Below are positions 1 to 64,000 of a stretch of 64,000 nucleotides of DNA, in pieces (position 1 is the first letter of the stretch; every line of letters starts with the position of its first letter). Under the pieces are notes generated by a model. That model was not told where the DNA came from and made no database searches. It saw only the letters and a program-made list of their open reading frames with translations. The stretch is from Mycolicibacterium chubuense (GTDB lineage: Bacteria; Actinomycetota; Actinomycetes; Mycobacteriales; Mycobacteriaceae): positions 140,832 to 204,831 of the forward strand of contig NZ_JYNX01000038.1 in NCBI RefSeq assembly GCF_001044255.1, read 5' to 3'. Made by a program: the position numbers and the translations under genes.

Positions 1-147
1 CTTGATGTTCTCCTTGAGTTCGACGCCGAGTGGCCCGTAGTCCCACGCCGACCTGGTGCCGCCGTAGATCTCGCCGGACTGGAACACCAGCCCGCGCCGC
101 TTGGCCAGGTTTGCAACGGTGTCGATGATCGAGGAAGTTCGGGCCAC
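1..147 (-). CDS. glyS: Glycyl-tRNA synthetase, N-terminal fragment (runs off the window)
   Basis: This is the 5' end of a class II glycyl-tRNA synthetase, which charges tRNA-Gly in the cytoplasm. Only about 49 residues are present because the rest lies to the left of the window. The start chosen is GTG at 147-145, giving [19 protein letters not shown]. It is followed by the conserved class II N-terminal stretch [20 protein letters not shown] and then [10 protein letters not shown]. It is divergent from smtB-zur, the same arrangement as glyS (Rv2357c) and smtB (Rv2358) in M. tuberculosis. The family call is firm; the exact start is less so. Confidence 0.9.
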
Positions 148-201
148 GGCTCCACAGCGTAGTGGGGCCGCTGCGCCGCCCCGCGCCTCACATGCCGATT
201 G

Positions 202-221
202 ACATGCACAGGCACGCATGT
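202..221. promoter_or_regulatory. Inverted repeat over the smtB-zur promoter (candidate SmtB operator)
   Basis: ACATGC at 202-207 and GCATGT at 216-221 form a perfect 6-base inverted repeat with an 8-base centre. It overlaps a good -35 (TTGACA, 199-204) and a plausible -10 (TATCGT, 221-226; 16-base spacer). ArsR/SmtB proteins commonly bind such repeats at their own promoter and leave when zinc binds, so autoregulation is inferred. The arms are short and no binding data exist. Confidence 0.45.
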
Positions 222-232
222 ATCGTGAATCC

Positions 233-253
233 TAATGAAAATCGTTTCCAGTA
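233..253. promoter_or_regulatory. Candidate Zur box overlapping the smtB start codon
   Basis: An AT-rich imperfect palindrome, with TAATGAAAAT on the left and TTTCCAGTA on the right, is centred on the C at 243. The core resembles the mycobacterial Zur operator TGAAAATCATTTTCA as remembered. It stands out in a very GC-rich sequence and covers the smtB ATG at 235. Zur binding here would give zinc-dependent self-control of the smtB-zur operon. This is inference from motif likeness. Confidence 0.4.
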
Positions 254-600
254 TCGGGGAGCAGCGGCACGATCATGCCGGCGCCCCGGCGCCCGCGCTC
301 CCGCCGCGCGCGGTCCTCGACACCGCGGGCGATCTGCTGCGCGCGTTGGCCGCACCGGTGCGCATCGCGATCGTGCTGCAGCTGCACCAGGAGGCCCGCT
401 GCGTGCACGAGTTGGTCGACGCGCTCGATGTGCCGCAGCCGTTGGTGAGCCAGCATCTGCGGATCCTGAAGGCGGCCGGCGTGGTCGCCGGTGAGCGTTC
501 GGGCCGGGAAGTGGTGTACCGCCTGGTCGACGATCATCTCGCCGAGATCGTCGTCGCCGCGGTGACGCACTCGGCCGAGAACGAGGAGCACCAACCGTGA
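235..600 (+). CDS. smtB: ArsR/SmtB-family zinc-responsive repressor
   Basis: This 121-residue winged-helix protein is a metal-sensing repressor. The conserved block LLRALAAPVRIAIVLQL is followed by the recognition helix region VPQPLVSQHLRILKAAGVV and the wing ERSGREVVYRLVD. In mycobacteria SmtB releases DNA when zinc binds and lets zur be expressed. Its stop codon overlaps the zur start (GTGA at 597-600), so the two are translationally coupled, as Rv2358-Rv2359 are in M. tuberculosis. The ATG at 235 is the only usable start in frame, and a Zur-like palindrome lies across it. Confidence 0.9.
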   Translation: MKIVSSIGEQRHDHAGAPAPALPPRAVLDTAGDLLRALAAPVRIAIVLQLHQEARCVHELVDALDVPQPLVSQHLRILKAAGVVAGERSGREVVYRLVDDHLAEIVVAAVTHSAENEEHQP

Positions 601-995
601 CCGGGGCGATCCGCGCGACCCGGCAACGCGCCGCGCTGACCGCGCTGCTGGAGAACATCGACGACTTCCGCTCCGCCCAGGAACTGCACGACGAGCTGCG
701 CAAGCGGGGCGAGGGCGTCGGCCTGACCACGGTGTACCGCACGCTGCAGCAGATGGCCGCCGCCGGCGCCGTCGACACGCTGCGCACCGACACCGGCGAA
801 TCGGTGTACCGGCTCTGTTCGGAGCAGCATCACCATCACCTGGTGTGCCGGCAATGCGGGTCGACGGTCGAGATCTCCGGCGGTGAGGTCGAGACGTGGG
901 CGGCCGAGATCGCCCGCAATCACGGCTTCTCCGATGTCAGCCACACCATCGAGATCTTCGGGATCTGTGGGAGCTGCGGCGCTTCGAGTCGCTAG
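597..995 (+). CDS. zur: Zinc uptake regulator (Fur family)
   Basis: This 132-residue Fur-family repressor controls zinc homeostasis genes and, in mycobacteria, paralogous ribosomal protein and ESX-3 genes. It has an N-terminal winged helix (TTVYRTLQQMAAAGAVD) and the metal-binding HHHH at about residues 78-81. Two structural zinc CxxC pairs follow, C84/C87 (CRQC) and C124/C127 (CGSC). The GTG start overlaps the smtB stop by 4 bases, marking a two-gene operon. Its 3' end overlaps the tail of the next, convergent gene by 4 bases. The length and motifs are normal for FurB/Zur of mycobacteria. Confidence 0.93.
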   Translation: MTGAIRATRQRAALTALLENIDDFRSAQELHDELRKRGEGVGLTTVYRTLQQMAAAGAVDTLRTDTGESVYRLCSEQHHHHLVCRQCGSTVEISGGEVETWAAEIARNHGFSDVSHTIEIFGICGSCGASSR

Positions 996-1177
996 CGCCG
1001 ACGGCGCCAGCCGGCGACGGCGACGACCACCCCGACGATGACGATGATCGGGCCCAGCACCGACCAGGTGGTGGTATTGCTCATCGGGCTGCCGCCCACC
1101 GCTCCGACGCCCTGCAGCGTGAACAGCAGGCCGAACAGCGCGACCACGATCCCGACGACGACCAGACCAATACGCAC
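992..1177 (-). CDS. Small membrane protein of unknown function (61 aa)
   Basis: This short protein has two hydrophobic segments, IGLVVVGIVVALFGLLFTL near the N-terminus and LGPIIVIVGVVVAVAGW at the C-terminus. They are joined by a loop with GGSPMSNTTTW, and the protein ends in an Arg cluster (RRRR) that should stay in the cytoplasm. I chose GTG at 1177 because the reading frame before it lacks hydrophobic or conserved character. It lies 10 bases downstream of the gene ending at 1188, so it is probably the last member of the recO-uppS transcript. No function can be assigned. Confidence 0.6.
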   Translation of the reverse strand: MRIGLVVVGIVVALFGLLFTLQGVGAVGGSPMSNTTTWSVLGPIIVIVGVVVAVAGWRRRR

Positions 1178-1187
1178 GCCAACGACC

Positions 1188-1598
1188 CTAGGCCACCAGC
1201 GCGCGGCGCACATCGGCGCCGATCGCCAGCACCATCAGCACAAGGGTGCGCAGCGCGTCGTCGGCCAGCCCCGCGGCCGGGAAGTTGTACCGCAGCAGCA
1301 CATCGCCGGTCTTCTTCGGCCCGCCCGAGCCTTTGGCGCCGATCTTCTCCACCATCGACACCGTCCCCAGCAGGGTGTCCTGCGCATGCTTGGCGACCTC
1401 GGCGCGCATCGCCGCGTTGAGCGGCAGATCCCAGGCCAGCACCTGCGTCAGGGACACCATCTCCAGACCCTCGGCGATCGTCACCACCCGCAGCGAGGCG
1501 AAGGTCTGCTCGTGCTGGACGGTCAGCGCGCCGTCGTCCTCGCGCTGCACCGGCAGGATCTCGGCCAGCACCGCGGGCAGACGCTCGGCGAGCTCCAT
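1188..1598 (-). CDS. Conserved mycobacterial hypothetical protein (Rv2360c-like)
   Basis: This is a soluble protein of about 136 residues, beginning [18 protein letters not shown]. The ATG at 1598 overlaps the uppS stop in an ATGA arrangement, which decides the start over longer in-frame options. The sequence contains a mid-region LRVVTIAEGLEMVSLTQVLA and a Gly/Lys-rich stretch (GAKGSGGPKKTGDVLLRYNF). No enzyme motif, signal peptide or transmembrane segment is visible. Its position directly after uppS matches Rv2360c of M. tuberculosis. Function is unknown; translational coupling suggests co-expression with the decaprenyl diphosphate synthase. Confidence 0.75.
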   Translation of the reverse strand: MELAERLPAVLAEILPVQREDDGALTVQHEQTFASLRVVTIAEGLEMVSLTQVLAWDLPLNAAMRAEVAKHAQDTLLGTVSMVEKIGAKGSGGPKKTGDVLLRYNFPAAGLADDALRTLVLMVLAIGADVRRALVA

Positions 1599-2494
1599 CA
1601 CGCCCTGCCGAAGCGCCTGTTGCGGTGCACGTACTCCTCGCACGCCGCCCACAGGTCACGGCGGTCGTAGTCGGGCCACAGCTTGTCCTGGAAGACGTAC
1701 TCGGCGTAGGCGGCCTGCCACAGCAGGAAGTTGCTCGCCCGCTGCTCCCCCGACGTCCGGATGAACAGGTCCACATCGGGGATGTCGGCGCGGTGCAGGT
1801 GTTTGGCGAAGCTCGCCTCGCTGATGCGGGCCGGATTGATCTTGCCCTCGACCGCTTCCTGGGCCAGTTGACGCGCCGCCTCGACGATCTCGGTCCGGCC
1901 GCCGTAGTTGACGCAGTAGTTGATCGTGATGACGTCGTTGTCGACGGTCATCTCCTCGGCGATGTCGAATTCCTTGATGACGCTGCGCCACATCCGGGGC
2001 CGCGACCCCACCCAGCGCATCCGCACGCCCATGTCGTTGAGGTTCTCCCGGCGCCGGCGCACCACCTCGCGGTTGAAGCCCATCAGGAAGCGGACCTCGT
2101 CGGTGCTGCGCTTCCAGTTCTCGGTCGAGAACGCGTACACCGTGAGGTGCTTGATGCCGAGCTCGATCGCTCCGCAGGTGATGTCGATGAGCACCGCCTC
2201 GCCCATCTTGTGGCCCTCGGTGCGGCCGAGCCCGCGCTGGGTGGCCCACCGTCCGTTGCCGTCCATCACGACCGCGACGTGCTGGGGCACCTGGTCGGCC
2301 GGGATCAGCGGCGCTGCCGCCTTGGAGGTGTGCTGCGGCGGGCGGGCGAACTTGCCGTTGGTCTTGGGGGGCAACTCCGGGAAGATCACCGGCCAGGAGG
2401 ACTTGTCCGGGAACGTCGGATAGTCGTCAGGCGCCGGGGGCAGCTGAGGGTAGCTGTTCTTGCCCTTCCGCCTCCCGGTCCGTTCCGTTGCCAT
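1598..2494 (-). CDS. uppS: Decaprenyl diphosphate synthase (cis-prenyltransferase)
   Basis: This 298-residue cis-prenyltransferase extends Z,E-farnesyl diphosphate with isopentenyl diphosphate to decaprenyl diphosphate. That product is the lipid carrier for peptidoglycan, arabinogalactan and lipoarabinomannan. The family signature [12 protein letters not shown] places the catalytic Asp at about residue 78. The active-site blocks [30 protein letters not shown] and [14 protein letters not shown] are all present. A long Pro-rich N-terminal extension ([14 protein letters not shown]) matches Rv2361c. The ATG at 2494 is chosen because the protein from there matches the mycobacterial family length. 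It overlaps recO by 68 bases in another frame. Confidence 0.93.
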
Positions 2495-3263
2495 GCGCCA
2501 CATCCTGCCTGATGGTCTGCCCGCTCTTCCGGTCCACCCGCTCCACGAGGGGCAAAGTTCGCAACTGTCGTTCCAAATGCCACTGCAGGTGCGCGGCCAC
2601 CAGTCCGCTGGCCTGGCTGCGATGCGACGCAGTGGACGTCTGGGCATGCTCCCAGTCGCCCTCGTACAGCGCCGCCATCAGATCGACCACCCCCTGGGGC
2701 GGGGTCACCGAGCCCGACGGCCGGCAGTGCACGCACACGCTGCCGCCCGCGGCGACATGAAAAGCCCGGTGCGGGCCCGGGGCGGCGCACCGGGCACACT
2801 CCGTCAGCGCCGGCGCCCATCCGGCGATCCCCATCGCGCGCAGCAGGTAGGCGTCGAGCACGAGTTCGCGGGGGCGGGCCCCGTCGGCGACCGCGCGCAG
2901 CGCGGCCACGGTGAGTCGGTGCAGGGCGGGCGCGGGCGCGTGTTCCTCCCCGGCGATCCGCTCGGCGGTCTCGAGCATCGCGCAGGCGCAGGTGTAGCGG
3001 CCGTAGTCGCTGACGATGTCCGAGGCGAACGCGTCGATCGCGGCCACCTGGGTGACGATGTCGAGATTGCGGCCGGGATAGAGCTGAACATCGATGTGCG
3101 CGAACGGTTCCAGCCGCGCCCCGAACTTGCTGCGGGTGCGCCGCACCCCCTTGGCCACCGCGCGCACCAGCCCGTGATCGCGAGTGAGCAGACTCACGAT
3201 CCGATCGGCTTCACCGAGCTTGTGCTGACGCAGCACCACCGCCCGGTCGCGGTACAGACGCAT
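2427..3263 (-). CDS. recO: DNA repair protein RecO
   Basis: RecO (278 residues) helps load RecA on single-stranded DNA in RecFOR recombination repair and anneals complementary strands. The N-terminal OB-fold is recognisable ([20 protein letters not shown], then [20 protein letters not shown]). A C-terminal zinc-type region has two Cys pairs (CARC and CVHC). The ATG at 3263 is the natural start: the frame stays open far upstream, but that part is the reverse strand of the amidase gene. The 3' end overlaps uppS by 68 bases. It is divergent from the amidase gene across 63 bases. Confidence 0.92.
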
Positions 3264-3326
3264 CTGGACAGTCTTCCACTGTTCGCGGGTGAAACCGAGT
3301 TCGCAGCGCCGATACTCTGGACAGTG

Positions 3327-4829
3327 ATGGCCGCAACTCCCGCTCCCCGCACCCGCTTCCCCACCCTGGGAAACCAGCTCTTCGCCCTCGCCAGCGGCAG
3401 TACGACGTCCGTCGACCTGGTCCGCCGGTCTCTCGACGCGATCGAGGCGAGCCAGCCGACCCTCAACGCCTTCCGTGTGGTGCTCCGCGAGTCCGCGCTC
3501 GCCGAGGCTGCCGCCGCCGATCGCAAACGCGCTGCCGGACATAGCAATTCGGCACTCCCCCTGCTCGGCATCCCGATCGCGGTCAAGGACGACGTCGACG
3601 TCGCCGGCGTGCCGACCCGGTTCGGCGCCGACGGTGAGGTGACCGAGGCCGACGCCGACGCCGAGGTGGTGCGGCGCCTGCGCGCGGCCGGCGCGGTGAT
3701 CGTCGGTAAGACCAACACCTGCGAGCTGGGTCAGTGGCCGTTCACCAGCGGGCCGGCGTTCGGACACACCCGCAATCCGTGGTCGCGTGAGCACACCCCG
3801 GGCGGATCGTCGGGCGGCAGCGCCGCGGCCGTCGCGGCGGGTCTGGTGGCCGCGGCGATCGGCTCCGACGGGGCGGGCAGCGTGCGCATCCCCGCCGCGT
3901 GGACGCACCTGGTCGGCATCAAACCGCAGCGCGGACGGATCTCCACCTGGCCACTTGCCGAGGCGTTCAACGGGATCACGGTCAACGGGGTGCTCGCCCG
4001 CACGGTCTCCGATGCCGCGCTGGTGCTCGATGCGGCCTCGGGCAACGCCCCGGGTGATCTGCACACCCCGCCGCCGGTGCAGGTGTCCGACCACGTGTCG
4101 CGCGCGCCCGGTCCGCTGCGGGTCGCGCTGTCGACGAAGTTCCCGTACACCGTGTTCCGGGCGACGCTGCACCCGGAGATCCGCGCGGCGCTCGAGGCGG
4201 TCGCGCAGCAACTCGAACAGCTCGGCCACACGATCGTCGCCGCCGACCCCGACTACGACCTGCGCATGTCGTGGAACTTCCTGGCCCGCTCGACGGCCGG
4301 GATCCCGCACTGGGTGGACCGTTTGGGGCACCGCGTGGTCTGGGACAAGCGCACGGTGGCCAACGCCCGGATGGGGCGGCTGCTGTCCGAGCACGTCCTG
4401 CGCAAGGCCCGCGCCCACGAGGCGGTCACCCGGCAGCGGATCGGCTGGATCTTCAACCTGGCCGACGTGGTGCTCGCCCCGACCACCGCACTGCCCCCGC
4501 CCCGGGTCGACGCGTTCGACGGGCGCAGCGGCCTGGCCACCGACCGGGCGATGATCCGCGCCTGCCCCGCCACGTGGCCGTGGAATCTGCTGGGCTGGCC
4601 GTCCATCAACGTGCCGGCGGGGTTCACCACCGACGGGTTGCCGATCGGCGTGCAACTGATGGGCCCGGCGCACAGCGAACCGCTGCTGGTGTCGTTGGCG
4701 GCCGCCCTGGAAGCGGTCAACGGCTGGGCGGTCCATCAGCCGGAGACCTGGTGGGACACCCGCGCCGCGGCCCCGCCGGCGGAGACCAATCTGCCCGCTC
4801 CGCACTCGGTCGCCGACGAGGTCGCGTAG
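3327..4829 (+). CDS. amiA2: Amidase-signature family amidase
   Basis: This 500-residue enzyme hydrolyses carboxylic amides using the Ser-Ser-Lys triad of the amidase-signature family. The Lys is K87 (GIPIAVKDDVDVAG). The Gly/Ser motif GGSSGGSAAAV carries the cis-Ser near S161, and the nucleophile is S185 (GSDGAGSVRIPA). Residue spacing fits the family (24 between the two Ser). The ATG at 3327 begins MAATPAPRTRFPTLG; a GTG one codon earlier is possible. Position between recO and era matches amiA2 (Rv2363). The physiological substrate is not evident. No signal peptide is seen, so it is probably cytoplasmic. Confidence 0.9.
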   Translation: MAATPAPRTRFPTLGNQLFALASGSTTSVDLVRRSLDAIEASQPTLNAFRVVLRESALAEAAAADRKRAAGHSNSALPLLGIPIAVKDDVDVAGVPTRFGADGEVTEADADAEVVRRLRAAGAVIVGKTNTCELGQWPFTSGPAFGHTRNPWSREHTPGGSSGGSAAAVAAGLVAAAIGSDGAGSVRIPAAWTHLVGIKPQRGRISTWPLAEAFNGITVNGVLARTVSDAALVLDAASGNAPGDLHTPPPVQVSDHVSRAPGPLRVALSTKFPYTVFRATLHPEIRAALEAVAQQLEQLGHTIVAADPDYDLRMSWNFLARSTAGIPHWVDRLGHRVVWDKRTVANARMGRLLSEHVLRKARAHEAVTRQRIGWIFNLADVVLAPTTALPPPRVDAFDGRSGLATDRAMIRACPATWPWNLLGWPSINVPAGFTTDGLPIGVQLMGPAHSEPLLVSLAAALEAVNGWAVHQPETWWDTRAAAPPAETNLPAPHSVADEVA

Positions 4830-4839
4830 TCTCCCGGCT

Positions 4840-5325
4840 GTGACCGCCTTCTCGATCCTGCGCGCGCTGCCTGCCGCGGCGCTGGTGGCGGGCGCGATCG
4901 TCGGGACTCCGGCCGCGCACGCCGACAACAAGCGCCTCAACGAGAGCGTCGTGGTCAACGTCTTCACGATCCAGAAGCAGCACGGCTGCCCGACCGAGAT
5001 CAAGATCAACCCGCAGCTGCGGCTGGCCGCGCAGTGGCACACCAACGACGTGCTCAACAACCGCGCACTCGACGGGGACATCGGCTCCGACGGCTCGACC
5101 GCACAGGACCGTGCCAACAAGGCGGGCTTCGTCGGTACGGTCTCGGAGACGGTGGCGATCAACCCGGCGCTGGCCATCAGCGGCATCGAGATCCTGAACC
5201 AGTGGTACTACCGGCCCGACTACATGGCGATCATGAGCAACTGCGCCAACACCCAGATCGGTGTGTGGTCGGAGAACAGCCTGGACCGCACCGTGGTGGT
5301 CGCGGTGTACGGGCAGCCGACTTAG
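4840..5325 (+). CDS. Secreted CAP/SCP-like protein
   Basis: This 161-residue protein has a Sec signal peptide (hydrophobic run AAALVAGAIVG, cleavage after PAAHA). The mature part has features reminiscent of small CAP-domain (SCP/PR1-like) proteins: an N-terminal helix, the central block LAAQWHTNDVLNNRALDGDIG, and the C-terminal NCANTQIGVW with hydrophobic strands (RTVVVAVYG). Two Cys in the mature chain (CPTEIK and NCANTQ) may form a disulfide. It starts 10 bases after the amidase stop, probably in one transcript, and its end overlaps era on the other strand by 4 bases. The GTG start is set by the signal peptide. Function is unknown. Confidence 0.7.
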   Translation: MTAFSILRALPAAALVAGAIVGTPAAHADNKRLNESVVVNVFTIQKQHGCPTEIKINPQLRLAAQWHTNDVLNNRALDGDIGSDGSTAQDRANKAGFVGTVSETVAINPALAISGIEILNQWYYRPDYMAIMSNCANTQIGVWSENSLDRTVVVAVYGQPT

Positions 5326-6224
5326 AAACCCAGCCGGCCGAGCTGTTTGGGATCGCGCTGCCAGTTCTTCGCGATCTTCACGCGCAGGTCGAGATAGACC
5401 TTGGTGCCGAGCAGCTTCTCGATCTGCGTGCGCGCGGCGGTGCCCACCTCGCGCAGCCGGGCGCCGCCCTTGCCGATCACGATGCCCTTCTGGGAGTCGC
5501 GTTCGACGTAGAGGATCGCGTGGACGTCGATCAGGTCGTCGCGCCCCTCCCGGGGTTCGACCTCGTCGATCACCACCGCCAGCGAGTGCGGCAGCTCGTC
5601 GCGCACCCCTTCGAGCGCGGCCTCGCGGATCAGCTCGGCCATCAGCACTTCTTCGGGTTCGTCGGTGAGTTCTCCGTCGGGGTAGAACGCCGGGCCGGGC
5701 GGCAGCTGCGCGACGATCACGTCGGTGAGGACGTCGAGCTGGGTACCCGAGGTGGCCGACACGGGCACGATCTCGGTGTCGGGGCCGACGAGCTCGCTGA
5801 CCGCCATCAGCTGTTGCGCGACAGCGTCTTTGGACACCTTGTCGATCTTCGTGACGATCGCGATCAGGGTGGTCTTCGGCGCGACGGCGCGGATCTGTTC
5901 GTAGATCCAGCGGTCTCCGGGACCGATCTTCTCGTCGGCGGGAATGCACAGCCCGATCACGTCGACCTCGGAGTAGGTGTCCTTGACCAGGTCGTTGAGC
6001 CGCTGCCCGAGCAGGGTGCGCGGCCGGTGAAGACCCGGGGTGTCGACGAGCACGATCTGGAAGGTGTCACGGTGCACGATGCCCCGGATCGTGTGCCGGG
6101 TGGTCTGCGGGCGGTTGGACGTGATCGCGACCTTGGCACCGACCAGTGCGTTGGTCAGCGTGGACTTGCCGGTGTTGGGCCGCCCGACGAAACAGGCGAA
6201 CCCGGACCGGAATTCGTCGCTCAT
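5322..6224 (-). CDS. era: Ribosome-assembly GTPase Era
   Basis: This 300-residue GTPase binds 16S rRNA and assists 30S maturation. The G1 loop is GRPNTGKS (residues 14-21). G3 is DTPG, and G4 lies in VTKID. The C-terminal KH domain is seen in GIVIGKGGARLREVGTAAR. The ATG at 6224 overlaps the stop of the upstream gene by 4 bases, so it ends the ybeY-CNNM-deaminase-like-era chain. That chain is conserved in mycobacteria (Rv2367c to Rv2364c) and links rRNA processing (YbeY) with 30S assembly (Era). Confidence 0.95.
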   Translation of the reverse strand: MSDEFRSGFACFVGRPNTGKSTLTNALVGAKVAITSNRPQTTRHTIRGIVHRDTFQIVLVDTPGLHRPRTLLGQRLNDLVKDTYSEVDVIGLCIPADEKIGPGDRWIYEQIRAVAPKTTLIAIVTKIDKVSKDAVAQQLMAVSELVGPDTEIVPVSATSGTQLDVLTDVIVAQLPPGPAFYPDGELTDEPEEVLMAELIREAALEGVRDELPHSLAVVIDEVEPREGRDDLIDVHAILYVERDSQKGIVIGKGGARLREVGTAARTQIEKLLGTKVYLDLRVKIAKNWQRDPKQLGRLGF

Positions 6225-6538
6225 CGCGGGTTGCCGGCCCTGTCGGTGACGATGACCGCCGCATCGGCGGACAGTTCGCGTACCGCGGCGACGCCGGGGT
6301 CGTCGTCCGCGCCGCCGACGAGCACCGCAGCCTCCAGACCCGTCGCGCCGCTGGACACCGCCGCCGCGACGGCGGCCTGCAACGCGGTCAGCTCCAGCGC
6401 GGCCAGCGTCACCGGCGCACCCGCGTAGGTGCGGCCGTCGGCGTCACGCACCGCCGCGCCGCTCGCGGCCTCGGCGCGGCCCATCGCGCCACGCGCCAGC
6501 ACGACGAGTTTGGCGTCCTCGGTATCGAGTTCGGTCAT
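6221..6538 (-). CDS. Cytidine-deaminase-like conserved protein (Rv2365c-like)
   Basis: This 105-residue protein begins [20 protein letters not shown]. Its fold signals recall small cytidine-deaminase-like proteins ([21 protein letters not shown], then [20 protein letters not shown]). The zinc-binding His/Cys-Ala-Glu and PCxxC motifs of active deaminases are missing, so it is probably not catalytic. Both ends overlap the neighbours by 4 bases (CNNM transporter upstream, era downstream). In M. tuberculosis the equivalent is Rv2365c, of unknown function. Confidence 0.7.
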
Positions 6539-7845
6539 TCCCGTCCTTCCTGTCCGTCGCTGTCCGGCTCCGATTCGGGTTCGGTGGGACTGACCAGCAC
6601 GGTGCCGACACGGACGCGGCCGCGGGGGTCCGGTCCGCCCTCGGCGCGCAGCATCAGCCCGTCCCAGGTGATCTCGGCGCCCGGCAGCGGCACCCGGCCC
6701 AGTTCGAGGGCGAGCAGGCCGCCGACGGTGTCGACGTCGAGGTCCTCGTCCACCTCCAGGTCGTAGAGCTCGCGCAGATCCTCGATGGGCAGCCGTGCCG
6801 ACACCCGGTACTGGCGGTCACCCAGTTCCTCGACCGGCGCGACCTCGTCGGTGTCGTACTCGTCGGCGATCTCGCCGACGATCTCCTCGAGCACGTCCTC
6901 GATCGTCACCAGCCCGGCGATCGCGCCGTACTCGTCGACCAGCAGCACCATGTGCACGCGGTCGAGTTGCATCTCGCGCAGCAGCGCGTCCAGCGGCTTG
7001 GAGTCGGGCACGAACGCCGGCTTGCGCATCACGTCGGACACCTTGGTGTCCCGGCCGCCGTTCCTCGAGGAGTAGGTGCGTTGCACGAGGTCCTTGAGGT
7101 AGACCACGCCGACGACGTCGTCGACGTTCTCCCCGATCACCGGGATGCGGGAATGCCCGCTGCGCACCGCCAACGACGTGGCCTGCCCCGCCGTTTTGTC
7201 ACTCTCGATCCACACCATCTCGGTGCGCGGCACCATCACCTCGCGGGCCGGGGTGTCGCCGAGTTCGAACACCGACTGGATCATCCGACGTTCGTCGTCG
7301 GCGACCACGCCGCGCTGCTGGGCCAGGTCGACGACCTCGCGCAGCTCGATCTCCGAGGCGAACGGTCCGTTGCGGAACCCGCGGCCCGGCGTCAGCGCGT
7401 TACCGATGAGCACCAGCAGCCGGCTGACGGGGGCCAGCACCACCGAGATGCCCTGCAGCGGAAGGGCCGACACCAACGCGATCGTGTACGCGTTCTGCCG
7501 GCCCACGGTGCGCGGACCCACCCCGATGGCCACGAAGCTGATCACCGTCATGATCGCCGCGGCGGTCATCAGGCCGCCACTGACACCGAGGTAGTCGTCG
7601 AGGTAGGCCGCGAGCAGCACCGTCGCGCTGACTTCACACGCAATGCGCAGCAGCACAACGAGATTGATGTATCTCGGCCGGTCGACCATCACCTGAGCCA
7701 GCCGGACGGCGCCGGGGCGCTCGTCGCGCACCAGCTCCTCGACGCGGGCGATGGACACGGTGCTGATGGCCGCGTCGATCGCGGCGAAGAGGCCGGCGAA
7801 GCCGATCAGGAAGATCGCGCCGATCAGCTGTCCGAGCCCGGTCAC
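6535..7845 (-). CDS. CNNM/CorC-family membrane protein with CBS domains
   Basis: This 436-residue protein belongs to the CNNM/HlyC/CorC family, linked to Mg2+/Co2+ handling. The N-terminal DUF21 membrane domain has about four hydrophobic segments (for example [20 protein letters not shown] and [19 protein letters not shown]). A pair of CBS domains follows at about residues 200-330 ([13 protein letters not shown], then [20 protein letters not shown]). A CorC-type C-terminal domain lies at about 345-430. The GTG start at 7845 overlaps the ybeY stop by 4 bases. It corresponds to Rv2366c, sometimes labelled hemolysin-like; that name should not be taken literally. Confidence 0.88.
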
Positions 7846-8414
7846 GGAGTGTCGCCGTGGTTCAGATCATCGCCGTCGTTCGAATCATCGAAGTATCGGG
7901 ACTTGTCCAGCAGCCTGCGGTCTTTCTCGTTCTGCCGGTCCTGGTGGTAGGCCTCGACCTGCTCGGCCACCCACTCCTCGAGCAGCTGCCGCTGCAGCGC
8001 GAACATCTCTTTTTCCTCGTCGGGTTCGGCGTGGTCGTAGCCCAGCAGATGCAGCACGCCGTGCACGGTCAGCAACGCCAGTTCCTGACCGAGGGTGTGG
8101 CCGGCGTCGGCGGCCTGGCCGGCGGCGAACTCGGGACACAGCACGATGTCGCCGAGCATCTCCGGACCCGGCTCGGGGGCGTCGGGCCGCCCGCCGGGTT
8201 CGAGCTCGTCCATCGGGAAGCTCATCACGTCGGTGGGACCCGGCAGATCCATCCAGCGCATGTGCAGATCGGCCATGGCCGCGGAGTCGAGCAGCACCAT
8301 GGACAGCTCGGCGGCGGGGTTGACGTCCATCTTCCGGATCACGAAGCGCGCGACGCTGACGAGTTCGGACTCGGAGACGTCGATGCCCGACTCGTTGGAC
8401 ACCTCGATGGTCAT
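7842..8414 (-). CDS. ybeY: Endoribonuclease YbeY (rRNA maturation)
   Basis: YbeY is a zinc-dependent single-strand endoribonuclease for 16S rRNA 3'-end processing and ribosome quality control. The signature [13 protein letters not shown] gives the three metal ligands H118, H122 and H128. The upstream block [10 protein letters not shown] is also typical. The C-terminus is an acidic tail ([17 protein letters not shown]), found in actinobacterial forms. ATG at 8414 fits the family length (190 residues). It lies 8 bases after phoH and overlaps the next gene by 4 bases, so phoH-ybeY-CNNM-Rv2365c-era read as one operon. Confidence 0.95.
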
Positions 8415-8422
8415 GGTTCGCG

Positions 8423-9475
8423 TTACCGCCTCGGCCGGTTCCCGGTGCCCGAGCGTCGCTGCGCCCGGTTCATCAGGCTCGGCTCCTCGGCCCGGGCGTA
8501 GGCGTCCACGATCTCGGACACCAGCCGGTGCCGGACCACGTCGGCACTGGTGAGCTCGGCGAAGTGGATGTCGTCGATGCCGGCGAGGATGCGTGTCGCG
8601 GCGTTGAGCCCCGATGGCGCGCCGCCGGGTAGATCCACCTGCGTGATATCGCCTGTGACAACGATTTTCGAGTTGAAGCCGAGCCGGGTCAGGAACATCT
8701 TCATCTGCTCGGCGGTGGTGTTCTGCGCCTCGTCGAGGATGATGAACGCATCGGAGATCGTGCGGCCGCGCATGTAGGCCAGCGGCGCGACCTCGATGAC
8801 CCCGGCGCTCATCAACTTCGGGATCAGCTCGGGGTCCATCATGTCGTGCAGCGCGTCGTACAGCGGGCGCAGATACGGATCGATCTTCTCGCTCAGCGTG
8901 CCGGGCAGGAAGCCGAGACGCTCCCCCGCTTCCACCGCGGGCCGGGTCAGGATGATGCGACTGACCTGCTTGGTCTGCAGGGCGCTGACGGCCTTGGCCA
9001 TGGCCAGATACGTCTTGCCGGTGCCGGCCGGGCCGATGCCGAACACGATGGTGTGGTTGTCGATCGCGTCGACGTAGCGCTTCTGGTTGAGCGTCTTGGG
9101 CCGGATCGTCTTGCCGCGCCGGTTGAGGATGTCCAGCGTCAGCACCTCGGCCGGCGACTCGTCGACCGTGCCGTCCTGCATACCGGTGAGCATCGCGACG
9201 CTGTGGCGTACCGCATCGGGCGTCAGCCGCTGGCCACTGCCGGCGATCTCGATCAGCTCGGAGATCGCCCGCTCGGCCAGCGCGACGTCTGCCGGTTCAC
9301 CGGACAGGGTCACGGCGTTGCCGCGGGCGTGGATGTCGGCGGAGAGCAGCGTCTCGAGTGCCCGCAGATTCTCGTCGGAGCGGCCCAGCAGGCCCACGAC
9401 CAGGTCGGGCGGAACGGTAATGGTGCTGCGGACCTGTGATGCGTCCGAGCCAGCGTTCGTCTCGCGGGGCGTCAC
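8423..9475 (-). CDS. phoH1: PhoH-like ATPase
   Basis: This 350-residue protein is a PhoH-family ATPase, possibly a helicase acting on RNA. An N-terminal KH-like region precedes the ATPase core. Walker A is GPAGTGKT (residues 148-155) and the Walker B region is FIILDEAQN near residue 250. The later block [15 protein letters not shown] is typical of PhoH. The GTG at 9475 gives [17 protein letters not shown]. It heads the ybeY-era chain, as Rv2368c does in M. tuberculosis. It is separated from mmpL by 52 bases, which hold nothing else I can recognise. Confidence 0.92.
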
Positions 9476-9527
9476 GTGGGCTTTTCTGCCTGCTTCCTGT
9501 GCTGATCGAGTCCTTCGACGCCCCAGT

Positions 9528-12344
9528 TTAGCGCCGCGGCGAAACAGGTCCAGTCGTTATGCGGGCCGGCCGGGAGCGGACCGGCACCGGCCACCAGAAC
9601 CAGCGGCCCAGCAGGGTGGCGATCGCCGGCATCATGAAGGCCCGCACGACGAACGTGTCGAACAGCAGTCCCAGCCCGATCGTGGTCCCGACCTGCGCCA
9701 TGATCCGCAGGTCGCTGACCACCATCGACGCCATCGTCAGCGCGAACACCACCCCCGCGACCGTGACCACCGAACCGGTCCCCCCGATGGCGCGGATGAT
9801 GCCGGTCCTGATGCCCGCGCCGACCTCCTCCTTGAACCGGGAGACCAGCAGCAGGTTGTAGTCCGATCCGACCGCGATCAGCGCGATGATCGACAGCGCG
9901 AGCACCATCCAGTGCAGCTCGATGCCGACGATGTGCTGCCAGATCAGGATCGAGATGCCGAACGACGCGCCCAGCGACAGCGTGACGGTGCCGACGATCA
10001 CCAGGGCCGCGACCAGGCTGCGGGTGAGCACTAGCATGATCATCAGCACCAGGCCCAGCGCCGAGACGACCGCGATCATCAGGTCGTACCGGGAGCCGTC
10101 CGACATGTCCTTGAACGTGGCCGCGGTGCCGCCGAGCTGGATCGTCGCGTCTTCGAGCGGGGTGCCCTTGAGCGCCTCGATCGCCGCGATCTTGATGGGT
10201 TCGACGCGGCGCAGCGCCTCCTCGGTGGTCGGGTTGCCGCGGTGCGCGACGAGCATCCGCACGGTCCTGCCGTCGGGTGAGAAGAAGCTCTCCATGGCCC
10301 GCTGGAAGTCCTTGTTGGAGAACACCTCGGGCGGCAGATAGAACGAGTCGTCATTGCGGGCGGCGTCGAACGCTTTGCCCATCTCGGTCGAGTTGCGGGT
10401 GAGTTCGTCCATCTGGTCGTAGAACCCACCCATCGTGGCGTAGGTGGTCAGCATCATCTGCCGCATGCTCTCCATGGTCTGGATCATCGGCGGGAACGTC
10501 GCGAGCATCTGCGGCAGTAGGGTTTTCATCTCGTCCATGTTCACCACGGCCTTGTCGAACGTGTCGGTCATCGTGCCGATGCCGTCCATCGAGTCGAACA
10601 GCGAGCGGAACGACCAGCACAACGGGATGTCGTAGCAGTGCGGTTCCCAGTAGAAGTAGTTGCGGATCGGCCGGAACTGGTCGTCGAAATTCGCCACCAT
10701 GTCCCGCAATTGGTGCACGGTGTCGCGCATCTCGGCCATGTCGTCGATCATCTCGGTGGTGATGCCCGAGAACCTCGTCATCAGTCCGTACATCGTCTTC
10801 ATCGTGTCGATCGTCTTGGCGATGCCGTCGGCCTGCGTGCGCATGTCGGCGATGCGGTCCTTCATCAGCTTCATGTTCTGCTGTTGACCGACGCCCTGCA
10901 TGCTGATCAGGAACGGGATCGACGTGTGCGCGATCGGCGCGCCGTCGGGCCGGCTCGGCGCCTGCACCCGGGCCACTCCCTCCACGGCGAAGACGCGCTT
11001 GGCCAGGCGGTCGAGGATCAGGAAGTCCGACGGGTTGCGTAGATCGTGGTCGGCCTCGACGATCAGCACCTCCGGGCTCATCCGGGACAGGGAGAAATGC
11101 TGTGTGGCGGCCTGCAATCCGGCGTTGGCGGGAATGGATGCCGGGATGTAGCGGGTGTCGTCGTAGCTGGTCTGATAGCCCGGGAGCGCCACCAGCCCGA
11201 TCAGGGCCAGCGCCAGCGAGGCGACCAGGATGGGGCCGGGCCAGCGGACCACCGTGGTGCCGATCCGCCGCCAGGCGCGGATCCGCAACGCGCGCTTGGG
11301 TTCCAGCATGCCGAAGCGGCTCGCCACGGTGATGATCGCCGGGCCGAGGGTCAGCGCGACCGCCACGCCGGCGACGATGCCCACCGCGCACGGGATGCCC
11401 ATGCTCTGGAAGTACGGCATCCGGGTGAAGCTCAGGCAGAACATCGCCCCGGCGATGGTCAGCCCCGACCCGAGTACCACATGCGCTGTGCCACGGAACA
11501 TCTCGTCGTAGGCATGCAGGGGGTCGGCGCCCGAGGCGCGCGCCTCCTGGTAGCGCCCGACCAGGAAGATCGCGTAATCGGTGCCCGCGGCGACGGCCAG
11601 CGACACCAGCAGGTTCACCGCGAAGGTGGACAGCCCGATGATCTGGGCGTTGCCCAGCGCGGCGACGACGCCGCGCGCGACCGACATCTGGACGCCGACC
11701 ATGATCAGCAGCAGCACGACGGTGGTCACGGAGCGGTAGAAGAACAGCAGCAGCACCACGATGACGGCGAACGTGACGGCCAGGATCCGCGCCATGCTGC
11801 TCTCGCCGGCGATGTTGACGTCGGCGGTCAGCGCCGCGGGGCCGGTGACGTGTACGCGCACGCCCGGCGGGGGCGACAGGCCGCCGACGATGTCCCGCAC
11901 CGCCTGAACCGACTCGTTGGACGCGGTCTCGCCCATGTTGCCGGCCAGGTACAGCGTGACGTAGGCGGCCCGGCCGTCGGAGCTCTGGGCCGCGGCCTCG
12001 GTGAGCGGGTCACCCCAGGTGTCCTGGACGTTTCGGACATGGGCGCGGTCCGCTTCGAGCCGATCGACGAGAGTGTCGTAGTAGGCGTGCGCGTCCTCAC
12101 CCAGCGGCTGGTCGGCGTCGAGCACGACCAGCGCGATCGAATCGGATTCGGACTCGCCGAACAGTCGGCCCATGTCGGCCATGGCCTGCATCGACGGCGC
12201 GTCGCTGGGGCTCATCGACACCGCGTTGCGCGCGGCCACCACCTCGAGCTGGGGCACCAGCAGCGTCAGCGCGACGACGACCAGCAGCCAGGCCAGGATG
12301 ATCGGGACCGCCAGCCGGCGGATCCACCGCGAAACGACCGTCAT
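9528..12344 (-). CDS. MmpL4/MmpL5-type RND transporter, probable siderophore exporter
   Basis: This 938-residue RND-family inner-membrane transporter has two repeats, each with a large external loop and a bundle of membrane helices. The Tyr/Asp proton-relay regions are visible as [19 protein letters not shown] and [18 protein letters not shown] Cys pair in the first loop region ([15 protein letters not shown]) and the whole sequence resemble MmpL4 as remembered. With MmpS4/S5, MmpL4/L5 export mycobactin and carboxymycobactin. It overlaps mmpS by 4 bases. An IdeR box upstream of mmpS and the nearby mbt genes support iron-controlled siderophore export. Its location here differs from the mmpS4-mmpL4 site of M. 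tuberculosis. Confidence 0.88.
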
Positions 12345-12772
12345 GCCGACTTGGTGAAGCAGTAGACGTAGGCGGTCACGTCCGAAGCGGTGCGCTCGTC
12401 CTTGACGACGCCGTCGGCCAGGATGCGGCAGCCGAGGTAGTCGCTGTCACCCTGGGCGACAACGTTTCCCACCATCGCCGGGGACGTGGTCTGCACCTCG
12501 ATGGCCCACGGCAGGGCGGCGCCGACGATCTGGTTCGGGTCGCCCTCGTCGTCGATGTAGTTGATGTCGGCGGTCGCGCCCGGGTTGCCGAAGATCTCGT
12601 AGCGCACGACCTTGGGGTCGGACCTGTTCGCATCGGAGGAGGCACTGTCCGCGTACGTCGGCAGCGTGTGCGAGCCGAAGATGCCGCGGATGCGCCACAC
12701 CGCCAACCCTGCGACGGCGACGACGACCACCAGCACGAGCGGTATCCACGCTCGGGTCAGACGGGTGAGAAT
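12341..12772 (-). CDS. MmpS4/MmpS5-type accessory protein of the siderophore exporter (ATT start)
   Basis: This 143-residue membrane-anchored periplasmic partner of MmpL has an N-terminal anchor ([20 protein letters not shown]), then WRIRGIFGS and a beta-rich domain ([28 protein letters not shown]). The conserved RAWIPLV lies upstream of the first conventional start (GTG at 12736). Between that GTG and the upstream in-frame TAG there is no ATG, GTG or TTG. ATT at 12772-12770 is preceded by GAAGGA (12784-12779) with a 6-base spacer, so I place the start there, as infC does in E. coli. The stop overlaps mmpL by 4 bases, giving an operon. Confidence 0.8.
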
Positions 12773-12808
12773 CGGGAGTCCTTCGATCGGCGCCGCGGGC
12801 AGTCGGTC

Positions 12809-12827
12809 GTAGGGCAGGCTAACCTAC
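12809..12827 (-). promoter_or_regulatory. IdeR iron box upstream of mmpS-mmpL
   Basis: The 19-base sequence GTAGGGCAGGCTAACCTAC matches the IdeR consensus TTAGGTTAGGCTAACCTAA at 15 of 19 positions, including the central AGGCTAACCTA. It ends 25 bases upstream of the mmpS Shine-Dalgarno sequence. Iron-loaded IdeR should repress mmpS-mmpL here, as it does the mycobactin genes. No binding data exist. Confidence 0.75.
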
Positions 12828-12864
12828 CTCGGTGGCCGTGTGGGGCCTACCTCGTCACTGGGGA

Positions 12865-13605
12865 TCACGCCCAGCGCGACGTCAGCACCCCGAGTGCCCC
12901 GAGCGCGACCGCTGCCGCCGTCGACGTGCGCAGCACCGTCGGGCCCAGCCGAACCACCACGGCACCCGCGTCGGTCAGTGTGGCCAGTTCGGCGTCGGTG
13001 ACACCGCCCTCCGGTCCCACGATCAGCGTCACCGCGTCGGTGCCCGACAGCGGCACATCCCTCAGCGGGCGGGTGGCCGATTCGTGCAGCACCAGCACCG
13101 TGCCCGGACGTGCCGCCCGCACCCGGTCGGCCAGTTCGGCGGTCGACACCACGCCGTCGACGGTGGGGATGTGGGGACGCCGCGACTGCCGCGCGGCCGA
13201 GCGCGCCACCGCGCTCCACCGGCGCAGACCCTTGTCGATCTTCGCGGCGCCGTCCCAGCGCGCCACACAGCGGGCGGCCTGCCACGCGACGAAGGCGTCG
13301 GCACCCACTTCGGTCGCCAGCTCGACGGCCAGTTCGGCGCGCTCGGACTTGGGCAGCGCCTGCACCACGGTCACCGTCGGTGTGGGGCGGTCGATGTGCG
13401 TGCGCTCCTGCACACGGGCTGTCAGCCGGCCTTTGGCGACGTCCTCGACGACGCAGTGCGCGACGGTGCCCGCCCCGTCGCCGAGGTCGAGTTCCTCGCC
13501 GGGACGGATGCGGCGCACGGTGGCGGCGTGGAATCCCTCGTCGCCCTCGACAACGGCAACGTCACCGGCGCCGGGAACGGTGTCGATGTAGAAGAGGGTC
13601 CGCAC
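12865..13605 (-). CDS. rsmE: 16S rRNA (uracil-1498-N3)-methyltransferase RsmE
   Basis: RsmE (246 residues) methylates U1498 of 16S rRNA using S-adenosylmethionine. An N-terminal PUA-like domain ([20 protein letters not shown]) is followed by a SPOUT methyltransferase domain. The SAM-binding knot shows the blocks [14 protein letters not shown] and [18 protein letters not shown]. The GTG at 13605 gives MRTLFYIDT, which aligns with the M. tuberculosis protein Rv2372c. The frame is open further upstream but carries the dnaJ2 3' end in another frame. It follows dnaJ2 after 10 bases, so it belongs to the hrcA-dnaJ2-rsmE transcript. Confidence 0.93.
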
Positions 13606-13615
13606 CCGAGGGGAC

Positions 13616-14761
13616 CTAGCGGCCGGTGAACGTCTCGCGCAGCCGGGAGAACAGCCCGCCGCCGTTGTTCGACGACGCGGTCGCTGAACTGCGCACCTGG
13701 GCGGTGTCGCGGTGGCGTTCCTTGTAGGCGCGCAGAAGTTCCACATCGTCGTGGTCCAGGCGGGACGGCACCACCACGTCGATGTGGGCGTGCAGGTCGC
13801 CCCGCACCCCCGAGCGCAGGTGGGGCATGCCGTGGCCGCGCAGCGTGGTCACCGACCCGGGCTGCGTACCCGCTCCGATGGTGATCTCGGTCGGCCCGTC
13901 CAGGATCGCCTCGACGGTCACCGACGTGCCCAGCGCGGCGTCGACCATCGGCACCGAGATCGTGCAGTGCAGGTCGTCCCCGTCGCGGACGAAGACGTCG
14001 TGCGGCTTCTCGTGCACCTCCACGTAGAGGTCGCCGGCCGGCCCGCCGCCGGGTCCGACCTCGCCCTGGGCGGCCAACCGCACCCGCATGCCCTCGCCGA
14101 CACCGGCCGGGATCTTCACGCTGATCTCGCGACGGGCCCGGACGCGGCCGTCGCCGGCGCACCGGTTGCACGGGTCGGGGATCACCTCGCCGACGCCGCC
14201 GCACACCGGGCAGGGCCGTGACGTCATGACCTGGCCCAGCAGCGACCGCTGCACGGTCTGCACCTCACCGCGCCCGTGGCAGGTGTCGCAGGTGACCGGC
14301 GTCGAGTTGCCGTGGGTGCCCTTGCCGTGGCACAGGTCGCACAGCACCGCGGTGTCGACGGTGACCTGCTTGGTCACTCCGGTCGCGCACTCCTCGAGGT
14401 CGAGGCGCATCCGCAACAGCGAGTCCGAGCCCGGCCGGACCCGGCCGATCGGACCGCGCGACGTCGCGCCGCCGCCGAAGAACGCCTCGAAGACGTCACC
14501 GAGCCCACCGAACCCGCCGAAGCCACCGCCGGCGGCGCCGGCGGATTCCAGCGGGTCGCCGCCGAGGTCCACGATCCGGCGCTTCTCCGGGTCGCTGAGC
14601 ACCTCGTAGGCGGCGCTGACCTCCTTGAAGCGCGCCTGCGCCTCTTCGTCGGGGTTGACGTCGGGGTGCAGCTCGCGGGCGAGCTTGCGATAGGCGCGCT
14701 TGATCTCCGTCTCACTGGCGCCCTTGCTCACTCCGAGCAAGCCGTAATAGTCGCGTGCCAC
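13616..14761 (-). CDS. dnaJ2: Chaperone DnaJ2 (Hsp40)
   Basis: This 381-residue type I J-protein stimulates the DnaK ATPase. The J domain is at residues 1-65 ([20 protein letters not shown], with the HPD of [10 protein letters not shown]). A Gly/Phe-rich linker follows ([20 protein letters not shown]). Four zinc-finger repeats are visible: [24 protein letters not shown] and CNRCAGDG. The client-binding C-terminal domain ends with a Ser/Asn/Gly tail. The GTG at 14761 gives [10 protein letters not shown]. It lies 57 bases after hrcA, the order of Rv2374c-Rv2373c in M. tuberculosis. Confidence 0.95.
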
Positions 14762-14818
14762 GCTCAACCTCTCCCACCCGTCGCTCCGCGCGGTATACCC
14801 CGATCGGGGCCGCACGGA

Positions 14819-15850
14819 TCAGCGGTTACCTAGGACTTCGCCAATATAAAGAGCAACTGCGGCGACGTTGGCGATGGTTCCCGGATAGTCCATCCGTGTG
14901 GGACCCAACACACCCATGCCGCCGAAGACCTTGCCAGAACTACCGTAGGCGGTGCTCACCACCGAGGTGCCGGCCATCTGTTCGGCCTCGGTCTCGTGCC
15001 CGATGCGCACCGTCACCTTGCCTGCCTCCTGCTGTTTGGCCAGCAGTCGCAGCACCACCACCTGCTCCTCGAGGGCCTCGAGCACCGAGCGCAGCGAGCC
15101 GCCGAAATCGGCGGTGTTGCGGGTCAGGTTCGCCGTCCCACCGAGCAGCAGTCGTTCCTCGGTGTGCTCGACCAGGGTTTCGACCAGCACGGTCGCCGCC
15201 CTGCCGACCGCGTTGGCCAGGCCGCCCTGCCCGTTGAGGTGCGAGGCCAGGTCGGACACCGCGATCGAGGCCGCGGCCAACGGCTTGCCCTCGAGTGCCT
15301 GCCCGAGCAGCTCGCGCAGCTGCGCGAGCTGACCGTCGTCGATGCCGTCGCCGAGTTCGACGATGCGCTGGTCGACCCGGCCCGAGTCGGTGATCACGAC
15401 GAGCAGCAGCCGCGCGGGGGTCAGCGCGACGACCTCGAGCCGCCGCACCGACGAGGTGGACAGCGTCGGGTACTGCACGACCGCGACCTGGCGGGTCAGT
15501 TGGGCGAGCAGCCGGACCGCCCGGCGCAGCACGTCGTCGAGGTCGACACCGGATTCGAGGAACGTCAGGATCGCGCGCCGCTCCGCGCTCGACATCGGCT
15601 TGACGTCGTCGAGGCGGTCGACGAACTCCCGGTAGCCCTTCTCGGTGGGCACCCGGCCGGAGCTGGTGTGGGGCTGGGTGATGTAGCCCTCGGCCTCCAG
15701 CACCGCCATGTCGTTGCGGACCGTCGCGCTCGATACCCCGAGGTTGTGCCGCTCCACCAGGGTCTTGGACCCGATGGGCTCCTTGGTCGCGACGAAATCG
15801 GCGACAATCGCGCGGAGAACTTCGAATCGACGCTCGTCGGCGCTGCCCAT
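14819..15850 (-). CDS. hrcA: Heat-inducible transcription repressor HrcA
   Basis: HrcA (343 residues) represses heat-shock genes by binding CIRCE operators. The N-terminal winged helix has [20 protein letters not shown] and [20 protein letters not shown]. The C-terminal effector/dimer domain ends [23 protein letters not shown] at 15850 gives [21 protein letters not shown] looked for a CIRCE element (TTAGCACTC, 9 bases, GAGTGCTAA) in 15851-16002 and found none, so hrcA itself is probably not CIRCE-regulated. That upstream stretch (152 bases) holds no other recognisable feature. Confidence 0.95.
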
Positions 15851-16002
15851 TGTTCACCCCACCTCATCGAGATCGTGACCGTCGGGTCCAGTTTACGGTG
15901 CTCAGCAGCGGTGTTCTCGACCGAGCGGCCCTCGGTGGGAGGCCGGGTTAACCTTGCAGGGCTGGGGGTGTGCGGGGGTACGGGGCAAGCAAAGGCGCGT
16001 CG

Positions 16003-16317
16003 ATGATCTTCAAGGGTGTCCGCGATGGCAGACCCTATCCTGACCACGGCTTGTCGCACCGCCAGTGGGCGCAGATCCCGCCGCGCCAGATCCGCCTCGA
16101 CGAACTGGTGATGACGACGACGGTGCTCGCGCTGGACCGGCTGTTGTCGGAGGACTCGACGTTCTACGGCGACCTGTTCCCGCACGCGGTGAAGTGGCGC
16201 GGCAACGTCTACCTCGAGGACGGGCTGCACCGCGCGGTGCGGGCCGCGCTGCGCAACCGCACGGTGCTGCACGCGCGGGTGTTCGACATGGACGAGCCGC
16301 TGACGCACTCAGGCTGA
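16003..16317 (+). CDS. Conserved hypothetical protein with ParB-like motif (Rv2375-like)
   Basis: This protein of 104 residues begins MIFKGVRDGRPYPDHGLS. It contains QIPPRQIRLDELVMTTTVLA and a C-terminal block VYLEDGLHRAVRAALRNRTV. The block resembles the D-G-x-H-R element of ParB/Srx-fold proteins. The start ATG at 16003 is chosen because the conserved part begins there; no clear Shine-Dalgarno is seen. It is divergent from hrcA and convergent with mbtG. In M. tuberculosis the equivalent is Rv2375, between hrcA and the mycobactin genes. No function can be given. Confidence 0.72.
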   Translation: MIFKGVRDGRPYPDHGLSHRQWAQIPPRQIRLDELVMTTTVLALDRLLSEDSTFYGDLFPHAVKWRGNVYLEDGLHRAVRAALRNRTVLHARVFDMDEPLTHSG

Positions 16318-16337
16318 GAGCCGTCCCGCACGTTTCC

Positions 16338-16509
16338 CGCGAGCGTGCGTGTCTGCGGGCGACACACCGGGCTTTTCCGGGAGTTCACGCACGCTCGCAG
16401 TGAAGGCACCGGCAACCGTGAGCGCCGGGACCTCGGAGAGCGGGACCCGCGAGCGTGCGCGAACTCGCCGCTTTTCCCGGCGTGTACGCCGCAGACACGC
16501 ACGCTCGCG
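16338..16509. repeat. Inverted pair of REP-like palindromic elements
   Basis: Two copies of a unit of about 62 bases lie head to head. Unit 1 (16338-16400) begins CGCGAGCGTGCGTGTCTGCG and ends ACGCACGCTCGCAG. Unit 2 (16448-16509) is close to its reverse complement, beginning CGCGAGCGTGCGCGAACTCG and ending GCAGACACGCACGCTCGCG. Each unit is itself bounded by inverted GCGAGCGTGCG ends and has a central TTTTCC/GGAAAA stretch. Such elements are scattered between convergent genes in rapidly growing mycobacteria. Here they separate the Rv2375-like gene from mbtG and could form a large bidirectional transcription stop. No open reading frame of quality is present in 16318-16523. Confidence 0.75.
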
Positions 16510-16523
16510 CTGGAAGGGAAGGG

Positions 16524-17819
16524 TCAGGACATCGCATCGCGCAGGTGCTCGACGGTTCTCCTCGTCGAGGATCGGGGCGCGTAGCGGGCGGCGAGCACGC
16601 GGTCCGATAGCAGTCCCAGACAGCTCAGGTTCGGGAATCCGGGGCCCTGCATCAGACCGGAGAGGTTGGGCAGGAACAGTTTCGGGGCCAGACCGGTGAC
16701 GGCCAGGTCGTGACCGACGGCCTCCTGCAGCACCTCCCCGGTCATCGGCGCGCCGAGGGCGAGCTCGATCAGGTCGCGCGCGTCCTGGCACAGCAGCGAG
16801 GCGAACCACATCGGGTCCGCACCGGAACCGTCGATCACCAGGTCGAAGCCGTGCACCGTCTCCAGCGCCGCACCTCCGCGATTCGTGTTGAGCGTCAACC
16901 GGATTCGTTCATCACGGGCGACCGCGTGGGCGACCCTGCCCCGCAGGTGACGGATGCGGTCGTCGGCCAGCAGCGCGTCCTGCACCCGGGCGGAGAACAC
17001 GCCGCGGTCGGTGCGGGCCAGCGCGTCGCGCCGTTCGGCGATGGTCAGCCCGGCCCAGTCGGTCGGGTCGGAGAACAGGGCGTTCTCGAAGAAGCTCTCG
17101 CCGCGGGTGAACAGCGTGACCTGGGGTGAGATCACGGTGATCGTAGAGACCCGGTGCCGGAACAGCTCGTTGAGCATCGACGCCGCGGTCTCTCCCCCGC
17201 CGATCACGGCGACGCGTTCCGCCACGATCAGCTGGTGGCGGGCGGCACGCTCCCAGAACTGCGCGATCGACAGCACCCGCGGATCCTGCGGCAGGATCGA
17301 GCGTCTGGCCTGCCCCGGGCCCGTGATCATCACCCCGTCGGCGGACACGGTCCCCGCGGACGTCCGCACCGCCCACCGGTGTTCGTCGACCGAGATCTGC
17401 TCGGCCTCGGCGGTGAGCACGGTCATCCCGACGGTGTCGGCGACCCAGCGCAGATAGCGGCTCCACCCGGTGTGGGTGGGGGCCGGACGGCCCCGGTCCA
17501 CCCATTCGGCGAACTGCCCGCCGGCGATCAGGTGCGCCTGCCAGCTGTGCCGCGTCATCCGCTCGTCCAGTTCGGCGTTGCGGCGCGCGACGAGCGAGGA
17601 CCGGTACGGGAAGCCGACGTCCTTCTCGGGACTCGTGCCCAGCCGCTGGGCGCCGTCGGTCCACCCGCCGATCGGCTGCCAGTTGGCGCCGACGCTCGCG
17701 CGTTCGATCACCACCACCTCCGGCGCCGTCACCCCCATCGCCCGCAGCTCGGCGGCTTTGGCCGCGACCGCGACCGCCTTGGGGCCGGCGCCGATGACGG
17801 CCAGCGTCGGGGCGCTCAC
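16524..17819 (-). CDS. mbtG: L-lysine N6-monooxygenase of mycobactin synthesis (MbtG)
   Basis: MbtG (431 residues) is a FAD- and NADPH-dependent enzyme that N-hydroxylates the lysine side chains, giving the hydroxamate iron ligands of mycobactin. The FAD-binding motif is [20 protein letters not shown] at the N-terminus and the NADPH motif is [17 protein letters not shown]. The C-terminal block [20 protein letters not shown] is typical of siderophore hydroxylases. The GTG at 17819 overlaps the mbtF stop (GTGA), which fixes the start. It is the last gene of the mbtB-to-mbtG run. Unlike M. tuberculosis, no mbtH follows. Confidence 0.93.
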
Positions 17820-20800
17820 AGTGCGCCACCCAATGCGGTGACGGCCCGCGACCAGAGCGCGGTGAGCTGCTCGAGCTCGTCGGCGGTGGACAGCCTGTCG
17901 CTCCAGCGCCAGCTTGTCCGCAGCTGCGGTCCGTCGGGGCCCGGCAGGACGACCGCGATGACGTCGAACGTGTAGCGCAGCGGCAGATCCGGTTCGGCGG
18001 CGACGGGCAGCTGCGCGTTGAGCGTCTCGTCGGTGACGAGCGTCCAGTCGGCGGCGGCCCGGTCGGGTTGCAGGTCGTAGCGGCCGACGTAGTTGAACTC
18101 CACCTGCGGGCCCGGGTGCGACGCGAGCGCGGGGTCCTTGCGCAGCCAGCGCAACAGCCCGTAGTCCAGGCCCCGGTTGGGCACGGCGGCAAGGGTTTCG
18201 GTGACCGCGCCCAGCAGCGTCCGGGCGGCGGCGGGATCGCCCGCGGCGGTGTCGACGTCGATCGCGGCCCGCCCCGCCCCGAGGCGCACCGGGTAGACCG
18301 AGGTGAACCACCCGACCGTGGCGGAGGTGTCGACGGGAGCCTCGCCCACGAGTCCGTCCTCGCGACCGTGCCCCTCCAGCGCGATCAGCGCGCCGTGGTG
18401 CGCCGGTTCACCGCGCGCCAGACGCCACGACGCGATCGTCACCGTGAGTGCGGCGAGCAGGAAGTCGCGGACGTCGATGCGCGCGGTGTCGAGCCCGAGC
18501 AGGATCGTGCGGGTGGTGGCGGTGTCGGTGACGACGTCGGTGAGTCGCTGCGACGCCCAGGTGTCGCGGGTCGGGTCGGGCAGCCTGCTACCCAGTACCG
18601 GATCCGGGCCGGCGAGCTGGGCCGCCCAGTAGGCCCGTTGACCGGACACGTCGTCGGTGTGGCTGCGCTGCTCCAGCAGCCGGGTCCACTCCCGGTACGG
18701 GGTGTACTCCACCTCGTGGGTGGGAGTGCGTCCCGCGGCGAGTTCGTCGGCCAGCCTGCGCAGCTCGGACAGCATGACGTACCAGGTCACCACGTCGGTC
18801 GCGAGGTGGTGCACGCAGAGCAGCAGCACCGACGGTGGCGCGGTGAACCACACCGCCTGCATCATCGAACCCGTCCGCGGGTCGATACGGTCCAGCGCGG
18901 CAACTGCTTCCACGGACATCGTGTCCGGCGCGGCCCCCGAGACCGTGGTGAGCACGTCGCGCGCGGACACGGCGCCCGGGGGGCGGGTGGTCAGCCGGTT
19001 GCGGCCGTCGAGCACCGAGCGCAGCATGTCGTGCCGGTCGAGCAGGGCTTGCAGGATCGCGTCGAGGTGGTGCCCCTGCATGTCGGCGGGCAACGCGACG
19101 AGCACGTTCTGGGTGAAGCGACGGAAGTTTCCGTACTCGAACAGCCAGGCCATGATCGGGGCGGGGGCGACCTCGCCGAAGCGCTCCCGGGTGACGGTCG
19201 CGGGTTCGGCAGCGTCGCCCGCCGCGTCGATCGCGGCGGCGAGTTCGCGCACCGTGGCGCACTCCACCATCAGCCGGGCGCGCATGTCGATGCCGCGCCG
19301 CCGCGCCGCCTGCACAACGCTGAGGGCGACGATGCTGTCGAGGCCGATCTCGGTGAAGTCGGTGGTGACCCCGACCCGCTGTCCGTCGAGCACGTCGGCG
19401 AGCAGATCGACCAGCGCCTCCTCGGTGGGGGTCGCGGCGGCGCTCGGCGCCTCGTCCGCGACGGGAATCGCGGCCAGCGCCGCCTCGTCGATCTTGTCGT
19501 GCGCGGTCAGCGGCAGGTCGTCGACGCAGACGAGGTGCTGCGGAATCATGTAGCGCGGCAACCGTTTCGCCATCAGTGCCCGCAGGTCGGCGACGGCGGG
19601 CGGCGATGCACCGACGGCGACGTAGGCGGTCAGTCGGGGTCCGCGCGGATGCCGGGTGACGGTCACGTGGGCGGCCCGCACGTCCGGGTGGGCGCTGAGC
19701 ACGCCGGCGATCTCACCTGGTTCCACCCGGAAACCGCGGATCTTCACCTGGTCGTCGGCGCGGCCGAGGAACTGCAGTTCGCCGGCGGGTCCGCGCCGCA
19801 CGACGTCGGAGGTGCGGTACATCCGTTGCCCGGCGGCGAACGGGTCGGCGACGAACCGGCCGGCGGTCTCGGCGGCGCGCCCGAGATAACCGCGTGTCAC
19901 CTGCGCCCCGGACAGGTACAGCTCCCCCGCGACGCCGTCGGGCACGGGGCGCAGCCAGGCGTCGAGAACGTGGGCGGTGGTGGACGCCGTCGGATGGCCG
20001 ATGGCCGGGTGTGGGTGTTCGTCGATGCGGGCGACCACCGCTTCGACCGTGGTCTCGGTGGGCCCGTAGCAGTTCACGGCGGTCATCGACGTGCGGGCGC
20101 ACGCGTCGCGCAACAGCCGCCACATCGACGTGCTCACCGCCTCCCCGCCCAGGGCCAGCACCGCCAGCGGCACGGTGTGCAGCAGCCCGGCCGCGGACAG
20201 CTGCGCGAACATCGACGGTGTCGTGTCGAGCATGTCGATTCCGTACCGGTCGATCGTCTGCACGAGCGCCTCCGCGTCGCCCCGGGTCTGGTCGTCCAAC
20301 AGGTGCACCGTGTGCCCGTCGAGCAGCGCGGAGAGCGGCTGCCAGGCCGCGTCGAAGGTGAACGACCATGCATGGGCGACGCGCAGCGGCCGGCCGAGAC
20401 GGTCGCGGGCGGGACGCAGCAGGTGTGCGGCGTGGTCCTCGGCGTAGGCCAGCACCGCGCCGTGCGTACCGACGACGCCCTTGGGCCGGCCGGTGGTGCC
20501 GGAGGTGAACACCACGTAGGCCGCCCGGGCGGGGTGCATGGGCGCGGGCAGGTAGCCGGCGGGTGGTGGTGTCGATGCCGCGGCCAGGAACGCCGCATCG
20601 AGCACCACGCGGGGTCGGCACTGGCCGAGGATGTCGTCGATGCGGTCGGCCGGCATCGAGGGGTCCAGCGGAACGATGACGCCCCCGGCCTTGAGCACGG
20701 CCAGCATCGCGGTCACGTAGTCCGCGCCGCGCGGAAGCAGCACGGCCACTGGGTCTTCGGCGGCTACCCCTTCCTCGAGCAGCACCCCGGCGAGGCGGTC

Positions 20801-22276
20801 GGCGGCGGTCTCGAGCTCCCGGTAGGTCAGCGCTCCGCCGTCCCACGTCAGCGCCTCCGCATCGGGCGCCCGGGTGGCGACCGCGGTAAAGCGCTCGTGA
20901 ATCCCACCGTGCGTCGCGGCCACCGCCGGGGCCGCAGCGTGGTGCTCCTCGTCGGGGAGCAGCACCCCGGCCTGCCGGAGTGGGCGCTCCCAGCAGTCGA
21001 TCAGGCGCGCCACGGTGTGCAGCACTCGCCGACCGAGCCGCCCGGGATCGAGCGGCCCGAGTGCGCCGTCGATCACTTCGACGAGCACGGTGAGCTCGTC
21101 ACCGGCGAGGTGCGCGGCGATGGTCACCGGGAAGTGCGACAGGCTCTCCAGCGCCTGGGGGGCGAAGGTCGTTGCACCGGCGGCGAATTCGGTCTGGCCG
21201 ACGATGCCGCCGGGCGGGAAGTTCTCGTAGACGACCAGGCTGTCGAACAGCTCCCCGACGCCGCCGAGCGCGCGGAGCTCGGCGTGGCTGAGGTAGCCGT
21301 GATCGCGCAGAGCCGCCGCCTCGCGTTGCAGCGTCAGGCACTGCGCGCCGGTGAATGCGGCGGGGTCGAGCCGGACCCGGAGCGGAACGGTGTTGATGAA
21401 CAGCCCGATCATGCGCTCCACGCCGGCCAGCTCGGCGGGCCGCCCGGAGACGGTGACGCCGAAGACGACGTCGTCGCGGTCGGTGATCACCGACAGGATT
21501 GTCGCCCAGGCCATCTGGACGAGGGTGTTGAGCGTGACGCCGCGGCGGCGGGCCGCATCGGTCAGTGCCCGGGTGGCCGACGCGTCGAGCCTCACCTCGG
21601 TCTGGCGGGGGCGGCCCGGCGGCACGACGGCAGTGGTCAGCGACGGGGTGACCAGTGTCGGGGCGTCGAGGCGGTCGAGGTGGCGCCGCCACCGCGCCCG
21701 GCTGGTGTCGGGGTCGCGCCGGCCGAGCCAGCCGATGTAGTCCCGGTACGGCCGGGGCGGCGGTAGCGCGGCCGGATCCCCGCCCGCCCGGTACAGCGTG
21801 AGCAACTCGCCCATGAACAACGGCAGCGACCAGCCGTCGATGACGATGTGGTGCGCGGTGACGACGAACCGCCACCCGTGCGGTGCCTCGATCAGCAGGA
21901 ACCGGAGCACCGGTCCGCGGGCGAGGTCGAATCGTGCTGCGCGCTCGGCCTTCTCGACCGACTCCACCTCGGCCGGCGAGGCCACCGTGACGTGCCGCCA
22001 AGGCGTCTCGACGTGGGCGGGGACGATCTGCACGGCCCGGCTGAGATCACCCTGGACGAAGCTCGCGCGCAGGTTGGCGTGCCGGTCGAGCAGGTGGGCC
22101 GCGCAGCGGCGCAACAGATCGGCGTCCAGGGCGCCGGTGGCGTCGGCGGCCATCGCGATGACGTAGGGGTCGTCACCGTCGGGGCTCAGCGCGGCCATCG
22201 AGAACAGGCCCTGCTGAAGGGGACTGAGCGCCAGCACGTCCTCCACGGCGGCGGCGCGGGGGGCGGTCCTCGTCAT
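17816..22276 (-). CDS. mbtF: Mycobactin NRPS MbtF (C-A-T-E-like)
   Basis: This 1486-residue synthetase adds the terminal lysine unit that ends up as the cyclic hydroxamate. Condensation domain, about residues 15-430: [12 protein letters not shown], with HHxxxDG. Adenylation domain, about 460-960: [21 protein letters not shown] and [14 protein letters not shown]. Carrier domain: [14 protein letters not shown], Ser near residue 978. Last domain, about 1010-1480: [33 protein letters not shown] and [10 protein letters not shown], the set typical of epimerisation-type condensation domains. No thioesterase is present, so release and lactam formation are attributed to the terminal domain or a separate enzyme. 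ATG overlaps mbtE by 4 bases. Confidence 0.93.
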
Positions 22277-25200
22277 CCGGGCGTCCCCCAGGACGCGGTC
22301 AGTGCCGCCAGTTCGTCGGCCGGCAGTCCGGACGCCGTCATCGGCGCGTGCCGCACATCCTGCACCTCGTGCTCGGCGTCACCAGTGTCGATCGCCCCGG
22401 CCAGTCCGGCCAGGTCGGGGTGTTCGAAGACCATGCGGGCGGTCAGTGGGAGTCCGGCGTCGCGGGCCCGGGCGGCGAGTTGGACGGCGAGCACGCTGTC
22501 GCCCCCCAGGCCGAAGAAGTCGTCGTGACGGCCGACGTTCTCGGCGCCGAGCAACGCGGTGAGCAGGCCGGCCAGCGTCTGTTCGGTGCCCGGTTGCGGT
22601 GCCTCCCAGGCGACTTCGGCCACCGGTGTCGAGACGCCTGCGCTGTCGGCCAGGATGTCGAGCGTACCGTCCTCGTTCCAGCGCGCCCGGTGACCGGTGC
22701 GGTGCGGCCGGCTCAATGCGGCTCCGCGTAACCACAATTCGCCCACTGCGCCGACGGCGACAGGTCGCCGGTCGTCGTCGAGCACCTGCACCTCGACACG
22801 TCCGCCCGCTCCGGGATCGAGCTGCTGCGGGGCGCCGATCGCGAGGTCACCCAGCCTGCGGTCGGGGTCGTCGGCCAGTGCGCCGACGATCCGTGTCAGC
22901 CATCCGGCGAGCCGTTCGATGGTGCGGCGGCTGTACAGCTCGGGCCGGTAGATCAGGTAGCCGCGGTAGCCGTTGCCGTCGGTGGCCAGGAAGTTCACCG
23001 ACAGGTCGGCCGCGGCGATGTCGAATGTCGGCTCCAGCGCGGTGAACTCGGTGTCGGCGTCGATGCGCTGGCGCTGCGGCATCTGGTCGCGGACGTGCAC
23101 CACCACCTGGAACAGCGGGTTGCGGGCGAGCGTGCGCGGCGGGTTGACGGCCTCGACGATCTGCTCGAACGGCGCGTCGGCGTGCGAGTAGGCCGACAGC
23201 GCCGTTTCCCGGGCGCGCAGCAGGAGCTCGCGCACGGTCGGGTCGCCGCGAAGGTCGTTGCGCAGCACCACGAAGTTCACGAAGAACCCGACCAGGTGCT
23301 CGAGTGCGGCGTCGCTGCGGCCGGCAACCGGTGTGCCCAGCGGGATGTCGCGTCCGCCGCCGGCCTTGTGCAGGACGACCGCGACGGCGGCCTGCAGGAA
23401 CATGAACTCGGTGATCCCGAGGTCGCGGCACAGCGTCGCCATCGCATGACGGGTCGGGCCGTCGATAGTGAACTCGACGGCGTCGCCGTCGCCCCTGGGG
23501 ATCCGCGGCCGCGGAAAGTCCAGCGGCAGACCCGCTTCGGCAGGCGCGCCCCGCAGCTTCTCGACCCAGTGGTCCCGCTGGGGTCCGACGACGCCGGTCT
23601 CCTCCCGCAGGAGTTCGGCCTGCCACGCCGCGTAGTCGGTGTACTGCACCGTCAGCGGCACCCAGGCGGGCCGCTGTCCGGCGCACCGGGCCCGGTAGGC
23701 GGTGACGAGGTCGGTGAACAGGATGCCGCCCGACCAGTGGTCGCCGGCGATGTGGTGGATCACCAGCGACAGCACGTGGTCGCCGTCCACCCCGAACACC
23801 GCGGCCCGCAGCGGCCATTCGCGCTCCAGGTCGAAGGCGTACCGGCGTTCGCGGTCGAGTTCGGTCTGCAGCCAATCCTCGCCCGTACCGCGTGCCCGGC
23901 GCACCGGGAGGTCGTCGACGTCGCCGACGATCTGGTGGGGGACGCCGTCGATCTCGCGGTAGGTGGTGCGCAGCACCGCGTGGCGGTCCACGACGTCGCG
24001 GATCGCGGCGACGAACGCGTCGACGTCGCAGGGACCGGTCAGCCGCGCCGCGAACGGGATGTTGCTGACCGGGCTGGGCCCCTCGATGCGGTAGCCGAAC
24101 CACGACCGCAGCTGCGACGAGGACAGCGGGGCCGGCCCGTCCTGTCCCCTCGGGACCAGCGGCGGGCGTGCGCTGGGGTGGGAGCCGCCGGCCAGGCTGT
24201 CGAGGTGCGCGGCCAGCGCCGCGACGGTGCCCCGTTCGAAGACGTCCCGCACCGCGACCTCGACCCCGAACCGGGCGCGCACCTCCGCGACGAGCTTGGT
24301 GGCCAGCAGTGAGTGTCCGCCGAGGTCGAAGAACGAGTCGTCGGCACCGACACGGTCCTGATCGAGCAGGTCGGCGTAGAGGTCGGCGAGCAGCCGTTCG
24401 GTGCCGGGGCCGGGCGCACGGAAGGTGTTGCGCGGCCCGACCTCCGGGGCCGGCAGCGCCGCCCGGTCGATCTTGCCGTGGCTGGTGATGGGGATCTCGC
24501 CGACCACCACATAGGCCGCCGGGATCATGTACTCGGGCAGCGCCGCCGCCACCCGCGCCGTGACGCGCTCGAGGGCGACATCGTCGCCGTCGGCCGGCGT
24601 CAGATAGGCCACCAGGCTTTTGCCCAGCGTGGGCAGGTCGCTGACGACCACGACGGCCTGACCGACGCTCGGGTCGACGGTGATCGCGGCGGCGACGTCG
24701 CCGAGTTCGATACGGAAGCCGCGGATCTTGACCTGTTCGTCCGCCCGGCCGACGAACTCGAGGTCGCCGTCGGCGTTGCGGCGGGCCAGGTCGCCGGTCC
24801 GGTACATCCGCGCCCCGCAGGTGTTCGGGTCGGCGACGAACCGTTCGGCGGTCAGCGCGGGTCGGCGGTGATAGCCGTCGGCGACATGGCCTCCCCCGAT
24901 GTAGATCTCGCCGATCGATCCGATCGGCACCGGTTGCAGGGCATCGTCGAGCAGGTGCATCTGCGTGTTGATCTTGGGGGTGCCGATCGGGACGATCCGG
25001 GTGCCCTGGCGCCCTTCGACCCGGTAGCGGCTGGCGTTGATGACCGTCTCGGTGGGCCCGTAGAAGTTGTGCAGCAGCGCGTCGAACGTGGCGTGGAACT
25101 TGTCGGCGACCTCTCCGGGCAGTGCCTCGCCGCCGATCGGCACGCGTTGCAGGGTGCGCCACTGGCTGACCCCGGGCAGTGACAGGAACAGTGCGAGCAG

Positions 25201-27330
25201 CGACGGCACGAAATGCATGGCGGTGATGCCCTCGGTGTGCAGCAGATCGGTCAGATAGCCGATGTCGCGCAGTCCGTCCGGGCGGTGGATCACCAGGCGC
25301 GCACCGCAGGCCAGCGTGCCGAACACCTCGGCGATCGACACGTCGAAACTGGGTGAGGCCACCTGCAGGAGCCGGTCGTCGGCGTCGACCCGGTAGTCGC
25401 CTTTGAACCAGACGAAGTACTCGGCCACGGGCCGGTGCGGCACCGGCACGCCCTTGGGCAGGCCGGTCGAGCCCGACGTGTAGATCAGGTAGGCGGTGTT
25501 GGCGGGCCGCAGCGGCCGCACCCGGTCGGCGTCGGTGGGATCGTGGGCGGGCACGTCGTCGAGTGCGGTAAGCGGCTCCCGGAGAACGACTTTCGGATCG
25601 CAGTCACCGAGGATGAAGTCCAGCCGGTCGGTCGGGTAGGTGGGGTCGATCGGCACGTACACCGCACCGGCCTTGAGCACACCCAGCGCGGTGACGACGA
25701 GCTCGGGTGACTTGTCGAGCAGCACCGCGACCCGGTCCTGCGCGCCGACGCCGTCGGCGATCAGCCGGTGCGCGACCCGGTTGGCGGCCTCGTTGATCTC
25801 CCGGTAGCTGTGGTGACGGCCCTCGTAGACCACGGCGGTGGTGTCCGGGGTGGTCCGGACCTGCGTCTCGATCAAATCCACGATCGTCGCGGGCGCGGTG
25901 TCGAACGTGGGTCCGTGCGACATCGCGGTCAGCCGGGTGCGGTCGGCGTCGGTCAGCAGCGGAAGCCGACTCAGCGGGGTGTCCGGGGCGCTCAGCGCAC
26001 CGTCGAGCAGCACCGTGAAGTGGTCGAGGAGCTGTTGCGCGAGGCGGGGGTCGATGATCTCGACGAGGTGCTCGAGTTCGACGAGCGCACCGGTGGTGTC
26101 GAATTCGGCCATGATGCCCAGCGGCAGGTTGGTCAGGTGCGAGCGCAACTCGGCGCGCTCGCAGGTGACGCCCGGGGGTGTGAAGCCGTGGCGGTCGGGT
26201 CCGCGCAGGCCGAAGCTGACCCGGGTCATGCGCTCGGTGCCGTGACGCCGGTCGGGGTTGAGGTCGCGGACCATGCGGTCCAGCGCGACTCGCTGGTGGG
26301 CGAAGGCGCCGATCGCGGTCTCCCGGGTCTCGGCGAGTAGCTCACGGAACGTCATCGTCGGCCGTGGCCGCAACCGCATCGCGACCGTGTTGCCGTGGTA
26401 GCCGATGCGGCCGTCGGTGTCCCCGGTGCGGTTGAGCACCGGTGTGGCGACCAGGAAGTCGTCGACGTGGCTGTACCGGTGCACCAGCGCACCGACCACG
26501 GCGAGCAGCACCGTGTACGGGGTGGCGGCGGCCTCGTCGGCCAGCGCGGTCACCCGGGCGGCCGTGTCGGGGCCGAGGCGCACCGCGGCGCGTTGGCAGC
26601 GCCAGCTGGTGGGGACGGCCGATCCGTGGGGGCCCGGCAGTTCCAGGGGTTCGGGCGGATCGGCCAGCACGGTGCGCCAGTAGGCGATGTCGTCGGCCTC
26701 GGTATCTGTGATGGCCGGGGCGGCGGGCGGCAGCGGCTCCAGCGGGTGTCCGGTGTAGGCCCGGGTGAGGTCGGCGAAAAACACCTCCCACGACGCGTCG
26801 TCCCAGGCGATGTGGTGGGCCACCAGCAGCATGACGAGCTCGTCGGGACGCGTGCGGGCGACCGTGATGCGCAGCGGCGAGTCCACCGCGAGGTCGAACG
26901 CTGCGGCGAACTCCCGTTGCGCCAGCACCTCGAGCCGCAGCGTTCGGGCCCGGTCGGAGAGGTCGGACAGGTCGTGCTCGGCCCACCCCGGACGCAGCTC
27001 CGGTTCGGTCGTGGCCACCGGCAGCCCGTCGTCGCCGGCACGGTACGTGGTGCGCAGTATGCGGTGGCGGACCGCCACCGCGTCGACCGCGGCGCGCAGC
27101 CGCGCGATGTCGACGTCCCCGGTGATCCGGTAGGACAGACAGATATTGAGCAGCGCGGCGCGGGGGTCGGCCGCGTGCACGAACCACATGCGCAGCTGCC
27201 CATCGGTCATCGCGGGCGCCGCCGCGGGAGCGGGAGGCGATCCGGCGTCTGCTGTCAGACCTCGTTGAGACAGTCTGCGCCGCAACAGTTCCAGGCGGCG
27301 GTCGTCGAGTCCGGTGTCGATGTCGGTCAC
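22273..27330 (-). CDS. mbtE: Mycobactin NRPS MbtE (C-A-T-C-[A remnant]-T)
   Basis: This 1685-residue synthetase incorporates the first lysine and joins it to the acyl chain. Condensation domain 1: [14 protein letters not shown] complete adenylation domain, about residues 480-970: [43 protein letters not shown] and HGKIDR. Carrier 1: [13 protein letters not shown], Ser near 1006. Condensation domain 2, about 1060-1500: [13 protein letters not shown]. Carrier 2: [13 protein letters not shown], Ser near 1612. Between condensation 2 and carrier 2 lies about 60 residues resembling only the GELWLRG part of an adenylation domain. The GTG start overlaps mbtD by 4 bases. Confidence 0.93.
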
Positions 27331-30224
27331 GCGGGGGATTCACTTTCTCGCCGCAGGGCGGCGATGAGGTCGGTGCCGGTGATGCCACCGAGCAGGCTGG
27401 CCAGTGCAACGGTGTGTCCGGTGGTGCGGGTCAGTCGTCGGCGCAGGTCGAGTGCGAGCAGCGAATCGACGCCGAGGTCGAACAGAGACGCCCCGAGATC
27501 CAGCGTCGCCGCGTCCACATCGAGCACGAGGGCGAGCTGGCTGCGCACCGCCTCCGACGCAGTGACCGGTCCGTCGGCGACCGGCGGGGGTGGCTCCTTT
27601 TCGGCCGCGGCGAGGAAGCTCTGTAGGCGGCGCGGGTCGGCGGCGAAGATCAACGGATCGATCGGATGGTCGGCCAGGCTCGCCGCCACTGCGTCCGCCG
27701 GGGTAAGCGGGCGCAGGCCGGTGCGCTGGACACGCGCGGTCTCGGTGGTGTCGACGATGGTGCTGCCCTCCCACAGTCCCCACCGGATGGCGACGGCACG
27801 GCGTCCCGCGATTCGCAGGCGCGCGGCCGCCGCGTCGAGCATGCGGTTGGCGGCCGCGTAGGCCGCCACTCCCCTGCCTCCCCACACCGCAGTCACCGAC
27901 GAGCACAACAGGATCCGGGTGTCGGCGGTCATCGGCCAGGTGGCGGTGAGGTGGTCGAGTCCGGCGAGCCGTGCGGCCGTCATCTCGGTCAGCGCGGTGC
28001 CGGTGATCGCCGTGCGCTCGGCGAAGGCGGCCGTTCCGGCGGCGTGCACGACGAGCGTGGCCTTGCCGGCGGTCCGCGCGGCCGCGGCCACGGCGGCGGG
28101 GTCGGTGATGTCGCAGGCTCGCGACACGATCTCGGTGCCGTGTCCGCCGGCGATGTCGTCGACTTCCCCGCGGCGGCTGAGCAGGGTGATGCGCCGGGCG
28201 CCGAGGGCGGTGAGCGCCCGTGCATAGGCCGAGCCGATCGTCCCGTGACCACCGGTGATCACGACGTCATCGAGCACTTCGGCGTCGAATCGGTGCGCAG
28301 GCGACGCCTCGCGGTCGAGTGTCCTCCGGTAGCAGACCCCGTCGCGCATGGCGATCTCACCGGTCGCGCCGAGCAGGACATCGAGAATTTCCGCCGCCGC
28401 GGCGGCGCGGCGGCTCGACGCGAGATCGAGGTGGTGGAAGCTCTGGTCGGGATGTTCGTGGGCGACGCTGCGGTGCATCGCGGCGAGCGCGGCCGAAGCC
28501 AGGTGCGGGGCAGCGTCGTCGGGGTTGATCTGTTCGGCGCCGTCGGTCACCAGCCAGACGTCGCGGCAGCGTGGTCCGATCGCGTCGGCATAGTCGAGCA
28601 GGCCGCGATCGAGGGCGGCGCTCAGCGCGCCGACCGACGCGGCGGCGTCCACGTCGGGAAACGACGGAGCGAGCACCACGAGCACCTCGGCCTCCGACGC
28701 CGCGGTCGGCACCGCCGCACGGTGCCGGCGGATCGCCTCTGCCCACGCCGGGTCTGGGTGGTGATCCGGCCCCGCGCCGAGCACGGCCACGGAGCGGGGG
28801 GTGGCAGAACCTCTGTCGTGCAACGCGAACGGTTCCCAGCGCTCGCCGGTGACCGTGAGCGTGGGCTGCGCCGGAGGTGACGTTGACGCCGCCCAGAGGT
28901 GCTCGGCCCGCATCGGGGCGCCGGGAAACCGTCGGAGTCGGTGGGGCCGGGCAGCGAGCAGATCGGCCCAGCGGAACCCCGGATCGGCGACGGCCGCGGC
29001 GGCGATGTTCGCGGCCAGGCTGTCGGCGATCGGCTGGTCGCGGTGACCCGACCCCAGGACCAGCGCCTGCCGCGGCGGCACGCTGCGGTCGAGGCCGTCC
29101 TCCACGGCGAACAGCAGCGAGGGGTGCCCGGACATCTCGAGGAAGGCGTCGGCGTGGTGCGCGATGCCGGTGTCGACGGCGCGGTCGAAGCGAATGGTGT
29201 TGCGCAGGTTGGCAAGCCAGTAGGAGCGTAGACCGGTGCCGGCCGCGACGATGTCACCGGTCGCGGAGCCGATGAACTGCACGGCCGAGTCGGTGAACTC
29301 TCCGACCGGCAGGGCGTCGGTCACGCCGCGTCCGCACGCGTCCATCGCGCTGGTGTGCGCGGGGAAGCTCATCGCCAGCGGCCGGGCGAAACGCCCTGTC
29401 CCCGCGACCGCTTCGACCAGTGCGGTGACCGCACGGCGCTCCCCCGAAACGGCGACCGACGCGCTGGCGTTGATCGCCGAGAGTTCCAGCCAGCCGGGAG
29501 CACGTGCGATCAGTTCAGCCGCCTCGACCGCGTCCATACCGAGCACGGCCACCCCGTGGTCGCCGGGGATGGCCTCGATCGCGCCGGCGCGCGCGGCGAG
29601 CACGGTGATCGCATCGTCGAGCGACAGGCATTCGGCCACATGGGCGGCCGCGACCTCGCCGAGGCTGTGGCCGATCGTCAGGTCGGGCAGAATGCCGCAG
29701 GACCGCCACACTGCGGCGAGTGCGACGGCGTGGATGAACTGGGCGCCCTGCAGTTCCAGGTGCGACACCGACTCGCTCGCCGCCGGGGCGGTGAGGAAGC
29801 GCAGCGGCGAGGTCAGCCCGGCACTGCGGAATGCCGCGTCGATCCGGTCGGCCGTGTCGCGATACACCCGCAGCCCGCGGTACGCCTCGGCGCCCATTCC
29901 CGGCCACTGCGTGCCCTGGCCGGGGAACACGAACGCTCTGCGGCTGGTGGTGCTGCGTGCCGAGCGGGCGACCAGCGGGTGGTCGCGGCCGTCCACGACG
30001 GCACGCAGACCGTCGGCCAGCTCGGCGGTGTCGCGCGCGCGCAGCACGGTCCGGTGCCGGCGTACCCGCCGGGTGCCGAGCAGGTGGGCGGCGATCTGTG
30101 CGACCTGGCCCGCCTCGCGCCCGAGGTAGTCCAGCACGTCCCGCGCGGCGTCGGGCAGCAGGTCCGCATCGTGTGCGGTGAGCAGGACGGGGAGGCGCCC
30201 GTCCGGCAGTCCGGAGAACGGCAT
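27327..30224 (-). CDS. mbtD: Mycobactin polyketide synthase MbtD (AT-KR-ACP)
   Basis: MbtD (965 residues) works with the free ketosynthase MbtC to make the beta-hydroxy acid unit that links the two lysines. An acyltransferase domain lies at about residues 90-400 ([13 protein letters not shown], nucleophile S187 in [11 protein letters not shown]). A ketoreductase follows ([18 protein letters not shown]), with [20 protein letters not shown] as the catalytic block. The carrier Ser is S921 ([18 protein letters not shown]). The specificity motif that reads HAFH or YASH in textbook domains is FPAHTS here. ATG at 30224 shares its A with the mbtC stop (ATGA), so translation is coupled. Confidence 0.93.
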
Positions 30225-31525
30225 CAGGCGGCCTCACCGTCGGGCACGGACACCACGATGTGCGTGTTGGTCCCACTCATGCCGAAGGCGGACACCGCGC
30301 CCCACCGCGCGGCGCCGGTGGCCGGCCACGGCGTCGCCTCGGTTGCCAGCCGTAGACCGGTTGCGGCCCAGTCGATCTCATCGCTGGGCTGCTCGGCGTG
30401 CAAGGTCGCAGGAACCACGCCGTGTTCGGCGGCCAGCAGCACCTTGGCCAGGCCGAGCGCTCCGGCGGCGGCCTGAGTGTGGCCGACGTTCGATTTCACC
30501 GAGCCCAGCAGCGGACCGCCGCCCGGCGCGCCGGCACCGTAGGTGGCGGCCAGGGAGTGCAGTTCGGTGCGATCGCCGAGACGGGTGCCGGTGCCGTGGC
30601 CCTCGATCATGCCGATCATCCCGATGTCGGCGGCCGCCGTGTCGAGCGCACGCCGGAACAGACGCGTCTGGGCGTCCTGGTTCGGCGCTGTCAGCCCCAC
30701 CGACCGGCCGTCGCTGTTGACGCAACTCGCCTGCACCTCGCCGAGCACGGGACGACGGTCGCGGCGCGCGGCGGATCGGCGCTGCAGCACGAACATCCCG
30801 GCGCCCTCACCCCAGACGGTGCCGCTGGCGTAAGCGCTGTAGGGGCGGCAGTGGCCGTCGTCGGAGAGCGCGTGCTGCCGGGCGAATTCGACGAAATAGC
30901 CGGGTGATCCCATCACGCAGACACCTCCGGCGAGTGCGAGGTCGCAGTCACCGGCGCGCAGCGCCTGCACGGCCAGGTGCACTGCCGAGAGCGCCGAGGA
31001 GCAGGATGTGTCGACGGTCATCGCCGGCCCTGCCAGCCCCAGGGTGTAGGCGATCCTGCCGGAGATGACGCCGAGCGAGGTTCCGGTGATCAGATGTCCG
31101 GTGTGTTCGCCGAACTCGTCCATGGCAGGCCCGTACCGCATGTCCGACGCGCCGACGTAGCAGCCGACATCATGACCGGCGAGGTCGTCCGGATTGATCG
31201 CGGCGTCCTCGAGTGCACGCCAGGCCACCCGCAGCCCGACGCGCTGCTGCGGATCCATCGCGAGAGCCTCGCGGCGGGAGATGCCGAAGAACTCGGGGTC
31301 GAATGTGCCTGCGGTGGCGAGGAATCCGCCGAGGTCGTGGATCGGTGTCGCGCCGCCCCGGCGCGAGGCGTCGATGAGTTCGTGCACCGGCCAACCCCGG
31401 TCGACGGGGAACGGGGCCAGCGCTTCGCGTCGCTCGGTGAGCAGCGCCCAGAAGTGGTCGGGGGTGGCCACCCCGCCCGGCGCCTCCACCGCCATCCCGA
31501 CGATCGCGATCGGGTCGTCGGTCAC
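30224..31525 (-). CDS. mbtC: Mycobactin ketosynthase MbtC
   Basis: This free-standing type I ketosynthase of 433 residues condenses the extender carried by MbtD with the growing mycobactin chain. The catalytic Cys is C175 (VDTSCSSALSAVH). The two His are H310 (IEGHGTGTRLGD) and H349 (SNVGHTQAAAG). The C-terminal block AFGMSGTNTHIVV is normal. GTG at 31525 overlaps the thioesterase stop by 4 bases and gives MTDDPIAIVGMAVEAPGG. Length matches MbtC of other mycobacteria. Confidence 0.93.
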   Translation of the reverse strand: MTDDPIAIVGMAVEAPGGVATPDHFWALLTERREALAPFPVDRGWPVHELIDASRRGGATPIHDLGGFLATAGTFDPEFFGISRREALAMDPQQRVGLRVAWRALEDAAINPDDLAGHDVGCYVGASDMRYGPAMDEFGEHTGHLITGTSLGVISGRIAYTLGLAGPAMTVDTSCSSALSAVHLAVQALRAGDCDLALAGGVCVMGSPGYFVEFARQHALSDDGHCRPYSAYASGTVWGEGAGMFVLQRRSAARRDRRPVLGEVQASCVNSDGRSVGLTAPNQDAQTRLFRRALDTAAADIGMIGMIEGHGTGTRLGDRTELHSLAATYGAGAPGGGPLLGSVKSNVGHTQAAAGALGLAKVLLAAEHGVVPATLHAEQPSDEIDWAATGLRLATEATPWPATGAARWGAVSAFGMSGTNTHIVVSVPDGEAA

Positions 31526-32265
31526 GTGCAGCTGACCAAGTCTGCGACGGTGTTCAGGTGGTCGTCCAGATAGAAGTGGCCGCCGGCGAAATCGGTGAAG
31601 GTGAAGGCACCGTCGGTGTGGATCGCCCACTGTCGCAGCAGTTCCTGATCGACACGGTGGTCGTCGCGGCCACCGAGGGCGTGAACGTCGGCCGTGATGC
31701 GCACGTCGCGCCCGCAGGTGTAGGCGTTGAAGGCCCGGTAGTCGGCGCGCACAGCCGGCAGCAGCAGGGCCAGGAAGTCGTCGTCGTCGAGCAAAGCGGC
31801 GTCGGTGCCGCCGAGATCGGCGATGTCGGTGAGCAACCCGGCGTCGGTGGTGGGCACCGGCCGCGAGCCCGCGACCGTCGACGGCGCCTGGCTGGCCGAT
31901 GCCCACAGCTCGCGCACCGTGATCCTGCGTCGGACGGCCTGCCGGGCGAACTCGAATCCGACCAGGGCACCCATGCAGTGCCCGAAGAGTCGCAGCGGTC
32001 CGAGCGCGGCCCAGTCCGCGGCGTCGAGCGTGTCGGTGGCGAGGTCGCCGACGGTGGGGGCAGCCGGATGCGCGAGCCGTTCACCGCGCTGCGGATACTG
32101 CAGGAGGAAGGTGTCGACGCCGCGTGCCGCGAGCGCCATGCCGAAACGGCGGTAGGCCGCGGCGGCGCCGCCGGCGTGCGGGAACACGAGGGTCGCGGTG
32201 CCCGGCCGGCCCGGGAACCGTTTGATCCACGGTGTCAGTTCGATGCGGTCGAGGTCGAGAGTCAT
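31522..32265 (-). CDS. mbtT: Stand-alone type II thioesterase of the mycobactin locus (MbtT), Cys nucleophile
   Basis: This 247-residue alpha/beta hydrolase resembles the editing thioesterases of NRPS/PKS systems, which clear mis-primed carrier domains. The oxyanion region is LVFPHAGGAAAAYR. The nucleophile elbow reads LRLFGHCMGALVGFEFARQ, so the usual Ser is a Cys (C97, codon TGC). The rest of the triad is D201 (LGGRDDHR) and H230 (FAGGHFYLDDH). ATG at 32265 overlaps the mbtB stop by 4 bases. In M. tuberculosis this domain is fused to the end of MbtB; here it is a separate gene, as reported for other mycobacteria. Confidence 0.88.
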   Translation of the reverse strand: MTLDLDRIELTPWIKRFPGRPGTATLVFPHAGGAAAAYRRFGMALAARGVDTFLLQYPQRGERLAHPAAPTVGDLATDTLDAADWAALGPLRLFGHCMGALVGFEFARQAVRRRITVRELWASASQAPSTVAGSRPVPTTDAGLLTDIADLGGTDAALLDDDDFLALLLPAVRADYRAFNAYTCGRDVRITADVHALGGRDDHRVDQELLRQWAIHTDGAFTFTDFAGGHFYLDDHLNTVADLVSCT

Positions 32266-35200
32266 CCCGCCGACGGACTTTCCAGCGCCGCACGGACCTC
32301 GGCGCCGTCCATGGCGGCCACCTCCAGGAACAGCTGCGCCACCTCCGTGAGCCGGTGACTGTCGGGTTCGCGCGCCAGTAGTCGCGTCGCCAGGTCCGCG
32401 ACCGTGCGGGCGGCGAAGATGTCTGCGACCGCCACCGACGGGGTGTCCAGCCACGTGCGGACCCGGCCGACCACCGCGGTGGCGAGCACGGAATCCCCTC
32501 CGCTGGCGAAGAAGTCGTCGTCGACGCCCACCTGACTCCGGCCGAGGACGTCACCGGTGATCGCGGCCAGCGCCGCCTCGAGGGGGGTGGTCGGCGCGCG
32601 GTAGCCGCGGCCGGCGCGCACCTCGGCTCCCGCGCCGAGCATCCGCGCGACGGCGACACGGTCCACCTTGCCGCCGACGGTGAACGGCACGTGGTCGGTG
32701 ACGACGACGATCTGGGGGATCATGTGCGGCGCGACGATCTCCGACAGCGCGGCGGTGACGCTCTGCGGGTCGCGGTCCGTGCACACCGCAGCGCCGAGCA
32801 CGTCGCGGCGACCGTCGGTCGGCACGATCGCGGCCACGGCCGCGTCGACGCCGGGTACCCGGCGCAGGGCGGCTTCGACGTCCCCGAGTTCGACCCGATA
32901 GCCACTGATCTTCACCCGGTGGTCGGCACGGCCGACGAACTCGATGAGCCCGCCCGGCCGGTAACGGACCAGATCGCCGGTGCGGTACCACCGTCGGCCC
33001 TCATGGATGACGAAGCGCTCCGCCGTCAACTCCGGGCGCGCGCAGTAGCCGCGGGCGATGCCGCGGCCACCGACCCACAGTTCGCCGGGCACCCAGTCCG
33101 GGCAGTCCAGCCCGTCGGATCCGACGACGCGACACATGTTGCCGGGCAACGGAACCCCCAGCGGTACCGATGTCCAGTCCTCGGGAAGCCGGTCGACGTC
33201 GCAGATCGTGTTGTGGGTGGCCGTCTCGGTGGCGCCGCCCAGCCCGGCGAAGCGCATCCGCGGCGCCCGGCGGCGCAGCGCACGAACCAGTTCGGGACGC
33301 ACCCAGTCGCCACCGGTCGGGACCACCCGCACCGTGGACAGGTCCCCGTCGACTCCGGTCAGCATCTCCAGCCAGCCGGGCATGAAGTGCAGCACGGTCA
33401 CGCCGTGCCGTTCGATCAGCCGCGCCCAGGTGTCCGGGTCGCGGCGGTGCGCTTCGTCGACCGCCACGACGGTGCCGCCGGCGCCGAGCATGCCGAACAC
33501 GTCGAGCACCGACAGATCGCATTCGAGCGTCGACAGCGCGAGACAGCGGTCGGCCGGTCCGATGCCGAAGTGGGCGTTGATGAATCCGACGGTGTTCATC
33601 GCCGCGTCGTGGGTGATCTCGACGCCCTTGGGTTCTCCCGTCGACCCCGAGGTGAACAGGATGTAGGCCGGCTCGCTGCCGGCGACGGCGGGCGGGCTGA
33701 AGCCGGTTTCCCGGCGGCCCACCCGCAGGGCCTCGGTGACGGTCAGACCGCATCGGGTGGGCGGCTGGTCACCGCACGCCAGCACCATCCGCACGCCGGC
33801 GTTGTCGAGCATGCGGTCCCCCCGCTCGGCAGGATGGTCGACGCCCACCGGGACGTAGACCGCTCCGGCTGTCGAGATCGCCAGCAGCGCAACGATCTGC
33901 TCGGCGTTCTTGGGCCCGGTCACCGCCACGGTGTCCCCCGGCCGGACGCCGGCGACGTGCAGCGCGGCCGCGACGGCGAGCACCTGCTCGCGCAACTGCG
34001 CATAGGTCAGCGCACCGTCGCCGTCGAGCACCGCGGTCGCCTCCGGCTGCGCCTCGGCCTGCCGGAGAAAGCCGTCGTGCAGGGCCTCGCGCGGCGCGGC
34101 GGACGCGGTGGTCACGGCGTCGCGGCGGGCCTGCTGATCGGGCGGCACGGCGCTGACATCGACGGCGTCCCAGGCGCCGTCGTCGGCGGCGAGGCGCTCC
34201 AGTTCGGCCAGGTGATGGGCGAACATCGCGTCGGCGACGCCGGGCCGGAAGGCGTCCTCGCGGACGTCCCAGTTGATCATCAAGCCGTCGGCCATCGGTG
34301 TGGCCTGCGCGTCGAGCAGCACCTGCGGACCCTGGGAGATCGTCCACACCGGCGTGCCGAACTGCTCGGTCACGATGCCGGCGAACAGATCTCCGAGACC
34401 CAGTGCACTGGTGTACACGAAAGGCGCGAGCACGGGCGTGCCGTGCAGACGGGTCAGGTCACGCAACACCGACAGGCCCGAGTAGCTCGCGTGGTGTGCG
34501 CTGGCGTGCAGGGAGTCCTGCAGCACCCGGGCGCGCGCGGTCGGTGTACGGGCCTCGCCGAGGTCCACGTCGAGCATCAGCGACGAGGTGAAGTCGCCCA
34601 CCAGCTTGTCGACGTCGGGATGGAACTGTTCGCGCCCGAACATCGGCAGGTTCAACAGGAATCGGCGATGGGTCGCCCAGCGGGCCAGCGTGCCGGCGTA
34701 GGAGGCGGCGATCGCCATCGCCGGGGTGATGCCGCGCCGGTGCGCCGCGGCGAACAGCGCGTCACGCGTGGCGACGTCGAAGGTGTGCCAGCGCCGGGTG
34801 CCGCGGCGCGGGTTCGCCTGCTCGGCGCGCGGAACGAGCGGCAGCGCAGGGCCTTCCGGCAGGTCCGGGAGTCGGTCGGCCCACCAGCGCCGGTCCTCGT
34901 CGCTGACAGGGGACGCCGCGGTGAGCGCCGCCCGGTACTGCCGGTAGGTGTAGCCCAGCGCGGGAAGCGTGCCGCCGGCGTAGAACTCGGCGAGGTCGGA
35001 CATGAAGGTGCGGTAGCTGACGGCGTCGGCGGCCTGCATGTCGAGGTCGACGTGCAGGCGGGTACGCCCGGCGGGCAGCAGGGACAGCGAGAACTCGACG
35101 ACCTGGCCGCGCAGCAGCTGATGGGATTTCTCGTCTCTGATCTGCGCGAGGTGCCTGTCGGCGTCGGGGAGGTCCGCGTCGCGCAGGTCGTACACCGTGA

Positions 35201-35711
35201 CGGGAAGGCCGCGATCACCGATGCGCTGGGTGCCGTCCGGCAGGATGTCGACGCGCAGCATCGGATGCCGCTCGGCCAGCCGGGCCGTCGCGGCGCGCAG
35301 CCGGTCGGGGTCGACGCCGGCGCCGTCGAACTCCACGTAGAGGTGTGCGGCGACCCCACCGAGCTGCTGGTCTTCGTTGCGGCCGACCCACAGCGCATGC
35401 TGGATCGGGGCCAGCGGGAACGGTCCGTCGTCCTCCGCGGCAATGGTGGACTGCGCGGGCTCCCCGAGCGCGGACATCTCGCGCCCGGCCAGCAGCTCCG
35501 CCCACGCCTGCACCGTGGGTCGGCCGGCCAGCGCCGCGAAGCTCACATCGATGCCCTGTCGCCGCCAGCGCCCGGACAGGGTCATCATCCGAATCGAGTC
35601 CAGACCCGAGGCGATCAGATCGGTGTGCGGATCGAGATCGTCGGGAGCGATCCCGAGCAGCTCGGCCACCTCGTCACGAATCGACAGGACACTCGTCGTC
35701 GCTGCTCCCAC
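32262..35711 (-). CDS. mbtB: Phenyloxazoline synthase MbtB (ArCP-Cy-A-T)
   Basis: This NRPS of about 1149 residues couples the aryl acid from MbtA to Ser or Thr and cyclises it to the oxazoline iron ligand. An aryl carrier domain opens the protein (DLIASGLDSIRMMTL, Ser near 39). The cyclisation domain follows, with DMQAADAVSY giving the DxxxxDxxS motif. The adenylation domain has LFTSGSTGEPKGVEIT, YRTGDLVRY and GRADHRVKISGYR. The final carrier Ser is near 1074 (FFASGGDSVLAT). There is no fused thioesterase. GGAGG at 35720-35716 suits GTG at 35711; a TTG one codon earlier (35714) is the alternative. IdeR boxes lie just upstream. Confidence 0.93.
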   Translation of the reverse strand: MGAATTSVLSIRDEVAELLGIAPDDLDPHTDLIASGLDSIRMMTLSGRWRRQGIDVSFAALAGRPTVQAWAELLAGREMSALGEPAQSTIAAEDDGPFPLAPIQHALWVGRNEDQQLGGVAAHLYVEFDGAGVDPDRLRAATARLAERHPMLRVDILPDGTQRIGDRGLPVTVYDLRDADLPDADRHLAQIRDEKSHQLLRGQVVEFSLSLLPAGRTRLHVDLDMQAADAVSYRTFMSDLAEFYAGGTLPALGYTYRQYRAALTAASPVSDEDRRWWADRLPDLPEGPALPLVPRAEQANPRRGTRRWHTFDVATRDALFAAAHRRGITPAMAIAASYAGTLARWATHRRFLLNLPMFGREQFHPDVDKLVGDFTSSLMLDVDLGEARTPTARARVLQDSLHASAHHASYSGLSVLRDLTRLHGTPVLAPFVYTSALGLGDLFAGIVTEQFGTPVWTISQGPQVLLDAQATPMADGLMINWDVREDAFRPGVADAMFAHHLAELERLAADDGAWDAVDVSAVPPDQQARRDAVTTASAAPREALHDGFLRQAEAQPEATAVLDGDGALTYAQLREQVLAVAAALHVAGVRPGDTVAVTGPKNAEQIVALLAISTAGAVYVPVGVDHPAERGDRMLDNAGVRMVLACGDQPPTRCGLTVTEALRVGRRETGFSPPAVAGSEPAYILFTSGSTGEPKGVEITHDAAMNTVGFINAHFGIGPADRCLALSTLECDLSVLDVFGMLGAGGTVVAVDEAHRRDPDTWARLIERHGVTVLHFMPGWLEMLTGVDGDLSTVRVVPTGGDWVRPELVRALRRRAPRMRFAGLGGATETATHNTICDVDRLPEDWTSVPLGVPLPGNMCRVVGSDGLDCPDWVPGELWVGGRGIARGYCARPELTAERFVIHEGRRWYRTGDLVRYRPGGLIEFVGRADHRVKISGYRVELGDVEAALRRVPGVDAAVAAIVPTDGRRDVLGAAVCTDRDPQSVTAALSEIVAPHMIPQIVVVTDHVPFTVGGKVDRVAVARMLGAGAEVRAGRGYRAPTTPLEAALAAITGDVLGRSQVGVDDDFFASGGDSVLATAVVGRVRTWLDTPSVAVADIFAARTVADLATRLLAREPDSHRLTEVAQLFLEVAAMDGAEVRAALESPSAG

Positions 35712-35724
35712 CAAGCCTCCAGCA

Positions 35725-35743
35725 TTAGTACAGGCTGCCCTAA
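35725..35743 (-). promoter_or_regulatory. IdeR iron box, mbtB side
   Basis: TTAGTACAGGCTGCCCTAA matches the IdeR consensus TTAGGTTAGGCTAACCTAA at 14 of 19 positions with both ends intact. It lies 13 bases upstream of the mbtB GTG and beside a second box. Repression of mbtB-G by iron-loaded IdeR is known in M. tuberculosis and inferred here. Confidence 0.75.
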
Positions 35744-35744
35744 C

Positions 35745-35763
35745 TTTGTGGAGGCTACCCTAT
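35745..35763 (+). promoter_or_regulatory. IdeR iron box, mbtA side, overlapping a -10
   Basis: TTTGTGGAGGCTACCCTAT matches the IdeR consensus at 13 of 19 positions, one base after the first box. TATATT at 35761-35766 is a good -10 for mbtA, and it overlaps the box end, so bound IdeR would block RNA polymerase. A 5' leader of about 35 bases before the mbtA ATG would result. Confidence 0.65.
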
Positions 35764-35808
35764 ATTCGGGTCACCGAGAACTCCTACCCAGAGCGGTGAC
35801 ACCCACAG

Positions 35809-37455
35809 ATGACCTCCCCCGCAACCGACCATCCGGACCTGCTGAACGGCTTCGTCCCGTTCCCTCCTGAGCGCGCACGGCAATACCGCGATGCCGGATA
35901 CTGGACCGGCCGTCCACTGGACTCCGTCCTCACCCGGGCGGCCGCCACGTGGCCCGGATGCACCGCGATCATCGATGCGACACAGCGCTGTTCGTTCGCC
36001 GAACTCGAACAGGCAGCGGATCGGGTCGCCGCCGGGGTGGCGGCACTCGGCATCGCCGACGGCGATCGCGTGCTGGTGCAACTGCCCAATTCGTGCCGGT
36101 TCGCCGTCACCTTGTTCGGGCTGCTGCGCGCAGGCGCGGTGCCCGTGCTGTGTCTGCCCGGCCACCGGGCCGCCGAACTCGGACATTTCGCCCGGGTGAG
36201 CGGCGCGGTCGCGCTGATCATCGCCGACCGGATCGCCGGCTTCGACCACGTCGCGATGGCGCGTGACCTCGTGGCCGACCATCCGCACCTGCGCCACGTC
36301 GTCGTCGACGGCGACTGCGGACCCTTCCTGCCGTGGTCGACACTGACCGACGCCGGGGCGGCGATCGCGCCTCGCCCACCGATCGATCCGTCGCGTCCCG
36401 CGGTCCTGCTGGTGTCCGGCGGCACCACCGGGCTGCCGAAACTTATCGCCCGCACGCACGACGACTACCTCTACACCGCCACGGCCAGTGCCGCCGCGTA
36501 CGGGATGACGGCGCAGGACACCTACCTGGTGGCGCTGCCCGCGGGCCACAACTTTCCGCTGGCGTGCCCCGGGCTGCTCGGATCGATGACGGTCGGCGCC
36601 GCGACCGTATTCACCGCAGACCCCAGTCCGGAGAACGCTTTCGCGCTGATCGACCGCCACCGCGTCACCGTGACCGGACTGGTCAACGCGCTGGCCAAGA
36701 TGTGGGCGCAGGCCTGCGCCTGGGAGCCGGTGCCGCCCACCTCGCTGCGCGTCGTGCAGGTGGGGGGATCCCGGATGAGTCCGGACGACGCCCGGTTCCT
36801 GCTGGAGCGGTTGTCACCCGGCATCTCGCAGATCTTCGGAATGGCCGAGGGCATGCTCAATTTCACGCGACCCGGCGATCCGCTGGACGTGGTGATGCAC
36901 ACCCAGGGACGGCCGATGTCGCCGCACGACGAGATGCGGGTGGTCGACGAGAACGGCGCAGAGGTGGCTCCCGGCGAGGAGGGTGAACTCCTTGTCCGCG
37001 GGCCCTACACCCTCAACGGCTACTACCGCGCCGAGGACGCCAACGCGCGGTCGTTCACCTCCGACGGCTTCTACCGCACCGGAGATCGGGTGCGCGTCTT
37101 CACCGACGGTCCCCGGGCCGGCTACCTGGAGGTGACGGGCCGGATCAAGGACGTCATCCACCGCGGCGGCGAAACCGTCTCGGCCACCGACCTGGAAGAC
37201 CACCTGCACACCCATCCTGGGATCCGCGCCGCGGCTGCGGTGCCGCTGCCCGACGCCTTTCTCGGCGAGAAGATCTGCGCCGCCGTGGTATTCGCAGGAC
37301 GGCCGATCACACTGAGCGAGCTGAACGCGTTCCTGGACAGCCGCGGGGTCTCCGTGCACCTGCGGCCCGATGTGCTGGTGGCACTGCCGTCGTTGCCGAT
37401 GACAGCGGTCGGCAAGGTCGACAAGCAGCGGGTGGTGAGGTCGGTGACGGGCTGA
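35809..37455 (+). CDS. mbtA: Aryl-AMP ligase of mycobactin synthesis (MbtA)
   Basis: MbtA (548 residues) activates the aryl acid starter as an acyl adenylate and loads it on the aryl carrier domain of MbtB. It is in the DhbE/YbtE class. The phosphate loop is LVSGGTTGLPKLIARTHDDY. The aromatic region is FGMAEGMLNFTRPGD, the hinge region is YRTGDRVRVFTDG, and the C-terminal catalytic Lys is in MTAVGKVDKQRVV. ATG at 35809 gives MTSPATDHPDLLNGFVPFPP. In M. tuberculosis the substrate is salicylate from MbtI. Here the nearby 6-methylsalicylate-type synthase suggests 6-methylsalicylate as substrate; the sequence alone cannot prove this. Confidence 0.93.
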   Translation: MTSPATDHPDLLNGFVPFPPERARQYRDAGYWTGRPLDSVLTRAAATWPGCTAIIDATQRCSFAELEQAADRVAAGVAALGIADGDRVLVQLPNSCRFAVTLFGLLRAGAVPVLCLPGHRAAELGHFARVSGAVALIIADRIAGFDHVAMARDLVADHPHLRHVVVDGDCGPFLPWSTLTDAGAAIAPRPPIDPSRPAVLLVSGGTTGLPKLIARTHDDYLYTATASAAAYGMTAQDTYLVALPAGHNFPLACPGLLGSMTVGAATVFTADPSPENAFALIDRHRVTVTGLVNALAKMWAQACAWEPVPPTSLRVVQVGGSRMSPDDARFLLERLSPGISQIFGMAEGMLNFTRPGDPLDVVMHTQGRPMSPHDEMRVVDENGAEVAPGEEGELLVRGPYTLNGYYRAEDANARSFTSDGFYRTGDRVRVFTDGPRAGYLEVTGRIKDVIHRGGETVSATDLEDHLHTHPGIRAAAAVPLPDAFLGEKICAAVVFAGRPITLSELNAFLDSRGVSVHLRPDVLVALPSLPMTAVGKVDKQRVVRSVTG

Positions 37456-37470
37456 TCACCCGGCGATCAG
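37452..37470. terminator. Short hairpin between convergent mbtA and P450 genes
   Basis: CTGATC (37452-37457) and GATCAG (37465-37470) are inverted with a 7-base loop, exactly where the mbtA stop meets the P450 stop. There is no T-run, and the stem is only 6 pairs, so it is at best a weak bidirectional terminator. Confidence 0.25.
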
Positions 37471-38667
37471 GCGGACCGGCGCGTGCTCGAGACGGCGAAT
37501 GATGTTGTTCACCGCCCAGATCGGCTCTCCGACCATCTCGATGCGCTCCACACGGTCGAGCAGCGCTCGGAGCACGGCGGCGGTCTCCAACCGCGCCAGC
37601 CCCTGCCCCGCGCACGCGTGAGCGCCGTTCCCGAATCCGACGTGCCGCCCGGCGTCGCGACGAATGTCGAAGAGCCACGGGTCTTTCCACTCGCGCTCGT
37701 CACGGTTGGCCGAGGCGTACACCGCGAGCACCCGCGCACCGGCCGGGATACTGACCCCGGCGACGGTGCTGTTCCTGCCGACCTTCCTGGTGAACGCCCG
37801 CAGCGGCGACTCGAAGCGCACCACCTCGTTGATCGCGTTGGGCAACAAGGTGGGGTCCGCCCGGAGCAGCTCCCACTGCTCCGGATGGGCGGCGAAGAGG
37901 TGGATCGCGCTGGAGATGGCGCTGATCGTGGTGTCCAACGACGGTGCGATGTAGTCGATCAGCAGGGGCGGCACCTCGTCGAGGTCGATGACGCCGTCGT
38001 CGGCGGCGGCGAGCAGTTCGTGCGCCATGCTGTCCGGCAGCACGGTGCGGTCCCGGACGACGCGGCGGGCGAAGCGCAGCATCTGCACGGTGGCGGGCAC
38101 GGCCGTGAGGGCCTGCCTGTTGGCCGTCCCCAGCATGTCGAACGTCGCCGCGCCCCATCCGAGGAGGTGGTCGCGCTGATCGTGCGGCCATCCGACGAGA
38201 TCGGGCACCACCGCGAGCGGAAGCGCGGTCGCCACGTCGGTCACCGCGTCGACGGTGCCCCGGCGCACCGCGGCGTCGACGATGCGGTGAGCCCGCTCGT
38301 CGACGGCATCGCCGAGGCCGCGCAGGGCGCGCGGCATCAGCCGGTGGGCGACGAGTCTGCGGCGCCGCTCGTGCTCGGCGCCGTCGCTGTTGAGCGTCGT
38401 GCCGCGCCCGAGACGGTTGGTCAGCGCGTTGGCCGCCACCCCGTCCCCGGACAGGTACGTGCCGTCGTCGCGCAGGGCCGCTTTGCATTCGGCGTAGCGC
38501 GGAAGTGCGTAGAGCCGATGCCGGGCCAACCACACGACGGGGCCGAGCGCCCGCATCGCGCGATAGTGGGGATAGGGGTCCAGGATCGCCGACCTGCTGT
38601 AGATGCTGGGCCGGTAGACCGGGACGTGCCGGGAGCGACGGAACACCTGCACCTTTCCTGCCGTCAT
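37456..38667 (-). CDS. Cytochrome P450
   Basis: This heme-thiolate monooxygenase of 403 residues has the heme loop FGNGAHACAGQG with C352 as iron ligand. Helix I contains APSLDTTISAISSA and the ExxR of the K helix is NEVVRFES. No membrane anchor is present, as usual for bacterial P450s, which need a separate ferredoxin and reductase; none is encoded nearby. ATG at 38667 overlaps the FAD monooxygenase stop by 4 bases, so it is the last gene of a four-gene operon with ring-hydroxylating and ring-cleaving enzymes. The substrate is probably an aromatic or small hydrophobic compound. It ends against mbtA with no gap. Confidence 0.88.
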   Translation of the reverse strand: MTAGKVQVFRRSRHVPVYRPSIYSRSAILDPYPHYRAMRALGPVVWLARHRLYALPRYAECKAALRDDGTYLSGDGVAANALTNRLGRGTTLNSDGAEHERRRRLVAHRLMPRALRGLGDAVDERAHRIVDAAVRRGTVDAVTDVATALPLAVVPDLVGWPHDQRDHLLGWGAATFDMLGTANRQALTAVPATVQMLRFARRVVRDRTVLPDSMAHELLAAADDGVIDLDEVPPLLIDYIAPSLDTTISAISSAIHLFAAHPEQWELLRADPTLLPNAINEVVRFESPLRAFTRKVGRNSTVAGVSIPAGARVLAVYASANRDEREWKDPWLFDIRRDAGRHVGFGNGAHACAGQGLARLETAAVLRALLDRVERIEMVGEPIWAVNNIIRRLEHAPVRLIAG

Positions 38668-40223
38668 CGACCGACCTCGGGCGTGAAGCCGGCGTGCGCG
38701 GGGAACGAGGGCAGCGTGCGGCAAATCGCGGTGATGTCGCGGCCGGCCGCCATCACGGTGCGGTCGGGCCGGACGACGGCGGCGGACATACGGCGGCTCT
38801 CCAGCCAGCGGGCCAGCTCGGAGTCCGGTGCCGCGTGGATCGCCCGCGCACCGCGATCCGCCACGACGGTCTGTTGCATCTCGGTCAGCGCCACCGCGGT
38901 GAGCAGGCCGAAACCGAGACCCAGCTCGTCGTCGAGGCGGCGTCCGTCGTCCAGTAGCGGGTTCGGGCACAGTCGCCCCGCGATGCGGCGGGTGCGGAGG
39001 TTGCGCCGAATCAACGGCGACGCCGACAGCGGCGGGGTCTCGGAGTCGACCACCTTGGCGCGCAGGCCGGGCACCAGATGGAGACGCGGCAGGACGAATC
39101 GCCGTATCGCAGCGCCGAGTTCGCCGCCGGCGGTCATCGCGCGCCCGATGTTGAGCGCCAGCGCGATCATGTGCCGGGCATGGGGTCGGCGTTCCTGTTC
39201 GTAGCTGTCCAGCGCGCTGGGCGGCGCAGCGCCCGAGTGGACGGCGGCGATCTTCCACGTCAGGTTCATCGCGTCCCGCAGCCCCGCGCCCATGCCCTGA
39301 CCGACGAACGGGGGTGTCAGGTGCGCCGCATCGCCGAGCAGGAAGATGTTCCCCCGTCGCCAGCGATCGGCGATCTGAGCACGGAAGGTGTACTCGGCCA
39401 CCCGGATCAGCTCCAACTCGGCCTCAGCGGCGGTCCGCGTCCATGGTGCGATCAACGGCCGCAGCGCGTCCAGCGTCTGGAAGTCGGCGGCCGACTCGTG
39501 CTGGCGCAGAGCGAATTCCCATCGGTACCGGGTGTCTCCGATCCGCATGTAGGTGGCGGCCCGGTACGGATCGCAGACCTGGTGCACACCCTCCCACTGA
39601 CCCAGATCGGCAGCGGTGGCGATGTCGACCACCAGCCAGCGTTGCTCGAAGTTCAGGTTCCGCATGGTCGCGCCCATGGCGCCGCGCACCATGCTGTTGG
39701 CGCCGTCGCAGCCAAGGACGTAGTCGGCGGTGAGGGTGAATTCGCGACCACTCACCCGGTCGGCCGCGCGGAGCCGGAGCCGGCCGCCGGATTCCTCGCT
39801 GACGTCGAGTACCTCGGTGTCGCCGCGGAACTCGGCGTGCCGGTGGCGGGTCAGGTTGCGGCGCAGCAGCTCTTCCAGCTCGGGCTGATCGAACATGTTC
39901 GCGGCGGGAAAACCGTTGCGGGTCAGCGCGGTATCGCGGCGGAACTCACCGAGCACCGTCAGGTGCCGGTCGAGCAGGCGCAGACCGCAGGCCGGGCGCG
40001 AGATCGCGGCGAATTCCTCGGCGATCCCGAGCCGGGCCACGATGCGGCAGATCTCGTCGTCGAGGTGCACGGCCCGGGGCTGCGGATAGACCTGCGGCCA
40101 ACGATCCAGCACCACGGTGTCGACGCCGTACTGCGCGAGCAGGGTGGCGGCGGTGACGCCGGTGGGCCCACCGCCGACGACGGCGACCGTGACGTGCCGA
40201 ACGGCCGGATCCGTCTCGCTCAT
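38664..40223 (-). CDS. FAD-dependent aromatic-ring monooxygenase (MhpA/phenol hydroxylase-like)
   Basis: This 519-residue flavoprotein has the N-terminal FAD motif VAVVGGGPTGVTAATLLAQY and the second FAD motif ILLGDAAHLTPPFVGQGMG near residue 295. This is the layout of class A hydroxylases such as 3-(3-hydroxyphenyl)propionate hydroxylase, which add a hydroxyl ortho to an existing one to make a catechol. The intervening region has YVLGCDGANSMVRGAMGAT, the typical DG motif. ATG at 40223 overlaps the upstream gene by 4 bases. With the extradiol dioxygenase and FAH-family hydrolase it outlines a meta-cleavage route. The substrate is unknown; salicylate-type acids are only one possibility. Confidence 0.85.
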   Translation of the reverse strand: MSETDPAVRHVTVAVVGGGPTGVTAATLLAQYGVDTVVLDRWPQVYPQPRAVHLDDEICRIVARLGIAEEFAAISRPACGLRLLDRHLTVLGEFRRDTALTRNGFPAANMFDQPELEELLRRNLTRHRHAEFRGDTEVLDVSEESGGRLRLRAADRVSGREFTLTADYVLGCDGANSMVRGAMGATMRNLNFEQRWLVVDIATAADLGQWEGVHQVCDPYRAATYMRIGDTRYRWEFALRQHESAADFQTLDALRPLIAPWTRTAAEAELELIRVAEYTFRAQIADRWRRGNIFLLGDAAHLTPPFVGQGMGAGLRDAMNLTWKIAAVHSGAAPPSALDSYEQERRPHARHMIALALNIGRAMTAGGELGAAIRRFVLPRLHLVPGLRAKVVDSETPPLSASPLIRRNLRTRRIAGRLCPNPLLDDGRRLDDELGLGFGLLTAVALTEMQQTVVADRGARAIHAAPDSELARWLESRRMSAAVVRPDRTVMAAGRDITAICRTLPSFPAHAGFTPEVGR

Positions 40224-41161
40224 CGCGCGTAGCGCACCGTGAGACGTTGGGTGCCGAGGTCGAGGGCACCGTCGTCGGTGGCGACGGACGCCTCGACGAC
40301 GTCACCGTGCTGCAGGTACTTCGGGTTCTTGGCCTGCCGAGCGAAGAACGCCTTCCATTTGACGGCCGGGGGCAGCAGATTGCCGATGATCTCGATCGGC
40401 TTGGGCGGCGCGCTGAGCGCGGTGCCGACGGGTGTGCCGGTGAGGATGAGATCACCCGCGGCCAGGTCCTGGAATCGCGTCAGTGCCTGCAGCGCCTGCA
40501 GCGGGCGGTAGAGCATGTCGCCGTCGACGAGTGCGTTCTGCCGCTCCTGCCCGCCGACACTCAGTCGCAGACGCAGGTCCCCGAAGCGGGACAGCTCGTC
40601 CTCCTCGAGGAGGACCAGTGCCGGCCCCACCGGGGTGAAGGTCGGATAGGACTTCGCCTCGTAGAACTGCGTCTGCGGGAGCTGGATGTCGCGCGCCGAG
40701 ACGTCGTTGGTGATCGTCAGTGCCGCAATGTGATCGGCGAGATTCGCATCGGTGATCGTCGTCCCGACCGGGATGTCTCGCCCGATGACCAGACCGATCT
40801 CGACCTCGTAGTCGAGCAGCCGGACATGGGCGGGCCGCACGATCTCGCCGTGGGGCCCGGTGATCGAGGCCGACGACTTGCGGAAGAAGGTGAGCGGTAC
40901 CGTCGTCGGGTCCATACCCGCGTCCCTGACGTGGGACTCGAAGTTCGTCATCTGGGCGACCACCCGGCACGGCGCGGTCACCGGCGACACCAGCTCCAGC
41001 TCGTCGACCGGGACGGAGCCGCCAGCGGCCGCCGCGGCGGCCACCGCCGCCCGATCGGCCAGCAGGTCGCCGGTGCTGACCGCTTTCGTCGCGATCTCGG
41101 CCGCGCCGGTCGGGGTCTGCACCCACCAGGCGTCGGAGGTGCGGAGGACGGAGATGCTCAT
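40220..41161 (-). CDS. Fumarylacetoacetate hydrolase-family protein
   Basis: This 313-residue enzyme has the FAH fold in its C-terminal two thirds. Metal-binding acidic residues are seen in RLLDYEVEIGLVIGRDIPVG and TITNDVSARDIQ. Further conserved blocks are LILTGTPVGTALS and LQHGDVVEASV. The family hydrolyses or hydrates products of aromatic ring cleavage (2-hydroxy-2,4-dienoates, oxo acids) or acts as isomerase/decarboxylase. ATG at 41161 overlaps the dioxygenase stop by 4 bases. Its position between dioxygenase and hydroxylase supports a role downstream of meta cleavage; the exact reaction is not decided by sequence. Confidence 0.85.
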   Translation of the reverse strand: MSISVLRTSDAWWVQTPTGAAEIATKAVSTGDLLADRAAVAAAAAAGGSVPVDELELVSPVTAPCRVVAQMTNFESHVRDAGMDPTTVPLTFFRKSSASITGPHGEIVRPAHVRLLDYEVEIGLVIGRDIPVGTTITDANLADHIAALTITNDVSARDIQLPQTQFYEAKSYPTFTPVGPALVLLEEDELSRFGDLRLRLSVGGQERQNALVDGDMLYRPLQALQALTRFQDLAAGDLILTGTPVGTALSAPPKPIEIIGNLLPPAVKWKAFFARQAKNPKYLQHGDVVEASVATDDGALDLGTQRLTVRYAR

Positions 41162-42300
41162 GAGGTGGCAACTTTCAGCAGGCCCCGGAGGCGGTGGAGG
41201 TCGAACTCGTTGTCGTCGCGCAGCGCGTGGAACATCGACACGGCCTGCCGGCCCGCCGCTCTCGGGCCGGCATCGAGGAAGTCCCTCGTCACCGGCGGGC
41301 CCCACTGCGCCAGTCCGGTGGCGGTGAACGGCGCCCAGCCCGGTTCGAGCGTGTTGTCGAACAGGTCGCCGTCGGCGAAGTGCTCGACGAGGAAGCCGTC
41401 GGGATCGCGCCAGTAGTCGAACAGTTGGCTGCCCTGGATGTGGCGGCCGATTCCCCAGGAGCGGACGTAGCCGCGCTCGAGCAGATATTCACCGCCGGCG
41501 GCGAGCGCGTCGAGATCGCTGACCTGATAGGCCGAGTGCACGTACCGGTTGGCCGGACCCAGCGCCAGCGCCAGGGTGTGGTGGTCGGCGGGGGTGGCGC
41601 CGCGGTCGCAGCGGATGAAACTCATCGCCGGCCCGCGGTCGCGCTGCCCGGGGAAGTAGAGGAAGTCGCTGACGATCATGCCGAGGGTGTCCAGGTACCA
41701 GTCGAGCGTCTTCAGGTAGGTGGTCGACTGCAGGACGACGTGGCCGAGCCGTTGCACGCGGGCCGGCACGCGCGGCGGACGCACCGTGGCGTTGATCCGC
41801 GCACCGGCGCGCGCGGTGTTCGCCACCTGCGGCACCTGCACCGGCTGGGCGGGCAGCTGCTGCAGCCCGCCGACGACCTTCACCGGCGTGCCGCTCGGGT
41901 CGGTCAACTGCACCGCCACTCCCCCGATCACCTCGGGCAGGGCATGCACCGCGGCGCCGGTCTTGTCGGCCAGCCGCAGCACGTCCACCTCGTCGGCGGC
42001 ACGGAACGCGACGCCGCCGAACCGGCTGCGGGCGCCGCTGCGCAGGATCACGCACGGCCCCCCGGTGTCGGTGCCGCGCAGGTGCAGCTGCTGCGGAGTG
42101 CGCTGTGCGACGCCGAAGCCGAAGGCGCGGGCGAAAGCCTCGGCCTTGCCCAGGTCGGGCTTGTCGAACTCGAGCCAGGCGATGTCGGCCACGCGGATGA
42201 GCGGGTTCGCCGCGCGGCCGGGATGCTCGCCGCGCACGCCACCCTGCTCGCTGTGCAGATCTTTGTGCCCGTCGCGCACGGACGCGGAGGGGTCCGCCAT
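41158..42300 (-). CDS. Extradiol (meta-cleavage) dioxygenase, VOC superfamily
   Basis: This 380-residue protein has two vicinal-oxygen-chelate repeats. The N-terminal one (IRVADIAWLEFDKPDLGKAE) is structural. The C-terminal one carries the iron ligands: His in LGHVVLQST near residue 183, His in DHHTLALALG near 240, and Glu in FLVEHFADGD near 306. This 2-His-1-Glu set points to cleavage of a catechol next to the hydroxyls. Of three nearby ATGs, 42300 is chosen because AAAGGTGG lies just upstream. It is the first gene of the four-gene operon, driven from the promoter region at 42353-42383. Confidence 0.85.
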   Translation of the reverse strand: MADPSASVRDGHKDLHSEQGGVRGEHPGRAANPLIRVADIAWLEFDKPDLGKAEAFARAFGFGVAQRTPQQLHLRGTDTGGPCVILRSGARSRFGGVAFRAADEVDVLRLADKTGAAVHALPEVIGGVAVQLTDPSGTPVKVVGGLQQLPAQPVQVPQVANTARAGARINATVRPPRVPARVQRLGHVVLQSTTYLKTLDWYLDTLGMIVSDFLYFPGQRDRGPAMSFIRCDRGATPADHHTLALALGPANRYVHSAYQVSDLDALAAGGEYLLERGYVRSWGIGRHIQGSQLFDYWRDPDGFLVEHFADGDLFDNTLEPGWAPFTATGLAQWGPPVTRDFLDAGPRAAGRQAVSMFHALRDDNEFDLHRLRGLLKVATS

Positions 42301-42352
42301 CTTGCCACCTTTCACCATTACTGATGAAATCGTCACATGCGATGCTGACCTC

Positions 42353-42383
42353 AGTCAAGGCATTCTGACGAAAGCCTCAGAAT
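42353..42383 (-). promoter_or_regulatory. Candidate promoter and operator of the aromatic-catabolism operon
   Basis: On the minus strand TTGACT (42358-42353) is a good -35 for the dioxygenase gene. Just upstream lies a perfect 7-base inverted repeat, ATTCTGA (42362-42368) and TCAGAAT (42377-42383), with an 8-base centre. This is a typical operator layout for a dimeric regulator (TetR, MarR, IclR or similar), but no such gene lies in the window. The same repeat could also act as a weak terminator for the acyltransferase gene ending at 42403. Confidence 0.4.
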
Positions 42384-42402
42384 CGCCAGCTCGTGCTCCG
42401 CG

Positions 42403-43281
42403 TCAGCCCAGCAGGGGCCGACGTCCGCTGGTGAGTTCGGTCAAGGAGTCCTGCATCGCGCGCTCGACCCGGGCCGCGAACTGCTGCGCCGTCTCGTCCT
42501 GCTCCGGCGTCATCGCCGGGAGCACCCGCGTGACGAGCTTGGTGGGCATCGGAAGATACGGCAGCAGCCCCACAGCACCGACGTTGAAGCCCCACGGCAG
42601 TGACACGCTCACCGGCAACGTCTTGAGGCGCGCGATCTTGTCGAGTCGCATAGCACGGGCGAGCCCCTCCCCGCTCGACAGCACCAGCAGCGACTCCCCC
42701 GCCCCGGCGGTCACCACCGGGACGATCGGCACGTTCTGCTCGATCGCCAGATCGGCGAAACCCGAACGGCCGTCGAAGATCACGCGGTTGCGGTCCGCGA
42801 AGGTCTTCCCCGCGTCCTTGTCGCCGCCGGGGAACACCAACACGTGATGCCCGGCCTCGAACGCCTCGACGGCGCTGTCGCGGCCCGCCGGCCGCGCGCC
42901 CAACGGCTCGAGCAGCCGCCCCACTCCGAGCGTCCAGGCCAGCTGGTGGGTCAACACCGTGACCGGACGGTCCAGCTCCAGCGCGTCCAGTGCCGCGCGC
43001 ACGGCGAACACGTTCAGGTCGATGACGCCGCCGAAACCGTGGTTGGCGACGAAGAGCACGGGCTCCTGCGGCGCGGTCGTGTCGGCGTCGATCTCGAGCC
43101 GGTGATACCGACGCACGAATTCCCCGCCGGCCGCGGCGATCCCCGACATGGCGCGGGCGATCGCATCGTCGACGATCCCGTCGGCGCCGAGGTTCTCCGC
43201 GATGTCCTCGAGCGCGGCCAGCGCCGTCTCGGTGAGTTTCTCGAGCCCCTGCCGTACGCCGCCATCGGAACCGTCACCCAT
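42403..43281 (-). CDS. Glycerolipid/lysophospholipid acyltransferase-family protein
   Basis: This 292-residue protein resembles PlsC-type acyltransferases. The catalytic-type motif is VLFVANHGFGGVIDLNVFAV, with the His near residue 80 and an Asp 7 residues on. The substrate loop is HHVLVFPGGDKDAGKTFADR. A later block QNVPIVPVVTAGAGESLLVL is typical of acyltransferases acting on hydrophobic acceptors. An N-terminal helix-rich region of about 60 residues precedes the domain. It starts 27 bases after the PKS stop on the same strand, so it may be read from the same transcript. Acylation of a mycobactin-related lipid is conceivable but unproven; ordinary phospholipid synthesis is equally likely. 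Confidence 0.78.
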   Translation of the reverse strand: MGDGSDGGVRQGLEKLTETALAALEDIAENLGADGIVDDAIARAMSGIAAAGGEFVRRYHRLEIDADTTAPQEPVLFVANHGFGGVIDLNVFAVRAALDALELDRPVTVLTHQLAWTLGVGRLLEPLGARPAGRDSAVEAFEAGHHVLVFPGGDKDAGKTFADRNRVIFDGRSGFADLAIEQNVPIVPVVTAGAGESLLVLSSGEGLARAMRLDKIARLKTLPVSVSLPWGFNVGAVGLLPYLPMPTKLVTRVLPAMTPEQDETAQQFAARVERAMQDSLTELTSGRRPLLG

Positions 43282-43308
43282 GCCGTCAGTGTGGCAAACT
43301 CCCGGGCG

Positions 43309-46300
43309 TCAGGACACCTCGGCGCTCCGACGCTGCGGCGGCGCCTGCAGCAGTTCGACGATCCGCGCGGTGACCTCCGCGGCGGTGGGGTGCTCCCACA
43401 GCAGCGTCGGGGGCAGCGCCAGGCCGGTTCGCTTCTCCAGCGAGCGGCGCAGCGCCACCGTCATGATCGAGTCGACGCCCGATTCGATCAGCGGCGCGGC
43501 CGGATCGACCTCCCCGGCGGGCAGTCCGAGTTCGCCGGCCACCGCCTCGACGACCTGCTGCGCCGCCCACAGGGCGACATCCTCATCTCCCGGCCCGGTC
43601 GCGGCGGCGAGGTCGGGGTCACCCGTCCCGCGGGGCGCGACGTCGGCGAGCACGGGTACCGCCGTCGCCTGCGCAAGCACCGGCAGCACCACCGGATTGG
43701 GGTCGTCGCCGCGCATCACCGCGTCCAGCGCGCGCAACGCGTCGTCGGCGGCGACGGTGCCCATTCCCAGCGCGTCGAGCTGGGCCGCCACGAACTCCGA
43801 CGACGACCCCATGCCGAGGCCCCGCCAGGCCGTCCACGCGACACTGACCGTGCGGTCGCCCCGGGCACTGCGGTGCCGCGCCACGGCGTCGAGGAACGCG
43901 TTGGCGCACGCGTAGGCCCCCTGACCGGGAAAGCCGGCCAGGTACCCGCACGAGGAGAACAGCACCATCCAGTCCAGCGCCCCGGGCGGGAACACGTCGT
44001 GCAGGGTCAGCGTGCCCGTGACTTTGGGCCGCATCACGGCCCGCAGGTCGGCCGGCGTCGTCTCGGTCAGCAGCGCGCCGGCTTCCACACCGGCGGCGTG
44101 CACCACCCCGCGCACCGGCGGCAGGTCGGCGAGCACGGCGCGCAGCCGTTCACCGGCGCCGTCTGCGCCGATGTCGAGCGCCGCGACGCGGACGAACACG
44201 CCCCGTTCCTCCAGCTCCGTGATGACGCGCACGACCTCGCCGCCGGCGGTCCACCGGTCCCGTGGCGGCACACCGGTCCTCGACAGCAGCACCAGTCGGC
44301 GGGCGCCGAGATCGGCAAGCCGCCGGGCCATCAGCAGTCCCAAGGCGCCGGTGCCGCCGGTGATCACGTAGACACCGCCGGGCGTACAGGTCATCGGGGT
44401 GTGCGTCCCGGGGCGGGCCGGCGCCAGCCGCGCGGTGAGGGCGACGCCGTCGCGCACGACGACCACACCGTGACCGTGCAGCGACGCCGGCACCGCCACT
44501 GGAAGCTCTCCGTCCGCGACGTCGAGGACACCGCCCCACAGCTGCGGATGCTCGGCGGCGGCGATCCTGGCCAGCCCCCACAGCGGGGCCTGCTCGAGAC
44601 GTTCACCCTCGTGCACCCGGCGGGTCAGCACCCAGAGTCGAGCCTGGGAACCGTTGTCGCGCAACGTCGTCAGGGCACGGAGCACGGCTTCGGTGACGGC
44701 TTCGGGCGCATCGCCGGGCTGCGGCACCGCCAGCACCACGGATCCACGCTGCAGATCGCGCGGCAGCAGCGCCGGATCGGAGCAACGGCGGTGCGGGATG
44801 CCGGCCGCCGTCAGGGCGGGCCCGACGGCCGCGACGGCGTCGTCACCACCGACGAGCACCACCTCGCGCGGGGCAGCATCCTGCGGATACGGGGTCGGGT
44901 GCCATGCCATCCGGTGCAGCATCGGTGACACGTCACCGCCGGCGGGCTCGAGATCGGCGAACCGCATTCCTCTCAGCGTGGCGCGGACCGCCCCCGAGTC
45001 GTCGGCGATCGCCACGTCGGTGACGGTCTCGCCGCGGTGCCGCACATGCAGAAGCGCCACCGCGGGCGGCGCGCCCCGGACGTGCACCGCCTCGATGTGC
45101 GCGGGCATCCGCAGACGCATCGGGCCGGGCAGCACCGTCGACGCCGTCGACGTCGCGGCGTCGAGCAGACCGGCCCAGCTCGTCGGCGCCGACCCGTCGG
45201 CCTCCGCGGCCACCCGGGCCAGCACTTCCCCTTCCGTGCAATGCATCTCGAGGATGCGCCAGCCGAAGCCCATCCCTGCGACTCCAACCTCGGCCAACGC
45301 GTCGACGACGTGACTCGCCGGCAGCGACCGTCGGCACCGGCTCCGGACGTCCGCATCGAGGGTGCCGAAGTCTGCGTCGTCGTAATCGGCCGCTGTGGCG
45401 CCGCAGTGCGTCACCCAGCCCTCGGTGTCGGTTCCCACCGGCCGCGACGACAGCCGCAACGCCCGGTCCTGGTGCACCACCTGGATGTCGCGGGCCCGAC
45501 CCGGCGGTACCGGTGTGCGGAGCCGCACGTCGGTCAATCCGCCTCCCGCAGCACCCATCAGCGTGTTCACCAGCACCGCGGCGGGGACGATCTCGGTGTC
45601 GCGCACCGGATGGTCGCCCGGATACGGCCGGGTGTCCATGTCCAGCCGGGTCTGCCAGACGCGCGCGGGCACCGGGCCCGTCACCTCCATCGCGCCGCCG
45701 AGCAGGGTGTGGGCGGCGGGGTCGTGCAGCGCCTGCATGCTCGGGGGCGGCGTCGGGGTGCGCCAGAATCGGCGGTGTCGCCACTGCGTGGCGGGCAGGT
45801 CGGCCGCCCACCGGTCGGTGGGTCGCAGCCCGTGCTCGATCGGCACGCCGTGGCAGTACAGCGCTGCGGCGGCCGCGCCGATCGACCGGCGCTCCGGTTG
45901 GTCCCGGCGCAGCACCGGGACCACGGCATGGTCGCCGACGCGGTTCCCGGACTCGTGCAGCAGGGTCTCCGCGATCGAATGCGCGACGACGGGGTGCGCG
46001 GACACCTCGACGTACACCCGGTAGCCGTCCTGCGCGGCGGCCTGCACCGCCTCGGCGAACCGGACGCGGCCGCGCAGATTGGCCACCCAGTAGTCCCGGT
46101 CGCGCGGGGCGCGGGATCGGGGGTCGCCGAGTGCCGTGCTGTACAACGGGATTCGCGGTGCTGCGGGTGCCGGCAGGGCCGCCACCGCGCGGGCCAACTC
46201 GTCGGTCAGCGCGTCCATCGCGGGGCTGTGGAAGGCCACGTCGGTGTTGACCCGCCGCACGGTGATGCCCTCGGCGGCCCACGCCGCGGCGAGCGCCTCG

Positions 46301-48399
46301 ACGGCCGCGGTCGTCCCCGACACGACGGTCGAGGCCGGGGACGCGCTGATCGCCGCGACCACATCGCTGCGTCCCCGCAACCGGTGCGCCGCATCGTCGA
46401 ACGGCAACCCGGCCAAGGCCATCGCACCCCGGCCCGCCACCGACCGGAAACCCCGGGCGCGGTAGCACGCGATCGCGGCGCCGTGCGTCAGGCCGAACAC
46501 TCCCGCCTCGACGCACGCCGCCACCTCGCCGACCGAGTGCCCGATGATCGCGGCCGGCGCCACCCCCCGCGCGCGCAGCACCGCAGCGAGACCCACCTGC
46601 ATCGCGAAAGTCAGGGCCTGGACGCGGTCGGTGCCGCCCAGCTCCTCGGCTGTCAGCGCGGCGCGCGCGGAAAACCCCATCTCTCTGATGAAGACGTCAT
46701 CGATCTCATCGATGGTCGCGGCGAAGCGTGGCTCGGTGGCCAGGAGCTCCCGGCCCATCCCGGCCCAGTGGGAACCGTGTCCGGAGAACACCCACACGGC
46801 GCCGGCCTCGGCCCCGTCGACCACGGCGCCTGTCACCAGGCGGGGGTGCCGTGCGCCCTGCGCGGCGGCGGACAGAGCGTCCACGACGCCGGCGGGGTCA
46901 CGCAGTGCGTCGGTGACGACGGCGGCGCGGACCGGCTCGTGGGAGCGCCGGGTCCACAGCGTGGCCGCCAGCTCGTCGGTGCGGACGTCGACGCGGCGGA
47001 GGTGCTCGGCCATTGCCGCGGCCTGCCGGGTCAGCCGGTCGGCCGATCGCGCGGAGAACGGGGCGAACGATGTTGTCCGAGAATCTCTTTCAGAGACATT
47101 CGTGATCGGCGCCTCGTCGAGCAGGACGTGCGCCAGGGTGCCGCCGTACCCGTAGCTGCAGACCGCGGCGCGGCGCGGCACGGCGCCGCGGGGCCACGGT
47201 TCGGCCACTGTCGGCACCCGCAGCCCGCTGGCCGCCCAGTCCACGGCGGGGGTCAGGGTCTCGATGCCCGCGGTGGGCGGCAGTGTCTCGTGGTGCAGCG
47301 CCAGTGCCGCCTTGATCAGCCCGATGACGCCGGCGCCGCCTTCGAGGTGGCCGACATTCGGCTTGACCGAACCGACGGCGCACGGGGCGTCACCGCGGCC
47401 GCCGCCGTACACCGCAGACAGCGCCGCGATCTCGACGGGATCGCCTGTCGGAGTGCCGGTTCCGTGCGCCTCGATATAACCGACGTCGGCAGGTCGCAGA
47501 TCCGCTGCCCGGCACGCGGTCTCGAACAGCTCGCGCTGGGCGTCGCCGTTCGGCGACATGATGCCGACGGTCCGGCCGTCCTGCGCCACCGCGCCGCCCC
47601 GCACGACCGCGAGGATCCGATCGCCGTCGCGGCGGGCGTCGGCGAGCCGTTTGAGCACCACCACCCCGGCGCCCTCGCCACGGCCGTAGCCGTCCGCGGC
47701 CGCATCGAACGTCTTGCACCGGCCGTCCGGAGCCGTCGCACCCGCCACGTCGAGCACCCGGGTGAGCCCCGGACCGATCAGTGCGCTGACACCGCCGGCC
47801 AGCGCCAGCGAGGTCTCACCGTCGGCGAGCAGCTGACAGGCCTGGTGCACCGCGACCAGCGATGCCGCGCAGGCCGCGTCGAGCGCGACGCTGGGACCGC
47901 GCAGGTCCAGCAGGTGCGACACCCGGTTGGCCACCCCGCACAGCGACGTGCCGATCCCGGTCCACGCCTCGATGCCGGCCAGGTCCTCCATCAACAGCTT
48001 GCCGTAATCGTCGGAGTTGACCCCCATCAGCACCGCGGTGTCGCTACCGGCCAGTGCGCGCGGTGGAATTCCGGCGTGCTCCAACGCTTCCCAGGACACC
48101 TCGACCGCCAGCCGCTGCTGCGGATCCATCAGTTCGGCTTCGCGGGGGGAGACGCCGAAGAACTCGGCGTCGAAACCGGGCAGGTCGTCGAGGAAGGTGC
48201 CGAAGCGGGTCGTCTCCCGCAGCACCGCCGCGTGCCGGGGGTCGCGGTGCAGGTAGGGCGCCCAGCGTTCGGCGGGCACCTCCCGCACCGCGCTGCCGCC
48301 GGCCAGCAGGAAGGACCAGAAGTCCTCCGGCGTGGTGATGTCGCCCGCGAGCCGGCAGCCGACGCCGACGATCGCGATCGGCGCGCGGGTCACCGCCAC
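43309..48399 (-). CDS. Iterative type I PKS, 6-methylsalicylic acid synthase type (KS-AT-DH-KR-ACP)
   Basis: This single protein of 1696 residues has one module. KS: C177 (VALDAACAASLVAVH), H312, H351, then CSYGYGGTLAHVLLDEA. AT: S622 (GHSVGE), with VAFHSPAMD, the malonyl-CoA type. DH or thioester-hydrolase domain: H930 (RPYPGDHPVRDTEIVPA) and D1080 (SWAGLLDAATSTAST). KR: GGTGALG at 1348-1354, Ser1482/1483, Tyr1496 and Asn1500. ACP: Ser1644 (GVDSIMTVALRRSLEKRTG). Order, length and the blocks FSSCGYLAGF and WTAWRGLGMG match 6-methylsalicylic acid synthases as remembered. It sits where mbtI usually lies and has an IdeR box at its start. GTG 48399 is chosen; GTG 48393 is possible. Confidence 0.9.
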   Translation of the reverse strand: MAVTRAPIAIVGVGCRLAGDITTPEDFWSFLLAGGSAVREVPAERWAPYLHRDPRHAAVLRETTRFGTFLDDLPGFDAEFFGVSPREAELMDPQQRLAVEVSWEALEHAGIPPRALAGSDTAVLMGVNSDDYGKLLMEDLAGIEAWTGIGTSLCGVANRVSHLLDLRGPSVALDAACAASLVAVHQACQLLADGETSLALAGGVSALIGPGLTRVLDVAGATAPDGRCKTFDAAADGYGRGEGAGVVVLKRLADARRDGDRILAVVRGGAVAQDGRTVGIMSPNGDAQRELFETACRAADLRPADVGYIEAHGTGTPTGDPVEIAALSAVYGGGRGDAPCAVGSVKPNVGHLEGGAGVIGLIKAALALHHETLPPTAGIETLTPAVDWAASGLRVPTVAEPWPRGAVPRRAAVCSYGYGGTLAHVLLDEAPITNVSERDSRTTSFAPFSARSADRLTRQAAAMAEHLRRVDVRTDELAATLWTRRSHEPVRAAVVTDALRDPAGVVDALSAAAQGARHPRLVTGAVVDGAEAGAVWVFSGHGSHWAGMGRELLATEPRFAATIDEIDDVFIREMGFSARAALTAEELGGTDRVQALTFAMQVGLAAVLRARGVAPAAIIGHSVGEVAACVEAGVFGLTHGAAIACYRARGFRSVAGRGAMALAGLPFDDAAHRLRGRSDVVAAISASPASTVVSGTTAAVEALAAAWAAEGITVRRVNTDVAFHSPAMDALTDELARAVAALPAPAAPRIPLYSTALGDPRSRAPRDRDYWVANLRGRVRFAEAVQAAAQDGYRVYVEVSAHPVVAHSIAETLLHESGNRVGDHAVVPVLRRDQPERRSIGAAAAALYCHGVPIEHGLRPTDRWAADLPATQWRHRRFWRTPTPPPSMQALHDPAAHTLLGGAMEVTGPVPARVWQTRLDMDTRPYPGDHPVRDTEIVPAAVLVNTLMGAAGGGLTDVRLRTPVPPGRARDIQVVHQDRALRLSSRPVGTDTEGWVTHCGATAADYDDADFGTLDADVRSRCRRSLPASHVVDALAEVGVAGMGFGWRILEMHCTEGEVLARVAAEADGSAPTSWAGLLDAATSTASTVLPGPMRLRMPAHIEAVHVRGAPPAVALLHVRHRGETVTDVAIADDSGAVRATLRGMRFADLEPAGGDVSPMLHRMAWHPTPYPQDAAPREVVLVGGDDAVAAVGPALTAAGIPHRRCSDPALLPRDLQRGSVVLAVPQPGDAPEAVTEAVLRALTTLRDNGSQARLWVLTRRVHEGERLEQAPLWGLARIAAAEHPQLWGGVLDVADGELPVAVPASLHGHGVVVVRDGVALTARLAPARPGTHTPMTCTPGGVYVITGGTGALGLLMARRLADLGARRLVLLSRTGVPPRDRWTAGGEVVRVITELEERGVFVRVAALDIGADGAGERLRAVLADLPPVRGVVHAAGVEAGALLTETTPADLRAVMRPKVTGTLTLHDVFPPGALDWMVLFSSCGYLAGFPGQGAYACANAFLDAVARHRSARGDRTVSVAWTAWRGLGMGSSSEFVAAQLDALGMGTVAADDALRALDAVMRGDDPNPVVLPVLAQATAVPVLADVAPRGTGDPDLAAATGPGDEDVALWAAQQVVEAVAGELGLPAGEVDPAAPLIESGVDSIMTVALRRSLEKRTGLALPPTLLWEHPTAAEVTARIVELLQAPPQRRSAEVS

Positions 48400-48412
48400 G
48401 GGCGGCCGTGAA

Positions 48413-48431
48413 TATGGTTAGCCTGCCCTAA
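48413..48431 (-). promoter_or_regulatory. IdeR iron box at the start of the 6-MSAS-type PKS
   Basis: On the minus strand TTAGGGCAGGCTAACCATA matches the IdeR consensus TTAGGTTAGGCTAACCTAA at 15 of 19 positions. It ends 13 bases before the PKS GTG. CATATT (48416-48411) could be the -10, which would put the transcript start within a few bases of the start codon (leaderless or nearly so). Iron repression of the PKS is inferred. Confidence 0.75.
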
Positions 48432-48484
48432 TGCGATATCCGGCATGCGGTGCATCCTGGCACAGCAGGCCCGGGCGCAGGGGG

Positions 48485-48871
48485 CTACCTGTGCTGCGGC
48501 GGCGGCTGCGCGCCCGGGTCGCCCGGATCGATCTCGACCGCGTACGAGGTGATCGTCCGGATCTTCTCGTCGGCGAACTCGTAGATGGCGCAGCTGGCCA
48601 CCGCGGTCACCCCGTCGGGGCGGAGGTAGCGCACCACGGTGTCGACGGCGACCACGTCGGCGCCGACGGCGGTGACGCAGCGGTCGAACTCCCGTCGGGT
48701 GCCCTCGAGGCTCTCGAGGGTGTCCCGGCACGTGCGGCGCACCGCGTCGGCGCCCTCGAGGACCATGCCTCCGACGATGGTCCACCTCACGTCTGTGGCG
48801 AGGTGGTCCAGCGCGTCGTCGAAGCGGTGCTCGGAGAACGCGAGGCCGACCGCGCCGGGATCGAATGTCAT
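48485..48871 (-). CDS. SnoaL/NTF2-like protein of unknown function
   Basis: This 128-residue protein has the layout of the NTF2/SnoaL/ketosteroid-isomerase superfamily. An N-terminal helix (AVGLAFSEHRFDDALDHLA) is followed by VRWTIVGGMVLEGADAVRRT and strands (VVAVDTVVRYLRPDGVTAVA, CAIYEFADEKIRTITSYAVE). Such proteins can be small enzymes, binding proteins or ring-cyclising factors. ATG at 48871 is divergent from the F420-type oxidoreductase across 35 bases. It lies upstream of the PKS on the same strand, separated by 85 bases containing the IdeR box, so a separate promoter for the PKS is likely. A role in aryl-acid synthesis is not supported by anything but position. Confidence 0.72.
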   Translation of the reverse strand: MTFDPGAVGLAFSEHRFDDALDHLATDVRWTIVGGMVLEGADAVRRTCRDTLESLEGTRREFDRCVTAVGADVVAVDTVVRYLRPDGVTAVASCAIYEFADEKIRTITSYAVEIDPGDPGAQPPPQHR

Positions 48872-48906
48872 GTGTCGACGGTAGCGCCCGCGCCCGCAGG
48901 CACGGT

Positions 48907-49779
48907 ATGAGTGGACACATGAAATTGACAGGTGTCGGGTTGTGGAGTTCGCAGTTGCGCTACGGGAATCCGGGTGAGGCGGCCGATGCCGCCGCGGAAC
49001 TCGACGAGCTCGGTTTCCCCGCCCTGTGGATTCCCGACGTCGGCGGACCGGTCCTCGACGCGGTCGACAACCTGTTGTCGGCCACCAGCAAGACGGTGAT
49101 CGCGACGGGCATCCTGAACCTCTGGATGCACGACCCGGCCGAGGTGGCCACCCGCTACGCCACCCTAACCGAGACCCACGGGGAACGTTTCCTTCTCGGC
49201 ATCGGCGTCAGCCACGCCCCGCTGATCGACTCGCAGGAGCCGGGTCGCTACCGCAAGCCGCTCGCGGCCACCAAGGCGTTCCTCGACGGTGTCGACGCCT
49301 CGCCGCAACCGGTGCCGACCGGCAACCGGGTGCTGGCCGCGCTCGGACCGAAGATGCTCGAACTGTCGGCGACCCGTGCCGCCGGAGCGCACCCCTACCT
49401 GACCTCGCCCGAGCACACCCATCAGGCGCGTGAGGTGCTCGGCGAGGGTCCGCTGCTGCTGCCCGAACAGAGCGTGCTGCTCACCGACAGCAGGGAGCAG
49501 GCCCGCGAGATCGGCACGGACTGGCTGAAGTCCTATCTGTCGCTGCCGAACTACGCCAACAACATCCTGCGCACGGGCTTCACCGAGGAGGACATCAGCA
49601 CGGTCAGCGACCGATTGTTCGACGCGCTGATCGCCTGGGGCGACGAAGAGACCGTGCTGCGCCGCGTCACCGAACACCGCGACGCGGGCGCCGACCACGT
49701 GTGCGTGCAGGTCCTCACCGCCGACCCGCGGGAGTTCCCCCGCGAGCAGTGGCGCCGGCTGGCGGCAGCGCTCGGGTAG
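48907..49779 (+). CDS. LLM-class F420-dependent oxidoreductase
   Basis: This 290-residue luciferase-like TIM-barrel protein is probably an F420-dependent oxidoreductase. Conserved blocks are LTGVGLWSSQLRYGNPGEAA, ELGFPALWIPDVGGPVLDAV, VIATGILNLWMHDPAEVATR and ERFLLGIGVSHAPLID. The C-terminal helix region EHRDAGADHVCVQVL closes the barrel. The family is greatly expanded in mycobacteria, and most members have unknown substrates. ATG 48907 is chosen; ATG 48919, with GTGGA upstream, is a real alternative. It converges with hemW end to end with no gap. Confidence 0.83.
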   Translation: MSGHMKLTGVGLWSSQLRYGNPGEAADAAAELDELGFPALWIPDVGGPVLDAVDNLLSATSKTVIATGILNLWMHDPAEVATRYATLTETHGERFLLGIGVSHAPLIDSQEPGRYRKPLAATKAFLDGVDASPQPVPTGNRVLAALGPKMLELSATRAAGAHPYLTSPEHTHQAREVLGEGPLLLPEQSVLLTDSREQAREIGTDWLKSYLSLPNYANNILRTGFTEEDISTVSDRLFDALIAWGDEETVLRRVTEHRDAGADHVCVQVLTADPREFPREQWRRLAAALG

Positions 49780-50967
49780 TCACGCCAGCAGCGTGCGGAC
49801 CACCGCGTCGGCGAGCAGTCGACCGCGGTCGGTCAGCACCAGCCGGTCCGCCTCGGCGCGCAGCAGGCCGTCGGCGACCACCTGCGCCGCCGCGTCCCGC
49901 TCGGCGCCGGTCAGCAGCGCGGTCGGCAGCCCCGAGCGCAACCGCACCCGCAGCATGACGTCCTCGACGTGCGAGGTGTTCTCGTCGAGGCTCTCGAAAT
50001 CGGCGACGGGAAGGCGCCGGTCATCGAGCGCGAGGGCATAGGCGTTGGGGTGCTTGACATTCCACCACCGGATGGCGCCGACGAAGCCGTGCGCGCCGGG
50101 GCCCGCGCCCCACCACTGACCGCCGGCCCAGTAGCCGATGTTGTGCCGGCACTCGGCGCCGGGCCGGCTCCAGTTCGACACCTCGTACCAGTCCAGCCCC
50201 GCGTCGGCGAGCCGCCGGTCGAGCAGTTCGTACCGCCGTGCCAGCACGTCGTCGTCGGGGGCGGGCATCTCGCCGCGGCGCACCTTGCGGGCCAGCGCGG
50301 TGCCGTCCTCGACGATCAGCGCGTACGCGGACACGTGGTCGACCCCCGCACCGATCGCCGCGTCGGCCGACCGCAGCAGGTCGTCGTCGCTCTCCCCCGG
50401 GGTGCCGTAGATCAGGTCGATGTTGACGTGGTCGAAGCCGGCGGCCCTGGCCTCCCGGGCAGCGTCGATCGCCCGGCCGGGCGAGTGCACCCGGTCCAAG
50501 GCCACCAGCACATGAGCGGCCGTGGACTGCATGCCGAGCGAGACCCGGGTGTAGCCCGCCGACCGCAACCCGGCGAAGAACGCCGGCGACGTGGACTCCG
50601 GGTTGGATTCCGTCGTCACCTCGGCCCCCGGCGCCAGCGTGAAGTGGTCCCGCACCGCGTCGAGCACCTCGGCCAGGCCGTCAGCGCCGAGCAGCGACGG
50701 TGTCCCACCTCCGACGAAGACGGTCGACACGTCCGGGACGACGTCGAGGCGGGCGGCGGCCAGGGCGAGTTCGGTCCGCAGCGCCGTCAGCCACCCGGCC
50801 GGGGTCGCGCCGCCCAGCTCGGCCGGGGTGTAGGTGTTGAAATCGCAGTACCCGCAGCGGGTGGCGCAGAACGGGACGTGGATGTAGAGGCCGAACGGCG
50901 CCCCGGGCGTGACCGCCAGGTCGGGCAGCGGCACGGGTGCCGGACGGACGGACGCGGAACCGGACAT
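49780..50967 (-). CDS. hemW: Radical SAM heme chaperone/coproporphyrinogen oxidase-like protein HemW
   Basis: This 395-residue radical SAM protein has the cluster motif FCATRCGYCDF with Cys at residues 34, 38 and 41. The glycine-rich SAM region is VFVGGGTPSLLGADGLAEVL. The later blocks TRVSLGMQSTAAHVLVALDR and NIDLIYGTPGESDDDLLRS are typical of the HemN/HemW family. The CxxxCxxC lacks the fourth Cys of true HemN, so it is called HemW, a heme-trafficking protein, rather than an oxidase. It corresponds to Rv2388c (annotated hemN) and marks the end of the mbt region in M. tuberculosis. Confidence 0.9.
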   Translation of the reverse strand: MSGSASVRPAPVPLPDLAVTPGAPFGLYIHVPFCATRCGYCDFNTYTPAELGGATPAGWLTALRTELALAAARLDVVPDVSTVFVGGGTPSLLGADGLAEVLDAVRDHFTLAPGAEVTTESNPESTSPAFFAGLRSAGYTRVSLGMQSTAAHVLVALDRVHSPGRAIDAAREARAAGFDHVNIDLIYGTPGESDDDLLRSADAAIGAGVDHVSAYALIVEDGTALARKVRRGEMPAPDDDVLARRYELLDRRLADAGLDWYEVSNWSRPGAECRHNIGYWAGGQWWGAGPGAHGFVGAIRWWNVKHPNAYALALDDRRLPVADFESLDENTSHVEDVMLRVRLRSGLPTALLTGAERDAAAQVVADGLLRAEADRLVLTDRGRLLADAVVRTLLA

Positions 50968-51001
50968 CCCGCCATTGTCCCAGCAGAATCCATCGCGGCC
51001 G

Positions 51002-51772
51002 TCAGTCGAGCTCCTGCACCCCGCCGCCGCTGACGGTCAGCACCTGGCCGCTCACCCACGACGAGCAGGGCGCGCACAGGAACAGGCAGGCATAGGCGAT
51101 GTCCTGGGGGGTGCCCAGCCGCCCGATCGGAGTCCCGGCCAGCATCGCCTGCTCGATCTCCGGTGTGAGCACGCTCGCCAGCGCCTGCGTGCGGATGGCG
51201 CCCGGAGCGATCGCGTTGACCCGGATCCCGGACGGCCCCAGGTCGAACGCGATGTTGCGGGTCAGGTGGTTCACCGCGGCCTTCGACGAGGAGTAGGAGG
51301 CCATATCGCGGTTGGTGTTCTCCCCCGCCATCGAGCTGATGGTGACCACCGCGCCGCCGCCCCGGGCACGCATGTGCGGGGCGGCGAGCTGGGTCAGCCG
51401 GAACACCGAGAAGACGTTCAGGCGGAACGCCCGTTCGAAGTCGGCCATCGGCATGTCGAACGGCTTCGGACCGCCGCCGCCGGCGTTGTTGACCAGGATG
51501 TCGACCCCGCCGTAGGTCGACACGGCCACTCCGATCAGGCCTTCGATGTCCGTGTCGCTGGTGACGTCGCAGCGCACCCCGGTCGCCCGGCCGCCGGCCG
51601 CGGTGATGGCGGCGGCAGCAGCGACGGCCCCGTCCCCGCCGAGGTCGCCGAGGACGACCTCGGCGCCGGCGTCGGCCAGCAGTGCGGCGATCGCGTTGCC
51701 GGTCCCGGCCGCGGCCCCGGTGACGACGGCGACCCGGCCGTCCACCCGGAAAGCGCTCACATCGAAGGTCAT
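51002..51772 (-). CDS. Short-chain dehydrogenase/reductase
   Basis: This 256-residue classical SDR has the nucleotide-binding motif VVTGAAAGTGNAIAALLADA (TGxxxGxG at residues 18-25). The NNAG structural motif is present (ILVNNAGGGGP). The catalytic Ser is in VVTISSMAGENTN and the Tyr/Lys pair is in YSSSKAAVNHLTR. Asp after the second strand (LGDLGG) suggests NAD(H) preference. The layout recalls 7-alpha-hydroxysteroid dehydrogenase-like members, but substrate cannot be assigned. It lies 34 bases upstream of hemW on the same strand. No equivalent is remembered at this position in M. tuberculosis, so it may be accessory. Confidence 0.85.
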   Translation of the reverse strand: MTFDVSAFRVDGRVAVVTGAAAGTGNAIAALLADAGAEVVLGDLGGDGAVAAAAAITAAGGRATGVRCDVTSDTDIEGLIGVAVSTYGGVDILVNNAGGGGPKPFDMPMADFERAFRLNVFSVFRLTQLAAPHMRARGGGAVVTISSMAGENTNRDMASYSSSKAAVNHLTRNIAFDLGPSGIRVNAIAPGAIRTQALASVLTPEIEQAMLAGTPIGRLGTPQDIAYACLFLCAPCSSWVSGQVLTVSGGGVQELD

Positions 51773-51825
51773 GGCCTCAGCGTCACGGACTGAGGCTGCG
51801 CCGTGTTAGGGCCGTTGTCCCCTTT

Positions 51826-51840
51826 TGCTCAACGTGAGCA
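51826..51840. promoter_or_regulatory. Palindrome upstream of the sirA leader promoter
   Basis: TGCTCA and TGAGCA are perfect inverted arms around ACG in an otherwise non-coding stretch (51773-51892). It lies about 50 bases upstream of the presumed leader transcript start, a usual place for an activator or repressor of sulfur genes. The regulator is unknown. Confidence 0.35.
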
Positions 51841-51892
51841 CAAATATGGGCCGGTTGGAGGTGGTGCCCCTATCCGTGGCACAATGGCCCAC

Positions 51893-51991
51893 GTGATCGA
51901 CGCCGGCATCGTGCCCACCCGCGTATCGCTGGTGATCCGTCGTCACGTCGACTTCAAGCGCGTGTGTAGCTGCTGTTGTTGTCCTTTGTGA
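51893..51991 (+). CDS. Poly-cysteine leader peptide upstream of sirA (attenuator)
   Basis: This 32-residue ORF begins MIDAGIVPTRVSLV and ends RRHVDFKRVCSCCCCPL. Five of the last eight residues are Cys (TGT AGC TGC TGT TGT TGT CCT TTG TGA). Such leaders have been reported in mycobacteria as cysteine-responsive attenuators of sulfur operons (Ms4527A type, from memory). Scarce Cys-tRNA would stall ribosomes near the run and change expression of sirA-cysH. CACAAT (51880-51885), 7 bases before GTG 51893, suits a leaderless transcript. ATG at 51884, with TATCCG 7 bases upstream, is the other possible start. Confidence 0.8.
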   Translation: MIDAGIVPTRVSLVIRRHVDFKRVCSCCCCPL

Positions 51992-52102
51992 CCCCGTAGA
52001 CCCTGCCCACCTGCACTTTCAGCTGGCCGCCGGATCTGCGCCGCCGGACAGCCCCCGGTGAGAACGCGGTGACGAACGCTGGCTTCGATCCAGGAGCCCA
52101 CC

Positions 52103-53776
52103 ATGACGACAGCGACACCCAAACCCGCCAAGCGACCCCGCGGCGAAGGACAGTGGGCGCTCGGCTATCGCGAGCCCCTCAACGCCAACGAGCAGGCCAA
52201 GAAGGACGACAACCCGCTCAACGTGCGGGCGCGCATCGAGAACATCTACGCCAAGGGTGGCTTCGAGTCCATCGACAAGGGCGACCTGCGCGGCCGTTTC
52301 CGGTGGTGGGGCCTCTACACCCAGCGCAAGCCCGGTTACGACGGCACGTGGACCGGTGACGAGAACACCGACATGCTCGAGGACGAGTACTTCATGCTGC
52401 GGGTGCGCAGCGACGGCGGTGCGTTGACCGCGGCGGCGCTGCGGGCACTCGGTGGTATCTCCACCGAGTTCGCGCGCGACACCGCCGACATCTCCGACCG
52501 GCAGAACGTCCAGTACCACTGGATCCGCGTCGAAGACATGCCGGAGATCTGGCGCCGGCTCGACGAGGTCGGACTGCAGACCACCGAGGCGTGCGGTGAC
52601 TGCCCTCGCGTCGTGCTCGGTTCGCCGCTGGCCGGTGAGTCGCTCGACGAGGTCATCGACGGCACGCCTGCGGTCGACGAGATCGTCAAGCGCTACATCG
52701 GCAAGCCGGAGTACTCGAACCTGCCGCGCAAGTTCAAGACCGCGATCTCGGGCCTGCAGGACGTCGTCCACGAGGTCAACGACGTCGCGTTCATCGGCGT
52801 CGAGCATCCCGAGCACGGACCCGGCTTCGACCTGTGGGTCGGCGGCGGCCTGTCGACCAACCCCATGCTGGGGCAGCGCGTCGGCGCCTGGGTTCCGCTC
52901 GACGAGGTGCCCGACGTGTGGGAGGGCGTGGTCAGCGTTTTCCGTGACTACGGCTACCGGCGCCTGCGCTCGAAGGCGCGCCTGAAGTTCCTGATCAAGG
53001 ACTGGGGCGTCCAAAAGTTCCGGGAAGTTCTCGAGACCGAATACCTGAAGCGCCCGCTGATCGACGGCCCCGCCCCCGAGCCGGTGACCCGCCCGATCGA
53101 CCACGTCGGCGTGCAGAAGCTCAAGAACGGCCTCAACGCCGTCGGGGTCGCCCCGATCGCCGGCCGCGTGTCGGGAACGATCCTGACCAAGGTCGCCGAC
53201 CTCGCCGAAGCGGCGGGCAGTGACCGGATCCGGTTCACGCCGTACCAGAAGCTGATCATCCTCGACGTGCCGGACGAGAAGCTCGACGAGCTGCGTTCCG
53301 GCCTGGATGCCCTGGGTCTGCCGTCGACGCCCTCGCACTGGCGGCGCAACCTGATGGCCTGCACCGGCATCGAGTTCTGCAAGCTCAGCTTCGCCGAGAC
53401 CCGCAGCCGCTCGCAGGTGCTGGTGCCCGAGCTGGAGAAGCGGCTCGAGGACATCGACAGCCAACTCGACGTGCCGATCACGATCAACATCAACGGCTGC
53501 CCGAACTCGTGCGCCCGCATCCAGATCGCCGATATCGGATTCAAGGGCCAGATGGTGGACGACGGAGACGGTCCCGAGGAGGGTTTCCAGGTCCACCTCG
53601 GGGGAAGTCTGGGTCTGGACAGCGGTTTCGGCCGCAAGCTGCGCCAGCACAAGGTGGTCGCCACGGAGCTCGGTGACTACATCGAGCGGGTTGTTCGCAA
53701 CTTCGTGAAACAACGAGAGCACGGAGAGCGTTTCGCTACGTGGGCTCTACGAGCAGACGACGCGGACTTGAGGTGA
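52103..53776 (+). CDS. sirA: Ferredoxin-dependent sulfite reductase SirA
   Basis: SirA (557 residues, earlier called NirA) reduces sulfite to sulfide using ferredoxin, a siroheme and a [4Fe-4S] cluster. The cluster/siroheme ligands lie near residues 420-480: CTGIEFCKLSFAETR (CxxxxxC) and NGCPNSCARIQIADIG (CxxxC). N-terminal and central repeats typical of siroheme reductases are seen in YHWIRVEDMPEIWRRL and LPRKFKTAISGLQDVVHEVN. ATG at 52103 has AGGAG at 52092-52096. It follows a Cys-rich leader by 111 bases and precedes cysH by 6 bases, forming sirA-cysH-che1 as in Rv2391-Rv2393. Confidence 0.95.
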   Translation: MTTATPKPAKRPRGEGQWALGYREPLNANEQAKKDDNPLNVRARIENIYAKGGFESIDKGDLRGRFRWWGLYTQRKPGYDGTWTGDENTDMLEDEYFMLRVRSDGGALTAAALRALGGISTEFARDTADISDRQNVQYHWIRVEDMPEIWRRLDEVGLQTTEACGDCPRVVLGSPLAGESLDEVIDGTPAVDEIVKRYIGKPEYSNLPRKFKTAISGLQDVVHEVNDVAFIGVEHPEHGPGFDLWVGGGLSTNPMLGQRVGAWVPLDEVPDVWEGVVSVFRDYGYRRLRSKARLKFLIKDWGVQKFREVLETEYLKRPLIDGPAPEPVTRPIDHVGVQKLKNGLNAVGVAPIAGRVSGTILTKVADLAEAAGSDRIRFTPYQKLIILDVPDEKLDELRSGLDALGLPSTPSHWRRNLMACTGIEFCKLSFAETRSRSQVLVPELEKRLEDIDSQLDVPITININGCPNSCARIQIADIGFKGQMVDDGDGPEEGFQVHLGGSLGLDSGFGRKLRQHKVVATELGDYIERVVRNFVKQREHGERFATWALRADDADLR

Positions 53777-53782
53777 TGTGAC

Positions 53783-54490
53783 GTGACCGACGTGATGACG
53801 GAGACGGATCTGCAGCAGCTGGCCGAGCGCGGTGCGGCGGAACTCGGGCCGAACGCCTCGGCCGAGGACCTGCTGCGCTGGACCGACGAGAACTTCGGCG
53901 GCGACTACATCGTCGCGTCGAACATGCAGGACGCGGTCCTGGTCGACCTCGCCGCGAAGGTTCGCCCCGGGGTGGACGTGCTGTTCCTCGACACCGGCTA
54001 CCACTTCGTCGAGACCATCGGCACCCGCGACGCCGTGGAAGCGGTCTACGACGTCAACGTGGTGAACGTGCGGCCGGAGAAGTCGGTCCCCGAGCAGGAC
54101 GCGCTGTTCGGCAAGAACCTGTTCGAGCGCAGTGCCAACGAGTGCTGCCGGATGCGCAAGGTGGAACCGCTGTCGAAGGCGCTGCGCGGCTATTCGGCGT
54201 GGGTGACCGGAATCCGCCGGGTCGAGGCCCCCACCCGCGCCAACGCTCCGTTGATCAGCTGGGACAAGGCGTTCGGGTTGGTGAAGATCAACCCGCTGGC
54301 GGCCTGGTCCGACGACGACATGCAGGACTACATCGACACCCACGGTGTGCTGGTCAATCCCCTTGTCGACGAGGGGTATCCGTCGATCGGGTGCGCGCCC
54401 TGCACCGCCAAGCCGATCGTCGGCGCCGATCCGCGCAGCGGACGCTGGGCCGGGCAGTCCAAGACGGAGTGCGGGCTGCACGCATCGTGA
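53783..54490 (+). CDS. cysH: Adenylylsulfate (APS) reductase
   Basis: CysH (235 residues) reduces adenosine 5'-phosphosulfate to sulfite with thioredoxin. The [4Fe-4S] cluster Cys residues are C121-C122 (NECCRMRKVEPL) and C204/C207 (GCAPC), which define the APS type rather than the PAPS type. The catalytic Cys is C230 in the C-terminal ECGLH. The substrate-binding region LDTGYHFVETIGTRDAVEAV is normal. GTG at 53783 follows the sirA stop by 6 bases. Its product feeds SirA directly. The stop overlaps che1 (GTGA). Confidence 0.95.
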   Translation: MTDVMTETDLQQLAERGAAELGPNASAEDLLRWTDENFGGDYIVASNMQDAVLVDLAAKVRPGVDVLFLDTGYHFVETIGTRDAVEAVYDVNVVNVRPEKSVPEQDALFGKNLFERSANECCRMRKVEPLSKALRGYSAWVTGIRRVEAPTRANAPLISWDKAFGLVKINPLAAWSDDDMQDYIDTHGVLVNPLVDEGYPSIGCAPCTAKPIVGADPRSGRWAGQSKTECGLHAS

Positions 54491-55203
54491 ACGCGGGGAC
54501 GGACACGCTGGTGCTGACGGCGCACGGCAGCGCCGATCCCCGCTCGGCGGCCACCGCGCGGGCGATCGTCGCGTGCATCGGGCGCCTGCGGCCCACGCTG
54601 GACGCCCGCGTCGCGTTCTGTGAGCAGAACGAGCCGAACCTGGCCGACGTGCTGACCACCGTCGGGCGGGGCGCGGTGGTGGTGCCGCTGCTGCTCGCCG
54701 ACGCCTACCACGCCCGTGTCGACATCCCCGCGATGATCGCGGAGTCCGGGTCCGACGCGCGCCGGGCGGCCGTTCTCGGTGAGGACGACCGGCTCATCCA
54801 CGTGTTGCGGCAACGGCTCGAACACGCCGGGGTGTCACGGCTCGACCCGGATGTCGGCGTGCTGGTCACCGCGGTCGGGTCGTCGCACGCGCGGGCCAAT
54901 GTCCGCACCGCCACGGTGGCCCGGGAACTGACACTGACCACACGGTGGACTGCGACCACCGCGTTCGCCACCGGCCCGGCGCCCTCGTTGGCGGACGCGG
55001 CCGCCGTCCTCCGGGAGCGCGGCGCCTCCCGGCTCGTCATCGCCCCCTGGTTCCTGGCGCCTGGGCGTATCACCGATCGCGTCGCAGAATTCGCGCGCGC
55101 ACAGGGTCTTTCGATGTCCGCGCCGCTGGGCGCGCATCGCCAGGTGGCCGAGACGGTGCTCGACCGCTACGACGCAGCTTTGTCTGCATCGATAGCCGCC
55201 TGA
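54487..55203 (+). CDS. che1: CbiX/SirB-type ferrochelatase (siroheme synthesis)
   Basis: This 238-residue chelatase-fold protein has two related halves. The first begins TLVLTAHGSADPRSAATARA with a metal-site His; a second His lies in LADAYHARVDIPAM. The second half shows GVLVTAVGSSHARANVRTAT and RLVIAPWFLAPGRITDRVAE. It probably inserts iron into sirohydrochlorin to make the siroheme that SirA needs. GTG at 54487 overlaps the cysH stop by 4 bases, so the three genes are one operon, as Rv2391-Rv2393. Cobalt chelation is an alternative. Confidence 0.85.
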   Translation: MNAGTDTLVLTAHGSADPRSAATARAIVACIGRLRPTLDARVAFCEQNEPNLADVLTTVGRGAVVVPLLLADAYHARVDIPAMIAESGSDARRAAVLGEDDRLIHVLRQRLEHAGVSRLDPDVGVLVTAVGSSHARANVRTATVARELTLTTRWTATTAFATGPAPSLADAAAVLRERGASRLVIAPWFLAPGRITDRVAEFARAQGLSMSAPLGAHRQVAETVLDRYDAALSASIAA

Positions 55204-55299
55204 CCAGCGTTCTTGCGCAGTCTCGGTACAGTGGGCGTCACCCGACCACGGCCCACCGAGCAAGGACTCGATGCACCCTCATAGACCCGAGGCGGTCAC

Positions 55300-56667
55300 A
55301 TGCTGACCGCCGTTCTCGCACTTTTGCTGGGCCTTCTCGTCGTTTCGGCGATCACCGCGCTGACCGGATATTTCGTCGCGCAGGAGTTCGCGTACATGGC
55401 CGTGGACCGCTCGCGCCTGAAGGCCCGCGCCGACGCCGGCGACTCGACGGCGGCTCGCGCGCTCGCCGTCACACGGCGGACATCGTTCATGCTCTCCGGG
55501 GCACAGCTGGGCATCACCGTCACCGGGCTGCTGGTGGGCTACGCGGCCGAACCACTGATCGGGCGAGGTCTCGACACACTGCTCAGCGGTGCCGGTGTAC
55601 CGATCGCGGTGTCGGTGGGAATCGGTGGCGTGGCCGCGATCCTGGTGTCGACGGTGATCCAGATGCTCTTCGGGGAGCTCTTCCCGAAGAACCTCGCTCT
55701 GGCCCGGCCGGAACTGCTCGCCCGCCGGCTGGCGTGGTCGACCACTGCGTACCTGATGGTGTTCGGGTGGCTGATCTGGCTGTTCGATCAGTCGTCGAAT
55801 CTCCTGCTTCGGGCACTGCGCATCGAACCGGTGCACGATGTCGAGCACTCGGCCACTCCCCGCGACCTGGAGCACATCGTCGCCACGTCACGCGACGCCG
55901 GTGAGATCGCGCCGGAGCTCTCGGGGTTGCTGCACCGGATCCTCGACTTCCCGACGTCGACGGCCCAGCACGCGATGGTCCCGCGCGCCCGCGTCGACGT
56001 CGTGCCCGCCGCCGAGACGGTGGAGGCCGTGCTCGCTCGCATGGCGTCCGGGCACACCCGCTACCCGGTCGTCACCTCGGAGCGTGACGACGTCGTCGGC
56101 GTGATCCATCTGCGCGACCTGTTGGCGGAGGCACCGCCGTCACGCACCGCCGCCCAGCACTGCCGCCCCGCGGTTGTCGTTCCCGAGACACTGCCGCTTC
56201 CCGATGTTCTTCGCGCACTGCGTGATTCGAAGGAGGAGATGGCCGTCGTCATCGACGAGTACGGAGGCTTCGCCGGGATCGTCACGATCGAGGACCTGGC
56301 CGAGGAACTCGTCGGTGAGATCGACGACGAACACGACACCGAGGTCGACGAGGTCGCCGTCGCCGTCGAGGACGGCTGGCTGCTGGCCGCGGACCTGCCG
56401 GTGGACGAGGCCGAACGGCTACTCGGCGTGACCCTGCCCTCAGGCGACTACGAGACGGTCGCCGGCATGCTCATCGCTCACGCCGGCGGACTGCCTGCCG
56501 TCGGTGACACGGTGACGATCGCGCTGCCGCCCGATCCGTCCGACCTGCTGCATCCGGGAGCGACTCCCGTCCGTGCGCTCGTCGCCGACGTGCGCTCGGT
56601 GCAGAAGCGAGTTCCCGCACGGGCTCTCGTGCGGATCGTCGTCGACGCGAAGGTTCTCGATGTCTGA
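55300..56667 (+). CDS. CNNM/HlyC-CorC family membrane protein with CBS domains (first of pair)
   Basis: This 455-residue protein has an N-terminal DUF21 membrane domain (ILVSTVIQMLFGELFPKN is the conserved core). A CBS pair follows near residues 220-350 (HAMVPRARVDVVPAAETVEA, MAVVIDEYGGFAGIVTIED). A CorC-type C-terminal domain (VEDGWLLAADLPVDEAERLL) ends the protein. The family is tied to Mg2+/divalent cation export. ATG at 55300 is the obvious start. It overlaps the next gene by 8 bases. The 96-base gap to che1 may hold a promoter, but I see no clear hexamers. Confidence 0.87.
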   Translation: MLTAVLALLLGLLVVSAITALTGYFVAQEFAYMAVDRSRLKARADAGDSTAARALAVTRRTSFMLSGAQLGITVTGLLVGYAAEPLIGRGLDTLLSGAGVPIAVSVGIGGVAAILVSTVIQMLFGELFPKNLALARPELLARRLAWSTTAYLMVFGWLIWLFDQSSNLLLRALRIEPVHDVEHSATPRDLEHIVATSRDAGEIAPELSGLLHRILDFPTSTAQHAMVPRARVDVVPAAETVEAVLARMASGHTRYPVVTSERDDVVGVIHLRDLLAEAPPSRTAAQHCRPAVVVPETLPLPDVLRALRDSKEEMAVVIDEYGGFAGIVTIEDLAEELVGEIDDEHDTEVDEVAVAVEDGWLLAADLPVDEAERLLGVTLPSGDYETVAGMLIAHAGGLPAVGDTVTIALPPDPSDLLHPGATPVRALVADVRSVQKRVPARALVRIVVDAKVLDV

Positions 56668-57664
56668 CCCGTGGGTCATCGCACTGATCACCGCCGGGCT
56701 GATCGCGCTGAGCGCGTTCTTCGTCGCGGTGGAATTCTCGCTGATCGCCGCGCGACGCAGCCGGCTGGCGGATTCGGCTGCTCACAGTCGCCGCGCCCGG
56801 GCGGCGCTGCGCAGCGCCTCCGAACTGTCGGTTCTGCTGGCCGGCGCCCAATTGGGTATCACCGTCTGCACCTTGCTTCTCGGCGCCATCACCAAACCTG
56901 CTGTGCACTATGCGATCTCGCCGTGGCTGCGCGATGCGGGCGCACCCGCGTGGCTGGCCGACGCCGGCGGCTTCGCGCTGGCGCTGGTGATCGTCACCTT
57001 CCTCCACCTGGTGATCGGCGAGATGGCGCCCAAGTCGTGGGCCATCGCCCATCCGGAGCGTTCCGCGCTGTTGCTCGCCGTGCCGATGCGCGGCTTCATG
57101 TTCCTGACCCGCCCGCTGCTCCGCGCCTTGAACCAGGCGGCGAACTGGTGCCTTCGCCGCGTGGGGGTGATACCCGTCGATGAACTCGCCGACAGCCAGG
57201 ACCCCCAGGCTCTGCGCCAGTTGGTGGATCACTCGGCTGCGGTGGGCACCCTCGCCGAGAGCTACCACGCCAATCTCGCCAGCGCGTTGGAGCTGGAATC
57301 GCTGCGCGTCGACCAGGTCACGCGCGTCGGCTCGCACATGGGCCGGGTGAACCCGGACGCCAGCGCCGCCCGGATCCGGGACGCCGCGCGCGCCGCCGGG
57401 CACCTTCGGCTCCTCGTGTGCGAGGACGGGTCCGACACCGTTCTCGGCGTGGTCCACGTACGCGACAGCCTGACGTCACCCGCGTCAGCACGCCAGTTGA
57501 TGCGTCCGGCGCTGACGCTGCCGGCCGACACACCGGTGTACGAGGCCCTCCAGATGATGCGGGAGGCCCGCAGCCACCTGGCCGTCGTCCCCGCTGACAC
57601 CGGGACTCGCGTGCTGACGATGACCGACCTGCTGGATCGACTGCTGGCGCTCGACGCGACCTGA
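56660..57664 (+). CDS. CNNM/HlyC-CorC family membrane protein (second of pair, lacks CorC domain)
   Basis: This 334-residue partner has a DUF21 membrane domain (LITAGLIALSAFFVAVEFSL, VIVTFLHLVIGEMAPKSWAI) and a CBS pair (VTRVGSHMGRVNPDASAARI, HLAVVPADTGTRVLTMTD). It stops after the CBS region and lacks the C-terminal CorC domain of its neighbour. ATG at 56660 overlaps the previous stop by 8 bases. Such long/short tandem pairs are common in actinobacteria and probably form a heteromeric complex. A 216-base gap to the CsoR-family gene follows, filled by operator-like palindromes. Confidence 0.85.
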   Translation: MSDPWVIALITAGLIALSAFFVAVEFSLIAARRSRLADSAAHSRRARAALRSASELSVLLAGAQLGITVCTLLLGAITKPAVHYAISPWLRDAGAPAWLADAGGFALALVIVTFLHLVIGEMAPKSWAIAHPERSALLLAVPMRGFMFLTRPLLRALNQAANWCLRRVGVIPVDELADSQDPQALRQLVDHSAAVGTLAESYHANLASALELESLRVDQVTRVGSHMGRVNPDASAARIRDAARAAGHLRLLVCEDGSDTVLGVVHVRDSLTSPASARQLMRPALTLPADTPVYEALQMMREARSHLAVVPADTGTRVLTMTDLLDRLLALDAT

Positions 57665-58153
<489 letters not shown>

Positions 58154-58154
58154 C

Positions 58155-59210
58155 CTACGACAACCGGGCGGGTTCGCCGTCGGTGACCGCAGCCGGGTCC
58201 GCCGGCGCCTCATCGGGCAGACTCGGCACCCGGGTGGCCCGCACGTAGACGGTGTCGCCCTGCTTGAGGCCGAGCGCTTCGGCGTCGCCGCGGGTGATCT
58301 GCGCGGTGAACGGCGTGTGCGTCGCCGCATTGGTCAGCTCGACGCGCACCTCGAAGCCGAGCATCACGATCCGGTCGATCACCGCCTTGGTCACGCCGGT
58401 GGTCTGAATCGAGTTGTCGCCGTTGGCGATCGCCATGTCGGGATTGCGGCCGACGCGGATGTCGTGCGGGCGCACCAGCGCGCCGTTGAGTGGCGACACC
58501 GCACCCAGGAACGACATCACGAACGCGTTGGCCGGGCTGTCGTAGACCTCGGTGGGCGAGCCGACCTGCTCGATGCGGCCCTTGTTGAGCACCGCGATCC
58601 GGTCGGCGACGTCGAGTGCCTCCTGCTGGTCGTGGGTCACCAGGACCGTGGTGACATGCACCTCGTCGTGCAGACGGCGCAGCCACGCCCTCAGGTCCTC
58701 GCGCACCTTGGCGTCCAGCGCGCCGAACGGCTCGTCGAGCAGCAGCACCTGCGGGTCGACGGCGAGCGCGCGGGCCAGCGCCATGCGTTGGCGCTGCCCG
58801 CCGGAGAGCTGGTTGGGGTACCGGGTCTGGAACCCCGCCAGCCCGACCACCTCGAGGAGGTTGTCGACCTTGGCGGTGATCTCGGCCTTCGGCCGTTTCC
58901 GGATCTTGAGCCCGAACGCGACGTTCTCACGCACCGTGAGGTGCTTGAAGGCGGCGTAGTGCTGGAACACGAACCCGATGCCGCGCTTCTGCGGCGGCAC
59001 GTCGGTGACGTCCCGGCCGTTGATCGTGATCGTGCCCGAGTCCGGCTCGTCGAGCCCGGCGATGGCCCGCAACAGCGTCGACTTGCCCGACCCGCTGGGG
59101 CCCAGGAGCGCGGTCAACGATCCGGCGGGCACGACGAAGTCGACGTTGTCGAGCGCGGCGAAGTCGCCGTAGCGCTTGTTGGCGCCGCTCACGGTGATCG
59201 CGTGGGTCAT
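58155..59210 (-). CDS. cysA: Sulfate ABC transporter ATPase CysA
   Basis: This 351-residue ATPase powers sulfate/thiosulfate import. Walker A is GPSGSGKST (about residues 37-45), the ABC signature is [16 protein letters not shown], and Walker B is [15 protein letters not shown]. The switch His is in [18 protein letters not shown]-terminal TOBE-like regulatory domain ([20 protein letters not shown]) follows. ATG at 59210 lies 31 bases after cysW. The operon order is subI-cysT-cysW-cysA, as Rv2400c-Rv2397c. Confidence 0.95.
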
Positions 59211-59241
59211 GATCGTCGGACTCCCGAGTCGTAGTCGGTCT

Positions 59242-60054
59242 TCATTTTGCGGCCTTGGCCCGGCGGGCGTCGAGGATCACCTGGGCGACGAGGACGAGGA
59301 CCGCCACACTCATCAGCAGGGTGGCGATCGCATAGGCGCCGTACTCGGCGCCACGGTTGTACCGGTCGGCGACCAGCAGCGTCAGGGTCTGCGACTGGCC
59401 GGGCAGGTTGGACGACACCATGATGACCGCGCCGAACTCGCCCAGTGTGCGCGCGACGGTGAGCACGATGCCGTACGTCAGCCCCCACCGGATGGAGGGC
59501 AGCGTGATGCGCCAGAACGTCTGCCACCACTGCGCGCCCAGGGTGGCCGACGCCTCCTCCTGGTCGGTGCCGATCTCGTGCAGCACCGGTTCCACCTCGC
59601 GGATCACGAACGGCACCGTGACGAACACGCTGGCCAGCACGATGCCGGGAAAGCTGAAGATGATCTTCAGCCCGAAGTCGTTCTCCACGAACCCGAACAG
59701 CCCCGCCGAGCCCCACAGCAGGATCAGCGCGACACCGACCACCACCGGGGACACCGCGAACGGCAGGTCGATGATCGCCTGCAGGACACTCTTGCCACGA
59801 AAGCGGTTGCGCGCCAGCACGAGTGCCGTCGGCACGCCGAACAGCACGTTCAGCGGGACGACGATCGCGACCACCAGCAGCGAGAGCTGCAGCGCCGAGA
59901 CGGCCGCTGGGGTACCGACGGAGGCGAAGAAGGCGCCGACACCCGGGGAGAACGTGCGCCACAGGATCAGGCCGACGGGGACCAGGACCAAGATCGTGAT
60001 GTAGCCGATCGCCACCCACCGCAGCAGGAGCCGGACGGCCGGGGAGAGGATCAC
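59242..60054 (-). CDS. cysW: Sulfate ABC transporter permease CysW
   Basis: This 270-residue membrane permease has about six hydrophobic segments. The ATPase-coupling EAA loop reads [20 protein letters not shown], followed by [20 protein letters not shown], typical of CysW. The GTG start at 60054 overlaps the cysT stop by 4 bases. Together with CysT it forms the heterodimeric channel through which sulfate delivered by SubI passes. Confidence 0.93.
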
Positions 60055-60896
60055 GCCGCCAACTCCTCCCGCTTGGCCGCGCGCGCGCCGACCGCGCGCA
60101 GGATGAACAGCACGACGAAGGAGATCACCAGCAGCACGATGGAGATCGCCGCGGCCCCCACTCTGTCATCGTTCTCGATCAGCGTGCGGATCCATTGCGA
60201 AGACACTTCGGTCTCGCCGGGTATCGCGCCGCCGATCAGCACGACGGAGCCGAACTCGCCGATCGCCCGCGAGAACGCCAGGCCGGCACCGGAGAGCAGC
60301 GACGGCAGCAGCGCGGGCAGGATCACCTTGGTGAAGATCAGGTAGTTGTTGGCGCCCAATGACGCGGCCGCCTCCTCCACCTCGCGGTCGAGCTCGAGCA
60401 GCACGGGCTGCACCGAGCGGACCACGAACGGCAGCGTGACGAACAGCAGCGCGACGCCGATACCCCACTTCGTCTGCTGCAGGTGCAGCCCGACGGGACT
60501 GTTGGGGCCGTAGAGCGCCAACATCACCAGGCTCGCCACGATCGTCGGCAGCGCGAACGGCAGGTCGATCACCGAATCCACCAGCCGCTTGCCGGGGAAA
60601 TCGTCGCGGGTCAGCACCCACGCGACGATCACCCCGAAGACCGCGTTGATCAGCGTCACGCCGATGGACACCGTCAGCGTGACCCGGAACGACTCCAGTG
60701 CGGCGTTGGACGTGACCGCCCGCCAGAATGCGTCCCATCCGCCGGTCGCGGACTGCCACACGATTGCGGCGAGCGGGAGCAGCACGATCACCGACAGCCA
60801 CAGCGTCGCGGCGCCGACCCGCAGCGAGGTGCTGCCGTGGCGGTTGCGCCCCCGGAGGCGCGTCGCCGGCTCGACCTCCGCGACGGTCGAGGTCAT
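60051..60896 (-). CDS. cysT: Sulfate ABC transporter permease CysT
   Basis: This 281-residue permease has about six membrane segments (for example LWLSVIVLLPLAAIVWQSAT and VVRSVQPVLLELDREVEEAA leading into the EAA loop). The loop is EEAAASLGANNYLIFTKVIL and is followed by FSRAIGEFGSVVLIGGAIPG, the block shared by CysT/CysU. ATG at 60896 overlaps the subI stop by 4 bases. It is the partner of CysW. Confidence 0.93.
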   Translation of the reverse strand: MTSTVAEVEPATRLRGRNRHGSTSLRVGAATLWLSVIVLLPLAAIVWQSATGGWDAFWRAVTSNAALESFRVTLTVSIGVTLINAVFGVIVAWVLTRDDFPGKRLVDSVIDLPFALPTIVASLVMLALYGPNSPVGLHLQQTKWGIGVALLFVTLPFVVRSVQPVLLELDREVEEAAASLGANNYLIFTKVILPALLPSLLSGAGLAFSRAIGEFGSVVLIGGAIPGETEVSSQWIRTLIENDDRVGAAAISIVLLVISFVVLFILRAVGARAAKREELAA

Positions 60897-61927
60897 CCCG
60901 TGGCCTGCTTGTAGATCTTGGTGATCGAGCCGTTCTCCTTGTCGAACAGCGCCGGGTCGACGTCACCCCAGCCGCCGAGGTCGGCGATCGTCCACAGCTT
61001 CTGCGGCGCCGGGAAGTCCTTGGCGAAGTCGGCGGCGACTGCCGGATCGACCGGCCGGAAGCCCGCCTCGGCCCACAGCTTCTGCCCCTCGGGGGTGTAG
61101 AGGAAGTTCTTCAGCGCGTTGGCCTGGTCCTGATGCTGCGACGACGACACCACGGCGACCGGGTTCTCGATCTTGAAGGTCTGCGGCGGGTTGACGTGCT
61201 CGACGGGCTTGCCCTGGCGTTCGACGTTGATCGCCTCGTTCTCGTAGGAGATCAGCACGTCACCGCTGCCCTGCAGGAACACGTCGGTGGCCTCCCGGCC
61301 CGATCCCGGGCGGGTCTTGACGTGCTCGGTCACCAGCTTGTTGACGAAGTCCAGGCCGGCCTGGGGGTTCTTGCCGCCGTCGCTCTTGGCCGCGTACGGC
61401 GCGAGCAGGTTCCACTTCGCCGATCCCGAACTCAGCGGGCTCGGCGTGACGACCTCGAGGCCGGGCTGCAGCAGGTCGTCCCAGTCCCGGATGTTCTTGG
61501 GATTGCCCTGGCGCACGACGAGCGACACCACGGACCCGAACGGGATGCCCTTGGTGGCGCCGGCGTTCCAGTCCGCGGCCACCTTGTCGGCCTTGACCAG
61601 GCGGGTGATGTCGGGCTCGACCGAGAAGTTGACGATGTCGGCCGGCTTGCCGTCGACGACGGCGCGCGACTGGTCGCCCGAGGCGCCGTAGGAGGTCGTC
61701 ACCGCGACACCCTTACCTTCGGGCGTGGCCGCGAACGCCGGGATGATCTTGCTCCACCCGGGCTCGGGCACCGCGTAGGCGACCAGCGTCAGCGTGGTCT
61801 CGGCGTTCGACCCGCCACCCTCACCGGCGACGTCGCTGGATCCGCCGCCGCACGCGGCGACCAGCGACGTGGTGAGGGCCAGCGCTGCTACCGCGCGCCA
61901 CCGCGCACCGGGCTTGGTGAGATTCAT
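60893..61927 (-). CDS. subI: Sulfate-binding lipoprotein SubI
   Basis: This 344-residue solute-binding protein captures sulfate outside the membrane. The N-terminus is a lipoprotein signal with lipobox SLVAAC (lipid-modified C26), followed by a Gly/Ser linker. The binding-protein core shows TLTLVAYAVPEPGWSKIIPA, VVTSSYGASGDQ-like substrate loops (VTTSYGASGDQSRAVVDGKP) and VVTPSPLSSGSAKWNLLAPY. ATG at 61927 has AAAGG just upstream. It heads subI-cysT-cysW-cysA and follows a poly-Cys leader by 131 bases. Confidence 0.94.
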   Translation of the reverse strand: MNLTKPGARWRAVAALALTTSLVAACGGGSSDVAGEGGGSNAETTLTLVAYAVPEPGWSKIIPAFAATPEGKGVAVTTSYGASGDQSRAVVDGKPADIVNFSVEPDITRLVKADKVAADWNAGATKGIPFGSVVSLVVRQGNPKNIRDWDDLLQPGLEVVTPSPLSSGSAKWNLLAPYAAKSDGGKNPQAGLDFVNKLVTEHVKTRPGSGREATDVFLQGSGDVLISYENEAINVERQGKPVEHVNPPQTFKIENPVAVVSSSQHQDQANALKNFLYTPEGQKLWAEAGFRPVDPAVAADFAKDFPAPQKLWTIADLGGWGDVDPALFDKENGSITKIYKQATG

Positions 61928-62058
61928 GGGTGACCTTTCCGTGGGGGAACGAACCTGTCGGGGAGTCCGGTCACGCGGAAGGTGGTGGCGTCGTCGCCGT
62001 GCAAGTCGGCACGGGAACATCTCTGCCGAACACCTGACCGCCGATCGGGGGTGAGGAG

Positions 62059-62151
62059 TCAGCAACAACAACACACGTCAGCAACGGCCGAGAGACCGAC
62101 AGCAATGAGCGCCACGATGTGGCCGCCCTTGTTGCCGCACGCCGTTTGCAT
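62059..62151 (-). CDS. Poly-cysteine leader peptide upstream of subI (attenuator)
   Basis: This 30-residue ORF starts MQTACGNKGGHIVALIA and ends VADVCCCC immediately before TGA (GTG TGT TGT TGT TGC TGA). A run of four Cys codons just before the stop is the hallmark of cysteine-responsive attenuators reported in mycobacteria (Ms4533A type, from memory). TATTCT on the minus strand (62164-62159) lies exactly 7 bases before the ATG, so the transcript is very probably leaderless. Low cysteine would stall the ribosome and raise expression of the sulfate importer. The 131 bases between this ORF and subI hold the subI Shine-Dalgarno and no other gene I can see. Confidence 0.85.
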   Translation of the reverse strand: MQTACGNKGGHIVALIAVGLSAVADVCCCC

Positions 62152-62158
62152 GGCGCGA

Positions 62159-62164
62159 AGAATA
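62159..62164 (-). promoter_or_regulatory. -10 element of the subI leader transcript
   Basis: TATTCT on the minus strand fits the mycobacterial TANNNT -10 and is spaced 7 bases from the leader ATG, placing transcription start at the A of the start codon. No clear -35 is seen, as is common in mycobacteria. Confidence 0.6.
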
Positions 62165-62193
62165 ACACCAGTCCCGGTCGGTGGGTGACTCGG

Positions 62194-62280
62194 TCAGCGG
62201 GTGAGAAGCCACATCAGGATCACCAGCACGACCAGCGCGATCAGCGCCAGCGTCACCCGGGAGCGAGGCATCCCACTCAT
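62194..62280 (-). CDS. Tiny single-pass membrane peptide (28 aa)
   Basis: This ORF reads MSGMPRSRVTLALIALVVLV, then ILMWLLTR, and stops. It is one hydrophobic helix with a basic N-terminal flank and a terminal Arg. ATG at 62280 overlaps the stop of the upstream small membrane gene in ATGA fashion, a strong sign of real translation because gene-to-gene coupling of this type is the rule in this window. It is too short for family assignment. Function is unknown. Confidence 0.5.
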   Translation of the reverse strand: MSGMPRSRVTLALIALVVLVILMWLLTR

Positions 62281-62495
62281 CGGTCACTCCCCTCGGTGTC
62301 GCCCGCCGCCTCGTCGGGCGAACGGCGCAGGCGCTGCTGCAGCTGGATGCCGCGGTCGAGCACCGCGTCCAGCACGACCGCCACGGCGTAGGCCAGAGCA
62401 AGCACCACGGGGATCACCACCACCGACTGCGCGACGAACGGCAGCCCCGAGAGCCAGAGCTCCACTCCGTCCCACCAGCTCAGGAATCCGCCCAC
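62277..62495 (-). CDS. Small membrane protein (Rv2401A-like, 72 aa)
   Basis: This 72-residue protein begins MGGFLSWWDGVELWLSGLPF. Its hydrophobic helix is VAQSVVVIPVVLALAYAVAV, and a charged C-terminal tail follows (LQQRLRRSPDEAAGDTEGSD). The GTG at 62495 is selected because the conserved part starts there. It is divergent from the GH15 gene across 88 bases and coupled to the tiny ORF downstream. A similar short membrane protein (Rv2401A) lies at this position in M. tuberculosis. Function is unknown. Confidence 0.68.
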   Translation of the reverse strand: MGGFLSWWDGVELWLSGLPFVAQSVVVIPVVLALAYAVAVVLDAVLDRGIQLQQRLRRSPDEAAGDTEGSDR

Positions 62496-62583
62496 CCGGC
62501 CCAGACTAGGCGCACGCCCCGGCTTGCGAGGCGCAGGCGTGTTCGGGTAGACGCCGAGGTACCCGGCAGTCGATGATGAGCAA

Positions 62584-64000
62584 ATGGTTCTGCAGCCCAC
62601 CCAGGCCGCCTCCAGCGCGGTGAGCGCCAACGGCGAATCGTCGGCATTCGCGCTGGCAACGACTCCGTCGTATGCGAACACCGGTCCGCTGCGCAACCCG
62701 TTCCCGCCGATCGCGGACTACGCGTTCCTGTCCGACTGCGAGAACACCTGCCTGATCTCCTCGGCCGGGTCGGTGGAGTGGCTGTGCGTGCCGCGGCCGG
62801 ACTCACCGAGCGTCTTCGGCGCGATCCTCGACCGCGGCGCCGGCCACTTCCGGCTCGGCCCGTACGGGGTGTCGGTGCCGGCCGCCCGGCGGTATCTGCC
62901 GGGCAGCCTGATCCTCGAGACCACGTGGCAGACCCACACCGGCTGGGTGATCGTGCGCGACGCGCTGGTGATGGGTCCGTGGCATGACCTCGAGACCCGG
63001 TCACGCACCCACCGGCGCACCCCGATGGACTGGGACGCCGAACACATCCTGCTGCGCACCGTGCGCTGCGTGTCCGGCACCGTCGAACTCGTGATGAGCT
63101 GCGAGCCGTCGTTCGACTACCACCGCACCAGCGCCAGCTGGGAGTACTCCGCGCAGGCCTACGGGGAGGCGATCGCCCGGGCGACGAAGAACCCGGACTC
63201 CCATCCGACGCTGCGGCTGACCACGAACCTGCGCATCGGCCTGGAAGGCCGCGAAGCCCGCGCCCGGACCCGGCTGTCCGAGGGCGACAACGTGTTCGTC
63301 GCGCTGAGCTGGTCGAAGCACCCGGCGCCGCAGACCTTCGACGAGGCCGCCGACAAGATGTGGAAGACCAGCGAGTGCTGGCGGCAGTGGATCAACGTCG
63401 GTGATTTCCCCGACCATCCGTGGCGGTCGTATCTGCAGCGCAGCGCGCTGACCCTCAAGGGCCTGACCTACTCCCCCACGGGCGCGCTGCTCGCCGCGCC
63501 CACCACATCGCTGCCCGAAACGCCTCAGGGCGAACGCAATTGGGACTACCGCTATGCGTGGGTGCGCGATTCGACGTTCGCACTGTGGGGCCTCTACACC
63601 CTGGGCCTGGACCGCGAGGCCGACGACTTCTTCGCGTTCATCGCCGACGTGTCCGGCGCCAACAACGGCCAGCGCCACCCGCTGCAGGTGATGTACGGCG
63701 TGGGCGGGGAACGCAGCCTGGTCGAGGAGGAACTGCACCACCTGTCGGGGTACGACAACGCCCGGCCGGTGCGCATCGGCAACGGCGCCTACAACCAGAT
63801 GCAGCACGACATCTGGGGCACGATGCTCGATTCGGTGTATCTGCACACCAAGTCCCGCGAGCAGATCCCCGAGACGCTCTGGCCGGTGCTCAAGGAACAG
63901 GTCGAGGAGGCCATCAAGCACTGGCGCGAACCCGACCGCGGCATCTGGGAGGTGCGCGGCGAACCGCAGCACTTCACCTCCAGCAAGATCATGTGCTGGG
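62584..64000 (+). CDS. GH15 glycoside hydrolase (trehalase/glucoamylase-type), 5' part
   Basis: About 472 codons are present and the frame runs off the right edge. From ATG 62584 (MVLQPTQAASSAVSANGESS) the N-terminal beta-sandwich domain reads NPFPPIADYAFLSDCENTCL and EWLCVPRPDSPSVFGAILDR. The (alpha/alpha)6 catalytic domain starts near residue 270. It includes RNWDYRYAWVRDSTFALWGL near residues 317-337, a GH15 hallmark, and GNGAYNQMQHDIWGTMLDSV. The mycobacterial relative (Rv2402; MSMEG_4535 in M. smegmatis) has been described as a GH15 trehalase, so cleavage of trehalose to glucose is the best guess. The catalytic general base should lie beyond the window. Confidence 0.88.
   Translation, partial: MVLQPTQAASSAVSANGESSAFALATTPSYANTGPLRNPFPPIADYAFLSDCENTCLISSAGSVEWLCVPRPDSPSVFGAILDRGAGHFRLGPYGVSVPAARRYLPGSLILETTWQTHTGWVIVRDALVMGPWHDLETRSRTHRRTPMDWDAEHILLRTVRCVSGTVELVMSCEPSFDYHRTSASWEYSAQAYGEAIARATKNPDSHPTLRLTTNLRIGLEGREARARTRLSEGDNVFVALSWSKHPAPQTFDEAADKMWKTSECWRQWINVGDFPDHPWRSYLQRSALTLKGLTYSPTGALLAAPTTSLPETPQGERNWDYRYAWVRDSTFALWGLYTLGLDREADDFFAFIADVSGANNGQRHPLQVMYGVGGERSLVEEELHHLSGYDNARPVRIGNGAYNQMQHDIWGTMLDSVYLHTKSREQIPETLWPVLKEQVEEAIKHWREPDRGIWEVRGEPQHFTSSKIMCW

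Follow-up and report, generated by a model that had tools for sequence, protein, structure and literature searches.

A polyketide synthase of the 6-methylsalicylic acid synthase type in the mycobactin locus of Mycolicibacterium chubuense and its relatives as a proposed source of the mycobactin aryl cap

In about one third of the mycobacterial genomes sampled here, a polyketide enzyme appears to give mycobactin its aryl cap, beside or in place of salicylate synthase. The polyketide synthase (PKS) in question is of the 6-methylsalicylic acid synthase (6-MSAS) type and is encoded in the window analyzed here, a stretch of 64,000 nucleotides from Mycolicibacterium chubuense. We consider it likely that this PKS makes 6-methylsalicylate, that MbtA activates this acid and MbtB carries it, and that the PKS in this way fills the role of MbtI. 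The first-pass annotation had proposed the PKS as the source of an aryl cap activated by MbtA. At the level of sequence, this proposal is supported by the presence of the PKS or MbtI in every mbtA-carrying genome sampled, by the linkage of the PKS to mbtA, by a group of MbtA sequences that follows the PKS, and by an iron box.

The PKS is encoded at 43309-48399 on the minus strand by an open reading frame of 1696 aa with a GTG start and without an internal stop. Pfam matches above cut-off place KS at residues 7-379, AT at 535-836, KR at 1342-1526 and ACP at 1614-1680, and a DH_N match at 897-975 falls slightly under its Pfam cut-off (25.8 vs 27 bits). The enzyme is a single module with no ER or TE among the Pfam matches; Pfam gives no chorismate-binding domain in it, and none of the best 25 NCBIfam models listed for it reaches its own cut-off. 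The piece of 264 residues between AT and KR is a strong match to the solved structure 7vwk (E 6e-29, 104 bits), while the next solved relative, the CurH dehydratase, scores 22 bits. According to PMC9135731, 7vwk is the product-template (PT) domain assigned to the orsellinate synthase AviM, with H949 and D1104 as catalytic residues. The His and Asp of 7vwk align with His930 and Asp1080 of the PKS, which matches the His-Asp pair of the AviM PT domain. These two residues, together with S622 of AT, S1483, Y1496 and N1500 of KR and S1644 of ACP, are kept in 59/59 mycobacterial homologues, counted after removal of one fragmentary locus (L088) and of eight loci whose genomes were represented already. 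Three KS sites are kept in 58/59 and not 59/59 because the M. houstonense locus (L083) has a run of N in KS, an assembly gap. The single-module KS-AT-DH-KR-ACP enzyme of 1696 residues described at first pass is therefore borne out by the Pfam order and, for the TH/DH region, by homology to 7vwk, with its active sites intact, and the 6-MSAS motifs quoted at that time are present at residues 174, 721, 1078, 1481 and 1522. By domain order, motifs and active sites, the predicted enzyme is confirmed as an iterative PKS of the 6-MSAS type (KS-AT-TH/DH-KR-ACP).

A tree of KS domains agrees with this assignment, placing the PKS with 6-MSAS/orsellinate-type homologues (support 0.997) and apart from the other PKSs of the genome; this tree was built without a characterized 6-MSAS, and AviM is the only characterized anchor in our PKS trees. 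On the same placement we rejected a modular lipid PKS as an identity for the enzyme. In the PT-domain tree, the deep branches of which are weak (0.43-0.57), the mycobacterial TH domains cluster by themselves, and AviM joins Micromonospora homologues that have no KR (0.927). These Micromonospora-type homologues are proteins of about 1260 aa, and one pair of them groups with AviM. Because KR is intact in the PKS and the KR-less Micromonospora-type homologues join AviM, we set the mycobacterial enzyme apart from orsellinate synthases. Other 6-MSAS-like PKSs (L033, L034, L037-L039, L042, L243) were seen in Actinomadura, Streptomyces and Verrucosispora/Micromonospora (without KR) and on a Pseudonocardia plasmid, where the gene lies two genes away from an adenylate-forming enzyme.

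The window holds a mycobactin locus in which mbtA, mbtB, mbtD, the lysine hydroxylase and NRPSs occur together, with mbtB, the hydroxylase and the NRPSs recognized by domain only. The mbtA gene (35809-37455, plus strand) is 5KEI-like, and its alignment shows a PKS-associated aryl-AMP ligase with N293, R322, I342 and M349, in which the salicylate-type residues N248, F249 and C253 are kept. On the minus strand lie an mbtB-like NRPS (32262-35714; domains carrier - condensation - A), the true start of which may differ, an mbtC-like KS (30224-31906), which is a 560-aa ORF with a probably over-extended start, and mbtD (27327-30224), which is above the cut-off of the NCBIfam equivalog NF037940. They are followed on that strand by an mbtE-like NRPS (22273-27330) and an mbtF-like NRPS (17816-22276), identified by domains and named by gene order, and by an mbtG-like lysine/ornithine N-hydroxylase (16524-17816) matching Lys_Orn_oxgnase. 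MMPL-family and Mycobact_memb (MmpS-type) genes at 9528-12736, with an IdeR-like box (15/19) upstream at 12809-12827, possibly encode a siderophore exporter.

The gene hemW (49780-50967, minus strand) forms a conserved border of the slot that holds mbtI or the PKS, and this slot between hemW and mbtA is where M. tuberculosis has mbtI. The PKS had been described as lying between mbtA and hemW; the position is right, but the PKS adjoins neither gene, being separated from hemW by two genes (SnoaL and LLM) and from mbtA by five. The latter, in the interval 37456-43281 and all on the PKS strand, encode a PlsC-like acyltransferase, an extradiol-dioxygenase-like protein, an FAA hydrolase, an MhpA-like FAD hydroxylase and a P450. 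The window shares these five genes, behind the PKS and on its strand, with M. chlorophenolicum alone of the mycobacterial PKS stretches that were fetched, and they might serve in degradation or modification of 6-methylsalicylate.

The first-pass annotation found no mbtI in the window, and searches with PF00425 and TIGR03494 extend this absence to the whole 5.95-Mb genome. PF00425 identified three chorismate-binding enzymes in it, one of which is an isochorismate synthase according to a subfamily model, while the other two, judged from their translations, are presumably trpE- and pabB-like. The salicylate synthase model TIGR03494, which has a cut-off of 325 bits, scored no higher than 173.7 bits in the same 5.95 Mb, and this best score fell on the trpE-like gene. 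Since no gene scores above this cut-off, an mbtI hidden elsewhere in the source genome was rejected.

We searched 297 genomes of the genus with a salicylate-synthase model, the TH/DH piece of the PKS (E < 1e-30) and the MbtA of the window (E <= 1e-150). MbtI was found in 159 genomes and the PKS in 98, with both in 15 and neither in 55; in a further 21 genomes the TH piece gave no more than a weak match (about 31-37% identity), and these were scored as PKS-negative. Among the 240 genomes with mbtA, 83 had the PKS only, 142 mbtI only, 15 both and 0 neither. In the other 57, mbtI was found twice, neither gene 55 times and the PKS never, and no PKS without mbtA occurs among the 297 genomes. The association of PKS and mbtI gave a Fisher p of 2e-21 over the 297 genomes, which is no true probability given the kinship among them. 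In 92 of 97 genomes (G076 has no mbtA in this comparison, hence the 97) the PKS and mbtA shared a contig, and the distance from the TH piece to mbtA did not exceed 14.8 kb; in 5 they were split over contigs. The two genes face opposite ways in 69 of the 92 linked genomes, which is the arrangement of the window, and have the same orientation in 23. Named species with PKS loci are M. chlorophenolicum, where the PKS is 95% identical and the same five extra genes are present, M. vanbaalenii, M. iranicum, M. elephantis, M. tusciae, M. septicum, M. porcinum and M. senegalense. The linkage recurs across the genus, and we rejected the idea that it is a peculiarity of the source species.

Across the fetched loci, the slot between hemW and mbtA was as follows: ARRANGEMENTS. 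In one fetched set, hemW was in view beside the PKS in 19/20 PKS-only regions. Of 40 mbtI-only regions fetched, 26 had mbtI near mbtA in view, ten of them with hemW too (hemW - mbtI - mbtA), and in the remaining ones mbtI was farther away or on another contig. Since mbtI is often away from mbtA, the tie between these two genes is looser than that between the PKS and mbtA. A tandem arrangement, hemW - mbtI - PKS - mbtA, was found in ten genomes (L077-L086) that form one rpoB clade (0.975) and include M. porcinum, M. septicum and M. houstonense, which belong to the fortuitum complex. Three other genomes (G031, G110, G164) have mbtI beside hemW and the PKS, mbtA and mbtB elsewhere, and in G181 the mbtI match is weak (E 1.6e-69, far weaker than the others) and not near the PKS. 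In L088 (G076) the PKS, mbtA and mbtB were matched in several pieces or frames, and this locus looks decayed or affected by sequencing error; an mbtI match is present in the genome. Near mbtA of M. vanbaalenii BC8_1 there is a second, near-identical copy of the carrier-protein end of the PKS (L027 19041-19313), a possible scar of insertion or duplication. For M. porcinum, PMC10667711 reports mbtI as missing by Prokka annotation; contrary to this, the genome assigned here to M. porcinum (G141) holds both mbtI and the PKS, and for this reason we do not take that report as support.

The enzyme predicted to receive the aryl acid differs between the two kinds of genome. We aligned 55 MbtA sequences from PKS genomes, after the same removals as for the PKS homologues (the L088 fragment and eight loci from genomes represented already), with 40 from mbtI-only genomes, which are the best 40 of 142 and thus among those nearest the MbtA of the window. 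Position 293 is Asn in 55/55 vs Pro in 40/40, position 342 Ile in 54/55 vs Val in 40/40, and position 349 Met in 54/55 vs Leu in 40/40, while position 322 is Arg in 55/55 of the PKS group vs Lys in 31/40 and Arg in 9/40 of the mbtI-only group. The salicylate-type residues N248 and C253 are kept in 55/55 and F249 in 54/55 (one Leu) of the PKS group, and the mbtI-only group has the same residues. MbtA 342 aligns with V350 of CahJ, a residue of the aryl pocket that PMC11253843 places by the ring 4- and 5-positions. As residues of salicylate-type ligases the same paper names an Asn that serves the 2-OH, a Cys where DHB-type enzymes have Ser, and a Phe, and it names two CahJ glycines for the 6-position. 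The two glycines are identical in both MbtA groups. The differences between the groups could mark an old divergence of two locus types instead of substrate choice.

In a tree of rpoB (73 rows, without the incomplete G007, G030 and G059), PKS presence changes 9 times (FastTree) or 8 times (IQ-TREE quick), and forcing the PKS genomes into one rpoB clade is rejected (p-AU 1.2e-4). In the MbtA tree (75 rows, without G076), PKS presence changes once, and the PKS side has a support of 1.0. As judged from these trees, MbtA is split into two groups that follow PKS vs MbtI, against the rpoB tree. The simplest reading is that the PKS and its MbtA type moved, or were kept, together against the species tree. 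We lean slightly towards a broader view, in which two exchangeable aryl modules (MbtI or the PKS, each with its own MbtA type) would have passed from species to species without the remaining genome, resulting in two mycobactin classes, both of which the tandem species would make.

An IdeR-like iron box at 48413-48431 (minus strand), just upstream of the annotated PKS start, matches the IdeR consensus TTAGGTTAGGCTAACCTAA at 15/19 positions, and another at 35725-35743 (plus strand), between mbtA and mbtB, matches at 14/19. Random 350-nt pieces of the window, which itself contains real boxes, score 14 or more against this consensus in 6/400 cases. Counting matches of at least 13/19 to this consensus from 150 nt upstream to 30 nt inside the aligned PKS start, and with the same removals as in the MbtA alignment, we found a box in 43/43 opposite-strand loci, 4/4 loci of unknown orientation, 0/11 same-strand loci, 0/8 homologues outside the genus and 8/860 mononucleotide shuffles; these counts are not independent because several loci come from close relatives and 4/8 of the outside homologues are near-identical Micromonospora-type sequences. 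A box lies upstream of mbtA in 54/54 PKS loci and 39/40 mbtI-only loci, and in the same-strand PKS loci the mbtA in front has one in 11/11. This pattern is consistent with a PKS with its own promoter having its own box and a PKS behind mbtA needing none.

On our reading, in which product, activation by MbtA, siderophore structure and iron control are all inferred, the PKS would build 6-methylsalicylic acid from acetyl- and malonyl-CoA by three extensions, one ketoreduction and cyclization, and the product would leave through the TH/DH domain. With its own IdeR-type box, the PKS of divergent loci would probably be made under iron starvation. The free 6-methylsalicylic acid would be adenylated by the matching MbtA type and loaded onto the MbtB carrier, and mycobactin would then bear a 6-methylsalicyl in place of a salicyl cap. 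According to PMC4797705, the 6-MSAS of relatives consumes one acetyl-CoA and three malonyl-CoA and passes through a hydroxy-triketide, and in fungal ATX a TH domain is implicated in release.

One alternative is compatible with this explanation and may tentatively be entertained: the MbtA of PKS genomes could be relaxed, giving salicyl- and 6-methylsalicyl-mycobactins according to supply. The ten genomes with mbtI and the PKS in tandem fit such dual use, since their mbtI looks intact (nine checked residues kept in 10/10), and the strain that has CahJ makes products with both acids, according to PMC4757757. However, 83 genomes, including the source genome, have no mbtI match at all, and the aryl acid there would therefore come from the PKS or the environment.

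It is improbable that the PKS makes another aryl acid for the same MbtA, such as orsellinate, or naphthoate as NcsB/AziB-type enzymes do, and that mycobactin has a correspondingly different cap. In favor of this, 6-methylsalicylic acid and naphthoate synthases have the same domain order, and among solved structures it is an orsellinate synthase domain that comes nearest to the TH region. On the other hand, the KR residues are intact in all 59 homologues compared, whereas the Micromonospora-type proteins, one pair of which goes with AviM, are without KR; orsellinate is an unlikely product. Against a naphthoate cap, the pocket of MbtA is still of the salicylate type (Phe, Cys, Leu), and with Ile at the place of Val it should offer little room for a second ring.

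Very improbable is a separate 6-methylsalicylate-derived product made with the neighboring P450, FAD hydroxylase, dioxygenase and hydrolase, the salicylate of mycobactin coming from elsewhere: the five genes behind the PKS could use its product in the window and M. chlorophenolicum, but at E 1e-15 the remaining mycobacterial PKS stretches, some of which were incomplete, gave no match to any of the five although the PKS is still near mbtA there, and the source genome has no salicylate synthase, the PKS was not seen without mbtA in 297 genomes and all 83 mbtA genomes without mbtI have it. Membership of the PKS in a five-gene catabolic/P450 set was rejected, these genes not being found in the other stretches fetched.

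The preferred reading, 6-methylsalicylate made by the PKS and activated by MbtA, offers a genetic basis, now testable, for the 6-methylsalicyl-mycobactins of rapid growers, which are known from classical chemistry. It would mean that, at the core of a siderophore pathway, a polyketide has replaced a chorismate-derived building block and the activating enzyme has changed together with it. Drug design against MbtI is under way for tuberculosis and also for M. abscessus. This target was not found in 83/240 mbtA genomes, and where mbtI and the PKS stand in tandem the PKS may offer a way around its inhibition. Already known are the enzyme family, MbtA and the idea of 6-methylsalicyl-mycobactins. 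Among the matches listed from the open-access PMC literature there is no description of this PKS gene in mycobactin synthesis, although a specialist paper may mention it. Within that literature the gene and its location in the mycobactin locus appear to be new, as do its complementarity with mbtI across the genus-wide sample and the matching MbtA type. Published PKSs that are called modular possibly belong to the same family.

Among known systems, MbtI in the mbt-1 locus of M. tuberculosis has in common with the PKS the slot between hemW and mbtA and the proposed supply of an aryl acid to MbtA; it differs in being an unrelated chorismate enzyme, while the PKS would follow the acetate/malonate route and is predicted to add an extra methyl. 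AviM and bacterial iterative PKSs of the 6-MSAS type share the KS-AT-PT/TH start and the His-Asp pair; AviM is KS-AT-PT-ACP, while the enzyme described here has an intact KR and a mycobactin context. The cahuitamycins of Streptomyces gandocaensis offer a parallel, since PMC4757757 proposes that a bacterial 6-MSAS supplies the salicylate-type AMP ligase that starts the NRPS, namely CahJ in the case of cahuitamycin C. According to the same paper, that strain also has a salicylate synthase and its 6-MSAS is unlinked to the NRPS cluster, whereas the mycobacterial PKS lies in the mycobactin locus, with an iron box, and occurs without mbtI in 83/98 genomes.
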